Below the pieces are notes generated by a model that was given only the letters and a program-made list of their open reading frames with translations, was not told the origin of the DNA and searched no databases. A stretch of DNA of 64,000 bases, taken from contig OX387190.1 of NCBI GenBank assembly GCA_947561395.2, forward strand, positions 21,384,858 through 21,448,857. Reading direction: 5' to 3'. This DNA is from Buxus sempervirens. Its lineage: Eukaryota; Streptophyta; Magnoliopsida; Buxales; Buxaceae. Made by a program: the position numbers and the translations under genes. Shown piece after piece: positions 1-64,000 of this stretch; position 1 is the stretch's first letter, and each line of letters opens with the position of its first letter.

Positions 1-700
1 CCTCAGATCTGTTCACTCCTTCTCATTTTACTGTCTGCCACTGTCACTGTTCTTTCTGTACCTTGCTTTGCTCAATCCAGATGCGACCAGTTCTTTTCTC
101 TCTCTCTCTCTCTTTTTTTGGGGTGACTGACCACACAATGCCCTTTTTTCTGGTTTTCGCTATGTCCAGCCTTTTTGGGAAGCTCTGAATTCCATCATCG
201 CTGATGAACGCAGACCCACTGTTTGCCCTGACCATTCTTTTTGGGATCCGAGAGGTCTTAGAGATAGGACGAAACGTAGGTTTGGTCTTGGTTATGAAAG
301 ACAGGATAAGAGGCTCAAAAAGCTTATTTATTTGGGTTTGCAAGTGTGTTACTTTCATTGCTGGTGGGACTTACATCCTGGCTTATTTGTATCTCTATTT
401 TTTGGCGGGGCAAACATTTCCCCATTTTCTTTGTTTCTTTCTTTTCTTTCTTTTTTTCTTTTCTTTTCTTTTTCTATTGCATTTTCTTTTCTTTTTGAGG
501 TTTTTCTGGAAAAGAATGCCCGGTTTCTTTTTTGCTTCGCCAGGAATGCCCTATTTGGTGTGTAGAATACTTGCAATGGGTTGAAAGAATTTTAAGGCTC
601 AAAATTGTTTAACTAGTGGAGAATTTAAGGTATTTGGAAGGATTTACAGTCTAAAGGAGAGTCAAGGATGGCCTCTCTTCATTTCCCAATCAGAATGATC
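1..700 (-). other. 3' internal untranslated region of element C
   Basis: This lies beyond the integrase stop (minus strand, 703-701). It holds a (TC)n stretch near 100-120 and a T/C-rich low-complexity tract at about 415-500, which is purine-rich in the element's sense. No gene and no LTR start is visible. The polypurine tract and 3' LTR should lie to the left of base 1. Confidence 0.5.
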
Positions 701-1518
701 TTAGGCGTAGTATAGTTTGACTGCGTCTGAATTTATCGGCTAAGGAGAAATTGCCCCATCCATTTCTTGTAGGATAAGTGTTCCTCGGGATAGAACTTTG
801 TGGACTACGAACGGCCCTTCGTAGTTTGGCTTGAATTTCCTCCTGTTGTCCTCTTGATGAGGAAAGATTCTCTTCAGTACCAGGTCTCCCACCTTGAACT
901 GCCGTGGCTTCACTTTCTTGTTGTAGGCTTGCGCCACTCTTTGTTGGTAGAGCTGGCCATGGCACAAAGCCTTGATCCTCTTTTCATCCAACAATTGCAA
1001 CTGGTCAAATCTGGATTCTTCAGAATTCTGAGTGACGGAATCTGTACTTCCACGGGGAGGACTGCTTCCATTCCGTATACCAAGGAGAACGGGGTTGCCC
1101 CGGTTGATGTTCTAATCGACGTCTGGTAGGCGTGCAGTGCATATGACAGCTTCTTGTGCCAGTCTCTGTAGGTAACCACCATTTTCTCGAGTATCTTCTT
1201 CAGATTCTTGTTGGCAGCCTCTACTGCCCCATTCATTTTGGGCCGGTACGTCGTGGAGTTTAGATGTCTGATCTTCAGATCTTCACACATCTTTTCCATG
1301 TCCTTACATTCAGATTCTTTGCATTGTCAGTGATGATTGCTTCTGGTACTCCGTAGCGACAGACTATATTGGTTTTGATAAACTTGAGTACATGAGATTT
1401 CTTCACATCCACAAAGGACATGGCCTCTACCCACTTGGTAAAATAATCAAATGGCCACTAAGATGAATCTGTGCCCATTTGAAGCCTTTGGATGAACCTG
1501 GCTTATCATGTCGATTCC
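701..1518 (-). pseudogene. Element C integrase core and C-terminal part (broken)
   Basis: This continues the polyprotein after an in-frame stop at 1519-1521, where the family has Trp before the first catalytic Asp (TGG to TGA). The stretch just after it matches the start of the DDE core, but at least two single-base shifts break the frame before 1299. From 1299 the frame reads the last part of the core, including NGAVEAANKN with the catalytic Glu. Another shift near 990 moves to the frame carrying the C-terminal domain (LVLKRIFPHQEDNRRKFKP). The polyprotein ends with AVKLYYA and a TAA at 703-701, like AVKRYFP in element A. Integrase would insert element cDNA; this copy cannot be functional. 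Confidence 0.85.
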
Positions 1519-3447
1519 TCAAATGGCAAACGGCCAAGGTGATGTCATGGAGTACAACGTACTCGGCGGGGCATGGATGTTGTCAGCATAAATCTGGCAT
1601 AACTGGCATTTTCTGACATGAGCGTAGTAGTCTGCTTCCATGGTCATCCAGTAATAGCCCATTCTTAAAATCTTCCTTGCTAGCATATGCCCATTCATGT
1701 GTGCGCCGCACAATCCTCCATGGACTTCCTCGATCAACTTCTGCGCCTCGGCTTCTCTGACACATAGCAGTAGAGAGTCGTTGTATGACTTCTTGTACAA
1801 CCTACCTCCACTGTAGAAGTATTGCCCTCCCAACGTTTGGATAGTTCGCTTCTCTGCAGCTGAGGCACCTTCTAGCAGAATTCTGTTCCTTATGTATCTC
1901 TCAATGTCTGCATACCAGGGCTCTTCTTCGGGTGCGCTTTTCTCGACATTGAAGCAGTAAACAGGGTAGGGCCGAATTTCTATCTCCAATGGTTGCACCC
2001 AAGTATCATCCGTGATGGTGGCCATTGATGCCAGTGTGGCTAGCGCATCTGCAAATCGATTCCCATCTCGTGGCATGTAATCAAATGTCATGCTCTCGAA
2101 TTGCTCTTCTAATTCCTTGACCAGTTCCTGGTATGGCACCAACTTCACATCTCTGGTCTTCCAGTCTCGCATCACTTGGTAGATGATAAGACTTGAATCA
2201 CCTAACACTTTTAGTTCTTGTATGCGCATCTCGATTGCTGCTCGCAAGCCCATCACACATGCTTCATACTCGTCCATGTTGCTAGTGCAATCAAACAGAA
2301 GTTTCGCTGCTATCGGGTGATGAACACCGTCCGGGGAGATTAACATTGCTCCGATCCCCCTTCCATTTACATTGACTGCCCCGTCAAAGAACATTTGCCA
2401 CTTGGTGTCTTCTACCTCTTTTGTGGACTCGGTACACATCACATCTTCATCCGGGAAGTGAGTTAGGAGCGGTTGGTAGTCCGGCAGGGGATGCTCCGCC
2501 AAGTGATCCGCCACAGCTTGCCCCTTTATCGCCTTTCTAGTTGTATAGACAATGTCGTACTTGGACAAAAGGACTTGCCACCTGGCAACCCTACCAGTGG
2601 TGATCGGCTTCTCAAAGATGTATTTCAATGGATCCAGATTGGAGATTAGTAAGATTGTGTAACTGAGCAAATAGTGTCGGAGCTTCTGAGCTGCCCAAAC
2701 CAAGGCGCAACATGTCTTTTCAAGCACTGTGTATCTGACTTCGAAGTTGATAAATTTCTTGCTCAAGTAGTAGATTGCTTGTTCTTTCCGTCCTTTCTCA
2801 TCGTGTTGTCCTAACACACATCCTACAGCCATCTCAGAGACTGTCAGGTACATAATCAAGGGTCGTCCTGGGACAGGTGGGACCAATGTCGGTGGACTCA
2901 TCAAATAGGCCTTGATCTTATCAAACACCGCTTGGCAGTCTTCATTCCAAACCACAGGGTTGTCTTTCTTTAGCAGCTTGAATATGGGCTCACACACAGG
3001 AGTCATCTGTGCAATGAACCTACTAATGTACTGTAGTCTGCCTAGGAACCCTCTCACTTCCTTCTTTGTCGACGGAGGAGCCATCTCCAGAATTGCCTTG
3101 GCCTTGACGGGGTTAACCTCGATCCCTCGCTTGCCCACTATGAATCCGAGCAACTTTCTTGAAGTAACTCCAAACACGCACTTGCTTGGGTTGAACCGGA
3201 GCTTGTGCTCCCTGAGTCTGCCAAACATCTTTCCGAGGTTTACCAGGTGGTCTTCCTCTTCCTTGGACTTGGCTATCATGTCATCCACATACACTTCCAT
3301 CTCCTTGTGCATCATGTCGTGGAATATTGAGGTCATCGCACGCTGATATGTAGCGCCTGCATTCTTCAGTTCGAACGACATCACGCGGTAGCAATAAGTG
3401 CCCCAATGCGTGATAAAGGATGTTTTCTCCATATCCTCAGGTGCCAT
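1519..3447 (-). pseudogene. Element C reverse transcriptase, RNase H, archaeal-type RNase H and integrase zinc finger
   Basis: One open frame of 642 codons. Near the start is the RT palm with YVDD (about 3300-3285), followed by the thumb and the gypsy RNase H (DDCQAVFDKIKAYL to WAAQKLRHYLL). Next is a second RNase H with the acidic set FFDGA, DEYEA, GDSSL and RFADALA. That aRNase H is the defining acquisition of the Tat lineage. The integrase HHCC finger follows (GAHMNGHM, CQLC). The frame stops at 1519 by a Trp-to-stop change before the first catalytic Asp. At its 5' side an in-frame TAG replaces Gln of the GYNQI palm motif (about 3457), so it is not joined to upstream RT. Confidence 0.9.
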
Positions 3448-4099
3448 CCTTATCTAGTTGTAACCAGAGAAGCCGTCCATGAAGGAGAACATCGAATGCG
3501 TTGCAGTATTGTCAACCAGTACATCAATGTGCGGAAATGGGAACCGGCACAATGTTGGCTAACCACTTCAGATAGTGAGTTACTTGCAGGAATCCGGCAT
3601 CCAACTGCTTGGTGACCTCTTCCTTGATCTTCAAGGCCCATTTTGGCTTCGTGCTCCTGAGCTTCTGTTTCACAGGTATGACCTCAGACTTTGTTGGTAA
3701 CTTATGCACAACCAAGTCCATGTCTAACCAGAGCATATCCTCTTATGACCATGCAAACACGTCAGAATAAGATTTAAGAAAATCAAACATCTATTTTCTC
3801 AATAATGGTGACAGCTTTTTACCAATTTGGAGGATCCTTGGTTGTGCTATTTCACCTATGTCAATTGGCTATGTTTCCTTAATGTTGGCTTGGGGACCCT
3901 TTTCATGCCTTTCCAATGCAAATTGGATTTGAAGCGGGGTCTCCCATGATTCATCGTTGTCCTCATGCTCGAAAGGCTCACATGGGATGATGTTTGAATC
4001 TTCTTGCTGTGATGGGCAAGTGCCCCAATCTGACTTGTTGAGTTCTTGCTCGTTTTCAGGATTGGACACTGGCTCATGCATCTCATTTATTATTGCCAT
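3448..4099 (-). pseudogene. Element C RT N-terminal part with internal deletion
   Basis: Minus-strand frames here match the RT leader and fingers: a QFALERHEKGPQ segment (about 3910-3880), LVVHKLPTKSEVIPVKQKL (about 3715-3660), then WLANIVPVP (about 3560-3535). After VPVP the sequence jumps straight to the equivalent of HIDVLVDN. Relative to element A, the conserved fingers block from KKDGKVRMC to KDDF (about 26 codons) is missing, with a change of frame. The palm motif A sequence (FMDGFSGYN) is present just before the TAG near 3457. The deletion removes residues needed for nucleotide binding. Confidence 0.8.
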
Positions 4100-4551
4100 C
4101 TACACTGGCTTTTCAATTTCTTTTTGTTTTTTTGTTCAATTATGGCAATCTTATTACCTATCCCGCGCTCCAGATCTCCCAGGTGTGCGTCGGGATTGAC
4201 ACTAAGATTGAGATGCTCAAGTTGCTTATTTTTGTTATTTTCATTTTCAAACAGATGCAAGTAGTAGGAAGCATTCAGATATTCATTGAAAATTTCAGCA
4301 GTAGCTACAATAGAAATTTTAGGGGTGACAGAAACCCCATTTGGGATAGTAGCTTTGTTGGTAGCAAAAGGTATGGCGCTCCAGTTTTTCAGTGGTGCCT
4401 CGTCTTCCTTGTTGATAGCCATCGTCTTCTCTGGTTCTCCAGCCAACACCATGTTGGCGCTGTCGTTAGATGAGATGTAGATGGGATCATTTGCCGTGCC
4501 TGTTGGCTTGTTCTGGCTTCTCTTTGATCGGGGGCCAGACTCTGATGATAC
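4090..4551 (-). pseudogene. Protease-RT linker of element C, RT-proximal part
   Basis: This open minus-strand stretch of about 150 codons is hydrophilic and has no recognised domain. Its upstream end is cut exactly at the solo LTR insertion at 4552, and it continues on the other side from 7689 (same reading sense). Tat/Ogre elements have a long variable linker between protease and RT, in some cases with an intron. The long frame reading past 4551 into 4614 is an accident of LTR sequence. Confidence 0.55.
4547..4551. repeat. Target site duplication GATAC (left copy)
   Basis: GATAC directly precedes the TG of the solo LTR at 4552 and recurs at 7689-7693 directly after its terminal CA. A perfect 5-bp duplication is the normal signature of Ty3/gypsy integration and fixes the LTR edges. 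Confidence 0.92.
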
Positions 4552-5142
4552 TGTAAGCAGCCAAATTTTGATCAAGTCAAATAAAAAGAGAAAAAATGTG
4601 CTAAAAGACAACAAAACAGATCAAAACCCTAAGGAACAAAAATTGACCTTTTGATCGGGTGCAAATTCCCCACCATACTTCTTCCCAATGATTATGAAAT
4701 TCCGACACAATTCTAACGCAACTGAGTTTGCTCAGATCGGGGTCCGGATGAAGAAGATATGAGCCGGTCAAACTTGGGGGAGCCGAAAGTTGACTTTTTG
4801 CTAAACCTCGAGTCATCTGCTCAATCCTATTGCAATGGATAGAGGACTCTGATACGGTTCTAGCGCAATTGAGTTTGCTCAAATCGGAGTCCAGATGAAG
4901 AAGATATGAGCTGTCGAAGTTTCCGAGCAGCAAAACCGGAAACTGCACACGTGGTAAAGAAACTGCACACGTGGCGACAAACGCAGCAAAATATCTCAGG
5001 GGGAAATCTTTAAATATCCAAAACTTTCAAAAGATCTCAGGGACTAAACCAAAAATCGTACGGGGCAATCTAAAAATATCCAAAAGCGTCAAATCGGTCA
5101 CGTCGGTCAAGTCGAGGGGCAAATCCGCAAATGCCCTGTTTG

Positions 5143-5388
5143 TATCCGATGACATATGTCGGATACATAGGAACTTCTTCATATCCGACATTTAATGTCG
5201 GATACATTGCCATGCCTTCGCTGGATTCGCGCCGATTCCTCGACAGATTCGCGCAGAAAATTAAATTTTCGAAATGATTATGTCTTGTATCCGATATTTT
5301 ATGCCGGATACAAAGGAGGTTCTGTGCATCCGACATAAAATGCCGGATACAAAGGAGGTATAGTGTATCCGACATTAAATGTCGGATA
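5143..5388 (+). promoter_or_regulatory. 39-bp-phased palindrome array in U3 of solo LTR B1
   Basis: Five 23-bp units of form TATCCGA-N9-YCGGATA start at 5143, 5182, 5288, 5327 and 5366. Spacing within each group is exactly 39 bp; one GC-rich insert separates 5182 from 5288. The unit at 5182 is a perfect palindrome around its central base. The last unit ends 12 bp before the TATA box. The 16-bp linkers share a weak CAAAGGAGG core. Confidence 0.9.
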
Positions 5389-5400
5389 CAAAAAATTTGT

Positions 5401-5408
5401 TATAAAAA
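5401..5408 (+). promoter_or_regulatory. TATA box of solo LTR B1
   Basis: TATAAAAA lies 12 bp after the palindrome array. About 30-50 bp downstream is a C-rich pyrimidine tract typical of a plant transcription start. This marks the U3/R boundary of the LTR near 5430. Confidence 0.75.
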
Positions 5409-6550
5409 GGCAACAGCAGCCCCATTTCGGGGGTTGGCTTCACTTTGGTTGATTTCCACCCCTTCTCCCCCTTTGTCTCTGATCCGAAACCCCCCACTTT
5501 CACCCTTCCTTGATCCTTGAACCCCTAGAACACCACCTAAAGGCCATCCTACCCCTCCCCACTCCCTTCTTCCACGCTTAGGAACTTGAAGGAGAAGAGG
5601 AAGCTGCTGCCGCTGTGGGAAGGTGCTGCTCCGGCCCTTGTCATAGCTTCAAGGAGATCCTAGCCCACGTCTCCAGGGTTTGTGAACCCAAGGTAAGAGA
5701 AACCAAGCATGTGGTCTTAAGGGAGAATGAGAGGTTTCTTTGTATGCTTTTGGGTAATTTCTTTTTAGTTGCTAGTTTGCATGATTCATTTCTTTCAAGA
5801 GGGAGCGTGTTCCCTCATGCTTGATCGTCTAATGTAACCCTATTTAATCCCCCCATTATCCCTTCTCTTGCTCGTTTTCTTCATTCATTACTATGCTCAT
5901 GATGTTTGGTTTTAACCAACCTTGAAGGTTGGTTTTAACATACTTTCAAGTCTACGAAATATGCATGCAAATGTATATGGAAGTCCTACTAGCATGCTCC
6001 CACACCCTCTTTAGCACCTTATGAGTAGTCCCTAAAGTGTCATGTAAGGGGATCACGAAGGTCCACCTACGCACGCACTCACTCCATGGATAGTTTCTTT
6101 AGGAGGTATGCATAGGTGAGCACATGCTTGCCGGTATCGTGTTCTCGCTTGCTGTTTTTGTGTTTTTATGCTTTAGGTGACCAGTGCAGCGTGATTAGTT
6201 TGTTCTTTTCTTTGCATGGTTGGCCGATTGTTGACTAGGGGTTGGCCTACTAGGCTTCACCCTTCTCCTTCTGTCATGAGATGGTGTAGTCTCTAAGAGA
6301 ACCGAAACAGGGATGTCAAGGTCACTGTTCCATTGCTGGGAGTATCCCAAGGGTGAGAGGAGGCAACACCTCGAGCCCCCTCCCCCTTGCTTGAACCACT
6401 AGAGTCCCAAAAGAAGGCAAAATTGGGGTATTCCCTCTCACCTGAACCAATGTGGGCTCACACAGGAGCCCACACCATCCCTGGAGCACCCTGAGAGGCC
6501 TAGAAAACCAATCTCATAGCAAAAATCCAAAAAAATAGCTTCTGTGTGTT

Positions 6551-6651
6551 GATCCAACAACTCAGGTCGGATCAACAAAGGCTCATTCGTAACCGGTGAA
6601 GAATGCCAGATACAGTGGCCTACATGTGTTGCCGGCATCTTAGGCCGGCTA
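6551..6651 (+). promoter_or_regulatory. Second, degenerate palindrome array in R-U5 of solo LTR B1
   Basis: Three units with the same N9 geometry start at 6551 (GATCCAA ... TCGGATC), 6590 (TAACCGG ... CCAGATA) and 6629 (TTGCCGG ... CCGGCTA), exactly 39 bp apart. They lie about 1.15 kb downstream of the TATA box, inside the transcribed part. No TATA box follows. Confidence 0.7.
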
Positions 6652-7633
6652 CACTGCCAGACTGCTCTTTTGCCCATTTTGTGATATTGTGCTAATTTTT
6701 TTTGGTTCATGTGATAAATCCGGATGAACTAGAAGGGTTTTCGGGTCACCCGGGAACCCAAGATGGGCCATGGGCCGACCCGGTTCAAATTGATTTTTGG
6801 TGGGCCTTCCAACGGGGCCCACCAAGCCCAACAAACTTATTTGTGCTTAAATAAGATAATTAAAAGAATTGAGTGGGCCAGACCGTCGAACGCCCACCCA
6901 AGCCAAGTTTCAAAAGCAGGTTGCTTAGATTTAGACATGGTTTGGCCGAGACCACGGGTAGGGCCGATCGGGCCCGCTAAAGCCCACTAAACCAAACCAA
7001 CTTAGGGTTTCCAAACCCTAACTCAGGAAGTCTTGGGCTTTCAAGCCCAAGCCCAGGTAAAGGGGCCCCAAGCCCAAGGCCTAGCCCATTTTTGCATAGC
7101 TAATAAAGATAATCAAAATCACTTGGCAACCAACTGTGTGGCCCACAAAGCAATCCCGGCCCACTTTTGCATATAAATTAAATTTAATCAAACTTGAAAT
7201 TCAAATAAAATCAATTCATTGAGCCAAAACCCAAAGGGCCTCTCAGGTTTAGACTAAGGCCCACCAAGGGAACACGTGGGCCTAACCAAGCCCACCAAGG
7301 GATCTGCAGGCCTTCCAACGGGACTTGCCCAATCAGACTCAGATCACCCTAAATAAAGAAAAGATAAAATGAAGTAAAGGGACCCACACCACTTCGGTGG
7401 TCCCGTAAGACTTAACCAAATGGCATGCTGGATTAGGAATTGGGTGAGTGAGAGACCAAAAGTTGACTCAAACCAGGAAAACTACGGGACTCGTCATTTG
7501 ACGGGGCGGACTGGGGTGTCTACGGACTTCCCCGGACCGTAACCGAGACCCTACCTTAGAATCTCTAGCTACAGAGCAAGCCTTGATAGACTAATTTAGG
7601 CACCCAGGTGTCTGCCTGCGCCCCATCAGGTGG

Positions 7634-7643
7634 TGGCGACTCC
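7634..7643 (+). promoter_or_regulatory. PBS-like decamer near the end of solo LTR B1
   Basis: TGGCGACTCC lies 45 bp before the LTR end. It equals the first ten bases of the tRNA-Arg-type PBS used by these elements. The same motif occupies the same place in every Tat-type LTR of the window (13786-13795, 20425-20434, 39844-39853, 42643-42652, 61910-61919). Confidence 0.6.
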
Positions 7644-7688
7644 AAATTCCCATTTTTACCCAGTGCGACCCGGAAACAGGTGCGCACA

Positions 7689-7693
7689 GATAC
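7689..7693. repeat. Target site duplication GATAC (right copy)
   Basis: This is an exact copy of 4547-4551, directly after the terminal CA of solo LTR B1. Confidence 0.92.
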
Positions 7694-8505
7694 CCTTACC
7701 CATGATCCACTAAGGGGGATTGCCATTGGTATCTCGTCCTCAGGTGGCATGCATGCGATGGTGACCTCGTTGGCCGAGTCAACTCTGGGTGGTGCAAAGG
7801 CTATGGGTATTCCAGTCGGTATCCCAGGCACAGTAGAAGAGTAAGCTCGTGGTGCCCATTTGCCATAAGCTGCGTGGTACAACTCTTCGGGTACTGGCCT
7901 TAGCACCTGAGGCATGCTACGGAACATCCGGTTCAGACCGTCATGAGTCCCCGGGTGCGGGATATAGGGAGGTGGAGGAGGCGACCTTGGCCTGCGGGTT
8001 GGCGCCCCTGAGCTGTCTCGCCCTTCCATCATGCAGACATACATGATTGGACCTTCTTCTTTGGATTCTTCAATGGGAGCAGGTGGCGGCACTTCCATCA
8101 CCATTGCAGAGTTGATCGGGATCCCATCAGGGATGAACTGTTTATTTGGTGGGGCGAAGGCCATGGTGACTTTGTCAACAAAGTTCAGGGTGATCAGTGC
8201 TGGCAGGCCATCTGGCGACCCCTTAGGAGCCAATGGGTCTACTTCCACTGCATCTCCAATCATTTCCATAGATGGTGGCTCTTCCCAGAGCATTTGAGCC
8301 AGGCCTTGCAGGTAGTCCTCTTCCACAGCAGGGGTGTCCAGAAACTCATCTCCCCACCCTTGGAGGACTATGTTCTCGATGGCTTGGGCCGCTTCACGCT
8401 CCATGTTAGTGAAGCGGTGGTATAAGTTCTCGTGCACGCATATGGGCCAATGGGGTCTCTTCCTTCAATTCTGGCTCTTTTCCTCTTGGCACGGTCCCCA
8501 AGGAG
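7689..8505 (-). pseudogene. Protease-RT linker of element C, protease-proximal part
   Basis: An open frame from 8437 down to the LTR insertion at 7689 encodes an acidic, then proline-rich segment (EVPPPAPIEESKEEG; RRPRSPPPPPYIPHPG) ending near GSWV, where the solo LTR starts. It follows the protease frame after a stop at 8506-8508 and a short gap. I recognise no domain; it is a linker or spacer between protease and RT. The linker resumes at 4551 beyond the nested LTR. Confidence 0.6.
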
Positions 8506-9327
8506 TTAGGAGTAGTCTTCCAGTTGTGGCCTGAACCCCAGTCCAAACCCAGTGGTCTGCTCATAAGGTTGGATGGCTACCTTGATGCCTTGCTTGTACT
8601 TGCCCAGTCCTTCGCCTGCTCTGAGACCCCAGTCTGCGCAGTTAGCAGCGCTAAACATGTTCTTTCTTCTCCTCTCTGAGAGAAGTTGCCCCCTTTCAGA
8701 TTCAGGGATGTGATTCACCTGCACCATCTCCACTGCTTGGAAATTGAGTGTGGTGGGCAACTCATAGTCCACATAGGGTACTCTGACCCTTTCAAATTCC
8801 CGGTGGTCTTCTGCATGTACCGTGATCAGCTTATTACCCGATATAAATCGGACCATTCTGTGCAGTGTGGAAGATACTGCTCCTGCCCGATGTAGCCACG
8901 GCCTTCCAATCAGCAAGTTAAATGAGGCGTTGATATCCATGAGCTCAAAATCCATGGTGAATGGCCTATCTGAAATTATGATCACCAAAGTGACCGCTCC
9001 CAGTGAATCTCTCCTGGCGTTGTCGAAGCCTCTGACATTGTGAGCACTTGGCTTGATCATTGAAGGATTCAATTGCAGGCTATGGAATGTCCTCATTGGG
9101 CATATATTCAGTGCCGATCCATTGTCAATCATGGCCCGTTTTACAATGAGATCTACAAATTTCACGGTTATGTAGAGCGGCTTAGTGTGGTCACAACCCT
9201 CAGGCGGCAGATCTGCTGCAGAGAAGGAGATAGCCTGGGGCGCCGTGATCACTGACACCACTGCCCCTAGCTGCTCAGGATCAATGCTTGCTGGTACGTG
9301 TGCGTCACCCAGGACCTTCATTAGCAC
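8506..9327 (-). CDS. Element C aspartic protease with trailing glycine-rich (G-patch-like) tail
   Basis: A 273-codon open frame. The active-site motif is IDNGSALN (about 9137-9115), the plant Tat form of the D-S/T-G motif, with the second conserved block LLIGRPWLH about 80 residues on. Dimeric, it would cut the Gag-Pol polyprotein. After the protease the frame ends with a glycine-spaced segment (WGLRAGEGLGKYKQG, then TGFGLGFRP) resembling a G-patch, a motif found behind some retroviral proteases. Element A lacks this tail. Upstream (9328-9791) the frame linking to gag is broken; the first ATG is arbitrary because this is part of a polyprotein. Confidence 0.8.
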   Translation of the reverse strand: MLMKVLGDAHVPASIDPEQLGAVVSVITAPQAISFSAADLPPEGCDHTKPLYITVKFVDLIVKRAMIDNGSALNICPMRTFHSLQLNPSMIKPSAHNVRGFDNARRDSLGAVTLVIIISDRPFTMDFELMDINASFNLLIGRPWLHRAGAVSSTLHRMVRFISGNKLITVHAEDHREFERVRVPYVDYELPTTLNFQAVEMVQVNHIPESERGQLLSERRRKNMFSAANCADWGLRAGEGLGKYKQGIKVAIQPYEQTTGFGLGFRPQLEDYS

Positions 9328-9791
9328 TGCCTTGTGCTTTTCCGAATCAATTAGAAGTCACATTATGGAGATTTGGGCAGGCACCTTGTTCAACTGTTGG
9401 AGAAGGTCGTACTCTGGAGTGAAAACACTGTGGTGCAAATCTATTATTTCCTCTTCGGTGGCCCTTCCCTTTCTCTTGAGGGTCTGTGGCAATTCAGTAA
9501 CCACATCCTTCCCTTTTTCTTTCCTCTTCGCTTCTGCCTCCGCTCCTTCCTCTGGTGCGGGTGGGGGATTAGTGCTTACGTATTGACCGGATCAGGTGAT
9601 TCGATCGATTTCTGCTTCAATGGTGGTGGTGGTGGATGAATGGTAGGGGGATTGAGTGGGGTAGGGTGGTGGTACGACATTGTACGAAGGTGGTTCCAAG
9701 TTAAGCTTGGAAAAGTTCAGGGTAGGTGGTTCGAATGAAAGGGAGAAGGGGTCTTGTGGAGGCGAGTCCATGATGTCATGGATGCTGAGGG
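9328..9791 (-). pseudogene. Broken gag-protease junction of element C
   Basis: There is no continuous minus-strand frame between the gag stop at 9792 and the protease frame. The stretch has short G/T-rich repeats (TGGTGGTGGTGG near 9620) and fragments resembling the lead-in to protease. In element A the equivalent region is a charged lysine/glutamate-rich segment. Confidence 0.45.
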
Positions 9792-12137
9792 TTAAAGGGC
9801 TAGGGTGAGAGATGGGGTAGGGTAGAAGAATTCTTGATCTTCAGATGGATGGAAGTGCACCAGAGGGAGGCCTGTAGGGGAGTCACTGCCATCTCGTTCA
9901 ATAACGTTCACTGTCTCACTTTCCTCTGCCGATGTATCTTCTGAGTCTGTATCAGCGGACTCGTCCGAGCTCTCATACGGATCAAGCAGGTTTGCGAGTT
10001 CAGGAGTGGATTGTGGTTCCTCTTCTTCTACGGCATGAGGGGGGCCGAACCACTCTTGCATATCGTATGGGAGGGGGGCGGGATTAGACTCAAGTGATGA
10101 CGAGTCGGCAGAGTATGCCAGATAGGGGTGTGGCTCCAATGTGGCAGACAGGTACTCTGGCGGCCATTCGGTGGATAACTGGGAAGGCACCCTTGAACTG
10201 CCCATTGACGCGTCCGAGATCTGAGGTCTATACCAAATCTGGAGTCCACTGGAACTGCCCACTCCTTCTCTGCGTGGAGGGGACGGGGAGTCGCTGATCC
10301 ATCCACACTGTATTGGGTTCCACGGCGCCGTGACTTCTTCACTGCTTTGCAGTTCATCTTCGATCGTACAGATGTAGACATCTGTATTCTCCTTAACTAC
10401 AATTTCTGTCGATTGGGTTCCTGTTCGAAGCTGAACTTTCACTGTCTGCCCTGGTCGGCCAATAAGTACTGAAGGGTCGAGTTGCCCAGTGCCCTGATCA
10501 TTACTCACTTGATTCGCTGTCTTGCTGGTTGAGGCCTTCGAGTGATCTGGGAGAGGATTGGTGGTCACACCGGCTGCTGGAGTCCTAGCGGGTGGTGCCG
10601 GGGGGTCAACTGTGATGCGCTTATTGTCGATCAGGTCCTGGATATCGTGCCTTAGATCCCAGCACCGATTGGTGTGGTGCCCTGGAGCACTGGAGTGATA
10701 CTCGCACTGCTCAGCTGTGTTATAACTTCTAGTGTTGACCAATCTGGGATTTGGGGGTTTGACTTGCACGTACTCCTTTTTCAACAAAGTAGGCAGCAAC
10801 TCTGTTGGCGCGTATGGTAGGGGAGTGAAAACCCGTTTCATCCTGGCCTCCATCTTTTCTCTCGTCCTTCTTACCCCTTGGTAAGCTGTCTGCCCAGTTC
10901 CTTGGGGTGCCACTGCCTCTGGCCCTTGAGAGAAATGGTGGGGTTGTGTAGGGTACACATAGTTGACAGCCTGTTGCTCTTGCCTCCTGGGCTCTTGCCC
11001 CTGGTTTTTGCTAACCTGCCTTGTCACTGGCCTTCTGGGTGCAGAACTCTGCCCACTACAGTCTATATTTTCAGCCCTCACTGCATCTTCAATCCGATCC
11101 GCGGTCAAGATTAGGTCATTGAAATTCGACGTACTCTGCCCCAGCAACAAAGTGAAGAAAGGTTGACCCAATGACGCAATAAACAGGGATGTCATCTCTT
11201 GGTCCAGCAATGGAGGTTGTACCAACGCTGCCAATTCTTTCCAGCGCTTGGCATACTCTCGCACTGACTCCTGACTCTTCTTAGTCAACCTCTGCAGTTC
11301 CGCCCTGGTCTGCACGATCTAACTATTCAGGCGGTATTGCTGGATGAAGACTGCAGCCAGGTCATTCCATGTTTTCATCTTAGCCTTGTCCAGACTCAAG
11401 AACCAAGAGTAAGCGGCTCCAGTTAATGACTTCTGGAAGAACTGCACCATGATCTGCTCTTCCTTGGCGTACTGGCACATGTTGCATGAGTACGACCTCA
11501 AATGGTTCAGTGGGCACCTGGTGCCGTCAAACTGGTGCAACTTAGGGCATTTGAACTTAGCCGGGAGTTGGATGTCCGAAAAGAAACAGAAGCTTTCCAG
11601 GGTAGCCTCACTCTGCACTGTACTAGGTTGGAACTGTTTGAGTTGCTCCTTCAGGGTGGCCATTTCTGCCCTGTTCTCTTCCCTTACTGCTGTCAGTTTC
11701 TCCTCAAACTGCACCTCCTGGGTTCTGTACCAGTCCTCATCGCCCTGCCCCAGATGGATAGGTAGAAACTGATCTTGTTGTGCAATGTGAAATGGTGCTG
11801 CCGGTGGTGGTGGTGGTGGTGCTAGGGGAAGGGGATTTACTGGACGCGGTGGTGGCGCCACTTCCGCTTGTGGTGGGAACTGTGGCTGTGGCTATTGGGC
11901 GATTGGTACCAATGGCGGGACCTGCCTTAACTCTCTCAGTTCTGTCGTTAGTTCCTGGATGATGGAACTCATGCTATCCATTTTCTGCTGCATCTCGTTG
12001 ACTACTTGCGCATGACTGGACTCTGCAGGGTGCTGCCCTGGTGGCATTTGTTCTCCTTGCTGATCCTTATTGAGCCTTCTCCTCGATTTTAGCAGGTACG
12101 GACTTCTGAAAGCAATTTTTGGTACCTGGTGGAACAA
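9792..12137 (-). pseudogene. Element C gag (two nonsense codons)
   Basis: One reading frame covers 12137 to 9792, about 780 codons, broken by two stops: TAG at 11894-11892 (probably from CAG, Gln) and TAG at 11321-11319 (probably from GAG, Glu; element A reads NSEIVPDR here). The N-terminus is a coiled-coil-like segment (QQKMDSMSSIIQELTTELRELR) and a proline-rich stretch. The retrotransposon gag core follows (LPAKFKCPKLHQFDGTRCP to IQQYRLNS; VREYAKRWKELA). A zinc-knuckle-like CEYHSSAPGHHTNRC (about 10700-10655) matches C-x5-GH-x4-C. The C-terminal part is acidic and serine-rich. Gag forms the virus-like particle. Confidence 0.88.
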
Positions 12138-12221
12138 TTATCAGGCATTAGTGCAATTTTACACAGATTGGTTACACAACTTATTTGATAGAATCTGTTC
12201 CTTCGATTTATGCTGATTTTT
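12138..12221 (-). other. Leader just upstream of C gag
   Basis: A short AT-rich stretch between gag and the leader repeats; no gene. Confidence 0.4.
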
Positions 12222-12730
12222 TTATTGGATTTGGACTAACTGATCTATTTTATCTACCCTAAGGCAACAAGGGAAGAGAACCTGATTTTGAATCAACTGA
12301 TCTATTTTGGCTACCCGCAGGTGATCGGGAGAGAGAACCCTAATGAATTTCGAAGGCTGATCTATTTTGGTTGTCCTAAGACGACCGGGAAAGAGAACCC
12401 TAATGACCAAATCTATTTTAGTTACCCGCAGGTAACCGGGGGAGAGAACCCTATTGAATTTTGAAGACTGATCTATTTTGGCTATCCTAAGATGATAGGG
12501 GAAGAGAACCCTAATGATCGAATCTATTTTAGCTACCCACAGGTAATTGGGAGAGAGAACCCTATTTTTTCTGAAAGCTAATTTTTCAGAAAGCTAATAT
12601 ATTTTAGTCGCTTGGGAGCGACTGGGAAAGAGAACACGGTTTAACTGGTCTATTTTAGCCACCTTGGCAAGGGAAGAGAGCCTGGGGTTAAGCTGATCTA
12701 TTTTAGCCGTCTGGCAAGGGGAGAGAACCT
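12222..12730 (-). repeat. Leader tandem repeat R1 of element C
   Basis: About nine diverged units of roughly 50-60 bp. Each carries 'CTATTTTGGC' or 'CTATTTTAGC', then a 'CCGCAGGTGATCGGG'-like block and 'AGAGAACCCTAATG'. Unit length drifts and the last units are shortest. The repeats lie in the 5' untranslated leader ahead of gag, a region known to be long and variable in Tat/Ogre elements. Confidence 0.8.
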
Positions 12731-12859
12731 TCAATTCAGGGGGATATTTTTTTCAGCTCAGTATCACAGGGCTGGACCACGCATGGTCACCAAAGGGGCT
12801 GAAAAAAGCACCCAGGGTTGCCTTAACCAATTCCCGACTCATCCGTAGGTGGTTTTTGC

Positions 12860-13310
12860 AATACAGAGATTCGGCTAGTAGTACCCGAACGCTCCACAGC
12901 CAATATCAGATTCAATCACCGGCGGCTTCGGTGTCACTAAAAGGGGTAGGCTATGCCAGGACCATCGTCCACCAATATTTGACTCATCCGTCGGCGGTTT
13001 CGGTGCCCTAAGATTTTGGCTAGTAGTACCCAGACGCTCCGCAGCCAATATCCTATTCAACCACCGGCGGCTTTGGTGTCACTAGAAGGGGTAGGCTATG
13101 CCAGGATGCTCCTTCACCAATATCCAACTCATCCGTCGGTGGCTTTGATGCCCTACGACTTCGGCTAGTAGTACCCGGACGCTCCGCAGCCAATATCCGA
13201 TTCAATCATCGGTGGCTTTGGTATCACTAAAAGGGGTAGGCTATGCCAGGACGTTCCTTCACCAATATCCGACCCATCCGTCGGCGGTTTCGGTGCCCTA
13301 CAGGATTGAC
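12860..13310 (-). repeat. Leader tandem repeat R2 of element C
   Basis: Three units of about 146 bp. Each contains 'TTCGGCTAGTAGTACCC', 'GCTCCGCAGCCAATATC', 'GGCGGCTTCGGTGTCACT' and 'GGGGTAGGCTATGCCAGG'. The two halves of a unit resemble each other ('CCAATATC...CGGCGG'), so it looks like an older dimer that later triplicated. Confidence 0.8.
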
Positions 13311-13646
13311 TGAATGATCTTGGAAAGATACAAATGGGTGTGATTTGAGCTCAAAGTCTTGGGTGTTTTTAACACTTGCGGGGTTTTGTGATCCCAATGA
13401 GAGAGATGCAAACAAAGGAAATCAGGTGGTCGCAGTGACCAGGGATATTGCATTTATCTGAAAAGAGGTGGTCTGTTGGAGACCGAGTTGCCCTATTTGA
13501 GGGAATTAATTCTTTTATTTCGAATTCTTGTTTTGTTAAGTTTGAACAACATAGCAGAGTAAAAATAAATTCATGCTTTAATCAAAAAGTGCCGCCGTGG
13601 CATAAAGTACATCAACATTCATAACAAAATACAACAAAGCCATAGT
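13311..13646 (-). other. Element C leader between accessory ORF and R2 repeats
   Basis: Non-coding by eye, AT-rich from 13490. It separates the end of the PMD-like ORF (stop 13649-13647) from the leader repeats. Confidence 0.4.
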
Positions 13647-13751
13647 CTAGGTAGGTTGGTCATCATCATAGTGGGAGGACACATCTTGCCTCCTCAAGGC
13701 TCGCAGAAGCTTGTTCCGTAGACGTCGGTCCTCCTTAGCGCGCTTGCGCAC
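13647..13751 (-). pseudogene. C-terminal end of the PMD-like accessory ORF of element C
   Basis: Directly below the solo LTR the minus strand reads a basic helix (RKRAKEDRRLRNKLL) ending DDDQPT and TAG at 13649-13647. It is in register with the frame that ends at 17521 on the other side of the LTR once one CGCAC copy is removed. It is therefore the split end of the same accessory protein. Confidence 0.7.
13747..13751. repeat. Target site duplication CGCAC (left copy)
   Basis: CGCAC precedes the solo LTR edge at 13752 and recurs at 17521-17525 directly after its other end. Confidence 0.9.
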
Positions 13752-13785
13752 TGTGCGCGCATCGGAAACGCGGCACGGGAAATTC

Positions 13786-13795
13786 GGAGTCGCCA
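13786..13795 (-). promoter_or_regulatory. PBS-like decamer near the end of solo LTR B2
   Basis: Minus strand TGGCGACTCC, 34 bp inside the LTR end, identical to the start of the tRNA-Arg-type PBS. Confidence 0.6.
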
Positions 13796-14799
13796 CCGCC
13801 TGATGGGGTGCAGGCGGACACCTGGGTGCCTAGGTTTGTCTATTTTGGGTTTTGGTCTGCGGCTTGTGATTCTAAGTAGGGTCTCGGTTGTGGTCTGGGG
13901 AAGTCCGTAGACACCCCAATCTACCCCGTCGGATGACGGGTCCCGTGGGTTCCCTGGTTTGAGTCAACTTACTTTGATTTCTCACCCGATTCCTAATCCG
14001 ATATGCAATTGGGTTAAGTCTTGGCGAGACCACCTGGGTGGTGCGGGTCCCTTTAATTGATTTTATCTTATTCAGTTCAGGTGATCTGAGTCTGATTGGG
14101 TGGGCTCTGTTGGAAGGCCCACGGTGTCCTTGGCGGGCTTGGGTAAGCCCATGTGCCCCTGCTGGGCCTCTGCCTAAGCCTAGGAGGCCCTTTGGGCTTA
14201 GGTTAATGAGTTGATTTTACTTAATTGTCCCATTTGGTGTTTAAGTATTTTACATGTAAAAAGGTTGGTCTGCATTGATTTGCGGGCCCCTGAGTGGGCC
14301 CCCATGGTGGATGCCAAAGCATTTTCAATTTATCTTGTTTATATTTGCCAAAGTCTTTTAGACATTGGGCTTGGGGCCCATAGTCCAGTTTTGGGCTTGA
14401 AAGCCCAAATTCCATGAAGTTAGGGCTTGAGCCCTTCACTTGGTTTGGTTAGTGGGCTTTGGTGGGCCAGATAGGCCCTTGCCCTGGGTCTCGACCAAAC
14501 CACGCAATTGAAATATCTCTCTACACATCAAGGTTTGGATGGGCCGCATTGGGTTTGGCCCGCCCGGTTTAACTAGCTAATTTTTACTTAGCTTGTTCAT
14601 TTTGCATGCTTTAGGGTTTATCGGGCGTGGTGGGCCCCGTTGGAAGGCCCACTAATATTCCGAGTTGGACCGGCAGTCCATGTCCCAAGTTGGGTTTCCT
14701 GACGACCCGGAAACCCTGTTGGTTCACTTGGTTTGGTGGAAATCATCACAAAATTAGACCAGAATCACAAAGCACAAAAAGATTGCATTTTTTGTCGTG

Positions 14800-14861
14800 T
14801 ATCTGGCCTTAGTTGCCGGATACACACATCCCATAGGTGATCCGGCCTGAGTTGCCGGATC
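14800..14861 (-). promoter_or_regulatory. Second palindrome pair in R-U5 of solo LTR B2
   Basis: Units start at 14800 (TATCTGG-N9-CCGGATA) and 14839 (GATCCGG-N9-CCGGATC), 39 bp apart. In the second unit both outer bases changed together, keeping the arms complementary. Confidence 0.8.
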
Positions 14862-16674
14862 ACCCTAAAATGGCCCTTTTGCGGGGTTTGGCCACTGGGG
14901 TGCTTTTGTGGGCTTCTTGGGGACTTCCTACAAGTCATGTGGGCCCTTAGGCAGGCCCACATTGGTTCAGGTTTTGGGGTACACCCCCCCCCTTGGTTTC
15001 CTTTGGTGGTTCCTATAGCAAGGAAGGAAGAGGGGAGGGGAGAATGGCAGGTTGTTCCCTTCCCTTTTAAGCCATCCATAGCAGCCAAACAGGGACCAAT
15101 GCATCCCTGTTTAGGTCTCCTGATTCCACCAAAACAACAAGCTGAAAGGGGTACATATCCAATATAATTCAACAAAACAAAGCACATCATGCATGCACTA
15201 ATCAAGAGATAAAAACTTGCTGTAGGGGAGGGTACATCACTCAACCAAGGGAGGGGTTAGACATGCAACGGGGGGTGGAACACACAGATATGAAGGGGAG
15301 GGAAGCCTGGACGTATGGGTCAGTGGGCTGGGCCTGGGGGAGTGTCTAGGTACCTAGGCAGGTTTGCTGGAGGGTGGAGGACAGCCACCAACAGCAGTGG
15401 TTTGCTGCTGTCTCCAGCTACGACATGTGCAAACAAGGTGCACGGGGATTATGGGAGGAAAGGCCGCACTGGTACGTGGTGCTTGGGGGTGGATGATCTT
15501 CAAACGAGGTTCTAACGGGATGGTTTTAGGGGCCTTGGCAGGTGAACAAGCCGGCTAGGAACAGCAACTGTTCCAAGGACTTTGTCATGCAATAATCAGC
15601 AATTACAAGGGGGGGAGGGGGTAAGAACATGCATGGTATCATGGGACAGCAAAAAACATAGGGGGAATGAGCATGCATCCAAGGGTTGCTGGGCTAGGCC
15701 TGGTCTTGGGCTTAAGGCTGCTGGGACAGCAGCAAACAGTGGAGGTTTGCTGCTGTCCCCAGCAGCAACTTACTTGGGTCATGGTAAAGGGGACATGGCA
15801 ATGGTTCACCTCATGTTATACATGTAAAACAACAAGGAACAACAATGATCCATCATCACCATAGAAAGAAAAAGAAACTCATGCTTGATCACACAAATCA
15901 GCAAGTTAAAGGGGGGTGGGATCATGCTCATCACACAACGTAAGAGTATGATAATACAAGGGGATAGAGAGCATGCATCTACTCATGAAAACAGCAAATG
16001 ACAAGGGTACGAACAGCAGCAAAATACCTAGCAAAATCATAAGAAAAAGAGAAGAAATAAGAAGGGACATGGGGGGGGGGGGGCTGTTATAGGGATACAT
16101 TGGACGAAGATCAAGGAACATATTCCTTCTAAGAGAATGCTCAAGATGACCCCATGGTCAGCAACTAAAGTGCACTAAAAATGGTGTAAAAGAAAAGACC
16201 CACATGCTTCCCTAAGGGCCTACGTGGGCTTCTTGCTTGTGCTGGCATTCATGCCATAAAAAAAAAAGTGGTAAATGCATGGTTGAGCCACCATGGAAGT
16301 GCTCATGCCAAGAGAAGAGGAAACAAAAAAAACAACAGCCAAGAAATCCAACTTTAATATATGTTGAATATAATGGGATGAAGAACTTTACCTAGGGGTT
16401 CTTAAGCTCTTGTCCGAGGTGGAGCCTCCTCCTTGAGGCCAAAAGGTTGCTGGAAGGTCCTCTGATGCCCAAACTGCACTCCACCAGCAGCTAGACTCCT
16501 TTAGCTTGCTTAAGAAAGTGAAGAAGAAGAAGAGGGAAGCAAGGGTGGGGTGGTATGGGGGGTTGTGGAGGGCAAAGGGGGTTGAAGGAGGCAAGGTTCA
16601 GGTGGGAACAAGTGCTGGAAGGAAGCTAAGAAACATCAAAGGAAGCCAACCCTCGGCCAGAGGTGGCTGCTGTG

Positions 16675-16682
16675 CTTTTATA
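16675..16682 (-). promoter_or_regulatory. TATA box of solo LTR B2
   Basis: Minus-strand TATAAAAG, 13 bp downstream (in LTR sense) of the first palindrome unit. Spacing equals that of the other C-family LTRs. Confidence 0.75.
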
Positions 16683-16695
16683 GACAAACTTAATG

Positions 16696-16938
16696 TATCC
16701 GGCATTAAATGTCGGATACACTACATGTCCTTTGTATCCGGCATTTAATGTCGGATACACTGAACCTCCTTTGTATCCGGCATACAATATTGGATACAAA
16801 CAAAATTATTTCAAAAATTTAATGCCGCCGCGAATTTGTCAAGCAATCGGCGCGAATCTCGCCGAGCAAATCTTTGTATCCGACATTTGAGTCCGGATAT
16901 GAAGAGGGGCAAGTGTATCCGGCATATTTGGTCAGATA
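16696..16938 (-). promoter_or_regulatory. 39-bp-phased palindrome array in U3 of solo LTR B2
   Basis: Units start at 16696, 16735, 16774, then 16877 and 16916; all steps within a group are 39 bp. The first two are near-perfect TATCCGG-CATTAAATG-TCGGATA forms; the third and fifth have one weak arm. A GC-rich insert between 16797 and 16876 matches the insert in solo LTR B1. Confidence 0.9.
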
Positions 16939-17520
16939 CAAATCAAAAAATTACGGATTTGCCCCTTGACTTGACCGATTCGACCGACTTGACACTTTTG
17001 AGCTATTACGGATTGGTCCCTGCGAATTTTGGTTTAGTCCCTGAGATTTTTAGTGACTTTTGGATATTTAAGATTTAGTCCCTGAGATATTTTGCTGCGT
17101 TGGCTGCCACGTGTGTAGTTCCTACGCCACGTGTGCAGTTTCCAGTTTTGCTGCTCGGAAACTTCGACAGCTCATATCTCCTTCGTCCGGACTCCGATTT
17201 GAGCAAACTCAGTTGCGTTGGACTCGTATCGGAGCCCTCTATCCCATGATATAGAGCTAAGCACCTGACTTGGGGTTCAAAAAAAGTCAACTTTCGGCTC
17301 ACCCTTAAGTTTGACCGGCCCACAGAACCTTCATCCGGACTCCGATTCCAGCAAACTCAGTTGCGTTGGAACCGTGTCGAGATTATCTGTCCATTGAGAT
17401 AAGGCAAGGTGGCAAATTATCACTTGATCAAAAGTCAACTTTTGACCCCTCAGGGTTTGACTTTTTGTCCAGGGTTTGTATTTCCGGCACTTCTAGGAGA
17501 GCAAAAATGAGGTGCTTACA

Positions 17521-17525
17521 CGCAC
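17521..17525. repeat. Target site duplication CGCAC (right copy)
   Basis: Exact copy of 13747-13751 at the other edge of solo LTR B2. Confidence 0.9.
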
Positions 17526-18854
17526 CAATTCCATTTCCTGTTGCAAGGCCATATTGGCCTGCCTACTCTCCCGTTCCGAATCCACATAAGCTGAATGGAT
17601 ACGAGAGTGGGTCTCCTACAGTTCGGCCACCTTGTCCCTATATGTAGTAGGGGGTGGAACTGGAATGTCGCTTGAAGCGACAGGCTGAAGGGGTGGGGGG
17701 CTGTCGTGGCCGAACTCCCGAGCTATCCACTGCTCGTAGTCTCGAAAGTGTAATTCGGTGAAGACGTCTTCCCGATATATGCACACCGTCTTCCACTCCA
17801 TCTGTAGTTGCGTCCTTAGTCCCTTAGTGAGTGGACCAATCAAACTGCTCATGTCGTCCTTGACCGGGATTCCTTGCAGTTTCCCAAACTGTCTCAGAAC
17901 CCGAATCGTATGGTACGAAACAGAATGGGTAAGGCCTATCAGGGCAAGGCCCTCTTTTTGCTTGAAAGCTATAATGGGGGTGTAGGGAATGTTGTATGTG
18001 CCCCACCATCGAATGTCTGTTCCTCCCTTCAGGTGGAGAAAGTGGTTGAACCAATCCTCACGAGCAGGTAAGTCTGGTTTGATCTCTCTTTGAGCCAACT
18101 AATAGATGTTGTCGCCGGCTACCCTATAATGTGCATTGACAGGTGTTGACACAATCAGGTGGTCTTGTAGCCAAATGTGGAGAAGGGGAGTGCACCCTTG
18201 AAACCTCTGGGTTCTGCTTTTGGACAAAGTTATGGAATGGAACAATTGAGCTAGGATCAGTGGCTTGATTCGGTACCCTGTCCTGAATTGATCCACAATT
18301 TCCATGAGGGCCAAATTAATGGTGTCCCCTCCAGTTGGAAAGAAGATTTGCGACAGAACCACAAGGGTGAAGGTGTCAAACCAAGCCCGGGGTCTTTCCT
18401 ACTTTTTGTTTCTTATTTTCTCAGCTAGGAATGTTTTGGAGACCTTAGTGAATGCTTTGTCACCTCCTAAAGTCTGGAATTCTCCCCTTGAGAGGCCAAA
18501 GAAAGCTCAAGCTTCATTCTTGTAGCTTTCTTTGAGACTTGGCCTAGCGGGTTCTCCTAAGTCTCGAAATCGGAGGAACAGGTCGAGTTCCTCAATTGTG
18601 GGAGTCAACTCATTGATCCCGAATCAAAACACTGATAGCTGGGGATCCTAGAAAAACAATGCTGCTTGGATCATATCCCAGTTGATTGGCACGTTTAACA
18701 AGGACAAAGTTTGTCCCATATGGTATTTGTGCTCCCATTCAATCTGCTCACTCCCTTGGAGCTGCCTTGTCCAAGAGCGGATCCAGGGGGTATCCCAGGC
18801 GCACCTCTCTATCCTAGGGAAGCGGGTTCTCTCAGCGGAGGATGAGGATGCCAT
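17521..18854 (-). pseudogene. Sense-oriented PMD-like accessory ORF of element C
   Basis: Minus-strand frames from ATG at 18854 down to the solo LTR edge encode a protein similar to antisense gene 2 of element A. Shared blocks are LTPTIEELDLFLRF (A: MTPTIEEVETILGLRF), VVLSQIFFPTGGDTINLALM, and GLTHSVSYHTIRVLRQFG (A: GLKHAVLYLPLRVLRQFR). I take it as a plant-mobile-domain-like (DUF7745-type) protein of unknown function, followed by a C-terminal charged helix. Several stops interrupt it: near 18647, in 18540-18370, and at 18101-18099. The C-terminus continues at 13751-13647 beyond solo LTR B2. Position between PBS and gag matches the extra ORF1 of Ogre elements. Confidence 0.72.
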
Positions 18855-20366
18855 GCCAACTATCCGACCGAAATTCCAAATCAATTTAAGGTTTCACACC
18901 AAGACTCTTAATCAGTTCTAAATTATGCATAACCTCAAGCAAAAGGACTAACCACTAGCAGTTTTAACATGCTTCACAGAATAAAGCATAAAACTAAAAC
19001 AGTGTGGAATTTAACTCAGGCACACATGGTGTGTGGTCCTAAGGGTCGGCGCCAATGAAGGCGCGACTCCTAGACATACTCATGTAGAGGAGCATATTCA
19101 AGTCCTGATCGGTCTTCTGTCTTTCATCTGCTTTCGGTGCCGGACCACAGCAAAGATTACAACTTGCCATCGAGGGCGGAATTTTACAAGATATTTACAA
19201 AAACTGCAACGAATTCATCCTTAAGGTTGTTGGCAGCCAAGAGGGAAGGATACAAATTGCTTCTAAAGCGGGTAGGCTAAAATTCCTAGATCTAAGGTTT
19301 AGTGCCTTTATTCTGATCTGGCATGCCTTCATCTATTTGTCTGATCTGGCCGACTTTTGTCTGCTCTGAAAGACCAATCTTGGACTTAAAGTGCCCCCAG
19401 CGAACTCTCATGGGTGAGGACCCATAGCATACAGGACTCCATGCATGGATCTGGGGTGGTTCCCTTGATCAAAGTTAGGTTAGCTTCCTAAAATAGAGCT
19501 AAGATAGCCTAGAATCTAGGGTTTACTCGATTTGATGCAAAAAAAGCTGGGGTTGCTGCCCCTAATGGACTCTGGATTTTATTCCGATTTTACTCCTCTT
19601 ATATTCATCATTCACAACATACTCACCCTCGCATGCTCAACGCGTGGTTTACTTAGAAACGTTAGGTGGGGAAGGATATCCAGCCTGAGACATAAGCCTA
19701 CAAGGGTCTGGACCAGTACTGGATCCTCACGTGCCACGGCAAGAAACCGGTGCTGCTAATGGACTCCAGAAAACTGGGGGGATGGGTTTACCCTGCTTTC
19801 CCCGGCAAGCCACGGGAACATAGGTGCTAATACCATCCTAAAGATCAGTTTATAGGAATAATAAGGGTAGGCTGCTAGAGAGGTCTAAGTTTTGGTAAAG
19901 AAGATGCAATATCCGATTCACTCATTCATTGGGGGTCGGAACATCCACGCAGCCTCCTTCGTGTGTGTCACCCCATGCAGTTTATCACACAAAAAGTTGG
20001 AAATTAAATCCTCCACGGTGTGGTGGCGTGCTCGTGTGTGCAGTTGGGTTGCGTGCTGTGTCTACACGGGTGAGTTTTATCTAGATTTTGTTGACAAAGG
20101 AATTTTTACTGTCTCGTATAGTAAGGTGCAGAATTGGCACGCAATACGAGGTTCTGGGAGAGTCCTTGGGTAAGTGGGGGGTTACAGGGGACCGCTTAAA
20201 TCTCACTTGCCTTGGGCAATTATCGCGTCCCTTTGACAGGACTCCCCAGAAGTTGTATTAGCGCGTATTCTACATGTTACAGCACGAGATAGTAAAAAAC
20301 CCTTAAATACCAACCAAATCCCACTTACGTTGACTCAATCTAACCAGGGTCCTACTGGGCTAAGAA
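18855..20366 (-). other. 5' untranslated leader of element C
   Basis: About 1.5 kb between the PBS and the accessory ORF with no supported coding frame. Long leaders are usual in Tat/Ogre elements. No tandem repeats or palindromes of the 39-bp type are visible here. Confidence 0.45.
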
Positions 20367-20385
20367 GTCCCCAGTAGAGTCGCCA
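20367..20385 (-). promoter_or_regulatory. Primer binding site of element C (tRNA-Arg type)
   Basis: Minus strand TGGCGACTCTACTGGGGAC, three bases after the LTR's terminal CA. Plant tRNA-Arg(ACG) ends in ...CCCCAGCGGAGTCG plus CCA as I recall it, giving a near-complete match with one or two mismatches. Ogre elements are known to use tRNA-Arg. The PBS proves that 20389-24764 is the 5' LTR and that the element runs on the minus strand. Confidence 0.85.
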
Positions 20386-20424
20386 GGCTGTGCGCGCGTC
20401 GGAAACGCCGCACGGGAAAATTTT

Positions 20425-20434
20425 GGAATCGCCA
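20425..20434 (-). promoter_or_regulatory. PBS-like decamer in the 5' LTR of element C
   Basis: Minus strand TGGCGATTCC, one mismatch from the PBS start, 36 bp inside the LTR end and 40 bp before the true PBS. Confidence 0.5.
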
Positions 20435-23400
20435 CCGCCTGATGGGGTGCAGGCGGACACCTGGGTGCCTAATCTTGTCTATTGGTCTGGTCTGCGACTT
20501 AAGATTTTGAGAAAGGTCTTGGTTGCGGTCTGGGGAAGTCTGTAAACACCCCACACCACCCCGTTGGATGACAGGTCCCGTGGGTTCCCTGGTTTGAGTC
20601 AGCTTACTTTGGTTTCACCCGATTCTTAATCCGATATGCAACCTGGTTAAGTCTGGTGGGACCACCAAAGTGGTGCGGGTCCCTTCAATTACTTTTATCT
20701 TGCTTATTTAGATGATCTGAGTCTGATAGGGTGGGCCTGTTGGAAGGCCCATGGTGTCCTTGGTGGGCTTGGTTAAGCCCACATATCCTTGTGGGCCTCT
20801 ATCTAAGCCTGAGTGGCCCTTGGGGCTTAGGTTTAATGAATTGATTTTACTTAGTTTATTCAAGTTGGAGACTTATGTGATTTTCATGCAACAAGTGGGT
20901 CTGCATTGATCTGCGGGCCCCTGGGTGGGCCCCCATGATGGTTGCCAAAAGGGTTTTAGATTATCTTATTTATCTTTGCCAAAGTGAGCTGGACATTGGG
21001 TTAGGGGCCTGTAGTCCAGATTTGGGCTTGAAAGCCCAGATTCCTTGAAGCCTTGGGTTTGCACCCTTACTAGGTTCGGTTAATGGGCTTGGCGGGCCCG
21101 ATAGGCCCTTGCCCTTGGTCTCGGCCAAACCATGCTATTTAAACACACTATTTCACAAAACAAGGTTCGGGTGGGTCGCGTTGGGTTTGGCCCGCCCGGT
21201 TCAATCAGTTAATTTTGCTTTGCTTGCTTAGGTTGCATGCTTTAAATTCCTTTATGTTTGCCAGGCTTGGTGGGCCCCGTTGGAATGCCCACTAATTGAT
21301 CCAAATTGGACCGGTGGTCCAGGTCCCACGTTGGACTCGGAAACCCTATTGGTTTGCTCGGTTAAATTGTGAGACTATTCAATTCAATGCGAATCGAAGA
21401 ACCGCACACGCAAATATGTATCTTTTTTCATGGGCTTTGCAACGTAGGCAGCTCTGTGGGCTTCCCATTGGCTGGGGCATCCCAATTTTTGTGACGCTAC
21501 TTCACCAACCAATATATGTTCAAATTTCAACAAGAAATCCAAGCAACCGAAATGCTCAGTGGCACACCCTAACCCGAACACCATCATGTAGGACTCGACA
21601 CATACCATGCATAGGGATCATGATCTCCATGCTCAACCCCCATGGGGTGAGAGGATAACAATACAAGGGGGAGGCAACCTATCATGCATTCTAAGTAGGG
21701 GCTCAAGCGCACACTCCAAGCAATCAAGCCACAATGCATATGTCATGAGTGCCAACAAAAGAAATAGGAAACCTGTTGTAGAAAGAAAAGAAAACAGCAA
21801 CTAAGAAAAGGGCTAAGCATGTCTCCTATGGGCTAGGATGAGTAGGAAGTGGGGTGGGGAGCATGGCAAAGGTATCCCTAACCCATGTCGCATACACTAA
21901 GGCATGGCATACGACTCAAGAGGCGAAAGCAAGAGAGCATGGAGGGCTGCGGCGGCTGCCCACAGCAACCCTGAGGGTACCCTTTATGCTTGCTAATTTA
22001 ATGGGAAAGAAGTGAAAAGGGGCCTCTTCATGCACCGACTCGACACACACAAAGGCAATGAAGGAAAGACATATGCTACCTGCTCACGGAAGACAAGTAG
22101 GGACTTGCTTGTGAACAAGGGAACACCAACCATTAAATCTGAATTTTGGTGAGGTTTAAGTTGCTACTGTGGGTGGGGACGTGCTGCTGCTGCCTCCAGC
22201 AGCAGCTCATGGGGGGCATGGCGGAGGGGTGGAGACTACCTAACAAAGGGTTTCTCATGCATGTAATCTGGGGAGGGGGCTTGTGTGCCTATAGTGTGGA
22301 AACAAGAAAACCAAACACATGCATAGATATATCAAACCCAAGCAGATAACCTACTGCGGAAAATAAAAAAAACAGCAGCTAACAATGGGGGTTTTGGATG
22401 GGCTTTAAGCATGTTTATGGGGGCGGGAAGTGCCTGGGGACGGTGAGGGAGCTGCCCTTATGGTAATGCCAAGGGGTGGGTTAAGCACGCAAATGGGTGG
22501 TCATCATGGTGAGACAGCTGCTGTCCAGAGAGGTTTGCAGGTAAGCTAAAAATCCACAGGTATAAAAGAGGGAAGGGAACATGCTTGTATGCTCAAAACA
22601 ATAAGTTCCAAGGGGTTAGGGGAGCATGCATTCTTAAGCCACCAAATAGCAAAGAAAAAAAAGACAGGAGGTGGGTGGGGATGCTGCTGCTGTTCCCAGC
22701 AACAACCCATGCAAACATTAATAACAATAACTAAGAAAACTTGCTGCCCGTGCACCAGGCAGTAGACCAAAACTACAAAAGGGAGGGCTTAAGCATTCAC
22801 TCAGGGCTGGAAGTAGCAAGGGTGTTAGGGGTAGGGCAGCATTCATGCCAGGGTTGAAGGGCTGGTCCCGGTCTTGGGCTCCAAACTTTCTGAGACAGCG
22901 GCAAACAGTGAGAGTTTGCTGCTGTCTCCAGCAGCTACTCTCCTAGGACAAGGCAAAGGGAGCATGCCTATGACTCATCCCATGCCAAAATACAGCAAGC
23001 AACACTTGATCGGTAGCATGCATGGTTTAACAAAAGCAATAGGGAGGGGGCTGCCAAAACCATAGGGTCACATGCACGCAAGAAATAAAATCAGCAAAAC
23101 ATAAACATGCGAGAAGAACATAAGAATAGCCGTGGTTTAACATGCATTTCCTACGACCCTTAGCAATATCTGGACCTAAGACTCATGCTTAAACCTAACG
23201 AAAATTTGGAGAAGGGGAAGAGAAAGAGGGGGCGGGGGTTACGTGGGGATACATTGCATGGAAATATGGAGGAACAAGCTCCTCTCTACTGAATCCCCAA
23301 GGATCCCAAAACAGCAACCTTGTTGGACTCAAATGGTGTGGCCAATGTTCCCATCTTTTCATGGGGTGTGCTTGGGGTCGGTCTCACCTTTAGAGACCTC

Positions 23401-23794
23401 CAGGTTACCAAAGAAACGAGAGAAAACACATGCAAAGCAGATCCGAAAACAGGTTCATGCTAGGGGAGAAGACCAACTTGGCAAACACTTTAGAAAATTC
23501 CTATTTTAATGTATGAGTAATACAAAGTAGTGGAGATGCTCAGCTGGTTGTTCTTGCACTCCAAAGCAAGGTGGGAACCCTTCTTTGATGATGGACAGCA
23601 ACTGGAAGCTCTTAGGTACACAGCCTTGCTCCAATAGCAATTAGTCTCCTTTAACTTGCTTGAGAAAGTGAAGAAGAGGAAGAGGGAAACAAGGGTGGAA
23701 ACACTTGAGTGGTGTGGTGAGGTGATGGGGGGCAAAGGGAGTTGAAGAAGGAAGGATTTAGATGAGAAAAAGTGGGGGAAGAAAGCTGGAAACC

Positions 23795-23938
23795 CACAAA
23801 AGAAGCCAACCTTCGACAAGAGGTTGCTGCTGGGCTTTTATAGCCCAGCTTAATGTATCTGGCCTCCACAAAAGAAGCCAACCTTCGACAAGAGGTTGCT
23901 GCTGGGCTTTTATAGCCCAGCTTAATGTATCCGGCCTT
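23795..23938 (-). repeat. 72-bp tandem duplication carrying the TATA box in the C 5' LTR
   Basis: A 72-bp unit (CCACAAAAGAAGCCAACC ... CCCAGCTTAATGTAT) occurs twice head to tail with near-identity. Each copy holds minus-strand CTATAAAAG (the TATA boxes lie near 23835-23842 and at 23907-23914). Only the copy nearer the palindromes keeps the 13-bp TATA-palindrome spacing; the other is preceded by a single half-site remnant. Confidence 0.85.
23907..23914 (-). promoter_or_regulatory. TATA box of the C 5' LTR
   Basis: Minus-strand TATAAAAG, 13 bp from the first palindrome unit at 23928. A second copy lies 72 bp further downstream in the duplicated segment. Confidence 0.75.
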
Positions 23939-24171
23939 GGAGGCTGGATACACTAGAGGGTGTGTGTATCCGGCCTCCAAGGCCGGCTACACTATGCCTA
24001 CAGTGTATCCGATATCAAGTATCGGATACAAAACACCATAATTCGCAAAATTTAATGCCGCCGCGAATTTGTCGAGGAATCGGCGCGAATCTCGCTGGAA
24101 AATCTCTTGTATCCGGCAATGTATGTTGGTTACACACCAAGGTATGTGTATCCAACATATTTGGCCGGATA
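23928..24171 (-). promoter_or_regulatory. 39-bp-phased palindrome array in U3 of the C 5' LTR
   Basis: Units start at 23928, 23967, 24006, then 24110 and 24149: the same 3+2 arrangement and 39-bp step as in solo LTR B2. Arms vary (TATCCGG/CCGGCTA at 23967, TATCCGA/TCGGATA at 24006), but the N9 spacing is kept. Confidence 0.9.
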
Positions 24172-25380
24172 CAAATCGAAAAAATTATAGATTTACCCCT
24201 CGACTTGACCGATTTGATCGACTCGATCGATTTGACACTTTCGGATATCTGCGGATTGCCCCTGTGAATTTTGGTTTAGTCCCTGAGATATTTGACAATT
24301 TTTGGATATTTAAGATTTAGTCCTTGAGATATTTCACTGCGTTTGTAGCCACGTGTGCAGTTTTTGCGCCACATGTGCAGTTCCCGGTTTTGCTTCTCGG
24401 AAACTTCGACAGCTCATATCTCCTTCATCCGGATTCCGATTTGAGCAAACTCAGTTGCGTTAGAACCGTATCGAAGCCCTCCATCCAATCATATAGGGCT
24501 AAGCACTTGGCACAGGGTTCAGCAAAAAGTCAACTTTCGGCTCCCCTTTAAGTTTGACCGGCCTGCAGAACCTTCATCCGGACTCCGATTCTAGCAAACT
24601 CAGTTGCGTTGGACTCGTGTCAGGATTCTCTATCCATTGAGATAAAGCAAGGTGGCCAATTATCACTTGATCAAAAGGTCAATTTTTCACCCCTTAGGGT
24701 TTGACTTTCCGTCCAGGGTTTGCATTTTCGGCTCTTCCGGGAGCGCAAAAATGAGGTGCTTACAACGCCCATGTTAAATAAGGGACTGCTAGATAGGTCG
24801 CTTGAGTGCCTTGTTGAGTGCTTGTTTTACCTGTTTTGTTCTATTTTGTTTCAGAGGCCGCTAGATAGGATCGCCGGAGCGACCTGTTGAGCGCCCAACC
24901 CATATTTTCTTATTTGGGGGAAATATACCTAGATTTTTATTATAAAATGATTTTTAGACAAATTAAACACATGTACAAACTAGATTTGAGTGTTTATGAG
25001 TTGTTTTCAGTGGTCAATTAATTTTATAAAAATTATACAATGTTTTGGGTATGTCCTATTGAAATATGTTTTGTTTGACTTGAAAGAAAGTTTTTGTTTT
25101 AGAATTTGTTTAAAATCAATTTGGTTGATTTCCACACTTACAAAACATTGTTTTAAATGTGATTCAAGTTCTAGAATTGATCTAAATACTTTTATAACAA
25201 ATTTTAGTACTTGAGCATATGTTTTGAAATATAATGAGTTTTGGTAAGAGGTTTTGGATTATTGATTGAACATGAACAAACTATTTTATATACAAAATTG
25301 AATTGTTGATTTGATTTATATGCCATGGATGGCAATGTGGATTATTTGTACTATGGCTTGGTGGCCAAATTTATTATATA

Positions 25381-25555
25381 ACCTGTTTGGCGGCAGAGAC
25401 TTTTACCTGCTTGGTGGCAGAGATGTGTATAACCTGCTTGGTTGAAGAGACTTTTACCCGCTTTGGTGGCAAAGATTTTTACCCGCTTGGTAGAAGAGAT
25501 TTTTACCCGCTTGGTGGCGAAGACTTTTACCCGCTTGGTGGCGAAGATGTGTTAC
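25381..25555 (+). repeat. 25-26 bp tandem repeats inside LTR D
   Basis: About seven units of ACCCGCTTGGTGGCGAAGACTTTT type, the left units more diverged and the right ones nearly identical. They are a local LTR expansion, and the apparent reading frames through them are repeat artefacts. Confidence 0.85.
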
Positions 25556-25792
25556 CTCATGTGGGAGAGATGTGATTACTACGTGGTTGAATCCCACATG
25601 GGAAATGGGTGTGTGAGTTACCACTTGAGGGTGAGGAAGCTATCTCCTGCGGTAGATGTAGGAGCTATGTATTCACATTCTGCGATTGAGTTATATTATC
25701 TCCTGAGGGGGGTGCCTACGGTCTTAGAGATGTGCATTCTCTTGCGGAGGAGGTGTGAATACTATGTGTTTACATCCTGTAGTAGAGGTAGG

Positions 25793-25797
25793 CTACT
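25793..25797. repeat. Target site duplication CTACT (left copy)
   Basis: CTACT precedes solo LTR E and recurs at 29290-29294. Confidence 0.9.
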
Positions 25798-28700
25798 TGT
25801 AACGCCCCAAATTCGGGTTACGTAAAAAAACCGTAACTCGTCTCTGAAGGTTAATTTTTCATACAAGATCAATATATCAGAGTGAAGGAAAAACATGAAT
25901 GAAACAATAACTTGATAATCAAAGTGCACTACAATCCCAAACTGAAATAGAAACTATCGCAATATAACTCTAAACTCACATAAACCAAGCAACTACCCGT
26001 TGGTATTGTCCTCTCCAAGCTGCAGCTGAAAACAAAACAAAACAGACGGAATAAGATACGAATATCCCAGCAAGTAGCACATGCATGCTTAAAACCGTTT
26101 AGTTCAGTTCTAAAGCATGATGTCGGTTATAAAACATGTACGGTGACGACAACACGGATAATCCGATTAATCCAACGGAAATCCAGCAATTAAATGTAAT
26201 GCAAATCCGAAGTTCCATCATATAAATCAAGCCATAGCTTCGATATCAAAACACAAATATAGTCGCCAAACCAAGTGTAACCATGTAACATCATAACGAA
26301 GAAACCAATAATCCAATACAACCCAAATAGATATACTTTTGGTCATAACAAGTGTCATCATAAACCAAGTCTCATCATAGCCATGTCCACGCCTCCAAAT
26401 GTATATTCGGCCTACTTAGGGTTTTGAATATTGAAATGACGGTTTACTCAAGGTTTTATCATCCAATGCCGGCTTACTTCGGGTTTCGGCATTAACAACA
26501 CCAAATCGCTCAGGGTCATGATTCTGCTCTACACCGGCGGAAGAGATGCAAATACCACATAACCGATAAACCACATTCGGTGAACCACAAATACCAATAA
26601 ACCAGCGAGTCAAACAACACGTGTCAAATAAAGTCAAGTACCAAACATTGGTTAATGTCATGTATTTGCTTAGATTGAGTAATCAACATGCCAGAGCGAC
26701 ATCCGCACCTCCATGTACACAGTTCTGACCTGCTCAAGGTTTCGGAACTCTGAAGTGACAGCCTACTCAAGGTTTCGTCACCCAATGCCGGCAGACTCCG
26801 GATTTCAGCATTGACAACCCGGCCTACTCAGGGTTTCGGGCTGCTCTACACTGGTCGTGACAACACATCATGGTCATGCCATTACACCAATAAAGCATAT
26901 ACATCACATTACTAAGTTTAGACATGGATCCAGAACAAGCTAGACCTTAAACAAAATAAACTCAGCAAATCAACTCCATGTGTAACCCACCGTGTAAAAC
27001 CAACACTTCATGCCACCACAGCCAAACGCAAACAGTATTTATCATGGGTCACTCAAGACCAGCTTGCTCCATCATGGAGTCCTCAAAGTATATTCTCAAA
27101 AAAATTTCCCAGAATAGAATAATATATGATTCTAAACCTGCCACCAGTATAAAACAATATTCCATAAATCATTTCTGGAGAATACCATGCATTCAAAGAT
27201 GAACTAATACCATAGTTTAGATAAATTCCAGCAAACCAAATATCATTCAAAACTGAATTTTCAAAAATAAAACATATTATACGACAAACAGAACCAATAT
27301 CGGAAACTTCGGGCAAAACAATCCCTAGATTCTCAATTCCTTCATGCGAAGTATATAAGGTTGACTAAACTCAAGCCAAACAAGTGATATCAAAACTGAA
27401 ATCTCAGTATTAAAACATTGGGATACAGGAAACTTTAAATCAGCAAAGGTTCTAATCAATTACTTATAATAGTACATGTAGAAATTTCCTAATTTCATTT
27501 CTTAATATCCATTTTCTAATACTTTTCTTTCCCTCACATGTGTTGACTATAGTTATTATGATTATAAACCACTTCAGCAAATATATAACTCCTATTAAGT
27601 TCTATAGAGTAGTATCTAGGTGATAAAAACCAAAATTACAGCTTCTAATTAACTAGCCGCATATGACTAGAAAACCAAGGCTGCAAAAACAGGGCTCTTG
27701 CCTACCTAAATTCAGTAGGAACCCCTAAGCGCCTTGATGTGTTTAGTCTCCTCTCAAACAGCAAGTCACTGCACTCCCATCCAAAGTTTTCTAAACTACC
27801 AACTCCAATTATGCATTCAACTTCAGAATTTCTAAACATTCAAGTTCATCGTTCACATTCCTTTACTAATACCCTTAAATCCAAACACACCTATAACTGT
27901 ACCAAGACTTTCTCTAACAACCACCTTAGTAACACCACCAGCCCTTAAACAAGTCCATAGAATAGCTTTTATAAACTTTTAACCAAAATTAGTGAGTATA
28001 CAAAAATAGCCGCACATGTCTATAAATTTTATGCTAGGCGCCAACCTCCCCCAGGTCAGCAATGGTTGGCACCCCTAGGCCCTCTCAAATTTATAACCAA
28101 TGCCTACCAGTGCCAACCTCCCCTAGGTTAGCAATGGTAGGCACTCAATACTAATATATGACGGACCATGTTCTCATGCTTTGTAACTCAAATTTTAACA
28201 TGTCTGAACCTTAATCTCCCCTCAAAACTGGTTTGATTCCTCTTTTATCAATTCTAACTAAATGCTAATCCTCCATTGAATTTAATTTAACTTGAATCAA
28301 CCACAAATAAGGAAATTTGTTCATACATTACTCTCAGCCATAAAAGTTCATATGCAACAGGTTAAACACATTTCTGATCAAAACTTCGATCACAAATCTA
28401 CGAGAAAACAGGTGCTACTTACTTGATCTGGAGTTCCTTTGGCTTAGCAACTCCAAATCTTTGCTTGATCTCAAATAGCAGCAACTCAACTTCCACTTTA
28501 CAGTTCGTTCAATCACTGCTCAACATATAATTTTTTTGATCTTATTAGATCTGGATTGAATCAAGATTTCTCTCTTGATTTACTCACCAATTACAAGCTG
28601 AGATACTCATACCTAATCTCTCTCTGAAATCCACAATTGAATTAGCCAAACCTCTACAGATCTCAGCTGCTGAACTCCACAACAGAGATTTCTCCGATTA

Positions 28701-29289
28701 ACTCCAAACACCTTCAAATCAGACAGTCTCTTTGAATTCTCTCCTCCACGAATTTGGTTCAATCCAGCAACTACAATCTCTTCCGTTCAATTTGTGCGAA
28801 AACCAGAGAACTTGAACACGACGACTATTTATAACCTCTCTTTGGCGCTCATAACCCAACTCAATTCATGATCAGCTGGTGCTCGCCCACCGAAGCTTCG
28901 TACATGGTCAGCTCTTAGCCACTTGATTAGAGACTTGCCACTCCACCAAATCTGTTACATTAGCACCTTCCCAATTATAATAAATTTAAAACACATTACT
29001 ATTAAATTCTTTAGACCAGTATTATGATACTCACTTACATTTCCTCCTTCCTCACTTAATTTGTAAAATCCCCAAAATATCCTTTACTCGCTACACCACC
29101 GAACCACCAAAACCCAACCACTGAAACTCAAATAACCAATTTATCATTTTTAGAAATTCATCATGTCTAAATTCTGAAATTTTACTCTAAATAATTCCTT
29201 TCTCCATTTTCTGAAATTTTCTACTAATTAAATAAATTAACACACATAAAATCAAAATTTTACTGTTATTAAAAATTCGGGATTTTACA
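25798..29289 (-). mobile_element. Chromovirus-like solo LTR 'E', minus orientation
   Basis: A 3,492-bp LTR; in its own sense it starts TGTAAAATCCCGAATTTTTA at 29289 and ends GGGGCGTTACA at 25798. CTACT duplications flank it. A minus-strand TATA box (TTATAAATAG, near 28826-28835) lies about 460 bp in. It has internal repeats of 'CCTACTCAGGGTTTCGG' (26400-26870) and a duplicated 'GCCAACCTCCCC...AGCAATGGT' (28030-28145). Near its end it carries a CAGCTTGGAGAGGACAATACC block comparable to LTR D, so E and D belong to one family in opposite orientations. Confidence 0.88.
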
Positions 29290-30014
29290 CTACTAGCTGA
29301 AGGTGAGTTTTAACTACTAATTATATATGATTTGTTTTCCGATTAATTGATCGGTTTAGCCGTGTTTTGACAAGAATGGTTTTAAAAGGAATATTAAAAT
29401 TACATGAATAACATGATAAATTGTTTTTGGAAAAACTATTTGTATGAATTTGGGGAAAATTGTAGATTTGATTATACGACTTTATCGTCTTGATTTAACG
29501 ATACTTGTGATATTGTTTTGCAACTCATGAAAGACTTGTAAATTATATGTATATATATAGGTGTTTTAATATGTAAATTATATGTATGTAACGATATTTT
29601 CACGCATGTTGCTACTTGCTAAGATTTTATATCTCATCCTTGCTTTTAAATGTTTTGTTTTCAGGTCATCTTGGAAAGGACGCCTTGGGTTAGTCTGATA
29701 GTGGGCTTGAAGTATGGAATATCCAGAAGACAAGAGTAGGATATTGATATAGGTGTTTTTATTTTCTTAGAATAATATTAGATTAGTAGGTGATCTAATA
29801 GAATTCAAGAGTTAGTTAAATGGTAGTTGCTTTTTATATTTGATGAACTTGATGTAATCTAATTTTGAGGATTTTAATGAAATAAAGAGAAGTTTTTTAG
29901 CGCACTTTGAATTGTCTTATTCCCTTTATGCCTTTGCAATTAATTGTTCTGTTATCATTCAAGTAATGCCCTGATTCATTTAAAAAAAAAATGACCCGGA
30001 TCTGGGGCGTTACA
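29290..30014 (+). mobile_element. Chromovirus-like LTR 'D', right fragment and 3' end
   Basis: Continues LTR D after solo LTR E and ends GGATCTGGGGCGTTACA at 30014. A 3'-end-like segment (AATGAAATAAAG near 29876) would suit polyadenylation. Its target duplication partner lies beyond the LTR's missing left end. Confidence 0.65.
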
Positions 30015-30444
30015 TGTTTGTATCCCACTAAGAATGTGCTCGTATCCCCTTGAAATTTTTATTGTCATCATAATTTTGTGCATTTTTTCTTGGAGGAATG
30101 TTCTCACACTCTTTCATCAAATAGAGCCCCTTAAGGTTGGTGTCCGGGTTGAAGCATTTGTATAAATTATTTATAGCCATGACCAGACGAACAAATGGAA
30201 CAGATCCAAAAAAAAAAAACAAAAAGAGTTTTGTCATCATGGTCACTAATACAAAGGATTCATTAGAAAAGTTTTGTGCTTTATAATTTGATTGATACAA
30301 TTTGTGCGATTTGGAATAGAAGTCTAGGCTTGGTAAATTATATACTTTTTCTTCATGTTCCTATATTTGTAACATTGACGTCCATTAATTTCATTTTAAT
30401 CCCCTAGCTTCACATTGTCAACGTCCTGTAGCAGCTGCCAATAG
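30015..30444. other. AT-rich sequence without a recognised gene
   Basis: A 90-codon minus-strand frame (30300-30028) has no domain I recognise and is interrupted by a poly-A/T run; I do not call it a gene. Confidence 0.4.
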
Positions 30445-31012
30445 ATGTATGACATCCTTTTTGCATGGTCACGTTCTTCTTCCAGCAATCAATGTTCGAG
30501 CTCCCATACGATACTTTGGTTTTATCGAGTGCTATTCCTCACAGAAGATTCTCTTGATCCCCCGCTTTCCTTGTCCTCAAACCATAACAAGAAGTTGCAC
30601 CTACGTTCCTCCTATAATAAACATTAATATAACACACATGCTAGATCATTAACACTCGTTTAAAATAACACTCTATTATAATGTATAAAATTTATTGTTT
30701 GTTGGTCCTACCTGGAGAGGGCAATAATAAAAATGGTGACCTTTATTTTTTTTTTTTTGTTTTTGCGATCAAGACTCAACATAGACCCCTTCCATACTCA
30801 CAGATGCGGAGCTCATCGCACCATTTGGAAAACCCGCATCCATTATCTTCACTACCATAATGAATGTAAAGCTTTTTGGAAAATAAATAATTTACATGCC
30901 ATAAAACACAAAGGTTTATGAAACTTACTGGACAAGTGGCAAAATACTGTCTTTGATGATGGGAGGTCTGTGATTGTCTTCTTTTAAGCACTCCATTTCT
31001 ACATGGGCACAC
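30445..31012 (-). pseudogene. GRF-type zinc finger gene remnant
   Basis: Minus strand 31012-30929 reads CPCRNGVLKRR ... YFATCP, the first half of a GRF zinc finger (C-x-C, then C). A GTAAGT donor follows at 30928, and an AG acceptor at 30853-30852 leads to 30851-30775 with GCGFSKWCDE, the second half. The intron therefore splits the domain between its third and fourth zinc ligands, as in the gene at 38374. A later CNFLLWFEDKES-like segment (about 30605-30570) may be further coding remnant. GRF fingers bind single-stranded DNA or RNA in known proteins. Stops after the second exon suggest a pseudogene. Confidence 0.45.
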
Positions 31013-32009
31013 TATTTCATTTTAGCCAGGTGCTACTACCAATAACACAGATAGAACAATGTAAGCAGCATGAAGCATGTTCCCATCATTTGCTTGCCAA
31101 CGTAAAACATGTTTCAACGTGTAAGACTGTGCTCGCGCGAATGACCATGGCAACATATTTAACATTGGAAAGTGCACTTTCGACATGTACTACATGCCAC
31201 TTATGGTGTGCCGCTTACCTTGTGGCGCCCACAACATAAGCAAGGGACAGAATAAACGCGTATGACTGCGAAACATTCAGAAGTTATATATTGGGTTGCT
31301 AATACTCTACGTATGACTATGGCAACGCATTTCACAATGGCAAGTGAACCTTGGGCATGTGCTTCATGCTTCTTATGGTGTGGTGCCAACGTGTTTCACG
31401 TTCACACCACAACGTAAGTAGGGGTCAGAACATTCCCAACATATGGTGTGGTGCCAACGTAGTCATACGCAGAGCATGAGCAATCCAATATATAAGCAAT
31501 TGAATGTTTCTTAATATCATATTCACTAGAGTTGCATTTATAAGTCAGCACTCGAATGCAAGCATTCATTCCACCATGTTGAAGGTACGTCTAAGTGGTT
31601 TTAATGCATATGGTTATGACAATTTCGGGGAAGTTTGGGTATACGACGTTAATTACAAGGGTACAAAATGAAATACACACCTATTCTATGAGACATTGCA
31701 GTGTGAGTGGAGATTTAACAATAATCTGAACAAGTGGTATGCGAAAAACCTTCGTGAACTCAATCCCAACAATCTTTACATCCTCCTTTGATTTTTTAAA
31801 TTTACCACTTGTTTATTTGATTGGGGATTTTCTGCTTCATGAACTTATTTTTATCATAATTATTTATTTATTTATTTTGTAGAGAGTGATGATGGGCTAC
31901 TAAACATTCAACTCAAAGATATAGCATTAGAAATGTTTTGGCCAATTGGAAGAATCAAAGAAATGCTATCTGATCCTATGGGTAAACCACAGAATTACTA
32001 GAATTGGTA
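31013..32009. repeat. Unassigned DNA with a diverged direct repeat
   Basis: 31143-31230 and 31312-31395 share ATGACYATGGCAAC, a TTTCACAATGGCAAGTG-like block and CATGCYNCTTATGGTGTG, about 170 bp apart. Short inverted 'CCAACGT'/'ACGTTGG'-type words recur nearby. No gene is supported; 31850-31870 is a simple TTTA repeat. Confidence 0.5.
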
Positions 32010-33983
32010 TGTCGAGTGACAAGTAATTCTGGACCTTAATTAGGAAACAAGATTAATAAAATCCAAAATCACTCATCTAAGACATATCCTGTCACCTGAT
32101 AATCCAGATAATCCATGCCCATAACATATATCAGAGTGCGTAATAGAAAATTTTAACCATCAATAAACCACTAGGGAAATGTAAATCTATAAAGTATCAT
32201 CTCAATGAAGATACAACTCCAAAATACATACATACAAAGAAAGACAAATATATACAACAATAAATTGAAAGGCAACTAGAAAAGAGAATTCCCACAACCT
32301 GAGAATCTTGAATACATACTCAAACTTAAATAAAACAAACCCAAAATACATAGACTAGAGGTAGACTAGATGTTCGTCTCCTCCCAATCAACTCATACCA
32401 TTTGTTAGATGCATGGATTGACTCAGGGACACTCTTAGGAATCACCACATCACTAAGGTGATCATCTGATATATCTGCACAGCCTATAAATATAAACTAA
32501 ATGAGATTGAAGATCACAGTAAGCCATCATTTATATAATTTAAATAAACAATGCATCATATAATCTAAACCGTGATACATCAAAAATCAACATGTCCAAG
32601 TGAGAGAAACAAATATCTCATTAAATTACAAGAATTCACAATAAGGTTAAGAAGAATTACAGTTATCATCAACTGTAATATATGAATCAATTTATAACTT
32701 AAAACCAAATCAATCTGATCAATCTGATAAATCATATCATATTATATCACAAGGCTAATTGACATACTATTCGGCCAGAACTATAGACATTGCTCGAACT
32801 ACAATCATACTATCTAGATTATGATGCACAATCCTTGGATTATAAGAACACCACACACACATTTTGGGTAAGTCCCCTTCCACCGGAAAATGCTAATCAC
32901 ACGTAGTCACACAACAATTCACATACAATTCCCCATTTTTAATTAAATTTCCCAAAATTCTCTTTCATGCAATAACCCATGTGATAATATAATCAAACAC
33001 TGAATTTTATTCTAAAGCTATGTTTAGAAATTGATTGACCTATTAATCCCTTTATTTTTAAGCTATTTTCTAAGCAATATTTATAACTCATTATTCTAAG
33101 CCTTTAAACCACGTAAGTCATTAAGCCATCAAGCTACCTAAACCATTTTATCAAATAAGCAACTAAGCTAAGTCAAATATTAAGTCACTACTATAATAAA
33201 GCAACTTATATAGTCATTAGACTATCCACTATCCATTTTTAAGCATTACTCTAAACTACTTTTTAGTCATAGCCTAGGCCATGAGATAAGCTATCTAAGC
33301 ATGAAACAAGCTATCTAATACCCATGCTAAAAGGAGAACACATATAGGACATGGCATGCAATTAAGCTTTGTAGGTATTTAACTTTGCATGCTTTTAAGT
33401 TTGCATGACTCCTAAGTAGTACCTTTTATGAAGCATCTTAGGCCATATACATGGCTTGGGGTAGTGTTGACATAAGCACTAGATATATAGGTGTTAGCAT
33501 GGGTCTTGAAATTTGTATAGTTATGCACTCCTGTAGCTGTTGGCGTCTGTGAGTGATTGTTGATATATCATTCTATCTAGCTTGCAACACTAATATCATT
33601 GACTTTTATGACAACCTGACAAATCAGTTTTTGGGGTTCACCAAATCCTATGTGCTCCACCAAAACCAATTCTAAATATAAATACTATATGCAGAAATAA
33701 AATAGATTACATTTACAATCTAAAGAGGCCTAAAACGTGAGGTAACGAACCCCAATAATACATCATAGCAAGGAGCAATACAAGTCCAACAATTGCTCTA
33801 ATTATTCGTGCATTCAAAATATATGAGATAATTCACAATTAAGATATATAATCCCATTAGTAAATACCAGTAACTCATATTTAATTTAGTAGTTAATCCA
33901 ATAATTAATAGAAAATTTAAGACAACCCTCATAGCATCGAAAGTAAATCCAAATTATCGAAACACTTAAAATTGGATGTTACA
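32010..33983 (-). mobile_element. LTR-like remnant, minus orientation
   Basis: In minus sense it starts TGTAACATCCAATTTTAAG at 33983 and could end ...CACTCGACA at 32010. A purine-rich GAAGAGAGAGG sits directly upstream (33997-33987), as a polypurine tract would before a 3' LTR. The outer end is uncertain and no target duplication is found, so this would be a 3' LTR of a truncated Ty3-type element. AT-rich, no coding. Confidence 0.4.
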
Positions 33984-35527
33984 ATACCTCTCTCTTCAAA
34001 GCCTGTGTCATGCTCACTAGAATCTATGAAATCAGTTGCCATTCTTGTCAGTGAACATAATATTCCAGAGGCAAAGATTGGACTCGCTGCTAGAGTTTCA
34101 GTGTTTCTCTGGCTATATATTTCCATCCAAATGTATAGACATAGTACAAATTCATATTTTCTACTACACCTGCCCTCTCCAAAATCCTCCTATACGCTTT
34201 AGAATTTTGACTTTGTTCCTTTAATTTGGCAATTTTAAGCCTGCAAGTATAGTTGTCACTTCAGACCTTCCTTTGGGTTCTGGTTTGGGTTCATCTGTGG
34301 CATTCTGTGTCTCTCTGTCAGTTGCCCTGGTTGCTTTATCAGATTCAGGAAATATGAAGATCAAGGATGTTGATTGAATATTCAAACTATTTGAAACTTC
34401 CATTTATTAACAGAACTTTTTCTTACATATGTAGGATTCTAAAGAGGGAGTGGGCATGTTGTGGATGGTGACAAAGGAGTAATTTACACCCACAAGAATC
34501 TGAGTCCACAAAAACTGAGTGTATTTCTATGTTATGGCTCCCACTGGTGGTGACATGAATTTGTGTTTTTTTGAGCATGGCGACAAAAAAGTGATCTTTA
34601 TTTTTTATTGGGCTAAGGTCATGAGATTGAACTAAAGAGTAAGTAAGATCCTATAGTAACTAAAAAATCCCAATTATAGCAACACCAAGTGGTCCAAATC
34701 TCTCAAAAGAACCCCATCAAAGAAAATAATAATAATTCACAATGGCGCGCAATTGGCATATGTTTAGCTAAACAGCTGAAGAATAGGCAATTTCCTTGTG
34801 CAATATAAGGGTCAAATGACTAAAACATGCTCTTTTTGAATGTGTGTTTCAAAGGGTAAACATTATTTTTTTTTTCACCAAATTTACAAGCCAATTAACA
34901 TCAGCAAAATTATCGAAGCAATGAAAACGAGAATGAAAGCAAACCAAAACGAAACACGTGCTCACACAGGGCATTCTAAATAAATAAAATTTAGGGCATC
35001 CTGACATACACACAGATTAATCTGAACACATTCAATAATATCCCTAAACTATTGAACACATTCAATAATCTGAACACAAGAATGAGATTATTTCAAATAA
35101 TTTGAACACAAGAATCAGATTAATTATTTGAGTTGGTTTCAAATCATTAAGGAAAAGCGAAGTAGCTTACTATCCTAAAAAAAGGGTAAAAAAAGAGAGA
35201 AAATACAAAATAAGCCAAAAGAAAACTAAATCCAGAGTATGTGACGTAAAACCTCGATTTTGTTAAAGTCCTCCTTTCCCCTCTAGTGTTCCTACAATGA
35301 TCAAGAAATAACCTTAGGAAAATCACGTGCCGTTGATGCCATTCCCAAAGTTTTCAAGCAAAATTGTTGAAGATCCTTTAAACACATGAATTAATTCCCT
35401 CTTTTGGTTCCTCTGTTTATCTAAATCTTAGAGCAACCCCAAGATCATGCTTGCATATGAATAAAAAAAGCTTTTATATGTAGAATTTGAGGATTGTCAT
35501 AAAAAATCCCGAATATAACAACACAGA
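33984..35527. other. AT-rich sequence, possible 3' internal remnant near 34000-34420
   Basis: Short minus-strand frames (34403-34221 and 34126-33984) could be the end of a retroelement polyprotein ahead of the LTR-like remnant, but no catalytic motif is present. From 34440 to 35527 I see no gene, only AT-rich and A-run sequence. Confidence 0.3.
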
Positions 35528-35912
35528 TGTTACGGTCCTAAATGTTAAGTGCTTAACCAACTAAGTCTTCATAAGCCTTGGGGCTTTTGGAGCAATGGTT
35601 AGGCACATAACAAATGGTATCAGAGCCAACCACCACGCCTCGGGTTCGAGTCTTGGAGGGGGCAACCTATAGGCTGGATTAAATTACCTTGGTATTATAT
35701 ATGGGCATGGTGCTAAGTCATTGAATACTGATAGATGAGTGCAGCCGCCAAGAGGGAAAAGGCTGTCACCGGGTCAGTGTCGATAGAGTGGGCCACCGTG
35801 GACGTTGGCTGCGGAAGCGTGGTGGAATGTTACGGTCCTAAATGTTAATTGCTTAACCAACTAAGTCTTCATAAGCCTTGGGGCTTTTGGAACAACGGTT
35901 AGGCACATAACA
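35528..35912 (+). mobile_element. Complete TRIM retrotransposon
   Basis: Two 85-bp LTRs (35528-35612 and 35828-35912), both TGTTACGG ... CATAACA, differ at three positions. Two bases after the first LTR is TGGTATCAGAGCC (35615-35627), the classic plant PBS for initiator tRNA-Met. The 215-bp interior has no coding capacity and ends in a short purine-rich GGTGGAA before LTR 2. ACAGA flanks both sides (35523-35527 and 35913-35917). Total length is 385 bp: a Terminal-repeat Retrotransposon In Miniature, mobilised in trans by an autonomous element. Confidence 0.93.
35615..35627 (+). promoter_or_regulatory. TRIM primer binding site (tRNA-iMet)
   Basis: TGGTATCAGAGCC, complementary to the 3' end of initiator tRNA-Met, two bases after the 5' LTR. 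Confidence 0.9.
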
Positions 35913-36823
35913 ACAGATTAAGATAAATTAGAAGACATAGACCTACCTTGTTTTTGTGCAACGACAGGCTTTGGGGATTTGGCCTTCGACATCAAGCACA
36001 ATCGAGCAAATGAATCTTCAACTCTCGCCCTCTCTTTCCAGTCCACTGTAACCCTTGAGAATAGATTCGACGGCCACTCATAAACTATAAGAAAATTTGA
36101 AGGTGTGAATGTTGGAGACAATGTCAATCGCCAGAGAGTTCTGTGTAGAAGCGTTTTAGGATGAGAGATCCATTGTTGGCATCAAACTAAGGAGCACTTT
36201 TGGAAGAGGCATCACTGGAGAGTGGGTGAGGTTCGTTTTGAGCAAGCAAGCCGTGTTTTTGATGGGCGCACTGACACAATGTAAAAAATACTTCCATATC
36301 AATTGCAATAATTATAGAATAACAAAGCTTCCATGTCTAATAGTAAAAAAAAATAGCCAAATCTGGTAAAATGCCAAGATAGATGACGTGGGAGTCTTCA
36401 AATATAGCCAAGAGAGCAACAAAATAAACAAGCATGAACTTCAAGAAAAATACCGCTGTCTTTAGCCGTGACCTTGCCGTTTGAGAAGAGAGTGACAAAA
36501 GCTTGTATGTGTTCGATTGAGAAGAGAGTGGCAAAATGATTGCACACCACGGAATAAGGAAAGGGCGGAGCAAGGAAATAGACGACGAACAATTGTGCGC
36601 AAGGAGGAAGAACGAAAGGGGTTTTGAAAGAGAGGGCTTTGAAATTTTCAGAAATGCACGCAAAAGGGATTTAATTGCATTGTTTAATTGAAATGAACGT
36701 CGATGAATGACGCTAACGACGGAACAGGTCGTTAGTTTTTGTCATTTGACGTTACGTTAGTTGGGACATTAGCGTTATTTAGATTTTTAAATGAGAAGGA
36801 CGCATGTCGCGTCGTCAAAATTC
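35913..36823. other. AT-rich sequence without a recognised gene
   Basis: Minus-strand frames of 70-110 codons exist (36663-36337, 36127-35918), but none shows a known domain or a convincing gene structure. Confidence 0.35.
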
Positions 36824-36920
36824 GAAAGACCATTCGTGACAGAGGAAATCGGTTGCATGCAACAAGCTTGTGATTGGATGTTCTAGAATGTAGACACAAG
36901 GGTCTTACGAATGGTCTTTC
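36824..36920. repeat. Small foldback / MITE-like inverted repeat
   Basis: GAAAGACCATTCGT (36824-36837) is exactly complementary to ACGAATGGTCTTTC (36907-36920), with weaker extension outward, around a 69-bp loop. A second short hairpin TTTCGAAC...GTTCGAAA lies at about 36963-36988. Target duplications are not clear. Confidence 0.5.
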
Positions 36921-38373
36921 AAACGACCATTACGTGACACACGTCCAACCATCCCTCTCTCCTCTTTCGAACAGCAATGGTCGTTCGAAAAACTTTCCGT
37001 TTATTTTTTGAACAGCAACTCACTCTGTTATTAAGACAATAGCGTCGTTCGAGACGCGTTCGAGCATCGTTCGAACAAGATCCCAAAACCTCCCAAAATT
37101 TTAAATGGGTTTTTACAGCAACACCCCCTGAGGTTTGGCTAATGGGCACACGCTACCCCTGTGGTTTAGAAATGATCACTTATAACCCTCGAGTTTTGTA
37201 AAACAGGCGCGTACGACCCCTATCGTTAGTTGGCGAGCAACGGTGTTAAGTGTTAATTTCTTAAAGACTAAACTACCCCTCCTCTCTTAACAGTTGCCCA
37301 CCCCTTTCCTTTTTGTCACAGAACCCCCATTCCTCCCCTTTCAACGAACCCTTCTTCCTCCTTCTCTCTTAACAGTCACCCGGCGAGTGGAGACGACTTA
37401 CCTGTGAGGCGAGACAAAACCAACATGACTTGGAATTTCTAGTAAGTCATTCGTCATTCTTCAATTTCATCCTTAAGATTTGAAGCTAGGGTTTCCTCCT
37501 TAAGAATGGTGGCTAATCGAAGTTCTTTTATGCGGCATTTTTTTTGTTCTATCTCGTTAGTTGGGCGGACAAACTTTCCTTTCCATTTCTAATTGATTTA
37601 ACCAGATATGGATAGGAATCTATCCTTTGAATATGACTATGATGATTCTTTGTTGGGAACATACAAAGTGATGGTTGGGACCAATTATAGGGTGGGGTGG
37701 AATGACCAATGTGGGTGCATGAGAGAGAGGATAATGTGATTATGAGTGCATAAAAGGTGACTACTGACTAAGTGACTAGTGGGGATTCAAAATCAAAGTA
37801 AGATTAGTTTTACGGTTTGGGTTCTTCCCTTTTTATCACTTCCCAAGTCAAAAAAATGAAAATTTTAAAGGTTAATTTGTGAATTGAAGGTCAAAAAGTA
37901 GATTAATGTTAATGGGGTTTGTGTATTTTGGTGATTTTTGGCAACATCTTTTGATGAAAGAGGTTGATGTGGTTCCTGACTTTTGATTTGGACTTGAATT
38001 TGATTCCATGGAAGTGGGTGTGGGTTTTGTGATTGATATATGGAAAGAGATTGAAGGAACAGTAAAAAGGAAATGTTGTCCAGCTTGACTAAGGGTAATA
38101 ATGAGTTTTAGTAGCACTAAAAAGCGTATCCAGGTATATATATAGGTTGATTAAGGGTAATAATGAGTTTTGGTAGAAACCCTGTACATCAACACACCAA
38201 TAAACTTCAAAGAAAAGAAAAGAAACAGTGGAGACACCAAAAAGGAGTAAAAAGGATCATCTTGAATTATGTTTGATGACATCAAATTGGATACATGCTT
38301 TTCCAAATGCTTTTGTGTTAATCTAGTCATGTTTTGCTATTTGTTTTGTAGGATTTAGTCTATTCAAATTGGC
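36921..38373 (+). other. Upstream region of the GRF gene, with a dispersed-repeat-like block
   Basis: 37100-37260 contains ACCCCCTGAGGTTTGG and CTACCCCTGTGGTTT, words I recognise from a common dispersed plant repeat but cannot assign. 37270-37510 looks like a 5' untranslated exon region (pyrimidine-rich, GCTAGGGTTTCC). A TATATATATA run lies at about 38133. A TTTTGTAG acceptor at 38352 suggests a 5' UTR intron ending shortly before the start codon at 38374. Confidence 0.4.
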
Positions 38374-39164
38374 ATGGCATCATCTACTGAAAATTGCCTG
38401 TTTGACTTGAAGTACGAAAGCAAAAACTGCTTCTGCAAAAAGAAAGCAATCATAAGAGTATCAGAGACATCTGAACACCCAAATAAATTGTTTTATACAT
38501 GTGGAAGAAATGTATCTGTAAGTATCATCTTGACTTTATTTATGTGTTTACTAAATGTCTTATTCGTGCTACTAATATAATTATAGACTTGTAGGTTACA
38601 ACTTCTGAATCATCATGTAATTTTTTCCAATGGTGTGAGCCTATAGCACCGTGTGGTGTTAGTCAATTGAAATACGAAAGTCGTGTTTGTAAGTGTAAAA
38701 GGAAAACTATTATAAGAGTATCTGAGACGTCTGCCAATCCCAATAGACTATTCTATACGTGTGCTAGGAAGGTCATGGTAAGTATAGCTATTTTTTTTAT
38801 TAATTTCATTTTTTCCCTTGTCTTATGAAAAATTACTTTACCATTGTAGGTTTCTACATCAAAACCATCATGCGAATTTTTTGAATGGTGTACTCCTGTA
38901 CGTATGTGTAGTCTTGAATTTACGAATGAGAAATGTAGTTCTACAAAGACAAATTGCAGTATGAGCATGTCTGAAGATTCAACTGGAGCATCAATTGACA
39001 ATCTTAGTTCACGAATGACCTAGATTGATGACAAAATGGAGAATCTGAAATCCCTAGAAGAAGAAATAATGGGTCTATGAGAGGAACTACGAGAGGAAAT
39101 GAAAGGGTTGAAATTACTCCTTTTAGTAGCAATTGTACTGCAAGTGATTGTACATATTTTCTAG
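38374..39164 (+). pseudogene. Double GRF zinc-finger gene, truncated by nonsense codons
   Basis: Three exons: 38374-38517, 38595-38777 and 38850 onward. Both introns are short, GT-AG and phase 0 (GTAAGT donors, TTGTAG acceptors). The protein has two GRF-type zinc fingers, CFCKKKAIIRVSETSEHPNK...YTC + CNFFQW and CKCKRKTIIRVSETSANPNR...YTC + CEFFEW. Each finger is split by an intron before its last Cys. Reading stops at TAG 39021-39023 after 166 codons. The same frame continues through a second stop (TGA 39078-39080, likely from CGA) to TAG 39162-39164, encoding a coiled coil and a terminal hydrophobic segment (LLLLVAIVLQVIVHIF). So either a shortened soluble protein or a recently broken gene. 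GRF proteins bind nucleic acid; the role here is unknown. Confidence 0.72.
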
Positions 39165-39776
39165 ATGATATAGTAAATTAGAAAGTATGCAACTAGAACA
39201 TGCTTGTAGTGATTATCCTTGAATGTTTTGTGCCAATTAACTTGTGTAAAATGTTTTGTAGTGATTATCCTTGAATGTTTTACATTTTCCATTGTTTATA
39301 TCTTAAGATTCCAAGTACTCAAGTGTTTCTTTGCCAGTTTCGGATATTTAGATTGGATAGTATCTGTCCTTGTATCAGGTCAACATTGTTGGCTTTGGGA
39401 ATCTCTCCAGATTCTTAGACTTCTAACCAGGCACAGACAACTCCGGTTGTGACTGAAGACACGGTAAACTCTGGTTAGTAAAACTGTTTTGGCCTCTTTT
39501 TCTGTCCAAATATTGATCACACATGCGAAAGAGAAAGGGTACTGTCAATTTTATATTGAGCTCTCCATCGACCACCACAAGGAAATGTGTGGTCATGTGC
39601 AAAGAAAATGGAGGAAATGAAGCCTCTTTCTCTCCATCTTTTTATAGCCGGAGGCAGTTTGGGTTGTTTATCAAGGTGTACACAAAAGGTCTGATACGAT
39701 ATGGAGTCAGTAGTGCCAGTTAAAGTAGTAGTCAATTGTTGATCTTTTATTGTGTTTTGTAAAATGTAATTGGTAG
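39165..39776. other. 3' flank of the GRF gene; no gene seen
   Basis: Contains a short direct repeat TGTAGTGATTATCCTTGAATG at 39210 and about 39258. Nothing else is recognised. Confidence 0.4.
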
Positions 39777-40449
39777 TGTACGCACCTAAAATTGGTCGCA
39801 CGACGAGGCGCACGTGGTGATGCGCGTGCCTCGGAACTATTTTGGAGTCGCCACTGCCTGAGAGGTGCAGGCAGACACATGGGGTGCCTATACAGGTCTA
39901 TTTTTACTGGTCTGCGGCTTTTTAGAGATTCGAGGTAAGTTATTGGTTACATCTAGGGAAGTCCGAAGACACCCTGGCCCGCCCCGTCGATTTGACAGGT
40001 CCCTCGGGTCTCCCTAGTTTTGAGTCAACTTAATCTCACCCTTTTCCTATGCCAACATGCTTCTTTTTGGTCTAGTGGGGACCATTGAAGGTGTAGGCCC
40101 ATTTTATTATTGATTTTATCTTTTTAGCCCTTTGAGTGAAATGAGTCGGGTGTGGGCCCCGTTGGAAGGTCCATAGTGGATCAAATTGGACTGTCAAATC
40201 CAAGGTCTATTTTGGGTTTTTGGGGATGCTTGAAATTGTGTGGGCCCCTGTGTGGGCCTACAGTGGTGCAATACTTAAAAAAAACCTTGTTGATCCCCTA
40301 CCAATCAAACCAAGAAAAAAAAAATGAAATGACAACATATTAAGAAGGGATTAAGGGGACTTAATAGGGGTACATTAGAACTTAAAGATGAGGAAGGGAA
40401 CATGCTCCCTTTTTGAAAATAAAGAGAATGCTTTTGAATCACACTTTAC
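39777..40449 (-). mobile_element. Fragment of a third Tat-type LTR ('F'), minus orientation
   Basis: Starts (plus strand) TGTACGCACC and shows, in diverged form, the same order of blocks as the C-family LTR end: GGAGTCGCCA (39844-39853), GAGGTGCAGGCAGACAC, TGGTCTGCGGC, GAAGTCCGAAGACACCC, GGGCCCCGTTGGAAGG. In LTR sense this is the U5 end. No PBS lies outside 39777, so this edge is a 3' LTR or solo LTR. The rest was displaced by element A at 40450. Confidence 0.8.
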
Positions 40450-40540
40450 TGTAGACACCCCAAATTGCACAAACAATCATCAAAAATCATTATCTCCTGG
40501 AAAGCCAGCACAGAATTTGAAGAAAATAAACTTTTACCTG

Positions 40541-40680
40541 TATCCGGATACTCAATCCGGATACAAGTACTCTTTCCCGTATCCGGATACTCATACCGGA
40601 TACGTGTGAGCCTTGGCGTATCCGGTACCATGTACCGGATACCTTAAGGCTCTTTGTTATCCGGTCTGATGTACCGGATA
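40541..40680 (+). promoter_or_regulatory. 39-bp-phased palindrome array in U3 of the A 5' LTR
   Basis: Four 23-bp units TATCCGG-N9-CCGGATA start at 40541, 40580, 40619 and 40658: three consecutive steps of exactly 39 bp. Both 7-bp arms are perfect in all four units, while the 9-bp centre differs each time. The array ends 157 bp before the TATA box, unlike the 12-13 bp in the C family. Copies in the 3' LTR start at 59808, 59847, 59886 and 59925. Confidence 0.95.
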
Positions 40681-40837
40681 CCGTAAGTTTGCTCAAAATT
40701 AGGGTTTTCCGAGAGCTTTTCACTTTTACCATCATGTCCCTCATTAAATGAGGGGAAATCGCGGAAATAACCTTAGGGTTTAGGTTTGAGGGGTTCTAGA
40801 CATTAAGTTGTGTCTACCAATGACCTTAGCCCTTGCC

Positions 40838-40845
40838 TATAAATA
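40838..40845 (+). promoter_or_regulatory. TATA box of the A 5' LTR
   Basis: CCTATAAATAGGAGCC context, a canonical plant TATA box; identical at 60105-60112 in the 3' LTR and 62366-62373 in the third LTR. Confidence 0.85.
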
Positions 40846-42642
40846 GGAGCCACCTCCTTGAGCAAATGACACAACTCTTGTTTTGAATTCTCGCAAAGAA
40901 GAACTCCAAGAGAAGAAGAAAACCGCTGTGGAATCGCCTCCAGCACTCAGGTAAGCCTCAACTTTTCTTTTTATTTTCTGTCTTTACATTCCTAGATCTA
41001 GATCTCTTCTTCTACCTTTCTGTAGTGTAAAGCCTTGTTTGCATGTGTGGAAATCCTTCCCCGGCTCAAAGTATCTCAAGACTCCCCTAGCCGTAAAACG
41101 TGAAGGCGGATCTAGGAGAAACGAGACTGGGGATTGACCCTAGTGCTAGAACCTATGTAGCATAAGGCCTTTTTGATTGATTGTAAACCGTTCCATATTC
41201 AAAGTACCCTTGATTATCTTAAAGAGAACAGAGGGAAACGATAATGGAACGGAACCCTAGGCTATGCTAGAACCTATTTTATTGAATCTATATGCATGTG
41301 TATGGATCTTGCTAGGTTTTTTTCACTTTTGCACACATATCACTATTTTGGCGGGATAGGCTCATATTTGGGGTTTATTGCATTTATTGTGATAAATCTC
41401 AAATAAATGGCCTCAATCAATTCTGGAATGCCTTTCGGATGATTTTGAAGTATTTGTGTTCATCTTACACGAATTTCATTTTTTATCAATTTTCGGATTT
41501 GGTTTTTACTCAAAAATGGCTTAGCTTGACAGCACCTGTGCCCCTACTTCGGACGTCCGTAACTTCATCATCCGGATGAATTTTGGGACGATTCCAGAAC
41601 CATGGGAAAGGTGAGGCTGTCTAGTTTATGTCCACCAAATTTCATGATTTTCTATTTAGCCGATTTTTGACACCTTTCTGTCGAAGTTAAGTGGACAGTT
41701 CAGGTCCAAGTACAGAACTTGTCACTTCGACGGACCGCCATGTGTTCGTTTTAAGTCCGATTCGAGTGATTTTTGTTCCTGAGTACTCCTTTATGAGTCT
41801 ATTTTCAAATCCAATTGGTTTCATAATTTTTGAACTCCATTTGAATTATTGGTAGCCGATTTACTCAGAACTGCTCATTTGCATTTTTCTGGGTAAATCT
41901 GTGATCTTCGGGGCCTGTTCGGGAGACCACCCAAGGCACATCCGAAGGGATTTTTGTATGAGGCTAGTTTCTATGGAAAGATGGCCATACAAACTTCAAT
42001 CACACCAAATTTCACGGATTTCTATGTAGTGGATTTTTCTAGACAATTTTCCAAAGTTGCCCATTTACCACTTTTTCAAAATCCACAACAGAACTTTAAA
42101 GGAGTATAACTCCTAGATTTCTCACCGGAATGAAGTGAAATTTTGCATGAGACTCTTGTTTACCCTAATCTTTCAAATGGATTTGGTTTGGTTCAATTCA
42201 GAATTGGATTTGAATGATTTCAAGACAAAGGATCTTACTTTTTACCAAAATTCCCGGATTTGCCTCAACTTGGTTTTTGCCACTTTTGCTTTGATTTCCA
42301 TCTTTTGAGATATTCCAGAAGTGATATTGACATAAGAGATGATCTAAAATCCATTTAGATCTTAATGTGAAAATATCATACATTGTTCCTTTTTCAAGGC
42401 TTTTTCATGATTTTTAGCAAGCTTTCTTACATTATTTTTTGCATGAACATACACTTGGCAACCACTTCGTGTGGATGAATGGGGGTGCCTAACACCTTCC
42501 CCCGTTCATAATCTAATCCCCTTACCCATCTCTGGATGTGATTTTTAAGTAGGATTATTTTTTATCCTAGAATGTTTCTTTTGGCTATTTTTGCATACTT
42601 TTGAATCTTTGGTGTCCATTCTCACCCCAAAATCATGAATGG

Positions 42643-42652
42643 TGGCGACTCT
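42643..42652 (+). promoter_or_regulatory. PBS-like decamer in U5 of the A 5' LTR
   Basis: TGGCGACTCT is identical to the first ten bases of the true PBS 84 bp downstream. It is conserved at the corresponding place in all Tat-type LTRs here. Confidence 0.6.
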
Positions 42653-42726
42653 CCCAATTTTTGCGTTGAGCCCGTGTGTTGACGGAGGGACGATCACTCC
42701 GGTGATTTTTTCCCATGTCTCACAAC

Positions 42727-42745
42727 TGGCGACTCTGCTGGGGAC
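42727..42745 (+). promoter_or_regulatory. Primer binding site of element A (tRNA-Arg type)
   Basis: TGGCGACTCTGCTGGGGAC, two bases after the LTR end. It matches the 3' end of plant tRNA-Arg and differs from element C's PBS at one base. Confidence 0.88.
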
Positions 42746-44108
42746 TTGTGGATTTAAGCCTTTTTGTATTTTGTTCATGCTTTCTTTACTTGTGAATGCT
42801 TGCTATTTTACTTATGTTATTTGTGCATATTTTTGTATCTTGAAATCTGATTGGGATACTTTGAAATCTAGATGGATAAAGGCATGCGTATATGGTGGTA
42901 TTATGCTTAGGATCATGTTTATGGCCTTATCTTGTTGTGCATGTCTACTTGTTTTTTTTTGTACCTTGTTTTAGGAGGTTTTAGTGCCATGTTTTGAGCA
43001 CGAAAATAATGAGCAAAAATCGGTAAATTCAGTAGCCATCATATGGGTTTTCAAGCATGTTTTTACCATCAAAACTCTCCTTATGCCATGTCAAGTAGTT
43101 GGTAAATGTTTGGGCATTAATTTGGGGTATAAGTGATGCACTTTTGAGCATAAGAAATCTGAAAATTTTAGTGCATATTTCTGGAGATTGCAAGCATATT
43201 TTACCTCATTGAAACACTTTTGAACCATGTCAAGTAGTGCTAAAATTTTAGGCTCCAATTTGGGGTAGAAATGGTACACTTTGAGCATAAAAAAAAAGCA
43301 TGAAATCTGGGATTTTAGGAAATGCTTTTGAGTTTCAAGCACGCTTACATGATTTAATGGTTGTTTGTACAAATGACATGTTTTGTATAACACTTTTGGG
43401 CATGTAATATTTTTTGTGCATATTTAGTTGTTTTGGTGCTTGCTTGCTTGTATTTGGGTTCATTATTTTTGTCATATGTACCTTGGCTTGAAATTGAATG
43501 CATGGCTACGAAAAAGAGTGGCAAGGGGTTGGGACGTTGTGAATGTTACCACAATTTAAAATTGCACTTGAGCACTTGAAACAATTTGCACAGCCTACCC
43601 TTTACCTATTAGGAAGTTGAACCATGAATGTGTGTAGCTTGGCGCACCGAGGTCGTGACTTCGGAAAGCGAAAGTGAAAACATTTACCTTAGAATTTGGG
43701 TCAATGATGTGATGACAATGGGATCTGTGATTCGATTCCGGGCATCACTAGACTTGAGTTCTAAGTTGCCAATTAAGCCAAAACCCAAAAAACCATACGC
43801 TTGAAGGTGGAGAAACACGTTTTCGGCTAAAAGCACACAATTGCGTTTGGGGAATTGGGTGTAAATGTGGGAAGGCCGTTTGCATGTTTTACAGGCCAAG
43901 GTATAATGTGAATACCATATTGAATGAAGGTAATACAAGGTGGCAAGGTAAAACCATGTTCTTTTCATGAATTTGGGGATTTTGCAAATATAATGTCCAA
44001 GCCCAATTTGGGGCAAGTTTTGAAGGTCAAATTAAGGTGAACATCAATTGGGAATGAAAAAAATCAAATCTGGTGAAAAAAATGAGTCAAAAAAGGCCAT
44101 TTCGGCAA
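42746..44108 (+). other. 5' leader of element A, first part
   Basis: Untranslated leader. About 43000-43390 holds three diverged repeats of roughly 120 bp (each with CAAGCATGTTT-, CCATGTCAAGTAGT- and TTTGGGGTAGAAATG-like blocks). No supported coding frame. Confidence 0.55.
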
Positions 44109-44248
44109 TAACCGGCAACTCAGGCCGGTTAATAACAATCCGGCTCATATCCGGTATATATTTCCGGATAAAAAGGCATATGCGTGAATCCGGTTATGGT
44201 AACCGGATACAATAAGGCATATTATTATCCGGAATGTTATACCGGATA
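44109..44248 (+). promoter_or_regulatory. 39-bp-phased palindrome array in the leader of element A
   Basis: Four units start at 44109 (TAACCGG-N9-CCGGTTA), 44148, 44187 (AATCCGG-N9-CCGGATA) and 44226, with steps of exactly 39 bp. The first unit has both arms changed symmetrically from ATCC to AACC. It lies 1.4 kb downstream of the LTR and 1.3 kb upstream of gag; no TATA box is seen within 30 bp on either strand. Confidence 0.92.
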
Positions 44249-44547
44249 CGTTCAAAAATGCACAAATTGGCTTTTCAGCCCAAATTTTCAAAATAAAATG
44301 CCTAAAACACTGTGGATAATCCTTAGGCACCCCGAAAAGAACATAAGAAATGTTCCCAAAAATACAAAAACAAAGAAAAAAAAAACAAAAAAGAATAAAA
44401 TAAAATATTCTTTCAGGATTTAACCTAAGTTTGAAAATCAAAGAGGAAACCAAGGTGTCATATTTTTTGACACCAACTCAACTCAAACATGTGTCAATCA
44501 AACTCTGGAACTTGAAAACTGAGAAAATTCAGCAAATTTGAAGAAAA

Positions 44548-45430
44548 AAAAACCCTTTGGTTGGTTATTTTTATCAATCAAATCAAACAAAAAAAAATGA
44601 AAACCTTGGTTGGTTATTTTTATCAATCAAATCAAAAAAAGTGGGACACTTGGAAGCCCTAGAATATTCCATGAAAACCTTGGTTGGTTATTTTTATCAA
44701 TCAAATCAAACAAAAAAAATGAAAACCTTGGTTGGTTATTTTTATCAATCAAATCAAAAAAATTGGGACACTTGGAAGCCCTAGAATATTCCATGAAAAC
44801 CTTGGTTGGTTATTTTTATCAATCAAATCAAACAAAAAAAAAATGAAAACCTTGGTTGGTTATTTTTATCAATCAAATCAAAAAAATTGGGACCCTTGGA
44901 AGCCCTAGAATATTCCATGAAAACCTTGGTTGGTTATTTTTATCAATCAAATCAAAACATTTGTGGGATACTTGGATAGAGTAGTCCAAGACACCTTTGG
45001 TTGGTTATTTTTATCAATCAAATCAAAACATTTGTGGGATACTTGGATAGAGTAGTCCAAGACACCTTTGGTTGGTTATTTTTATCAATCAAATCAAAAC
45101 ATTTGTGGGATACTTGGATAGAGTAGTCCAAGACACCTTTGGTTGGTTATTTTTATCAATCAAATCAAAACATTTGTGGGATACTTGGATAGAGTAGTCC
45201 AAGACACCTTTGGTTGGTTATTTTTATCAATCAAATCAAAACATTTGTGGGATACTTGGAAGCCCTAGAATTTTCCAAGACACCTTGGTTGGTTATTTTT
45301 ATCAATCAAATCAAAAAAATTGGGACCCTTGGAAGCCCTAGAATATTCCATAAAAACCTTGGTTGGTTATTTTTATCAATCAAATAAAAAATTTATGGGA
45401 CCCTTGGAAGCCCTAGAATATTCCAACACA
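44548..45430 (+). repeat. Tandem array in the leader of element A
   Basis: About 13 copies of a 31-bp core (TTGGTTGGTTATTTTTATCA + ATCAAATCAAA) separated by alternating linkers of three types: a short AAAAAATGAAAACC, a 45-bp GGGACACTTGGAAGCCCTAGAATATTCC type, and a GGGATACTTGGATAGAGTAGTCC type that forms a near-identical 67-bp run of four to five units. The nested periods show successive local amplifications. The core's GGTTGGTTATT / AATCAAATC content is highly AT-rich. Frames through it are not genes. Confidence 0.9.
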
Positions 45431-45538
45431 AAATCAAAATAAAAAAAAAACAAACAAAAAAACAAAAAATCAAAAAAATCTGGATTGGTGTTCACCTAAC
45501 CTACTGGTTTACATATATAGGGGTGTGACTCAAGTTAA

Positions 45539-47278
45539 ATGGAAGCTAACATGTTTTATTCATTTTTTACTCAGGTACATTTACACTTATTTGCAGTCAT
45601 AGCTCCCGTGACCAGATCCAAAGCAAGAGCCATGAATACTGAAGAGAACCAAGCCCAAGCTACCATCCCCGCTCAGGACTTTACTCAGCTGCAGGAGCAA
45701 GTGGCCGGTCTGGCCAAAATGCTGGGAGACTTACTGGCGGCTCAGGCCCAACAGGCCCAAGCCCCGAACCAGGCATCTACTTCCCATCAGGCACCACCAC
45801 CTCAGGCCTACATTCTGCCTCCGGTTCAGCCCATGCCTGAGCCCATTTCTGAACCAGTCCCTGAACCCATTCTGATCAGGGAAAATATGGCGGAGTCTGA
45901 GAAAGAGCTGGAGAAAGAAAAGGCCCGAGATGAGATGGAAAAGAAGATGCTGCTGAGGATAGAGAGGATTCAGGCAGAGCTGAAAGAGGTGAAGGGGGGA
46001 GGCAGCCATGCAGGCACCACCTTCGAAGACCTGTGCATGTACCCGGACGTCTGTCTACCGGCTAAGTTCAGGTGCCCGGATTTTGACAAGTTTGATGGCA
46101 CGGGCTGCCCATTAAGCCATCTGAAACTATACTGCGGGGCCCTGTGCCAGTTTGGCCGGGACGATGGAATACTGATCCAGCTCTTCCAGAGGAGTCTGAC
46201 CGGGTCAGCCCTTCGGTGGTTCGCTACAGTGGACCATGGAAGGATTAGAAGGTGGAAGGACTTGGCCGATGCTTTCCTGGACCAGTACAAGTTCAACTCT
46301 GAGATCGTGCCGGACCGGTACGACATGATGAGGATGACCAAGGGGAAGGATGAACCGGTACGGCAGTAAGCCAAGAGATGGAGAGAGGCCGCCTCCCAGG
46401 TCAGGCCACCTATGCAAGAGCCGGAGATGATCTCCACATTTATGGGCACACTGGGGCAGCCCTTTTACAACCATCTGGTGGGCCAGATCACCACCAACTT
46501 TGCAGCCCTGGTGCAGGTGGCTGACCGGATTGAAGAAGGGGTCAGGTCAGGACGGCTGATAGACTACTCGACCCTGACTGGGCAGTCTGAGTCCTCGGCC
46601 TCCATGGCCCAGAAGAAAGGGGCCGGATTCAAAAAGACGGGGGCCCGAAAAGAAGGGGAGGTGAACCTGGTCCAGGCTCCTCCCGCCAAGAAGCCACTGC
46701 ACGTCAACATCTCGGCACCCCAACAGGCCCAGCAGGCCCAGCAGTCGTACCAGACCCCGCTGAATGTCAACTTCCCTCCCTCTGTGCCAGCTAACACAAG
46801 GAGGACTTTTTCTAAGGAGGAGCGGGATGCCTGGTTCGCAGCAAGAAAGAACCGGGTTTTCACCCCTCTACCAATATCTCTTTCCCAACTACTGCCAACC
46901 TTGCTGAAAGGGGAATACTTGACTCTGAAGGAGCCTAACCCGAATGCCACCAGGGGAAGAAATTTTGACACATCGGTCACCTGTGATTTCCACATGGGTG
47001 CACCAGGGCATTCTACTGATAACTGCTGGGTGCTGAAGCATGCGGTCCAGGACCTGTTGGACCAGAAGGCCTTGGTGTTCAACACTGCTGCACCGGCCCC
47101 GTCCGGGAATGATATTGGGCAGAACCCTCTGCCGTACCACAATGGGGCAGGCCCATCCAACTCCATCACAGCCATATCCACCACCAGAAGGGCCTTTGAC
47201 CCATCACAGCTCATAGCACCTGTGGGGACTACAGTCCAGGTCTGATTTTTCCCAGAGGAGGAAGAGGAGGAGATCAAC
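45539..47278 (+). pseudogene. Element A gag (two nonsense codons)
   Basis: One frame of 580 codons broken by TAA 46367-46369 (Tyr expected, as in VREYAKRW of element C) and TGA 47243-47245, just before an acidic FFPEEEEE stretch (likely Trp). Order: glutamine-rich coiled-coil region, proline-rich segment, charged helix (EKELEKEKARDEMEKKMLL), gag core (LPAKFRCPDFDKFDGTGCP to LDQYKFNSEIVPDRYD), and a zinc-knuckle-like CDFHMGAPGHSTDNC at about 46981-47025. The first ATG at 45539 may not be the true start; ATG 45632 precedes the conserved part. The frame continues directly into protease. Confidence 0.9.
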
Positions 47279-48571
47279 ATGGTCTCCCAAAAAAATAATC
47301 TTGCTGCTGAGGACATAAGCTCCTCCTTAAACCGGGTCTCTTCTCTGATGGCCCAGATAAATACTGCAAGGCCTCCATTGGTCTTCAATTGCAGTCCACC
47401 CACTTATTCCCCATCCAAGCCGTCTAAGGCTCCACTGGTCATCGATCTTGACCCCACCACTGCTTCCATCACTTCTTCTGTCCCCACCAAATCCAAACTT
47501 CAACCCCTGGTTGTAAATGTGCAGCCAGCCCATACTATCCCTAAACCGGCCCATACATCCCGGTCCAAACTCCAGCCACTAGTGGTTGACATCCCTAAAT
47601 TAGCCTATTCAGAGGCCGCTGTACCATGGAACTACAGCGAGGGAATCACGGCTACGGTTCCAGTGGTTAGAAACCCGAACCAGGAGGAGGTGAATCTCAT
47701 GACGAGGTCAGGGAGATGTGCAGGGGGTGAAGAGAAAGAGAAAGAGACAGAAGTAGAAAAAGAAAAAATAGAAAAAGAGAATGAAGAAAAAAGAAAACAG
47801 AAGGGAAAAAATAAAGTAGGAGAAGACATCCCCCAGGGTGCAGAAAATGAGGCAGCAGACCTCATAAAAATAATCAAGAAAAGTGAATTCAATCTTGTGG
47901 ATCAGCTGAACAAGGTCCCGGCCCAGATTTCAATACTGGGCCTTTTGCTGAATTCCGAAAAGCATAGGGATGCATTGTTAAGGGTGCTACAGAGTGCACA
48001 CGTATCCCAGACAATTGATCCGGACCAGCTTGGCAAAATGGTTGGTCAAATCTTGTCACATAATGTCATAAGTTTCTCAGAGGGTGAGATCAGCCCAGGT
48101 GGGTGTTATCATGTGGACCCTTTGCACATCACTGTGCTTTGTAAGGGCTGCATGGTTGCACGGGTTTTAATTGACAACGGGTCGGCGTTAAACGTTTGCC
48201 CGTTAATCACTTTTACCAAGCTGGGCCTGGACCAGTCAAGGATCAAACGGAATGGGCGGATAGTGAGGGCTTTTGATAGCTCCAAGACCCACTCCCTAGG
48301 GGAGATTGAACTGCCGGTCACAATTGGGCCGAATATCTTTAACATCACATTTGAGGTGATGGATATACCCGCAGCCTTCAATCTGCTCCTAGGAAGGCCG
48401 TGGATACATTCGGCTAGGGCAATACCATCCACGCTCCACCAGAGGGTGAAATACGTAAGAGGGCAAAGGGTGATAACAGTCCTAGCCGAAAACTTGGTGC
48501 CACCCATTGTGTCACCTGATGTACCCCTAATCAATGTGGACTTGACTGTTGACAAGATTGCATTCCAATAG
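47279..48571 (+). CDS. Element A aspartic protease region
   Basis: 430 codons, in frame with gag. The first half is a proline/serine-rich spacer and a highly charged lysine/glutamate stretch (about 47720-47830). The protease motif LIDNGSALNVCPL has its Asp codon at 48173-48175, and LLLGRPWIHSA lies about 75 residues on. It would cleave Gag-Pol. The frame ends TAG 48569-48571, and the RT frame begins by overlapping its last base, so expression of RT needs a frame change or splicing, as known for protease/RT in Ogre. There is no G-patch-like tail, unlike element C. Confidence 0.88.
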   Translation: MVSQKNNLAAEDISSSLNRVSSLMAQINTARPPLVFNCSPPTYSPSKPSKAPLVIDLDPTTASITSSVPTKSKLQPLVVNVQPAHTIPKPAHTSRSKLQPLVVDIPKLAYSEAAVPWNYSEGITATVPVVRNPNQEEVNLMTRSGRCAGGEEKEKETEVEKEKIEKENEEKRKQKGKNKVGEDIPQGAENEAADLIKIIKKSEFNLVDQLNKVPAQISILGLLLNSEKHRDALLRVLQSAHVSQTIDPDQLGKMVGQILSHNVISFSEGEISPGGCYHVDPLHITVLCKGCMVARVLIDNGSALNVCPLITFTKLGLDQSRIKRNGRIVRAFDSSKTHSLGEIELPVTIGPNIFNITFEVMDIPAAFNLLLGRPWIHSARAIPSTLHQRVKYVRGQRVITVLAENLVPPIVSPDVPLINVDLTVDKIAFQ

Positions 48572-50108
48572 TGGAATGCCATTTCCCTGAAGGTTCTAAT
48601 GGGCCTTCGTCTTCAGGGGAATTATGTTTAGAAGGCCCACAAAAAACCCAAAAAGATTTTTCTATTTTTTCTAGAAAATTTAAACTTTTCAAAAAGGTCC
48701 AAACCACTTATGAGCCATACAATCAGACCGAATTAGACCAGGTTGAATATGACTTCGACCTTGAGCTCGACTTTGATCTCATGGGGGTCGAAGAAGAGAC
48801 CGAGGTCGAAGAAGAAGACGTTCCAAAAGAAATTGAATACCAATTGGAACGTCATGAAAAGGGGGTCCAACCTAATATTGAGGAGACCATATCCATAAAC
48901 CTTGGGACCAAAGATGACCCAAAAATTGTAAAAATCGGGTCATGCTTGTCTGATGTGCAGAAAATTGAAATGTCACAATTCTTGGCAGACTACAAAGATG
49001 TGTTCGCTTGGTCATATCGGGACATGCCGGGGTTGGACACGGACATGGTGGTGCACAAGTTGCCAATTTTGCCAGGGGTTAAGCCGATTAAGCAGAAGCT
49101 GAGAAGATTGAAACCTGAATGGACTCTGAAGGTCAAGGATGAAGTGGTCAAACAGTTCCAAGCTGGATTTCTGGCAGTCTCTACGTACCCTGAATGGCTC
49201 GCAAACATAGTGCCGGTACCAAAGAAGGACGGGAAGGTCCGAATGTGCGTGGATTATAGAGACTTGAACAGGGCAAGCCCAAAGGACGATTTTTCGCTTC
49301 CACACATCGACATTCTGGTCGATAATACTGCGGTACATAGCCTGTTCTCTTTTATGGATGGGTTCTCGGGATATAATCAGATCAAGATGGCTAAGGAAGA
49401 TCAAGAGAAAACAGCATTTATCACACCTTGGGGCACATTCCACTACACAGTCATGCCGTTTGGGCTTAAGAACGCTGGGGCAACATACCAGCGGGCAATG
49501 ACTGCACTATTCCATGACATGATCCACAAAGAGATGGAAGTCTACGTGGACGATATGATTGCCAAATCATGCAAAGAGGAGGACCACTTGATCAATCTGA
49601 AGAAAGTGTTTGATCGGCTCAGGAAGTACAGTCTACGGCTTAACCCGGCTAAGTGCGTCTTTGGGGCTACATCAGGAAAGTTACTGGGGTTTATAGTGAG
49701 CCGAAGAGGAATCGAAATTGACCCGGCTAAAGCCAAGGCCATAATTGAAATGCCAGCACCTAGAACCGAGAAGGAGGTCAGGGGGTTTCTTGGAAGGATT
49801 CAATACATAAGCCGGTTCATAGCACAGCTCACGGCTATCTGTGAACCAATTTTCAAACTTTTGAGGAAAGATAACCCTACGGTCTGGAATGAGGACTGCC
49901 AGCAGGCATTTGACACAATAAAGAGGTATTTGCTAAACCCACCTGTGCTAGTACCACCAACTCCAGGAAGACCACTGATCCTGTACTTGTCAGTGTTGGA
50001 AACGTCGATGGGATGTGTCTTGGGGCAGCATGATGAGACTGGTAGAAAAGAAAGGGCAATTTACTATCTGAGTAAAAATTCACGGAATATGAAGCCAAGT
50101 ACTCACCA
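48571..50108 (+). pseudogene. Element A reverse transcriptase and start of RNase H (frameshifted at the end)
   Basis: Frame from 48571 (no ATG needed in a polyprotein). An acidic linker is followed by RT fingers (KKDGKVRMCVDYRDLNRASP), palm motif A (FMDGFSGYNQI), motif B (PFGLKNAGATYQRAM) and YVDD (about 49543-49554), then thumb and gypsy RNase H start (DDCQQAFDTIKRYL, IYYLSK). Within AGTAAAAATTC (50071-50081) one A is missing from the A-run relative to the family, so the frame shifts and runs to a stop at 50133. RT copies element RNA into cDNA. All catalytic Asp residues are intact; only the single-base loss separates it from the downstream frame. Confidence 0.92.
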
Positions 50109-52157
50109 TTGGAAAAGACTTGCTGTGCTCTAGTGTGGGCTACTCAGAGGCTAAGGCATTATTTCCTTAGTCACTCCACACTATTGATATCCCGGATGGA
50201 CCCGCTGAAGTATTTATTTGAGAAACCGGCACTGACTGGCAGGACGGCAAAGTGGCAACTACTACTGTCCGAGTTTGACCTCACATACATCACCCAGAAG
50301 GCGATCAAGGGTCAAGCCATAGCTGATCACCAGGCTGCACATCCTTTGCCAGAATATCAACCCTTGAAGACCAACTTCCCAGATGAAGCAATTCTGTACA
50401 CTGAAGAGGAAGACAGTGAGAGTTCTTGGCAGATGTTCTTCGATGGGGCCGCCAACATGAATGGGAATGGAATAGGGGCAGTCTTGGTTAAACCAGATGG
50501 TTCACATATCCCGATTGCAGTAAAGCTGAGATTCCAGTGCACCAATAACATAGCAGAATATGAAGCATGCATAATTGGATTGCAAGCAGCCATGGATCAT
50601 GGAGTAGAGGAACTTGACGTATACGGGGATTCGAGTCTTATCATCTTCCAAACAACTGGTGAGTGGAAAACCAAGGATCACAAATTGATCCCCTATCACC
50701 AGTATTTGGAAGAAATAAGCACAAATTTCACTCGAATTTCCTTCAACTATATGCCAAGGGCCAAGAATCAGTTTGCGGATGCTCTAGCAACCTTGGCTTC
50801 AATGGTCAGCATACCAAAAGGAGTAGACATCAGACCGCTGGAAATTGGGGTCCGAGATGAACCGGCTTACTGTCTCGTTCTAGAGGGAGCACCAGAAGAA
50901 GAAACACCATGGTTTCAAGATATCAAAAATTTCTTGAACAATCGGAGTTTGCCAGAAAATGCCACTGCTACTGAGAGGAGGACAATACAGAGATTGGCTG
51001 GTCAATTTCTGCTAAGTGGTGGACATGTGTACAAGAGGTCACATAATGACATTCTGCTAAGATGTGTTGCCAAGGCTGAATCGGAAAGGCTGATTGAGAC
51101 TGTACATGGAGGAGTCTGTGGGCCCCATATGAGTGGGCACATGCTGGCTAAGAAGATCCTGAGGCTGGGATACTACTGGACGACCATGGAGCATGATTGC
51201 TGTATACATGTCAGGAGGTGCCATCAATGCCAGATATATGCAGATAACAAGCATGCACCCCCTGGTGAGCTGCACAACATGACATCACCCTGGCCCTTCT
51301 CTATGTGGGGCATAGATGTCATCGGCATGATCTCCCCTAAGGCATCGAATGGGCACAGATTCATCTTGGTGGCGATTGATTATTTCACTAAGTGGGTGGA
51401 AGCAGCATCATATGCAAATATCACAAGCAACCATGTGATCAAATTTTTGAAGCACAACATTATTTGTCGCTATGGACTGCCAAGTGCCATAGTATCAGAC
51501 AATGCTTCAAATATTAAGAACAAGGACATGAAGAAGATGTGTGAGCAGTTTCAGATCACCCACCACAGGTCAGCTCCGTATAGGCCAAAGATGAATGGGG
51601 CAGTAGAAGCAGCAAACAAAAACATAAAGAAAATCATTCAGAAGATGGTAGTGAACTACAAGGCTTGGCATGAAATGCTGCCACTTGCTCTACATGCCTA
51701 CAGAACCTCGATCCGGACTTCAACTGGGGCAACCCCGTACTCCTTAGTCTATGGGATGGAAGCAGTCTTGCCCGTGGAAGTAGAGATCCCTTCACTCCGA
51801 GTGCTCATGGAAGCAGAACTAGAAGAAGCTGAATGGATCCAGTCAAGACATGATCAACTTAACCTGATAGAAGAAAAGCGGTTGAAAGCGCTTTGTCATG
51901 GACAGTTGTACCAGAAGAGAATGGCCCGGGCCTACAATAAGAAGGTGAGGCCCAGAACTTTCCAAGAAGGAAACTTAGTGCTAAAGAAAATTCTACCATT
52001 TCTGGAAGATCCTCATGGTAAGTTCAAGCCCAATTGGGAGGGCCCATATGTCGTCAAGAAAGTCCTATCAGGGGAAGCACTCATCTTAACAGAAATGGAT
52101 GGGTCAGATTTTCATGAGCCCATTAACTCTGATGCGGTAAAAAGGTATTTTCCTTGA
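50109..52157 (+). CDS. Element A RNase H, archaeal-type RNase H and integrase
   Basis: 682 codons open. It begins inside gypsy RNase H (CCALVWATQRLRHYF). A second RNase H follows with FFDGA, AEYEA, GDSSL and QFADALA acidic residues, the Tat-specific aRNase H. Integrase then has the HHCC finger (CGPHMSGHM ... CHQCQ), the DDE core WGIDVIG, VSDNASN and NGAVEAANKN, and a C-terminal domain ending AVKRYFP at 52155. Integrase would join cDNA ends to host DNA. The true protein is fused to the upstream RT; the 50109 ATG is internal. Every catalytic residue is present. Confidence 0.93.
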   Translation: MEKTCCALVWATQRLRHYFLSHSTLLISRMDPLKYLFEKPALTGRTAKWQLLLSEFDLTYITQKAIKGQAIADHQAAHPLPEYQPLKTNFPDEAILYTEEEDSESSWQMFFDGAANMNGNGIGAVLVKPDGSHIPIAVKLRFQCTNNIAEYEACIIGLQAAMDHGVEELDVYGDSSLIIFQTTGEWKTKDHKLIPYHQYLEEISTNFTRISFNYMPRAKNQFADALATLASMVSIPKGVDIRPLEIGVRDEPAYCLVLEGAPEEETPWFQDIKNFLNNRSLPENATATERRTIQRLAGQFLLSGGHVYKRSHNDILLRCVAKAESERLIETVHGGVCGPHMSGHMLAKKILRLGYYWTTMEHDCCIHVRRCHQCQIYADNKHAPPGELHNMTSPWPFSMWGIDVIGMISPKASNGHRFILVAIDYFTKWVEAASYANITSNHVIKFLKHNIICRYGLPSAIVSDNASNIKNKDMKKMCEQFQITHHRSAPYRPKMNGAVEAANKNIKKIIQKMVVNYKAWHEMLPLALHAYRTSIRTSTGATPYSLVYGMEAVLPVEVEIPSLRVLMEAELEEAEWIQSRHDQLNLIEEKRLKALCHGQLYQKRMARAYNKKVRPRTFQEGNLVLKKILPFLEDPHGKFKPNWEGPYVVKKVLSGEALILTEMDGSDFHEPINSDAVKRYFP

Positions 52158-53093
52158 GTGAATATTTATAGGAAATGATCCGAGGCCATTTTTCTTTATT
52201 TCCTTCAAAAATTTTAATCCCTAGTCTAGCCAAGTTGAGCCGGTTCGTTTCTTTGATAAACCCAAACCGGATTTACAGTCTTAAATTGGGGCAAAACAAA
52301 TTGGGGCAAAGTGAGGAAAGAAAAGAAAAAGAGAGGAAAAGCAATGGAAATGGCAAATGAAAGCCAAGTGTGAAAAAAGATGCAAAAAATGCAATTTGGG
52401 GAAAAAGGGTTAAATTCATCATGACTGTAAGTCCGGTTGACCTATTTCCACACTTGAAAATTTTTGGGCCTTTAATACCCTTTCTTTCATAAACTGAGCC
52501 TAGCCTTTATTTCGTCCTATTTTTAAGCCCTTGGTGATCTTAGTTTGTTCATTCAAGTATCAGAGTAAGATGGGTAATGACGGAATTCAGAAGCCGGCCC
52601 TAGTGAAAACCGTAACTGGCGCTAGGGGCAACATTGGCAAAAAGGCAAAAAGAAAAAAATAAGAAAAATGAAAGAAAATCAGAGGTTGAGTTGATCATGG
52701 GGATCTGAGCTTCAAGCAAAGTTGGCATGAGCAGAATGGGGCAGTTTTGGCAGTTGGGGATGACTCTAAAGATCCTAAGATGGACGGTTCTGATCCCTCA
52801 GTATTTTTGGACTACCCTTTTCATTATTTAACCTGGTTTTTAATTCCTTTAATTATAGGTGATTAAGTACATGGACCAAATTTCAAAAATACAAAAAAAA
52901 ATATAAAAAGGAAAAATTATACTTTGGCCAGTGATGAGAAATCAAATACTTTTCATAAAACCTTTGTTTTTACAAGCATCTGAGCATTCTGAGGCCAATA
53001 ATATAAAAACTTTATTTTGAATTAAAACCTTTGTATTTCCACTATTGGAGTTCAATTTTGTACAAAGGTATGAAAAATGTGCAGGAAATAAAG
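52158..53093. other. Spacer between integrase and antisense gene 2
   Basis: Untranslated, AT-rich and purine-rich on the plus strand. It is the 3' side of both convergent units and should contain the antisense gene's terminator region. No frame is supported. Confidence 0.5.
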
Positions 53094-54753
53094 CTAATCC
53101 CTATCTCCTAGCCGCTCCTCAAGCTCCCGAATCCGAGCTGCCTGAGCTGCAATGACTCCTGAAGCCCCCTCTGCAGCGGGATCACTCAGGAAGGAAATGA
53201 CCTCATCTGAAAGGGCCTGCCTGATCCGCATACTCCTAAGGCTGGCCAAAGTATCCTGGTACTTCTGCCGGATCATACGGACCTCGAAGCGACGGGCTTG
53301 CCTCTGCTCCTCCAGCTTCTCTTCCACGGCAATACGGCGGGAGATCTGTTCCTCAAGCTGCCTCTCCAGATAAGCGCCCTGTATCCTGAGCTCTTGGGCC
53401 TCCCGTACCCATATCTGCTGAAGCCGCTTATGAGAAGCCCGCTCAGACTCTAGAATGTCCTCATAGGTGGGAGCCAAGACTACAGGAGGATCTTCGGGTA
53501 CCGGGGCCTGAGTCTGTATCTGCTCCTTGATCCAGAAGAGATAATCCTTCACATGGGCTTCTGAGAAGACTGGACCATGCATAAAGCGGACATAGGACCA
53601 CTCCTTCATCAACCAGGCATTCAGCTTCATAGAAAGGGGCCCAAGACGATCCTCATATCCACATGGGATGATAATCCCCTGGGTCGCTCGGAACTGACGC
53701 AGGACCCGCAGAGGAAGATACAACACTGCATGCTTCAGGCCCGCCAGAATCAGAAAGTTGCGGTCTCGGAAGCTAATCACTGTCTCCGCATTAGGCTGAT
53801 AAGTACCAGGCCATCTCACCTGGTCATCCTGAAGCGAGCCCAAGAAAGTGAACCAGCCCTGTTTGCCCCCTGGAATATCGGGGCACCCCCTGTTGCTCAT
53901 CAAGAGAGGGACTTTCAGACTCGGGAAGAAGTGTCGATTGATCTCTTCAATCTGGCTCAAATGATCAAGTAGCCAAAGCTGCAAAGAAAGAGAGAGGTGT
54001 CAGCACATTGTATAAAAAAAAAAAAAAAAAAAAAAAACTTTTTACCTGCAGAATCTGGGCACATGCTAGGAAGCGTTTCGACTTCCTATTGTAGCAGTCG
54101 GTTAAGGCCTGATATATCCCAGCTAAAATCATAGGGGCCAACCTCTCCCGCTCCCTAACCTGGCATATCACGGAAATCAAGGCCAAGTCCACCTCGTCAT
54201 CCTCCCGTGGGAAAAGCAACTGGTTGACCACTATCAGGGTCAACGCATTGAATCGGGCCTCCTTATCTTCTCCCCTCAAAAGCTTCTCAGTCAAAAAAGC
54301 CTTAGATAGGGTCAAAAGGGTGTCAGAATCCCCCAAGTCCTTCTTCCCTATGCCCAAAAAAGTAGAAGCTTCCTTTTTGTAACTGGGCCTTAGAGGTGGA
54401 TTCACCACCTTCTCATCAAACCTCAGGCCCAGGATGGTTTCCACCTCTTCAATGGTTGGGGTCATCTCATGGGTCCCAAAACGGAACAAGTTGAGATCAG
54501 GAACCCAATGACCAATCATGGCCTCTATAATCTCCCACCTAAAGGGAACCTTGGGAATGAGCAGGGTATGGCCTAGATTGGTAGTACCCCATCTCCTCTC
54601 CTCATCTAAGGACATAGAGTTAACCCACCTTGTGTAAAAGGAATCCACAGGGTTGTACCTAGTGAGATTTGGGGGTTTTGATCTAAAAGGCTGTTTTGCA
54701 GGGGAGGCAGTGTGGACAGACAATAATGGGGCAGAAGATGATCCGGATTCCAT
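53094..54753 (-). CDS. Antisense gene 2 of element A: PMD-like (DUF7745-type) protein
   Basis: Minus strand, two exons: 54753-54046 (236 codons) and 53978-53094 (294 codons plus TAG). The intron is GT-AG, phase 0, with a long T-run before the acceptor. No internal stops. The N-terminal exon has RWGTTNLGHTLLIP and FGTHEMTPTIEEVETILGLR, typical of the plant-mobile-domain superfamily; exon 2 has LAGLKHAVLYLPLRVLRQF. The C-terminus is a long coiled coil (about residues 400-530). A similar but broken ORF lies in sense orientation in element C. Promoter: TATA box 54870-54863 and a four-unit palindrome array. ATG 54753 is preferred over 54846 because the upstream residues are a low-complexity phenylalanine/leucine run lying in the 5' leader. 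Function unknown; PMD proteins of the MAIN/MAIL1 type affect silencing and genome stability. Confidence 0.82.
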
Positions 54754-54862
54754 TGGATTTGACGGGAGCAAGCTAGAACTCAAAAGGAGGAAGAAAAAGG
54801 CGAAAAAGGGGGTTTCTAAACTCAAAAACTCGTAAAAAATGCCCAAATCCCGAGACTGGTTG

Positions 54863-54870
54863 CATTTATA
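54863..54870 (-). promoter_or_regulatory. TATA box of antisense gene 2
   Basis: Minus-strand TATAAATG, 13 bp downstream of the palindrome array and about 110 bp before the ATG at 54753. Same spacing to the array as in the C-family LTR promoters. Confidence 0.7.
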
Positions 54871-54883
54871 GCATCTTTTAACA

Positions 54884-55021
54884 TATCCGGTAACTCAGAC
54901 CGGATACAAAGGCTTTGGTAATATCCGGATAAGTATACCGGATACAAGGATCCCATGAATATCCGGTATAACATACCGGATACAAAGACCAATCCATGTA
55001 TCCGGTATGTCAGACCGGATA
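54884..55021 (-). promoter_or_regulatory. Palindrome array upstream of antisense gene 2
   Basis: Four units TATCCGG-N9-CCGGATA, arms perfect in all, start at 54884, 54922, 54960 and 54999 (steps 38, 38, 39). They lie between the stop of antisense gene 1 (55229) and the TATA box of gene 2. Arms are identical to those in the LTR; the 9-bp centres differ from the LTR copies, so this is not a recent copy of the LTR array. Confidence 0.93.
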
Positions 55022-55228
55022 CCGAGAAAAAATGCAAAAAAAGAGCTAAGGATGAAAAAATCCGAATTTTTTACCTGTTTTACCTGCTTACAAGTCATAA
55101 TTGCATAGAATGGAAGGCAAAAGATGTGCAAGACATGATAGAATGAATAAAAAGTTTTTTCATATATATCTGAAAGTTTTTGTACAGGGATGATAAAAAT
55201 ACATGAAAATGAAAAATATAATCCTAAT

Positions 55229-57910
55229 CTACTCCTGTGCAGGATCATCCCCGCGTCCTCGGCTGCGTCCACCTCTACGGCGTCTCCCCCAAAGGGCTCG
55301 GCCTCTAGAGTATGCAAGAATCCGCTCGGCCGCATGGCGAGGATGCCGACCCACCACCTGCTGAAGATGATACTCCAAGCAATAATCCTCGAGATCCGGG
55401 GGAGGAGCAGGAGTAGAATCGGGGGAAGAAGCCTCGGGCTCAGCAGCAACCGGCCCAACTGGGCCCTCATCCAAAGCATCCTCTGCTCCCGCAGATCCAG
55501 AAGGCCCAGCATCAGCAGCAGAGGGGCCAGGATCAGAAATAGCTGAGTCCACAGAAAAGAGAAAAATCAGAAGATTCAGATATAAGGAAGAATAAAAGAG
55601 GAGAATAAAAAGAAGATCATACCAGGAATGTCTGCAGAAGGAGCAGGGGGATCCGGCTCGTCAGGATCAGCAGCTGGGACATCCACAGGATCAGAGGCCC
55701 GAGCAGGAGATGGGTCAGGAATCAGGAAATCATGCTCAAAGAAGGCATCCTGATCATGGACCGGGCCCTGCACAAGTCAAACAAGCATATCAGAATAGCA
55801 GAAACAGGAAAATAATGAAAGAAATGAACATATGAGAAGGCCAGATACCTGTCTAGACTGGAGCTCAGCAACTAGGGCCTCCAGCTCCCTGATCCGGGCA
55901 TCCCGCTGGGCCACGACCGCATCGTGCTCCGCGATCATATCATCGATCGCAGCCCGCTGGCTCTCGAACCGGTCCCGAATGGAGTTCAGCTCGTGTACCT
56001 GCCAATAAGAACGGAAGCATGGTCAGAAAGGCATAAGGAAGGAAAAGAGGATAAAAATGGGAAGAGTACAAGGCTTACCGTGTCCTCATGGATCCGGATA
56101 CGGATCCCGCCAATCTCAGTCACCCCAGCACGAGTGGGTCGATCCATCAAGCATCCGATAGACACCCGCTGGAACCACTCGTCATAATCTCCAGCTACTG
56201 TAAGCCCCTCCGCATCCAAGAAGTGATCGAACTGATCAATATCAAAGCCCGGGAGGAGTGTGTCGGGACCCACAGCAGGAGGAGGGACGGGGATGCGAAG
56301 TGCGCCAGTGTGCTGGTAGTACAGGCGCTCTCCCAAGTACATCACCCTACCAAGCCTCCCAAGGAAGCACTGGTAAGGCTGAAGTCGGAGATCTCTCTCA
56401 AAAGCATCCTGTACTGCCATCTCACGGGCAACTCCGACATCCACGTCATCTGGACGGGATGGAATGAGCTGCAAAGAAGCAAAGTGGTCAGATACAGTCA
56501 AGATACAGGAAAGAAAATAAAAGAAAAAAATAGAGGACTTACATCAGATCGGCGTGCACGGTCTAAGTGCACCCGAGCGGTACGAGGCTGGCTCCTATCG
56601 GCATCTCGAACCTGGGCCGACCATCGCAGGGCCACAGGGAAATCCGCAACCTCAGGAACCGGGGAGGGGCGGAAGAAGGTCATGTAGGTGTACATGAACA
56701 CCTAGCAAAAGAAAAATCAGTCAAGAAAAGATAAAGCCTAAAGAATTAAGCTAGACAGATGAATGCAATACCTGTAGAATCTGCCAGAAGAACCGGCTGC
56801 TGACTCCATCGCCTCTCGGGGATGCCAGACCTCGAACTGCCCGGCACAACCCGGCCAAGATGGTCCCATAAATGAGCCGACCCCATGCTAGCTGGCGGGT
56901 CTGATGGAGATCTCTCAAAGCGTCCAGGAAAAGTGGGCTGACGCCGGTCGTATCCTCCGGGAAAAAGCAGCTCCCAAGCATCAGCAGGAATACGTGCCGG
57001 AAGATAGGAATAAATGCAGCATCATCCACAGCCACAGTCCTGTGCCTCCCCTCAAAATGTCGAGCCAGACTCTCCCGCAACCAACTAATGGAGAGCTGGC
57101 CACTCCGCCCATCCCAAGCAGTAGGAGGCAGGGCCTGATATCCCAGGAGAAGTCCCATATCCTCCGCAGAAGGCCGCTCCAAGACGATGGTCCGCCCCGT
57201 CAGAGGAATGCCAGTAATCATCACAAAATCGGAGGGGCGGATCCCCAGCTCCACGTCCGGCAGGTGGAACGACTGTGTCTCTGGAAAGTATCTCTCCATC
57301 ATGGCAAAGATGAGTGGACGGTCGGCTCTGAATGATGGAATGCTGAGGAAGTAATCCAGATGACACCTCCCAAACTCCCGCCTGAGTGCTGGAGAAAGCG
57401 ACTGAGCTAGATCACTAAATCTGCCCCAGCTACCTCGTAAGTGGGAGGAATAATAGGGAAGCGGCACATCTGCCCGGATGCACATAGAAGGATGGCTATC
57501 CAAGCCATGGAGGAGCTCTGTATCATGCACAGAGGCCCTCAACTCCTCAGGAACTCCTGCAAGGGCTACAGCAACCCCCTCCGGAGCCATATCTCTGGCT
57601 CTGCCTCGGCCTCTAACACGGCCTCTCTCGCCCTCAGGGGCCTGATCCTGAACCCGGCCTCTGCCTCGGCCTCGACCACGAGCGGGTGCAACCACGGGCT
57701 GAATTGCAAAGGAACAGCGTGAAGATTTGTACAAGGAAGAAAGAAAGAAAGAAAAAAATTTTGAAAGCCTACCTCAGCAGAGCTCTCTCGAGAGACATCC
57801 AATGGCTCAGACAAGGTGGCACTGGAGCTCGCCTCTGTCCGAGCCCGCGAACTGGAGGGCTGATCAGCTGGGTCAACCTCCTCTCTAACTCGGGAACGAC
57901 CCCTAGCCAT
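55229..57910 (-). CDS. Antisense gene 1 of element A: seven-exon plant mobile domain protein
   Basis: Minus strand exons: 57910-57773, 57698-56772, 56701-56543, 56468-56079, 55998-55849, 55767-55623 and 55542-55229. All six introns are GT-AG and phases fit, giving 740 codons and a TAG at 55231-55229 with no internal stop. The N-terminus is RG-rich (GRGRGRGRV, AT-hook-like). Exon 2 is the plant mobile domain: FHLPDVELGIRPSDFVMITG, ISWLRESLARHF, HVFLLMLGSCFFPEDTTG and LAWGRLIYGTILAGLCR. Exon 5 is a short coiled coil; exons 6-7 are acidic/proline-rich and end with a basic RRRRGGRSRGRG tail. Nuclear nucleic-acid binding is plausible from the basic ends. MAIN/MAIL1-type PMD proteins act in transposon silencing; this copy's role is unknown. 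The ATG directly follows a splice acceptor, implying a 5' UTR intron. Confidence 0.85.
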
Positions 57911-58738
57911 CTACACAGGGAAGTGTTTTATAAATTTCAAAGTTGGCTTTGCTTATGGTGCATATCTAGTTTTACATGATTATTTTTCGAAATTATGGGA
58001 ATTTTACCTCACCTAAGTTACCTCTAAAGTGTTGAAGTGAGGAATATTTCTGTTTCTAATCTTGAAACATTTTCTAAAAGATTCCTACAATACTTAACAT
58101 TTCCTGTATGTTATGGTTCCAGGATATGAGAAGCGGGAAGGTCAAGGCATCAAAAGCAAGCAGAATTGCAGAAATCCAGATTGGACAGTTAATTAAGAAA
58201 AATTCATAGCAAAAGGGGGAGTAAGCAAAAGCTTGTAAATCCACTGGCAGTTAGTACATACATCAAGAAGGAGCAAGACCAGAAAAACAGATGTGGCATC
58301 AAGGCTGGAAAAGCCTACCGTGAACCATCCGATTGGGGATTGGCACAGGAACAGTTCTAAAGAATTGTGGCAACACCAAATTAGGAAAGCAAAGTTTGTT
58401 CTAACATACAAAATTGGCATGCGAGCAACAGGAAATCATCAGTTCATATCAGCAGCAGATAGTCCAAAATTCTGAGATAGCATTAATTCAAGGATACCAC
58501 AAAAGAAGAAAGAAATCATGATCATAGCAAAGCACAAGGCATTAAGTCTGAAAAGTTTCAGCAGCAAAGAACTAGGCCGAAAATGGTTCATCCAAGAATT
58601 CAATAGCAAATGAAAGGTCTGAATCCTTCTTGCCTAGGGGAAGTAAGTGATCAGATGAAATTAACAGAAAATTCATAGAACAAGTGGCAATTCGGCATGA
58701 ACAAGAAAATACATAAAGATGCCCAGTTGCACTTACTG
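57911..58738 (-). other. Probable 5' UTR intron of antisense gene 1
   Basis: Minus-strand GTAAGTGCAAC at 58738-58728 is a strong donor, and CCCTGTGTAG at 57920-57911 is an acceptor ending directly before the ATG. The 830 bp between are AT-rich and non-coding. A 5' UTR exon would start between 58739 and about 59050. Confidence 0.5.
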
Positions 58739-59072
58739 TTTGATGGGCAATAGAGAAAGTGAAATTGGATTCCCGGAGTTCAAAGAAGATCACCGGAGCA
58801 AAGACAATGATATTGGGTTGAGAGAACCCCCGAAAATGGGAAGAAATCGAGCTAGGGCTCGACTGCAGCTGTCAATGGCCGATCACTGAAGTCGCCGGAG
58901 TCGCAGGACGTCGCCGGCAGCAATAGGAGTCGCCGGAGTTGCTGGAGCTCGCCGGAGAAGCAGGACGAGTCGTCGGGTGAAGAAGAAGAAGGAGATGGCC
59001 GGTCTGAGTTGTCGGAGACTGAAGAAAAGAAATGAAAAGTCGCGGTCGCGCGCGACTTAAGTAAACATGCGG
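58739..59072 (-). other. 5' untranslated exon and proximal promoter of antisense gene 1
   Basis: GC-rich GCCGGAGTCGC- and GTCGCCGG-type triplet-like sequence (58890-58990) and a GCGCGCG stretch at 59041-59055. No clear TATA box; only a TTTACTTAA-like word near 59058-59067 in minus sense. Confidence 0.35.
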
Positions 59073-59134
59073 GATCCGGATACTCAGGCCGGATACCCGC
59101 AGAGCCTTCATTATCCGGATACACCTACCGGATA
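59073..59134 (-). promoter_or_regulatory. Palindrome pair upstream of antisense gene 1
   Basis: Two units start at 59073 (GATCCGG-N9-CCGGATA) and 59112 (TATCCGG-N9-CCGGATA), 39 bp apart, upstream of the predicted 5' UTR exon. Same module as in the LTRs and in front of antisense gene 2. Confidence 0.88.
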
Positions 59135-59312
59135 CCAAAGAAAAAAGAAAAAAAATAGAAAAAAGCAGAAAAAAATAGAAAAAATAGAGAAAAAAACAGG
59201 GAAAAATAGAAAAAAAGAAAAGAAAAGAAGAAAAGAAAAAAAAAGAAAAAAAAAAAGAAAAAGAAAAAAGAGAAAAAGAAAAGAGAAAAGAAAAAAGAAA
59301 AGAAAAAGCAAA
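59135..59312 (+). repeat. A/G low-complexity tract
   Basis: About 180 bp of almost pure A with scattered G (AAAAAGAAAAG). Reading frames here are lysine/arginine or phenylalanine/leucine runs without meaning. Confidence 0.9.
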
Positions 59313-59337
59313 CTTGTGCTACAACTTCTATTTTCTC

Positions 59338-59640
59338 TCAAAATCCTATTTTTGTCTTGAAATCCACCTCACAGCCACGAGAGCTCTGTGGAATTTAGGA
59401 CAACCTTGGGAAATGTGCCTGGTCAAAAGGATGATATCCACTCAATTTTCAACTTGGTTTGATAAAAAATCAGTTTTTCAAAAATCCTATTTTTGGGCTT
59501 AAAATCCACTTCACAGCCACAAAGGGCTCAGTGGAATTTAAGAACTCTTGGAGAGATGCCCCCTTAAAGTGAGGGCCTTTTTGGCAAATCTCCACTCAAA
59601 AATTGTTTTCTACAAAAATTGAATTGAACCGAGCAAATCA
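59338..59640 (+). repeat. Two-copy direct repeat in the 3' internal region of element A
   Basis: Two units of about 145 bp, each with CAAAATCCTATTTTTG, a CTTAAAATCCACTTCACAGC-like block, CTCTGTGGAATTTAGGA and a CCACTCAATTTT-like end (starts near 59338 and 59479). Non-coding. Confidence 0.7.
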
Positions 59641-59701
59641 TGCTCAAGGGAATGCAATTTGGGCTTGTCTACTCTTTGCAGCTCACTGCTTCGCAGCTCC
59701 C

Positions 59702-59716
59702 ACAAAGAGGGGCAGT
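59702..59716 (+). promoter_or_regulatory. Polypurine tract of element A
   Basis: ACAAAGAGGGGCAGT directly precedes the TG of the 3' LTR; AAAGAGGGGCAG is the likely plus-strand primer. Confidence 0.75.
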
Positions 59717-61986
59717 TGTAGACACCCCAAATTGCACAAACAATCATCAAAAATCATTATCTCCTGGAAAGCCAGCACAGAATTTGAAGAAAATAAACTT
59801 TTACCTGTATCCGGATACTCAATCCGGATACAAGTACTCTTTCCCGTATCCGGATACTCATACCGGATACGTGTGAGCCTTGGCGTATCCGGTACCATGT
59901 ACCGGATACCTTAAGGCTCTTTGTTATCCGGTCTGATGTACCGGATACCGTAAGTTTGCTCAAAATTAGGGTTTTCCGAGAGCTTTTCACTTTTACCATC
60001 ATGTCCCTCATTAAATGAGGGGAAATCGCGGAAATAACCTTAGGGTTTAGGTTTGAGGGGTTCTAGACATTAAGTTGTGTCTACCAATGACCTTAGCCCT
60101 TGCCTATAAATAGGAGCCTCCTCCTTGAGCAAATGACACAACTCTTGTTTTGAATTCTCGCAAAGAAGAACTCCAAGAGAAGAAGAAAACCGCTGTGGAA
60201 TCGCCTCCAGCACTCAGGTAAGCCTCAACTTTTCTTTTTATTTTCTGTCTTTACATTCCTAGATCTAGATCTCTTCTTCTACCTTTCTGTAGTGTAAAGC
60301 CTTGTTTGCATGTGTGGAAATCCTTCCCCGGCTCAAAGTATCTCAAGACTCCCCTAGCCGTAAAACGTGAAGGCGGATCTAGGAGAAACGAGACTGGGGA
60401 TTGACCCTAGTGCTAGAACCTATGTAGCATAAGGCCTTTTTGATTGATTGTAAACCGTTCCATATTCAAAGTACCCTTGATTATCTTAAAGAGAACAGAG
60501 GGAAACGATAATGGAACGGAACCCTAGGCTATGCTAGAACCTATTTTATTGAATCTATATGCATGTGTATGGATCTTGCTAGGTTTTTTTCACTTTTGCA
60601 CACATATCACTATTTTGGCGGGATAGGCTCATATTTGGGGTTTATTGCATTTATTGTGATAAATCTCAAATAAATGGCCTCAATCAATTCTGGAATGCCT
60701 TTCGGATGATTTTGAAGTATTTGTGTTCATCTTACACGAATTTCATTTTTTATCAATTTTCGGATTTGGTTTTTACCCAAAAATGGCTTAGCTTGACAGC
60801 ACCTGTGCCCCTACTTCGGACGTCCGTAACTTCATCATCCGGATGAATTTTGGGACGATTCCAGAACCATGGGAAAGGTGAGGCTGTCTAGTTTATGTCC
60901 ACCAAATTTCATGATTTTCTATTTAGCCGATTTTTGACACCTTTCTGTCGAAGTTAAGTGGACAGTTCAGGTCCAAGTACAGAACTTGTCACTTCGACGG
61001 ACCGCCATGTGTTCGTTTTAAGTCCGATTCGAGTGATTTTTGTTCCTGAGTACTCCTTTATGAGTCTATTTTCAAATCCAGTTGGTTTCATAATTTTTGA
61101 ACTCCATTTGAATTATTGGTAGCCGATTTACTCAGAACTGCTCATTTGCATTTTTCTGGGTAAATCTGTGATCTTCGGGGCCTGTTCGGGAGACCACCCA
61201 AGGCACATCCGAAGGGATTTTTGTATGAGGCTAGTTTCTATGGAAATATGGCCATACAAACTTCAATCACACCAAATTTCACGGATTTCTATGTAGTGGA
61301 TTTTTCTAGACAATTTTCCAAAATTGCCCACTTACCACTTTTTCAAAATCCCCAACAGAACTTTAAAGGAGTATAACTCCTAGATTTCTCACCGGAATGA
61401 AGTGAAATTTTGCATGAGACTCTTGTTTACCCTAATCTTTCAAATGGATTTGGTTTGGTTCAATTCAGAATTGGATTTGAATGATTTCAAGACAAAGGAT
61501 CTTACTTTTTACCAAAATTCCCGGATTTGCCTCAACTTGGTTTTTGCCACTTTTTCTTTGATTTCCATCTTTTGAGATATTCCAGAAGTGATATTGACAT
61601 AAGAGATGATCTAAAATCCATTTAGATCTTAATGTGAAAATATCATACATTGTTCCTTTTTCAAGGCTTTTTCATGATTTTTAGCAAGCTTTCTTACATT
61701 ATTTTTTGCATGAACATACACTTGGCAACCACTTCGTGTGGATGAATGGGGGTGCCTAACACCTTCCCCCGTTCATAATCTAATCCCCTTACCCATCTCT
61801 GGATGTGATTTTTAAGTAGGATTATTTTTTATCCTAGAATGTTTCTTTTGGCTATTTTTGCATACTTTTGAATCTTTGGTGTCCATTCTCACCCCAAAAT
61901 CATGAATGGTGGCGACTCTCCCAATTTTTGCGTTGAGCCCGTGTGTTGACGGAGGGACGATCACTCCGGTGATTTTTTCCCATGTC
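59717..61986 (+). mobile_element. 3' LTR of element A
   Basis: 2,270 bp colinear with 40450-42719. By eye about eight base substitutions separate them and no indels; it lacks the last five bases (TCACA). Palindrome array at 59808-59947, TATA box 60105-60112, PBS-like decamer 61910-61919. Confidence 0.95.
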
Positions 61987-64000
61987 CCCCAAATTGCACA
62001 AACAATCATCAAAAATCATTATCTCCTGGAAAGCCAGCACAGAATTTGAAGAAAATAAATTTTTGCCTGTATCCGGATACTCAATCCGGATATAAGTGCT
62101 CCTCCCCGTATCCGGATAATCATACCGGTACGTGTGAGCCTTAGCGTATCCGGTACCATGTACCGGATACCTTAAGGCCCTTTGTTATCCGGTCTGATGT
62201 ACCGGATACCTTAAGTTTGCTCAAAATTAGGGTTTTCCGAGAGCTTTTCACTTTTACCATCATGTCCCTCATTAAATGAAGGGAAATCGCGGAAATAACC
62301 TTAGGGTTTAGGTTGGAGGGGTTCTAGACATTAAGTTGTGTCTACCAATGACCTTAGCCTTTGCCTATAAATAGGAGCCTCCTCCTTGAGCAAATGGCAC
62401 ACAACTCTTGTTTTGAATTCTCGCAAAGAAGAACTCCAAGAGAAGAAGGAAACCGCTGTGGAATCGCCTCCAGCACTCAGGTAAGCCTCAACTTTTCTTT
62501 TTATTTTTTGTCTTTACATTCCTAGATCTAGATCTCTTCTTCTACCTTTCTGTAGTGTAAAGCCTTGTTTGCATGTGTGGAAATCCTTCCCCGGCTCAAA
62601 GTATCTCAAGACTCCCCTAGCCGTAAAACGTGAAGGCGGATCTAGGAGAAACGAGACTGGGGATTGACCCTAGTGCTAGAACCTATGTAGCATAAGGCCT
62701 TTTTGATTGATTGTAAACCGTTCCATATTCAAAGTACCCTTGATTATCTTAAAGAGAACAGAGGGAAACGATAATGGAACGGAACCCTAGGCTATGCTAG
62801 AACCTATTTTATTGAATCTATATGCATGTGTATGGATCTTGCTAGGTTTTTTTCACTTTTGCACACATATCACTATTTTGGCGGGATAGGCTCATATTTG
62901 GGTTTATTGCATTTATTGTGATAAATCTCAAATAAATGGCCTCAATCAATTCTGGAATGCCTTTCGGATGATTTTGAAGTATTTGTGTTCATCTTACATG
63001 AATTTCATTTTTTATCAATTTTCGGATTTGGTTTTTACTCAAAAATGGCTTAGCTTGACAGCACCTGTACCCCTACTTCGGACGTCCTTAACTTCATCAT
63101 CCGGATGAATTTTGGGACGATTCTAGAACCATGGGAAAGGTGAGGCTGTCTAGTTTATGTCCACCAAATTTCACAAATTTCTATCTAGCCGATTTTTGAC
63201 ACCTCTCTGTCGAAGTTAAGTGGACAGTTCAGGTCCAAGTACAGAACTTGTCACTTCGACGGACCGCCATGTGTTTGTTTTATGTCCGATTCGAGTGATT
63301 TTTATTTCTGAGTACTCCTTTATGAGTCTATTTTCAAATCCAGTTGGTTTCATAATTTTTGAACTCCATTTGAATTATTGGTAGCCGATTTACTCAGAAC
63401 TGCTCATTTGCATTTTTCTGGGTAAATCTGTGATCTTCGGGGCCTGTTCGGGAGACCACCCAAGGCACACCCGAAGGGATTTTTGTATGAGGCTCGTTTC
63501 TATGAAAAGATGGCCATATAAACTTCAATCACACCAAATTTCACGGATTTCTATGTAGTGGAGTTTTCTAGACAATTTTCCAAAGTTGCCCACTTACCAC
63601 TTTTTCAAAATCCCCAACAGCAACTTTAAAGGAGTATAACTCCTAGATTTCTCACCGGAATGAAGTGAAATTTTGCATGAGACTCTTGTTTACCCTAATC
63701 TTTCAAATGGATTTGGTTTGGTTCAATTCAGAATTGGATTTGAATGATTTCAAGACAAAGGATCTTACTTTTTACCAAAATTCCCGGATTTGCCTCAACT
63801 TGGTTTTTGCCACTTTTGCTTTGATTTCCATCTTTTGAGATATTCCAGAAGTGATATTGACATAAGAGATGATCTAAAATCCATTTAGATCTTAATGTGA
63901 AAATATCATACATTGTTCCTTTTTCAAGGCTTTTTCATGATTTTTAGCAAGCTTTCTTACATTATTTTTTGCATGAACATACACTTGGCAACCACTTCGT
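61987..64000 (+). mobile_element. Third A-type LTR, tandem and truncated by the window end
   Basis: Starts at CCCCAAATTG, the ninth base of the LTR, directly after the shortened 3' LTR of element A, and runs to the window end about 250 bp short of the expected LTR end. It is clearly more diverged from both A LTRs than they are from each other. Palindrome units start at 62070, 62109 (one base lost from the right arm), 62147 and 62186; TATA box 62366-62373. So it comes from another family member, not from a duplication of A's own LTR. Confidence 0.9.

Follow-up and report, generated by a model that had tools for sequence, protein, structure and literature searches.

Phased arrays of a 23-bp palindrome at promoters of Tat-type retrotransposons and their antisense PMD genes in Buxus sempervirens

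The closest described feature to the arrays reported here is the RM box of Sireviruses, Ty1/copia retrotransposons whose LTRs carry many short palindromes a short distance upstream of the TATA box, much as ours do (PMC2829016). The palindrome core of RM boxes is a CGG-CCG signature, their sequence, too, is kept across elements of low overall similarity, and further copies precede the accessory ENV gene. A Citrus Sirevirus motif, AATCCGG..CCGGATT, resembles the arms described below. However, the RM consensus has 10-20 letters and belongs to Ty1/copia elements, whereas the present unit has 23 letters, belongs to Ty3/gypsy elements of the Tat lineage and is found before antisense PMD genes (PMC2829016).

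VANDAL transposons are of another kind and their binder, VANC, is known. They also carry short noncoding motifs in tandem, VANC acts on its own family and the target motifs differ by family, whereas the sites here are tied to TATA boxes (PMC10398659). Grande gene23 and Retand TRP28 likewise run antisense to their element, in the region from pol to the 3' LTR. Those of Grande have their own promoter, and a regulatory role has been proposed, but the genes in question are TRP28 rather than PMD, and the excerpted accounts describe no palindromic promoter array (PMC7264820, PMC11963269). In Arabidopsis, the PMD proteins MAIN and MAIL1 are needed to express genes with a common promoter motif. This DOWN motif, CATGCAGTTT in the MORC1 promoter, is unlike the TATCCG arms, and the excerpted accounts do not show direct binding (PMC7156037, PMC9899485). 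The preliminary description of this DNA stated that no Tat feature of this form was known. Among the open-licence PMC papers listed, titles and abstract openings indeed yielded no palindrome array in a Tat or Ogre element, but the similar Sirevirus motifs had been overlooked (PMC2829016). Neither those titles and openings nor the excerpted texts mention a phase of 39 bp, constant distances to the TATA or of 104 bp, a Tat element as carrier or a link to antisense PMD genes.

The window is a stretch of 64,000 nucleotides, and it holds 26 exact units of the palindrome TATCCGR-N9-YCGGATA. Unit pairs with a linker of 14-18 bp occur 12 times, versus 0 in 100 dinucleotide shuffles. All coordinates first assigned to the motif do hold it, the non-exact ones with 1-3 mismatches in the 14 arm letters; the weak units, at 6551, 6590, 6629 and 14839, retain 11-12 of the 14. 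By eye, the arms are usually flanked by TG and CA. Steps between neighbouring units in the window are 39 bp, except for 38-bp steps at 54884/54922/54960 and 62109/62147.

Element A (40450-61992) is bounded by LTRs that are 99.6% identical. Its 5' LTR (40450-42725) carries a four-unit array at 40541..40680 (+ strand), and the TATA box CTATAAAT begins 157 bp past the last unit. The same array occupies 59808..59947 (+) of the 3' LTR (59717-61992), and a further A-type LTR, running from 61987 to the window end, has its array at 62070..62208 (+), with one 38-bp step. Identity among the window's A-type LTR copies is 98-99.6%. At 61987-61992 the 3' LTR of element A abuts the further A-type LTR, which is without its first bases, an arrangement suggestive of an LTR common to two elements or of recombination between them at an LTR. 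Another array lies in the leader (44109..44248, +), and the bases that follow it look, by eye, like a PMD1 core promoter whose TATA box is degenerate. Between this array and gag, the leader also contains 71/122-bp tandem repeats (44557-45408).

The gag-pol region (45539..52157, +) encodes a reverse transcriptase (RT), RNase H (RH), a second RNase H (RVT_3) and an integrase; in the 50076-52154 frame, RVT_3 spans residues 122-240 and H2C2/rve follows at 333-504. A second RNase H (aRH) between RH and integrase marks the Tat lineage, and 57% of Ogre elements have an extra ORF with a PMD domain (PMC6317226). Judged by its predicted domains, element A is a member of the Tat lineage (Ogre/Retand group, Ty3/gypsy). 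It also has a trait of the Ogre subclade, two antisense PMD frames after the integrase, so that predicted domain order and PMD frames together match the Ogre part of Tat (PMC6317226).

The first open frame of antisense PMD1 (53968..54753, -) encodes 262 amino acids from its ATG, with a PMD/DUF7745 match. Close to the end of this frame, a CAG|GTAAAG site hints at a second exon, 53097-53999. Upstream is a four-unit array (54884..55021, -) with steps of 38, 38 and 39 bp, and the TATA box CTATAAAT begins 13 bp past the last unit. The first frame lacks an internal stop in 134 of the best 146 of 6,477 candidate copies, all at least 94% identical; being best matches only, these open frames show many recent copies and not constraint as such. 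A comparison of PMD1 with 5.8 billion proteins left 0 of 627 candidates scored, and PDB sequences gave no match. PMD2 (56754..57773, -) also has a PMD match, and a two-unit array at 59073..59134 (-) lies 1.3 kb upstream of its frame. We infer that this array belongs to the PMD2 promoter. The window copy has no TATA-like box after the array, and six of seven copies of such PMD2-side arrays have one 8-10 bp further on (L154, L155, L157, L158, L162 and L164, read for array and box).

Three LTR copies of a second type, C, are present. LTR1 (4624-7651) is inverted, with its sense on the + strand; LTR2 (13751-17520) and LTR3 (20388-24764) have theirs on the - strand. Just after LTR3 comes a PBS-like TGGCGACTC, and the probable partner of LTR3 is an LTR of the upstream flank (L160) that is 93-98% identical to it. 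Each copy has a distal pair and a proximal triplet of units: 5143..5204 and 5288..5388 (+) in LTR1, 16877..16938 and 16696..16796 (-) in LTR2, and 24110..24171 and 23928..24028 (-) in LTR3. In LTR1, TATAAAAA begins 12 bp past the triplet; LTR2 and LTR3 each have a CTATAAAAG box, with the TATA 13 bp past the triplet. Additional arrays lie inside two of the LTRs, a degenerate one of three units more than 1 kb downstream of the LTR1 TATA (6551..6651, +) and one of two units about 1.8 kb downstream of the LTR2 TATA (14800..14861, -). A C-type frame at 1519-3450 has the order RT, RH, RVT_3, H2C2 and by this predicted domain order is Ty3/gypsy Tat. No PMD match was found in the flank searched for the C-type copy formed by the 20388-24764 LTR and L160. 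Between LTR3 and gag, a frame at 17616-18098 (-) weakly resembles DUF7745/PMD, with 17.3 bits, below the cut-off. It runs in the same direction as the C-type element, whereas the PMD genes of element A are antisense.

The short spacing of the C-type arrays is invariant: all 62 short steps in 22 arrays are 39 bp where 36-42 bp was allowed, and 15 of the 22 arrays are distinct at <80% identity of centre and linker letters. The long step between the pair and the triplet is 104 bp in 17 of 22 arrays and 103-106 bp in every one. By comparison, the nearest upstream anchor, CACGTGGC, lies 135-185 bp from the array (SD 18.9 in the 16 measurable arrays), and another anchor pair, further out, has an SD of 6.7 bp. 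In 23 PMD1 promoter arrays, many of them close copies, 39 bp accounts for 54 of 69 steps, 38 bp for 14 and 40 bp for one. The strict 39-bp period first proposed accordingly holds for C-type LTRs, but not for the window as a whole or for PMD1 promoters, given their 38-bp steps.

Between seven PMD1-type and nine LTR-type representatives, arms are 0.88 identical (0.87-0.89 both within and between array types), a value biased upward because the arms were the search criterion; centres (0.43) and linkers (0.42) are free of this bias. With 39-bp steps and arms at ~0.88 against ~0.43 elsewhere, the claim that centres and linkers have diverged within a conserved geometry is supported. Recent copying of one ancestral array, named at the outset as the observation that would overturn the idea, would leave identical centres and linkers; they are not identical, and linkers that agree in only ~42% of their letters between types mean that the arrays did not arise by recent copying of a single one. 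Gap openings per mismatch were 0.21 inside C-type arrays, 0.22 upstream and 0.47 downstream, and 0.12 inside PMD1-type arrays versus 0.27 and 0.21 in the flanks. These counts did not separate arrays from flanks clearly, since the aligner is liberal with gaps where linkers have diverged, and direct step lengths were used for the geometry instead.

The same spacing dominates the host assembly (676.5 Mb, in which repeat counts may be lower bounds). CGGATA-N16-TATCCG junctions number 26,061 (reversed control, 5). When the linker may be 1-31 bp long, there are 30,489 junctions (control, 990), of which 85% have exactly 16 bp; some of the remainder have a linker of 15 bp or arise where TATCCGGATA overlaps itself. 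Units with a spacer of 0-30 bp total 42,766 (control, 270), and a spacer other than 9 occurs in six of about 100 units among the matches listed, at the start of one contig. A unit plus a further half-site gives 21,993 and 21,830 matches per strand, with none in the control. The pattern of the preliminary description extends beyond the window. Scans of sequence collections for array pairs returned 3 viral contigs, with linkers of 15 or 19 bp, and 78 prokaryotic stretches. The prokaryotic pairs are attributed to chance, with a 16-bp linker in 9 of 85 matches, a 19-bp linker in 16 of 85 and no peak at 16.

A search of the host genome for the palindrome followed by N{3,33} and CTATAAAW, which allowed the TATA to start 4-34 bp away, found 2,564 sites (1264 + 1300), and the reversed control found none. 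The TATA lies 12 or 13 bp past the unit in 99 of 100 among the matches listed (contig C1). The genome-wide search is the TATA-distance evidence free of a 10-13 bp restriction, as the C-type and PMD1 loci read singly had been picked for a TATA at that distance. Among 30 such loci (L112-L141), 18 are PMD1 promoters with four units before the TATA, and first-exon and second-exon queries found PMD1-like sequence just downstream in all 18. The other 12 are laid out as in LTRs: 11 have two units and, after a 104-bp step, three more, and L141 has two plus two. At PMD1 and in C-type LTRs, the last unit directly precedes the TATA, and many arrays are promoter parts. In A-type LTRs the TATA is 156-169 bp beyond the array in seven of seven (four units each; three found in L154), so tight coupling of array and TATA is not general. 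The arrays themselves proved to be real; their core-promoter placement and the second fixed step of 103-106 bp had been overlooked.

The initial statement that arrays occur across all Tat-type elements is not supported. L142, a Ty3/gypsy-like relative and putative Tat element, has an integrase frame and two long antisense PMD frames (807-2438 and 4227-5759 by Pfam, 3.4 kb apart), but 9.5 kb contain no unit and no comparable array before either PMD frame.

Symmetry within units extends beyond the 7-bp arms first recognized. Those arms are present, but the dyad is longer, as positions 8/16 covary too. In 42 non-redundant units (<60% identical outside the arms), complementarity at positions 7/17 is 0.93 versus 0.60 in column-preserving shuffles, and at 8/16 it is 0.64 versus 0.39; 0 of 1000 shuffles reach either value. 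A weak excess at positions 3/21 is equalled by 14 of 1000 shuffles, and the inner pairs 9/15 and 10/14 do not exceed shuffles. As the units are related by descent, the shuffle test overstates significance, and the covariation is supportive, short of conclusive. The symmetric change of both halves matches what would be expected of the inverted-dimer type of site originally suggested. CCG-N11-CGG is the constant part of the units, and CGG-N9-CCG occurs in units with G/C at 7/17 and is missing from A/T units (22 of 106 in C-type arrays). A sub-class of units has the non-palindromic centre CAACTCAGG or its complement. It provides the TATA-proximal unit of many promoters, and a centre of this type also appears in the first unit of several A-type LTRs.

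From the observed motif, spacing, covariation, TATA position and gene order, we infer protein binding, activation rather than repression, and possible cooperativity. The best reading, with a probability of roughly three in four, is that symmetric dimers occupy the arrays as upstream activating sequences of these Ogre/Tat-type retrotransposons and drive both the LTRs and the antisense PMD genes. A dimer would bind each 23-bp unit, approximately TGTATCCGRN-N7-NYCGGATACA, with neighbouring dimers ~39 bp apart and two to four dimers to a cluster. At PMD1 and in C-type LTRs, the last dimer, 12-13 bp upstream of the TATA, would help recruit the transcription machinery. The cluster of A-type LTRs lies 156-169 bp upstream of the TATA, and on the PMD2 side a TATA-like box lies 8-10 bp further on in most copies. 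One factor could then jointly switch on genomic RNA and accessory PMD genes. Against this reading, neighbouring dimers would be on different helix faces, because a 39-bp step corresponds to 3.7 helical turns, and the arrays of the leader, like the additional ones within C LTRs, lie downstream of the LTR TATA. The looser steps of PMD1 promoters and the wide gap between array and TATA in A-type LTRs also count against it.

So, what binds the arrays? Element-encoded and host binders appear about equally likely. That PMD1 or PMD2 itself is the binder is a fair possibility short of even odds, and a half-site comparison bears on it. Across seven elements, G/C letters at 7/17 number 8, 8, 7, 4, 3, 2 and 1 of 8 in PMD1 promoters and, in the same order, 8/8, 7/8, 7/8, 2/8, 0/6, 1/8 and 0/8 in LTRs (Spearman 0.91, p 0.005, the p value being only indicative as the compared elements are related). 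Eight elements were tried; L145 has no LTR partner, L156, L159 and L163 hold no array, L152 has one unit only, and the L154 LTR is without one unit (6 letters, not 8). The agreement fits a family-specific, perhaps self-encoded, binder; it also fits a common age of the sites, A/T being what is left when the outer C of CCGG has been deaminated. The self-encoded binder is opposed by the C-type copy with no PMD match in its flank, though that copy has a weak DUF7745-like frame, and by the excerpted Sirevirus description, which mentions no PMD gene (PMC2829016).

A more specific version, which we regard as somewhat less likely than not, is that the element's PMD protein binds the 39-bp-phased palindromes and activates or un-silences the LTR and the antisense genes, its half-site drifting with the protein in each lineage. 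Were this so, PMD proteins, including host MAIN/MAIL1, would be ancestrally sequence-specific regulators.

The promoter array could equally be real and be bound by a dimer of a host transcription factor on TATCCG-type half-sites, exploited by the elements; we hold this only tentatively. Presumably LOB-domain, GARP and MYB-related families would supply the candidates. The C-type copy has full arrays and no PMD match in the flank searched, and the literature, in the parts excerpted, leaves contact of the host PMD complex with chromatin unsettled. Unrelated Ty1/copia Sireviruses carry multi-copy CGG/CCG palindromes upstream of the TATA, and the Citrus Sirevirus motif AATCCGGCTWRCCGGATT has nearly identical arms, but its spacer between 7-bp arms reads as 4 bp, not 9 (PMC2829016). 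Nor does one common factor predict that LTR and PMD1 half-sites agree within elements.

These alternatives bear on the role of Tat antisense accessory genes and of PMD proteins. The array, present in the LTR and on the PMD2 side as well as at the PMD1 promoter, makes a concrete target for inexpensive binding assays. Should a PMD protein prove to be the binder, the retrotransposons would encode a promoter-specific regulator of their own; a host factor would instead meet tens of thousands of sites in the host genome. Either way, the motif is a strong marker to find and classify these elements and their promoters.

Direct activation is also what separates the best reading from an improbable one in which the arrays recruit or block silencing, as targets of an anti-silencing protein or as an insulator, integration or nucleosome signal. 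VANC provides a precedent, as it binds tandem short motifs in noncoding regions of its own VANDAL and removes silent marks (PMC10398659), and exact units contain CCG/CGG sites open to methylation. The fixed 12-13 bp to the TATA, however, points to direct core-promoter contact.

It is very improbable that the arrays are what neutral decay has left of a single ancestral 39-bp tandem repeat, with spacing inherited as elements were copied. All arrays may share ancestry, the A-type LTRs of the window are 98-99.6% identical, and gap counts inside and outside arrays do not clearly differ. Even so, such leftovers do not account for linkers at ~42% beside arms at 88% between array types, for 62 of 62 steps of 39 bp next to an interval with an SD of 19 bp, or for the fixed TATA position. 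RNA hairpins (for packaging, translation or dsRNA for silencing) or DNA cruciforms are just as hard to credit: the dyad has compensating changes, and leader and downstream C LTR arrays would be transcribed, but the TATA-linked arrays are upstream of the TATA and would not be part of the RNA in which they should act, complementarity is not in excess at the inner pairs 9/15 and 10/14, and at 7/17 A.C exceeds G.T on C-type sense strands (16/106 versus 5/106; 3/92 versus 5/92 in PMD1 arrays).

Two minor features of the C-type LTRs were noted alongside the arrays. In LTR3, a 72-bp tandem duplication (23794-23937) has doubled the TATA box together with some of the proximal palindrome. Upstream of C-type arrays are two G-box-like CACGTGG(C) sites, at ~17105-17136 (-) and 4942-4976 (+), which may be a further host-factor site; in 16 C-type arrays, the last of them is 81-102 bp past a repeated AACTGAGTTTGCT motif.
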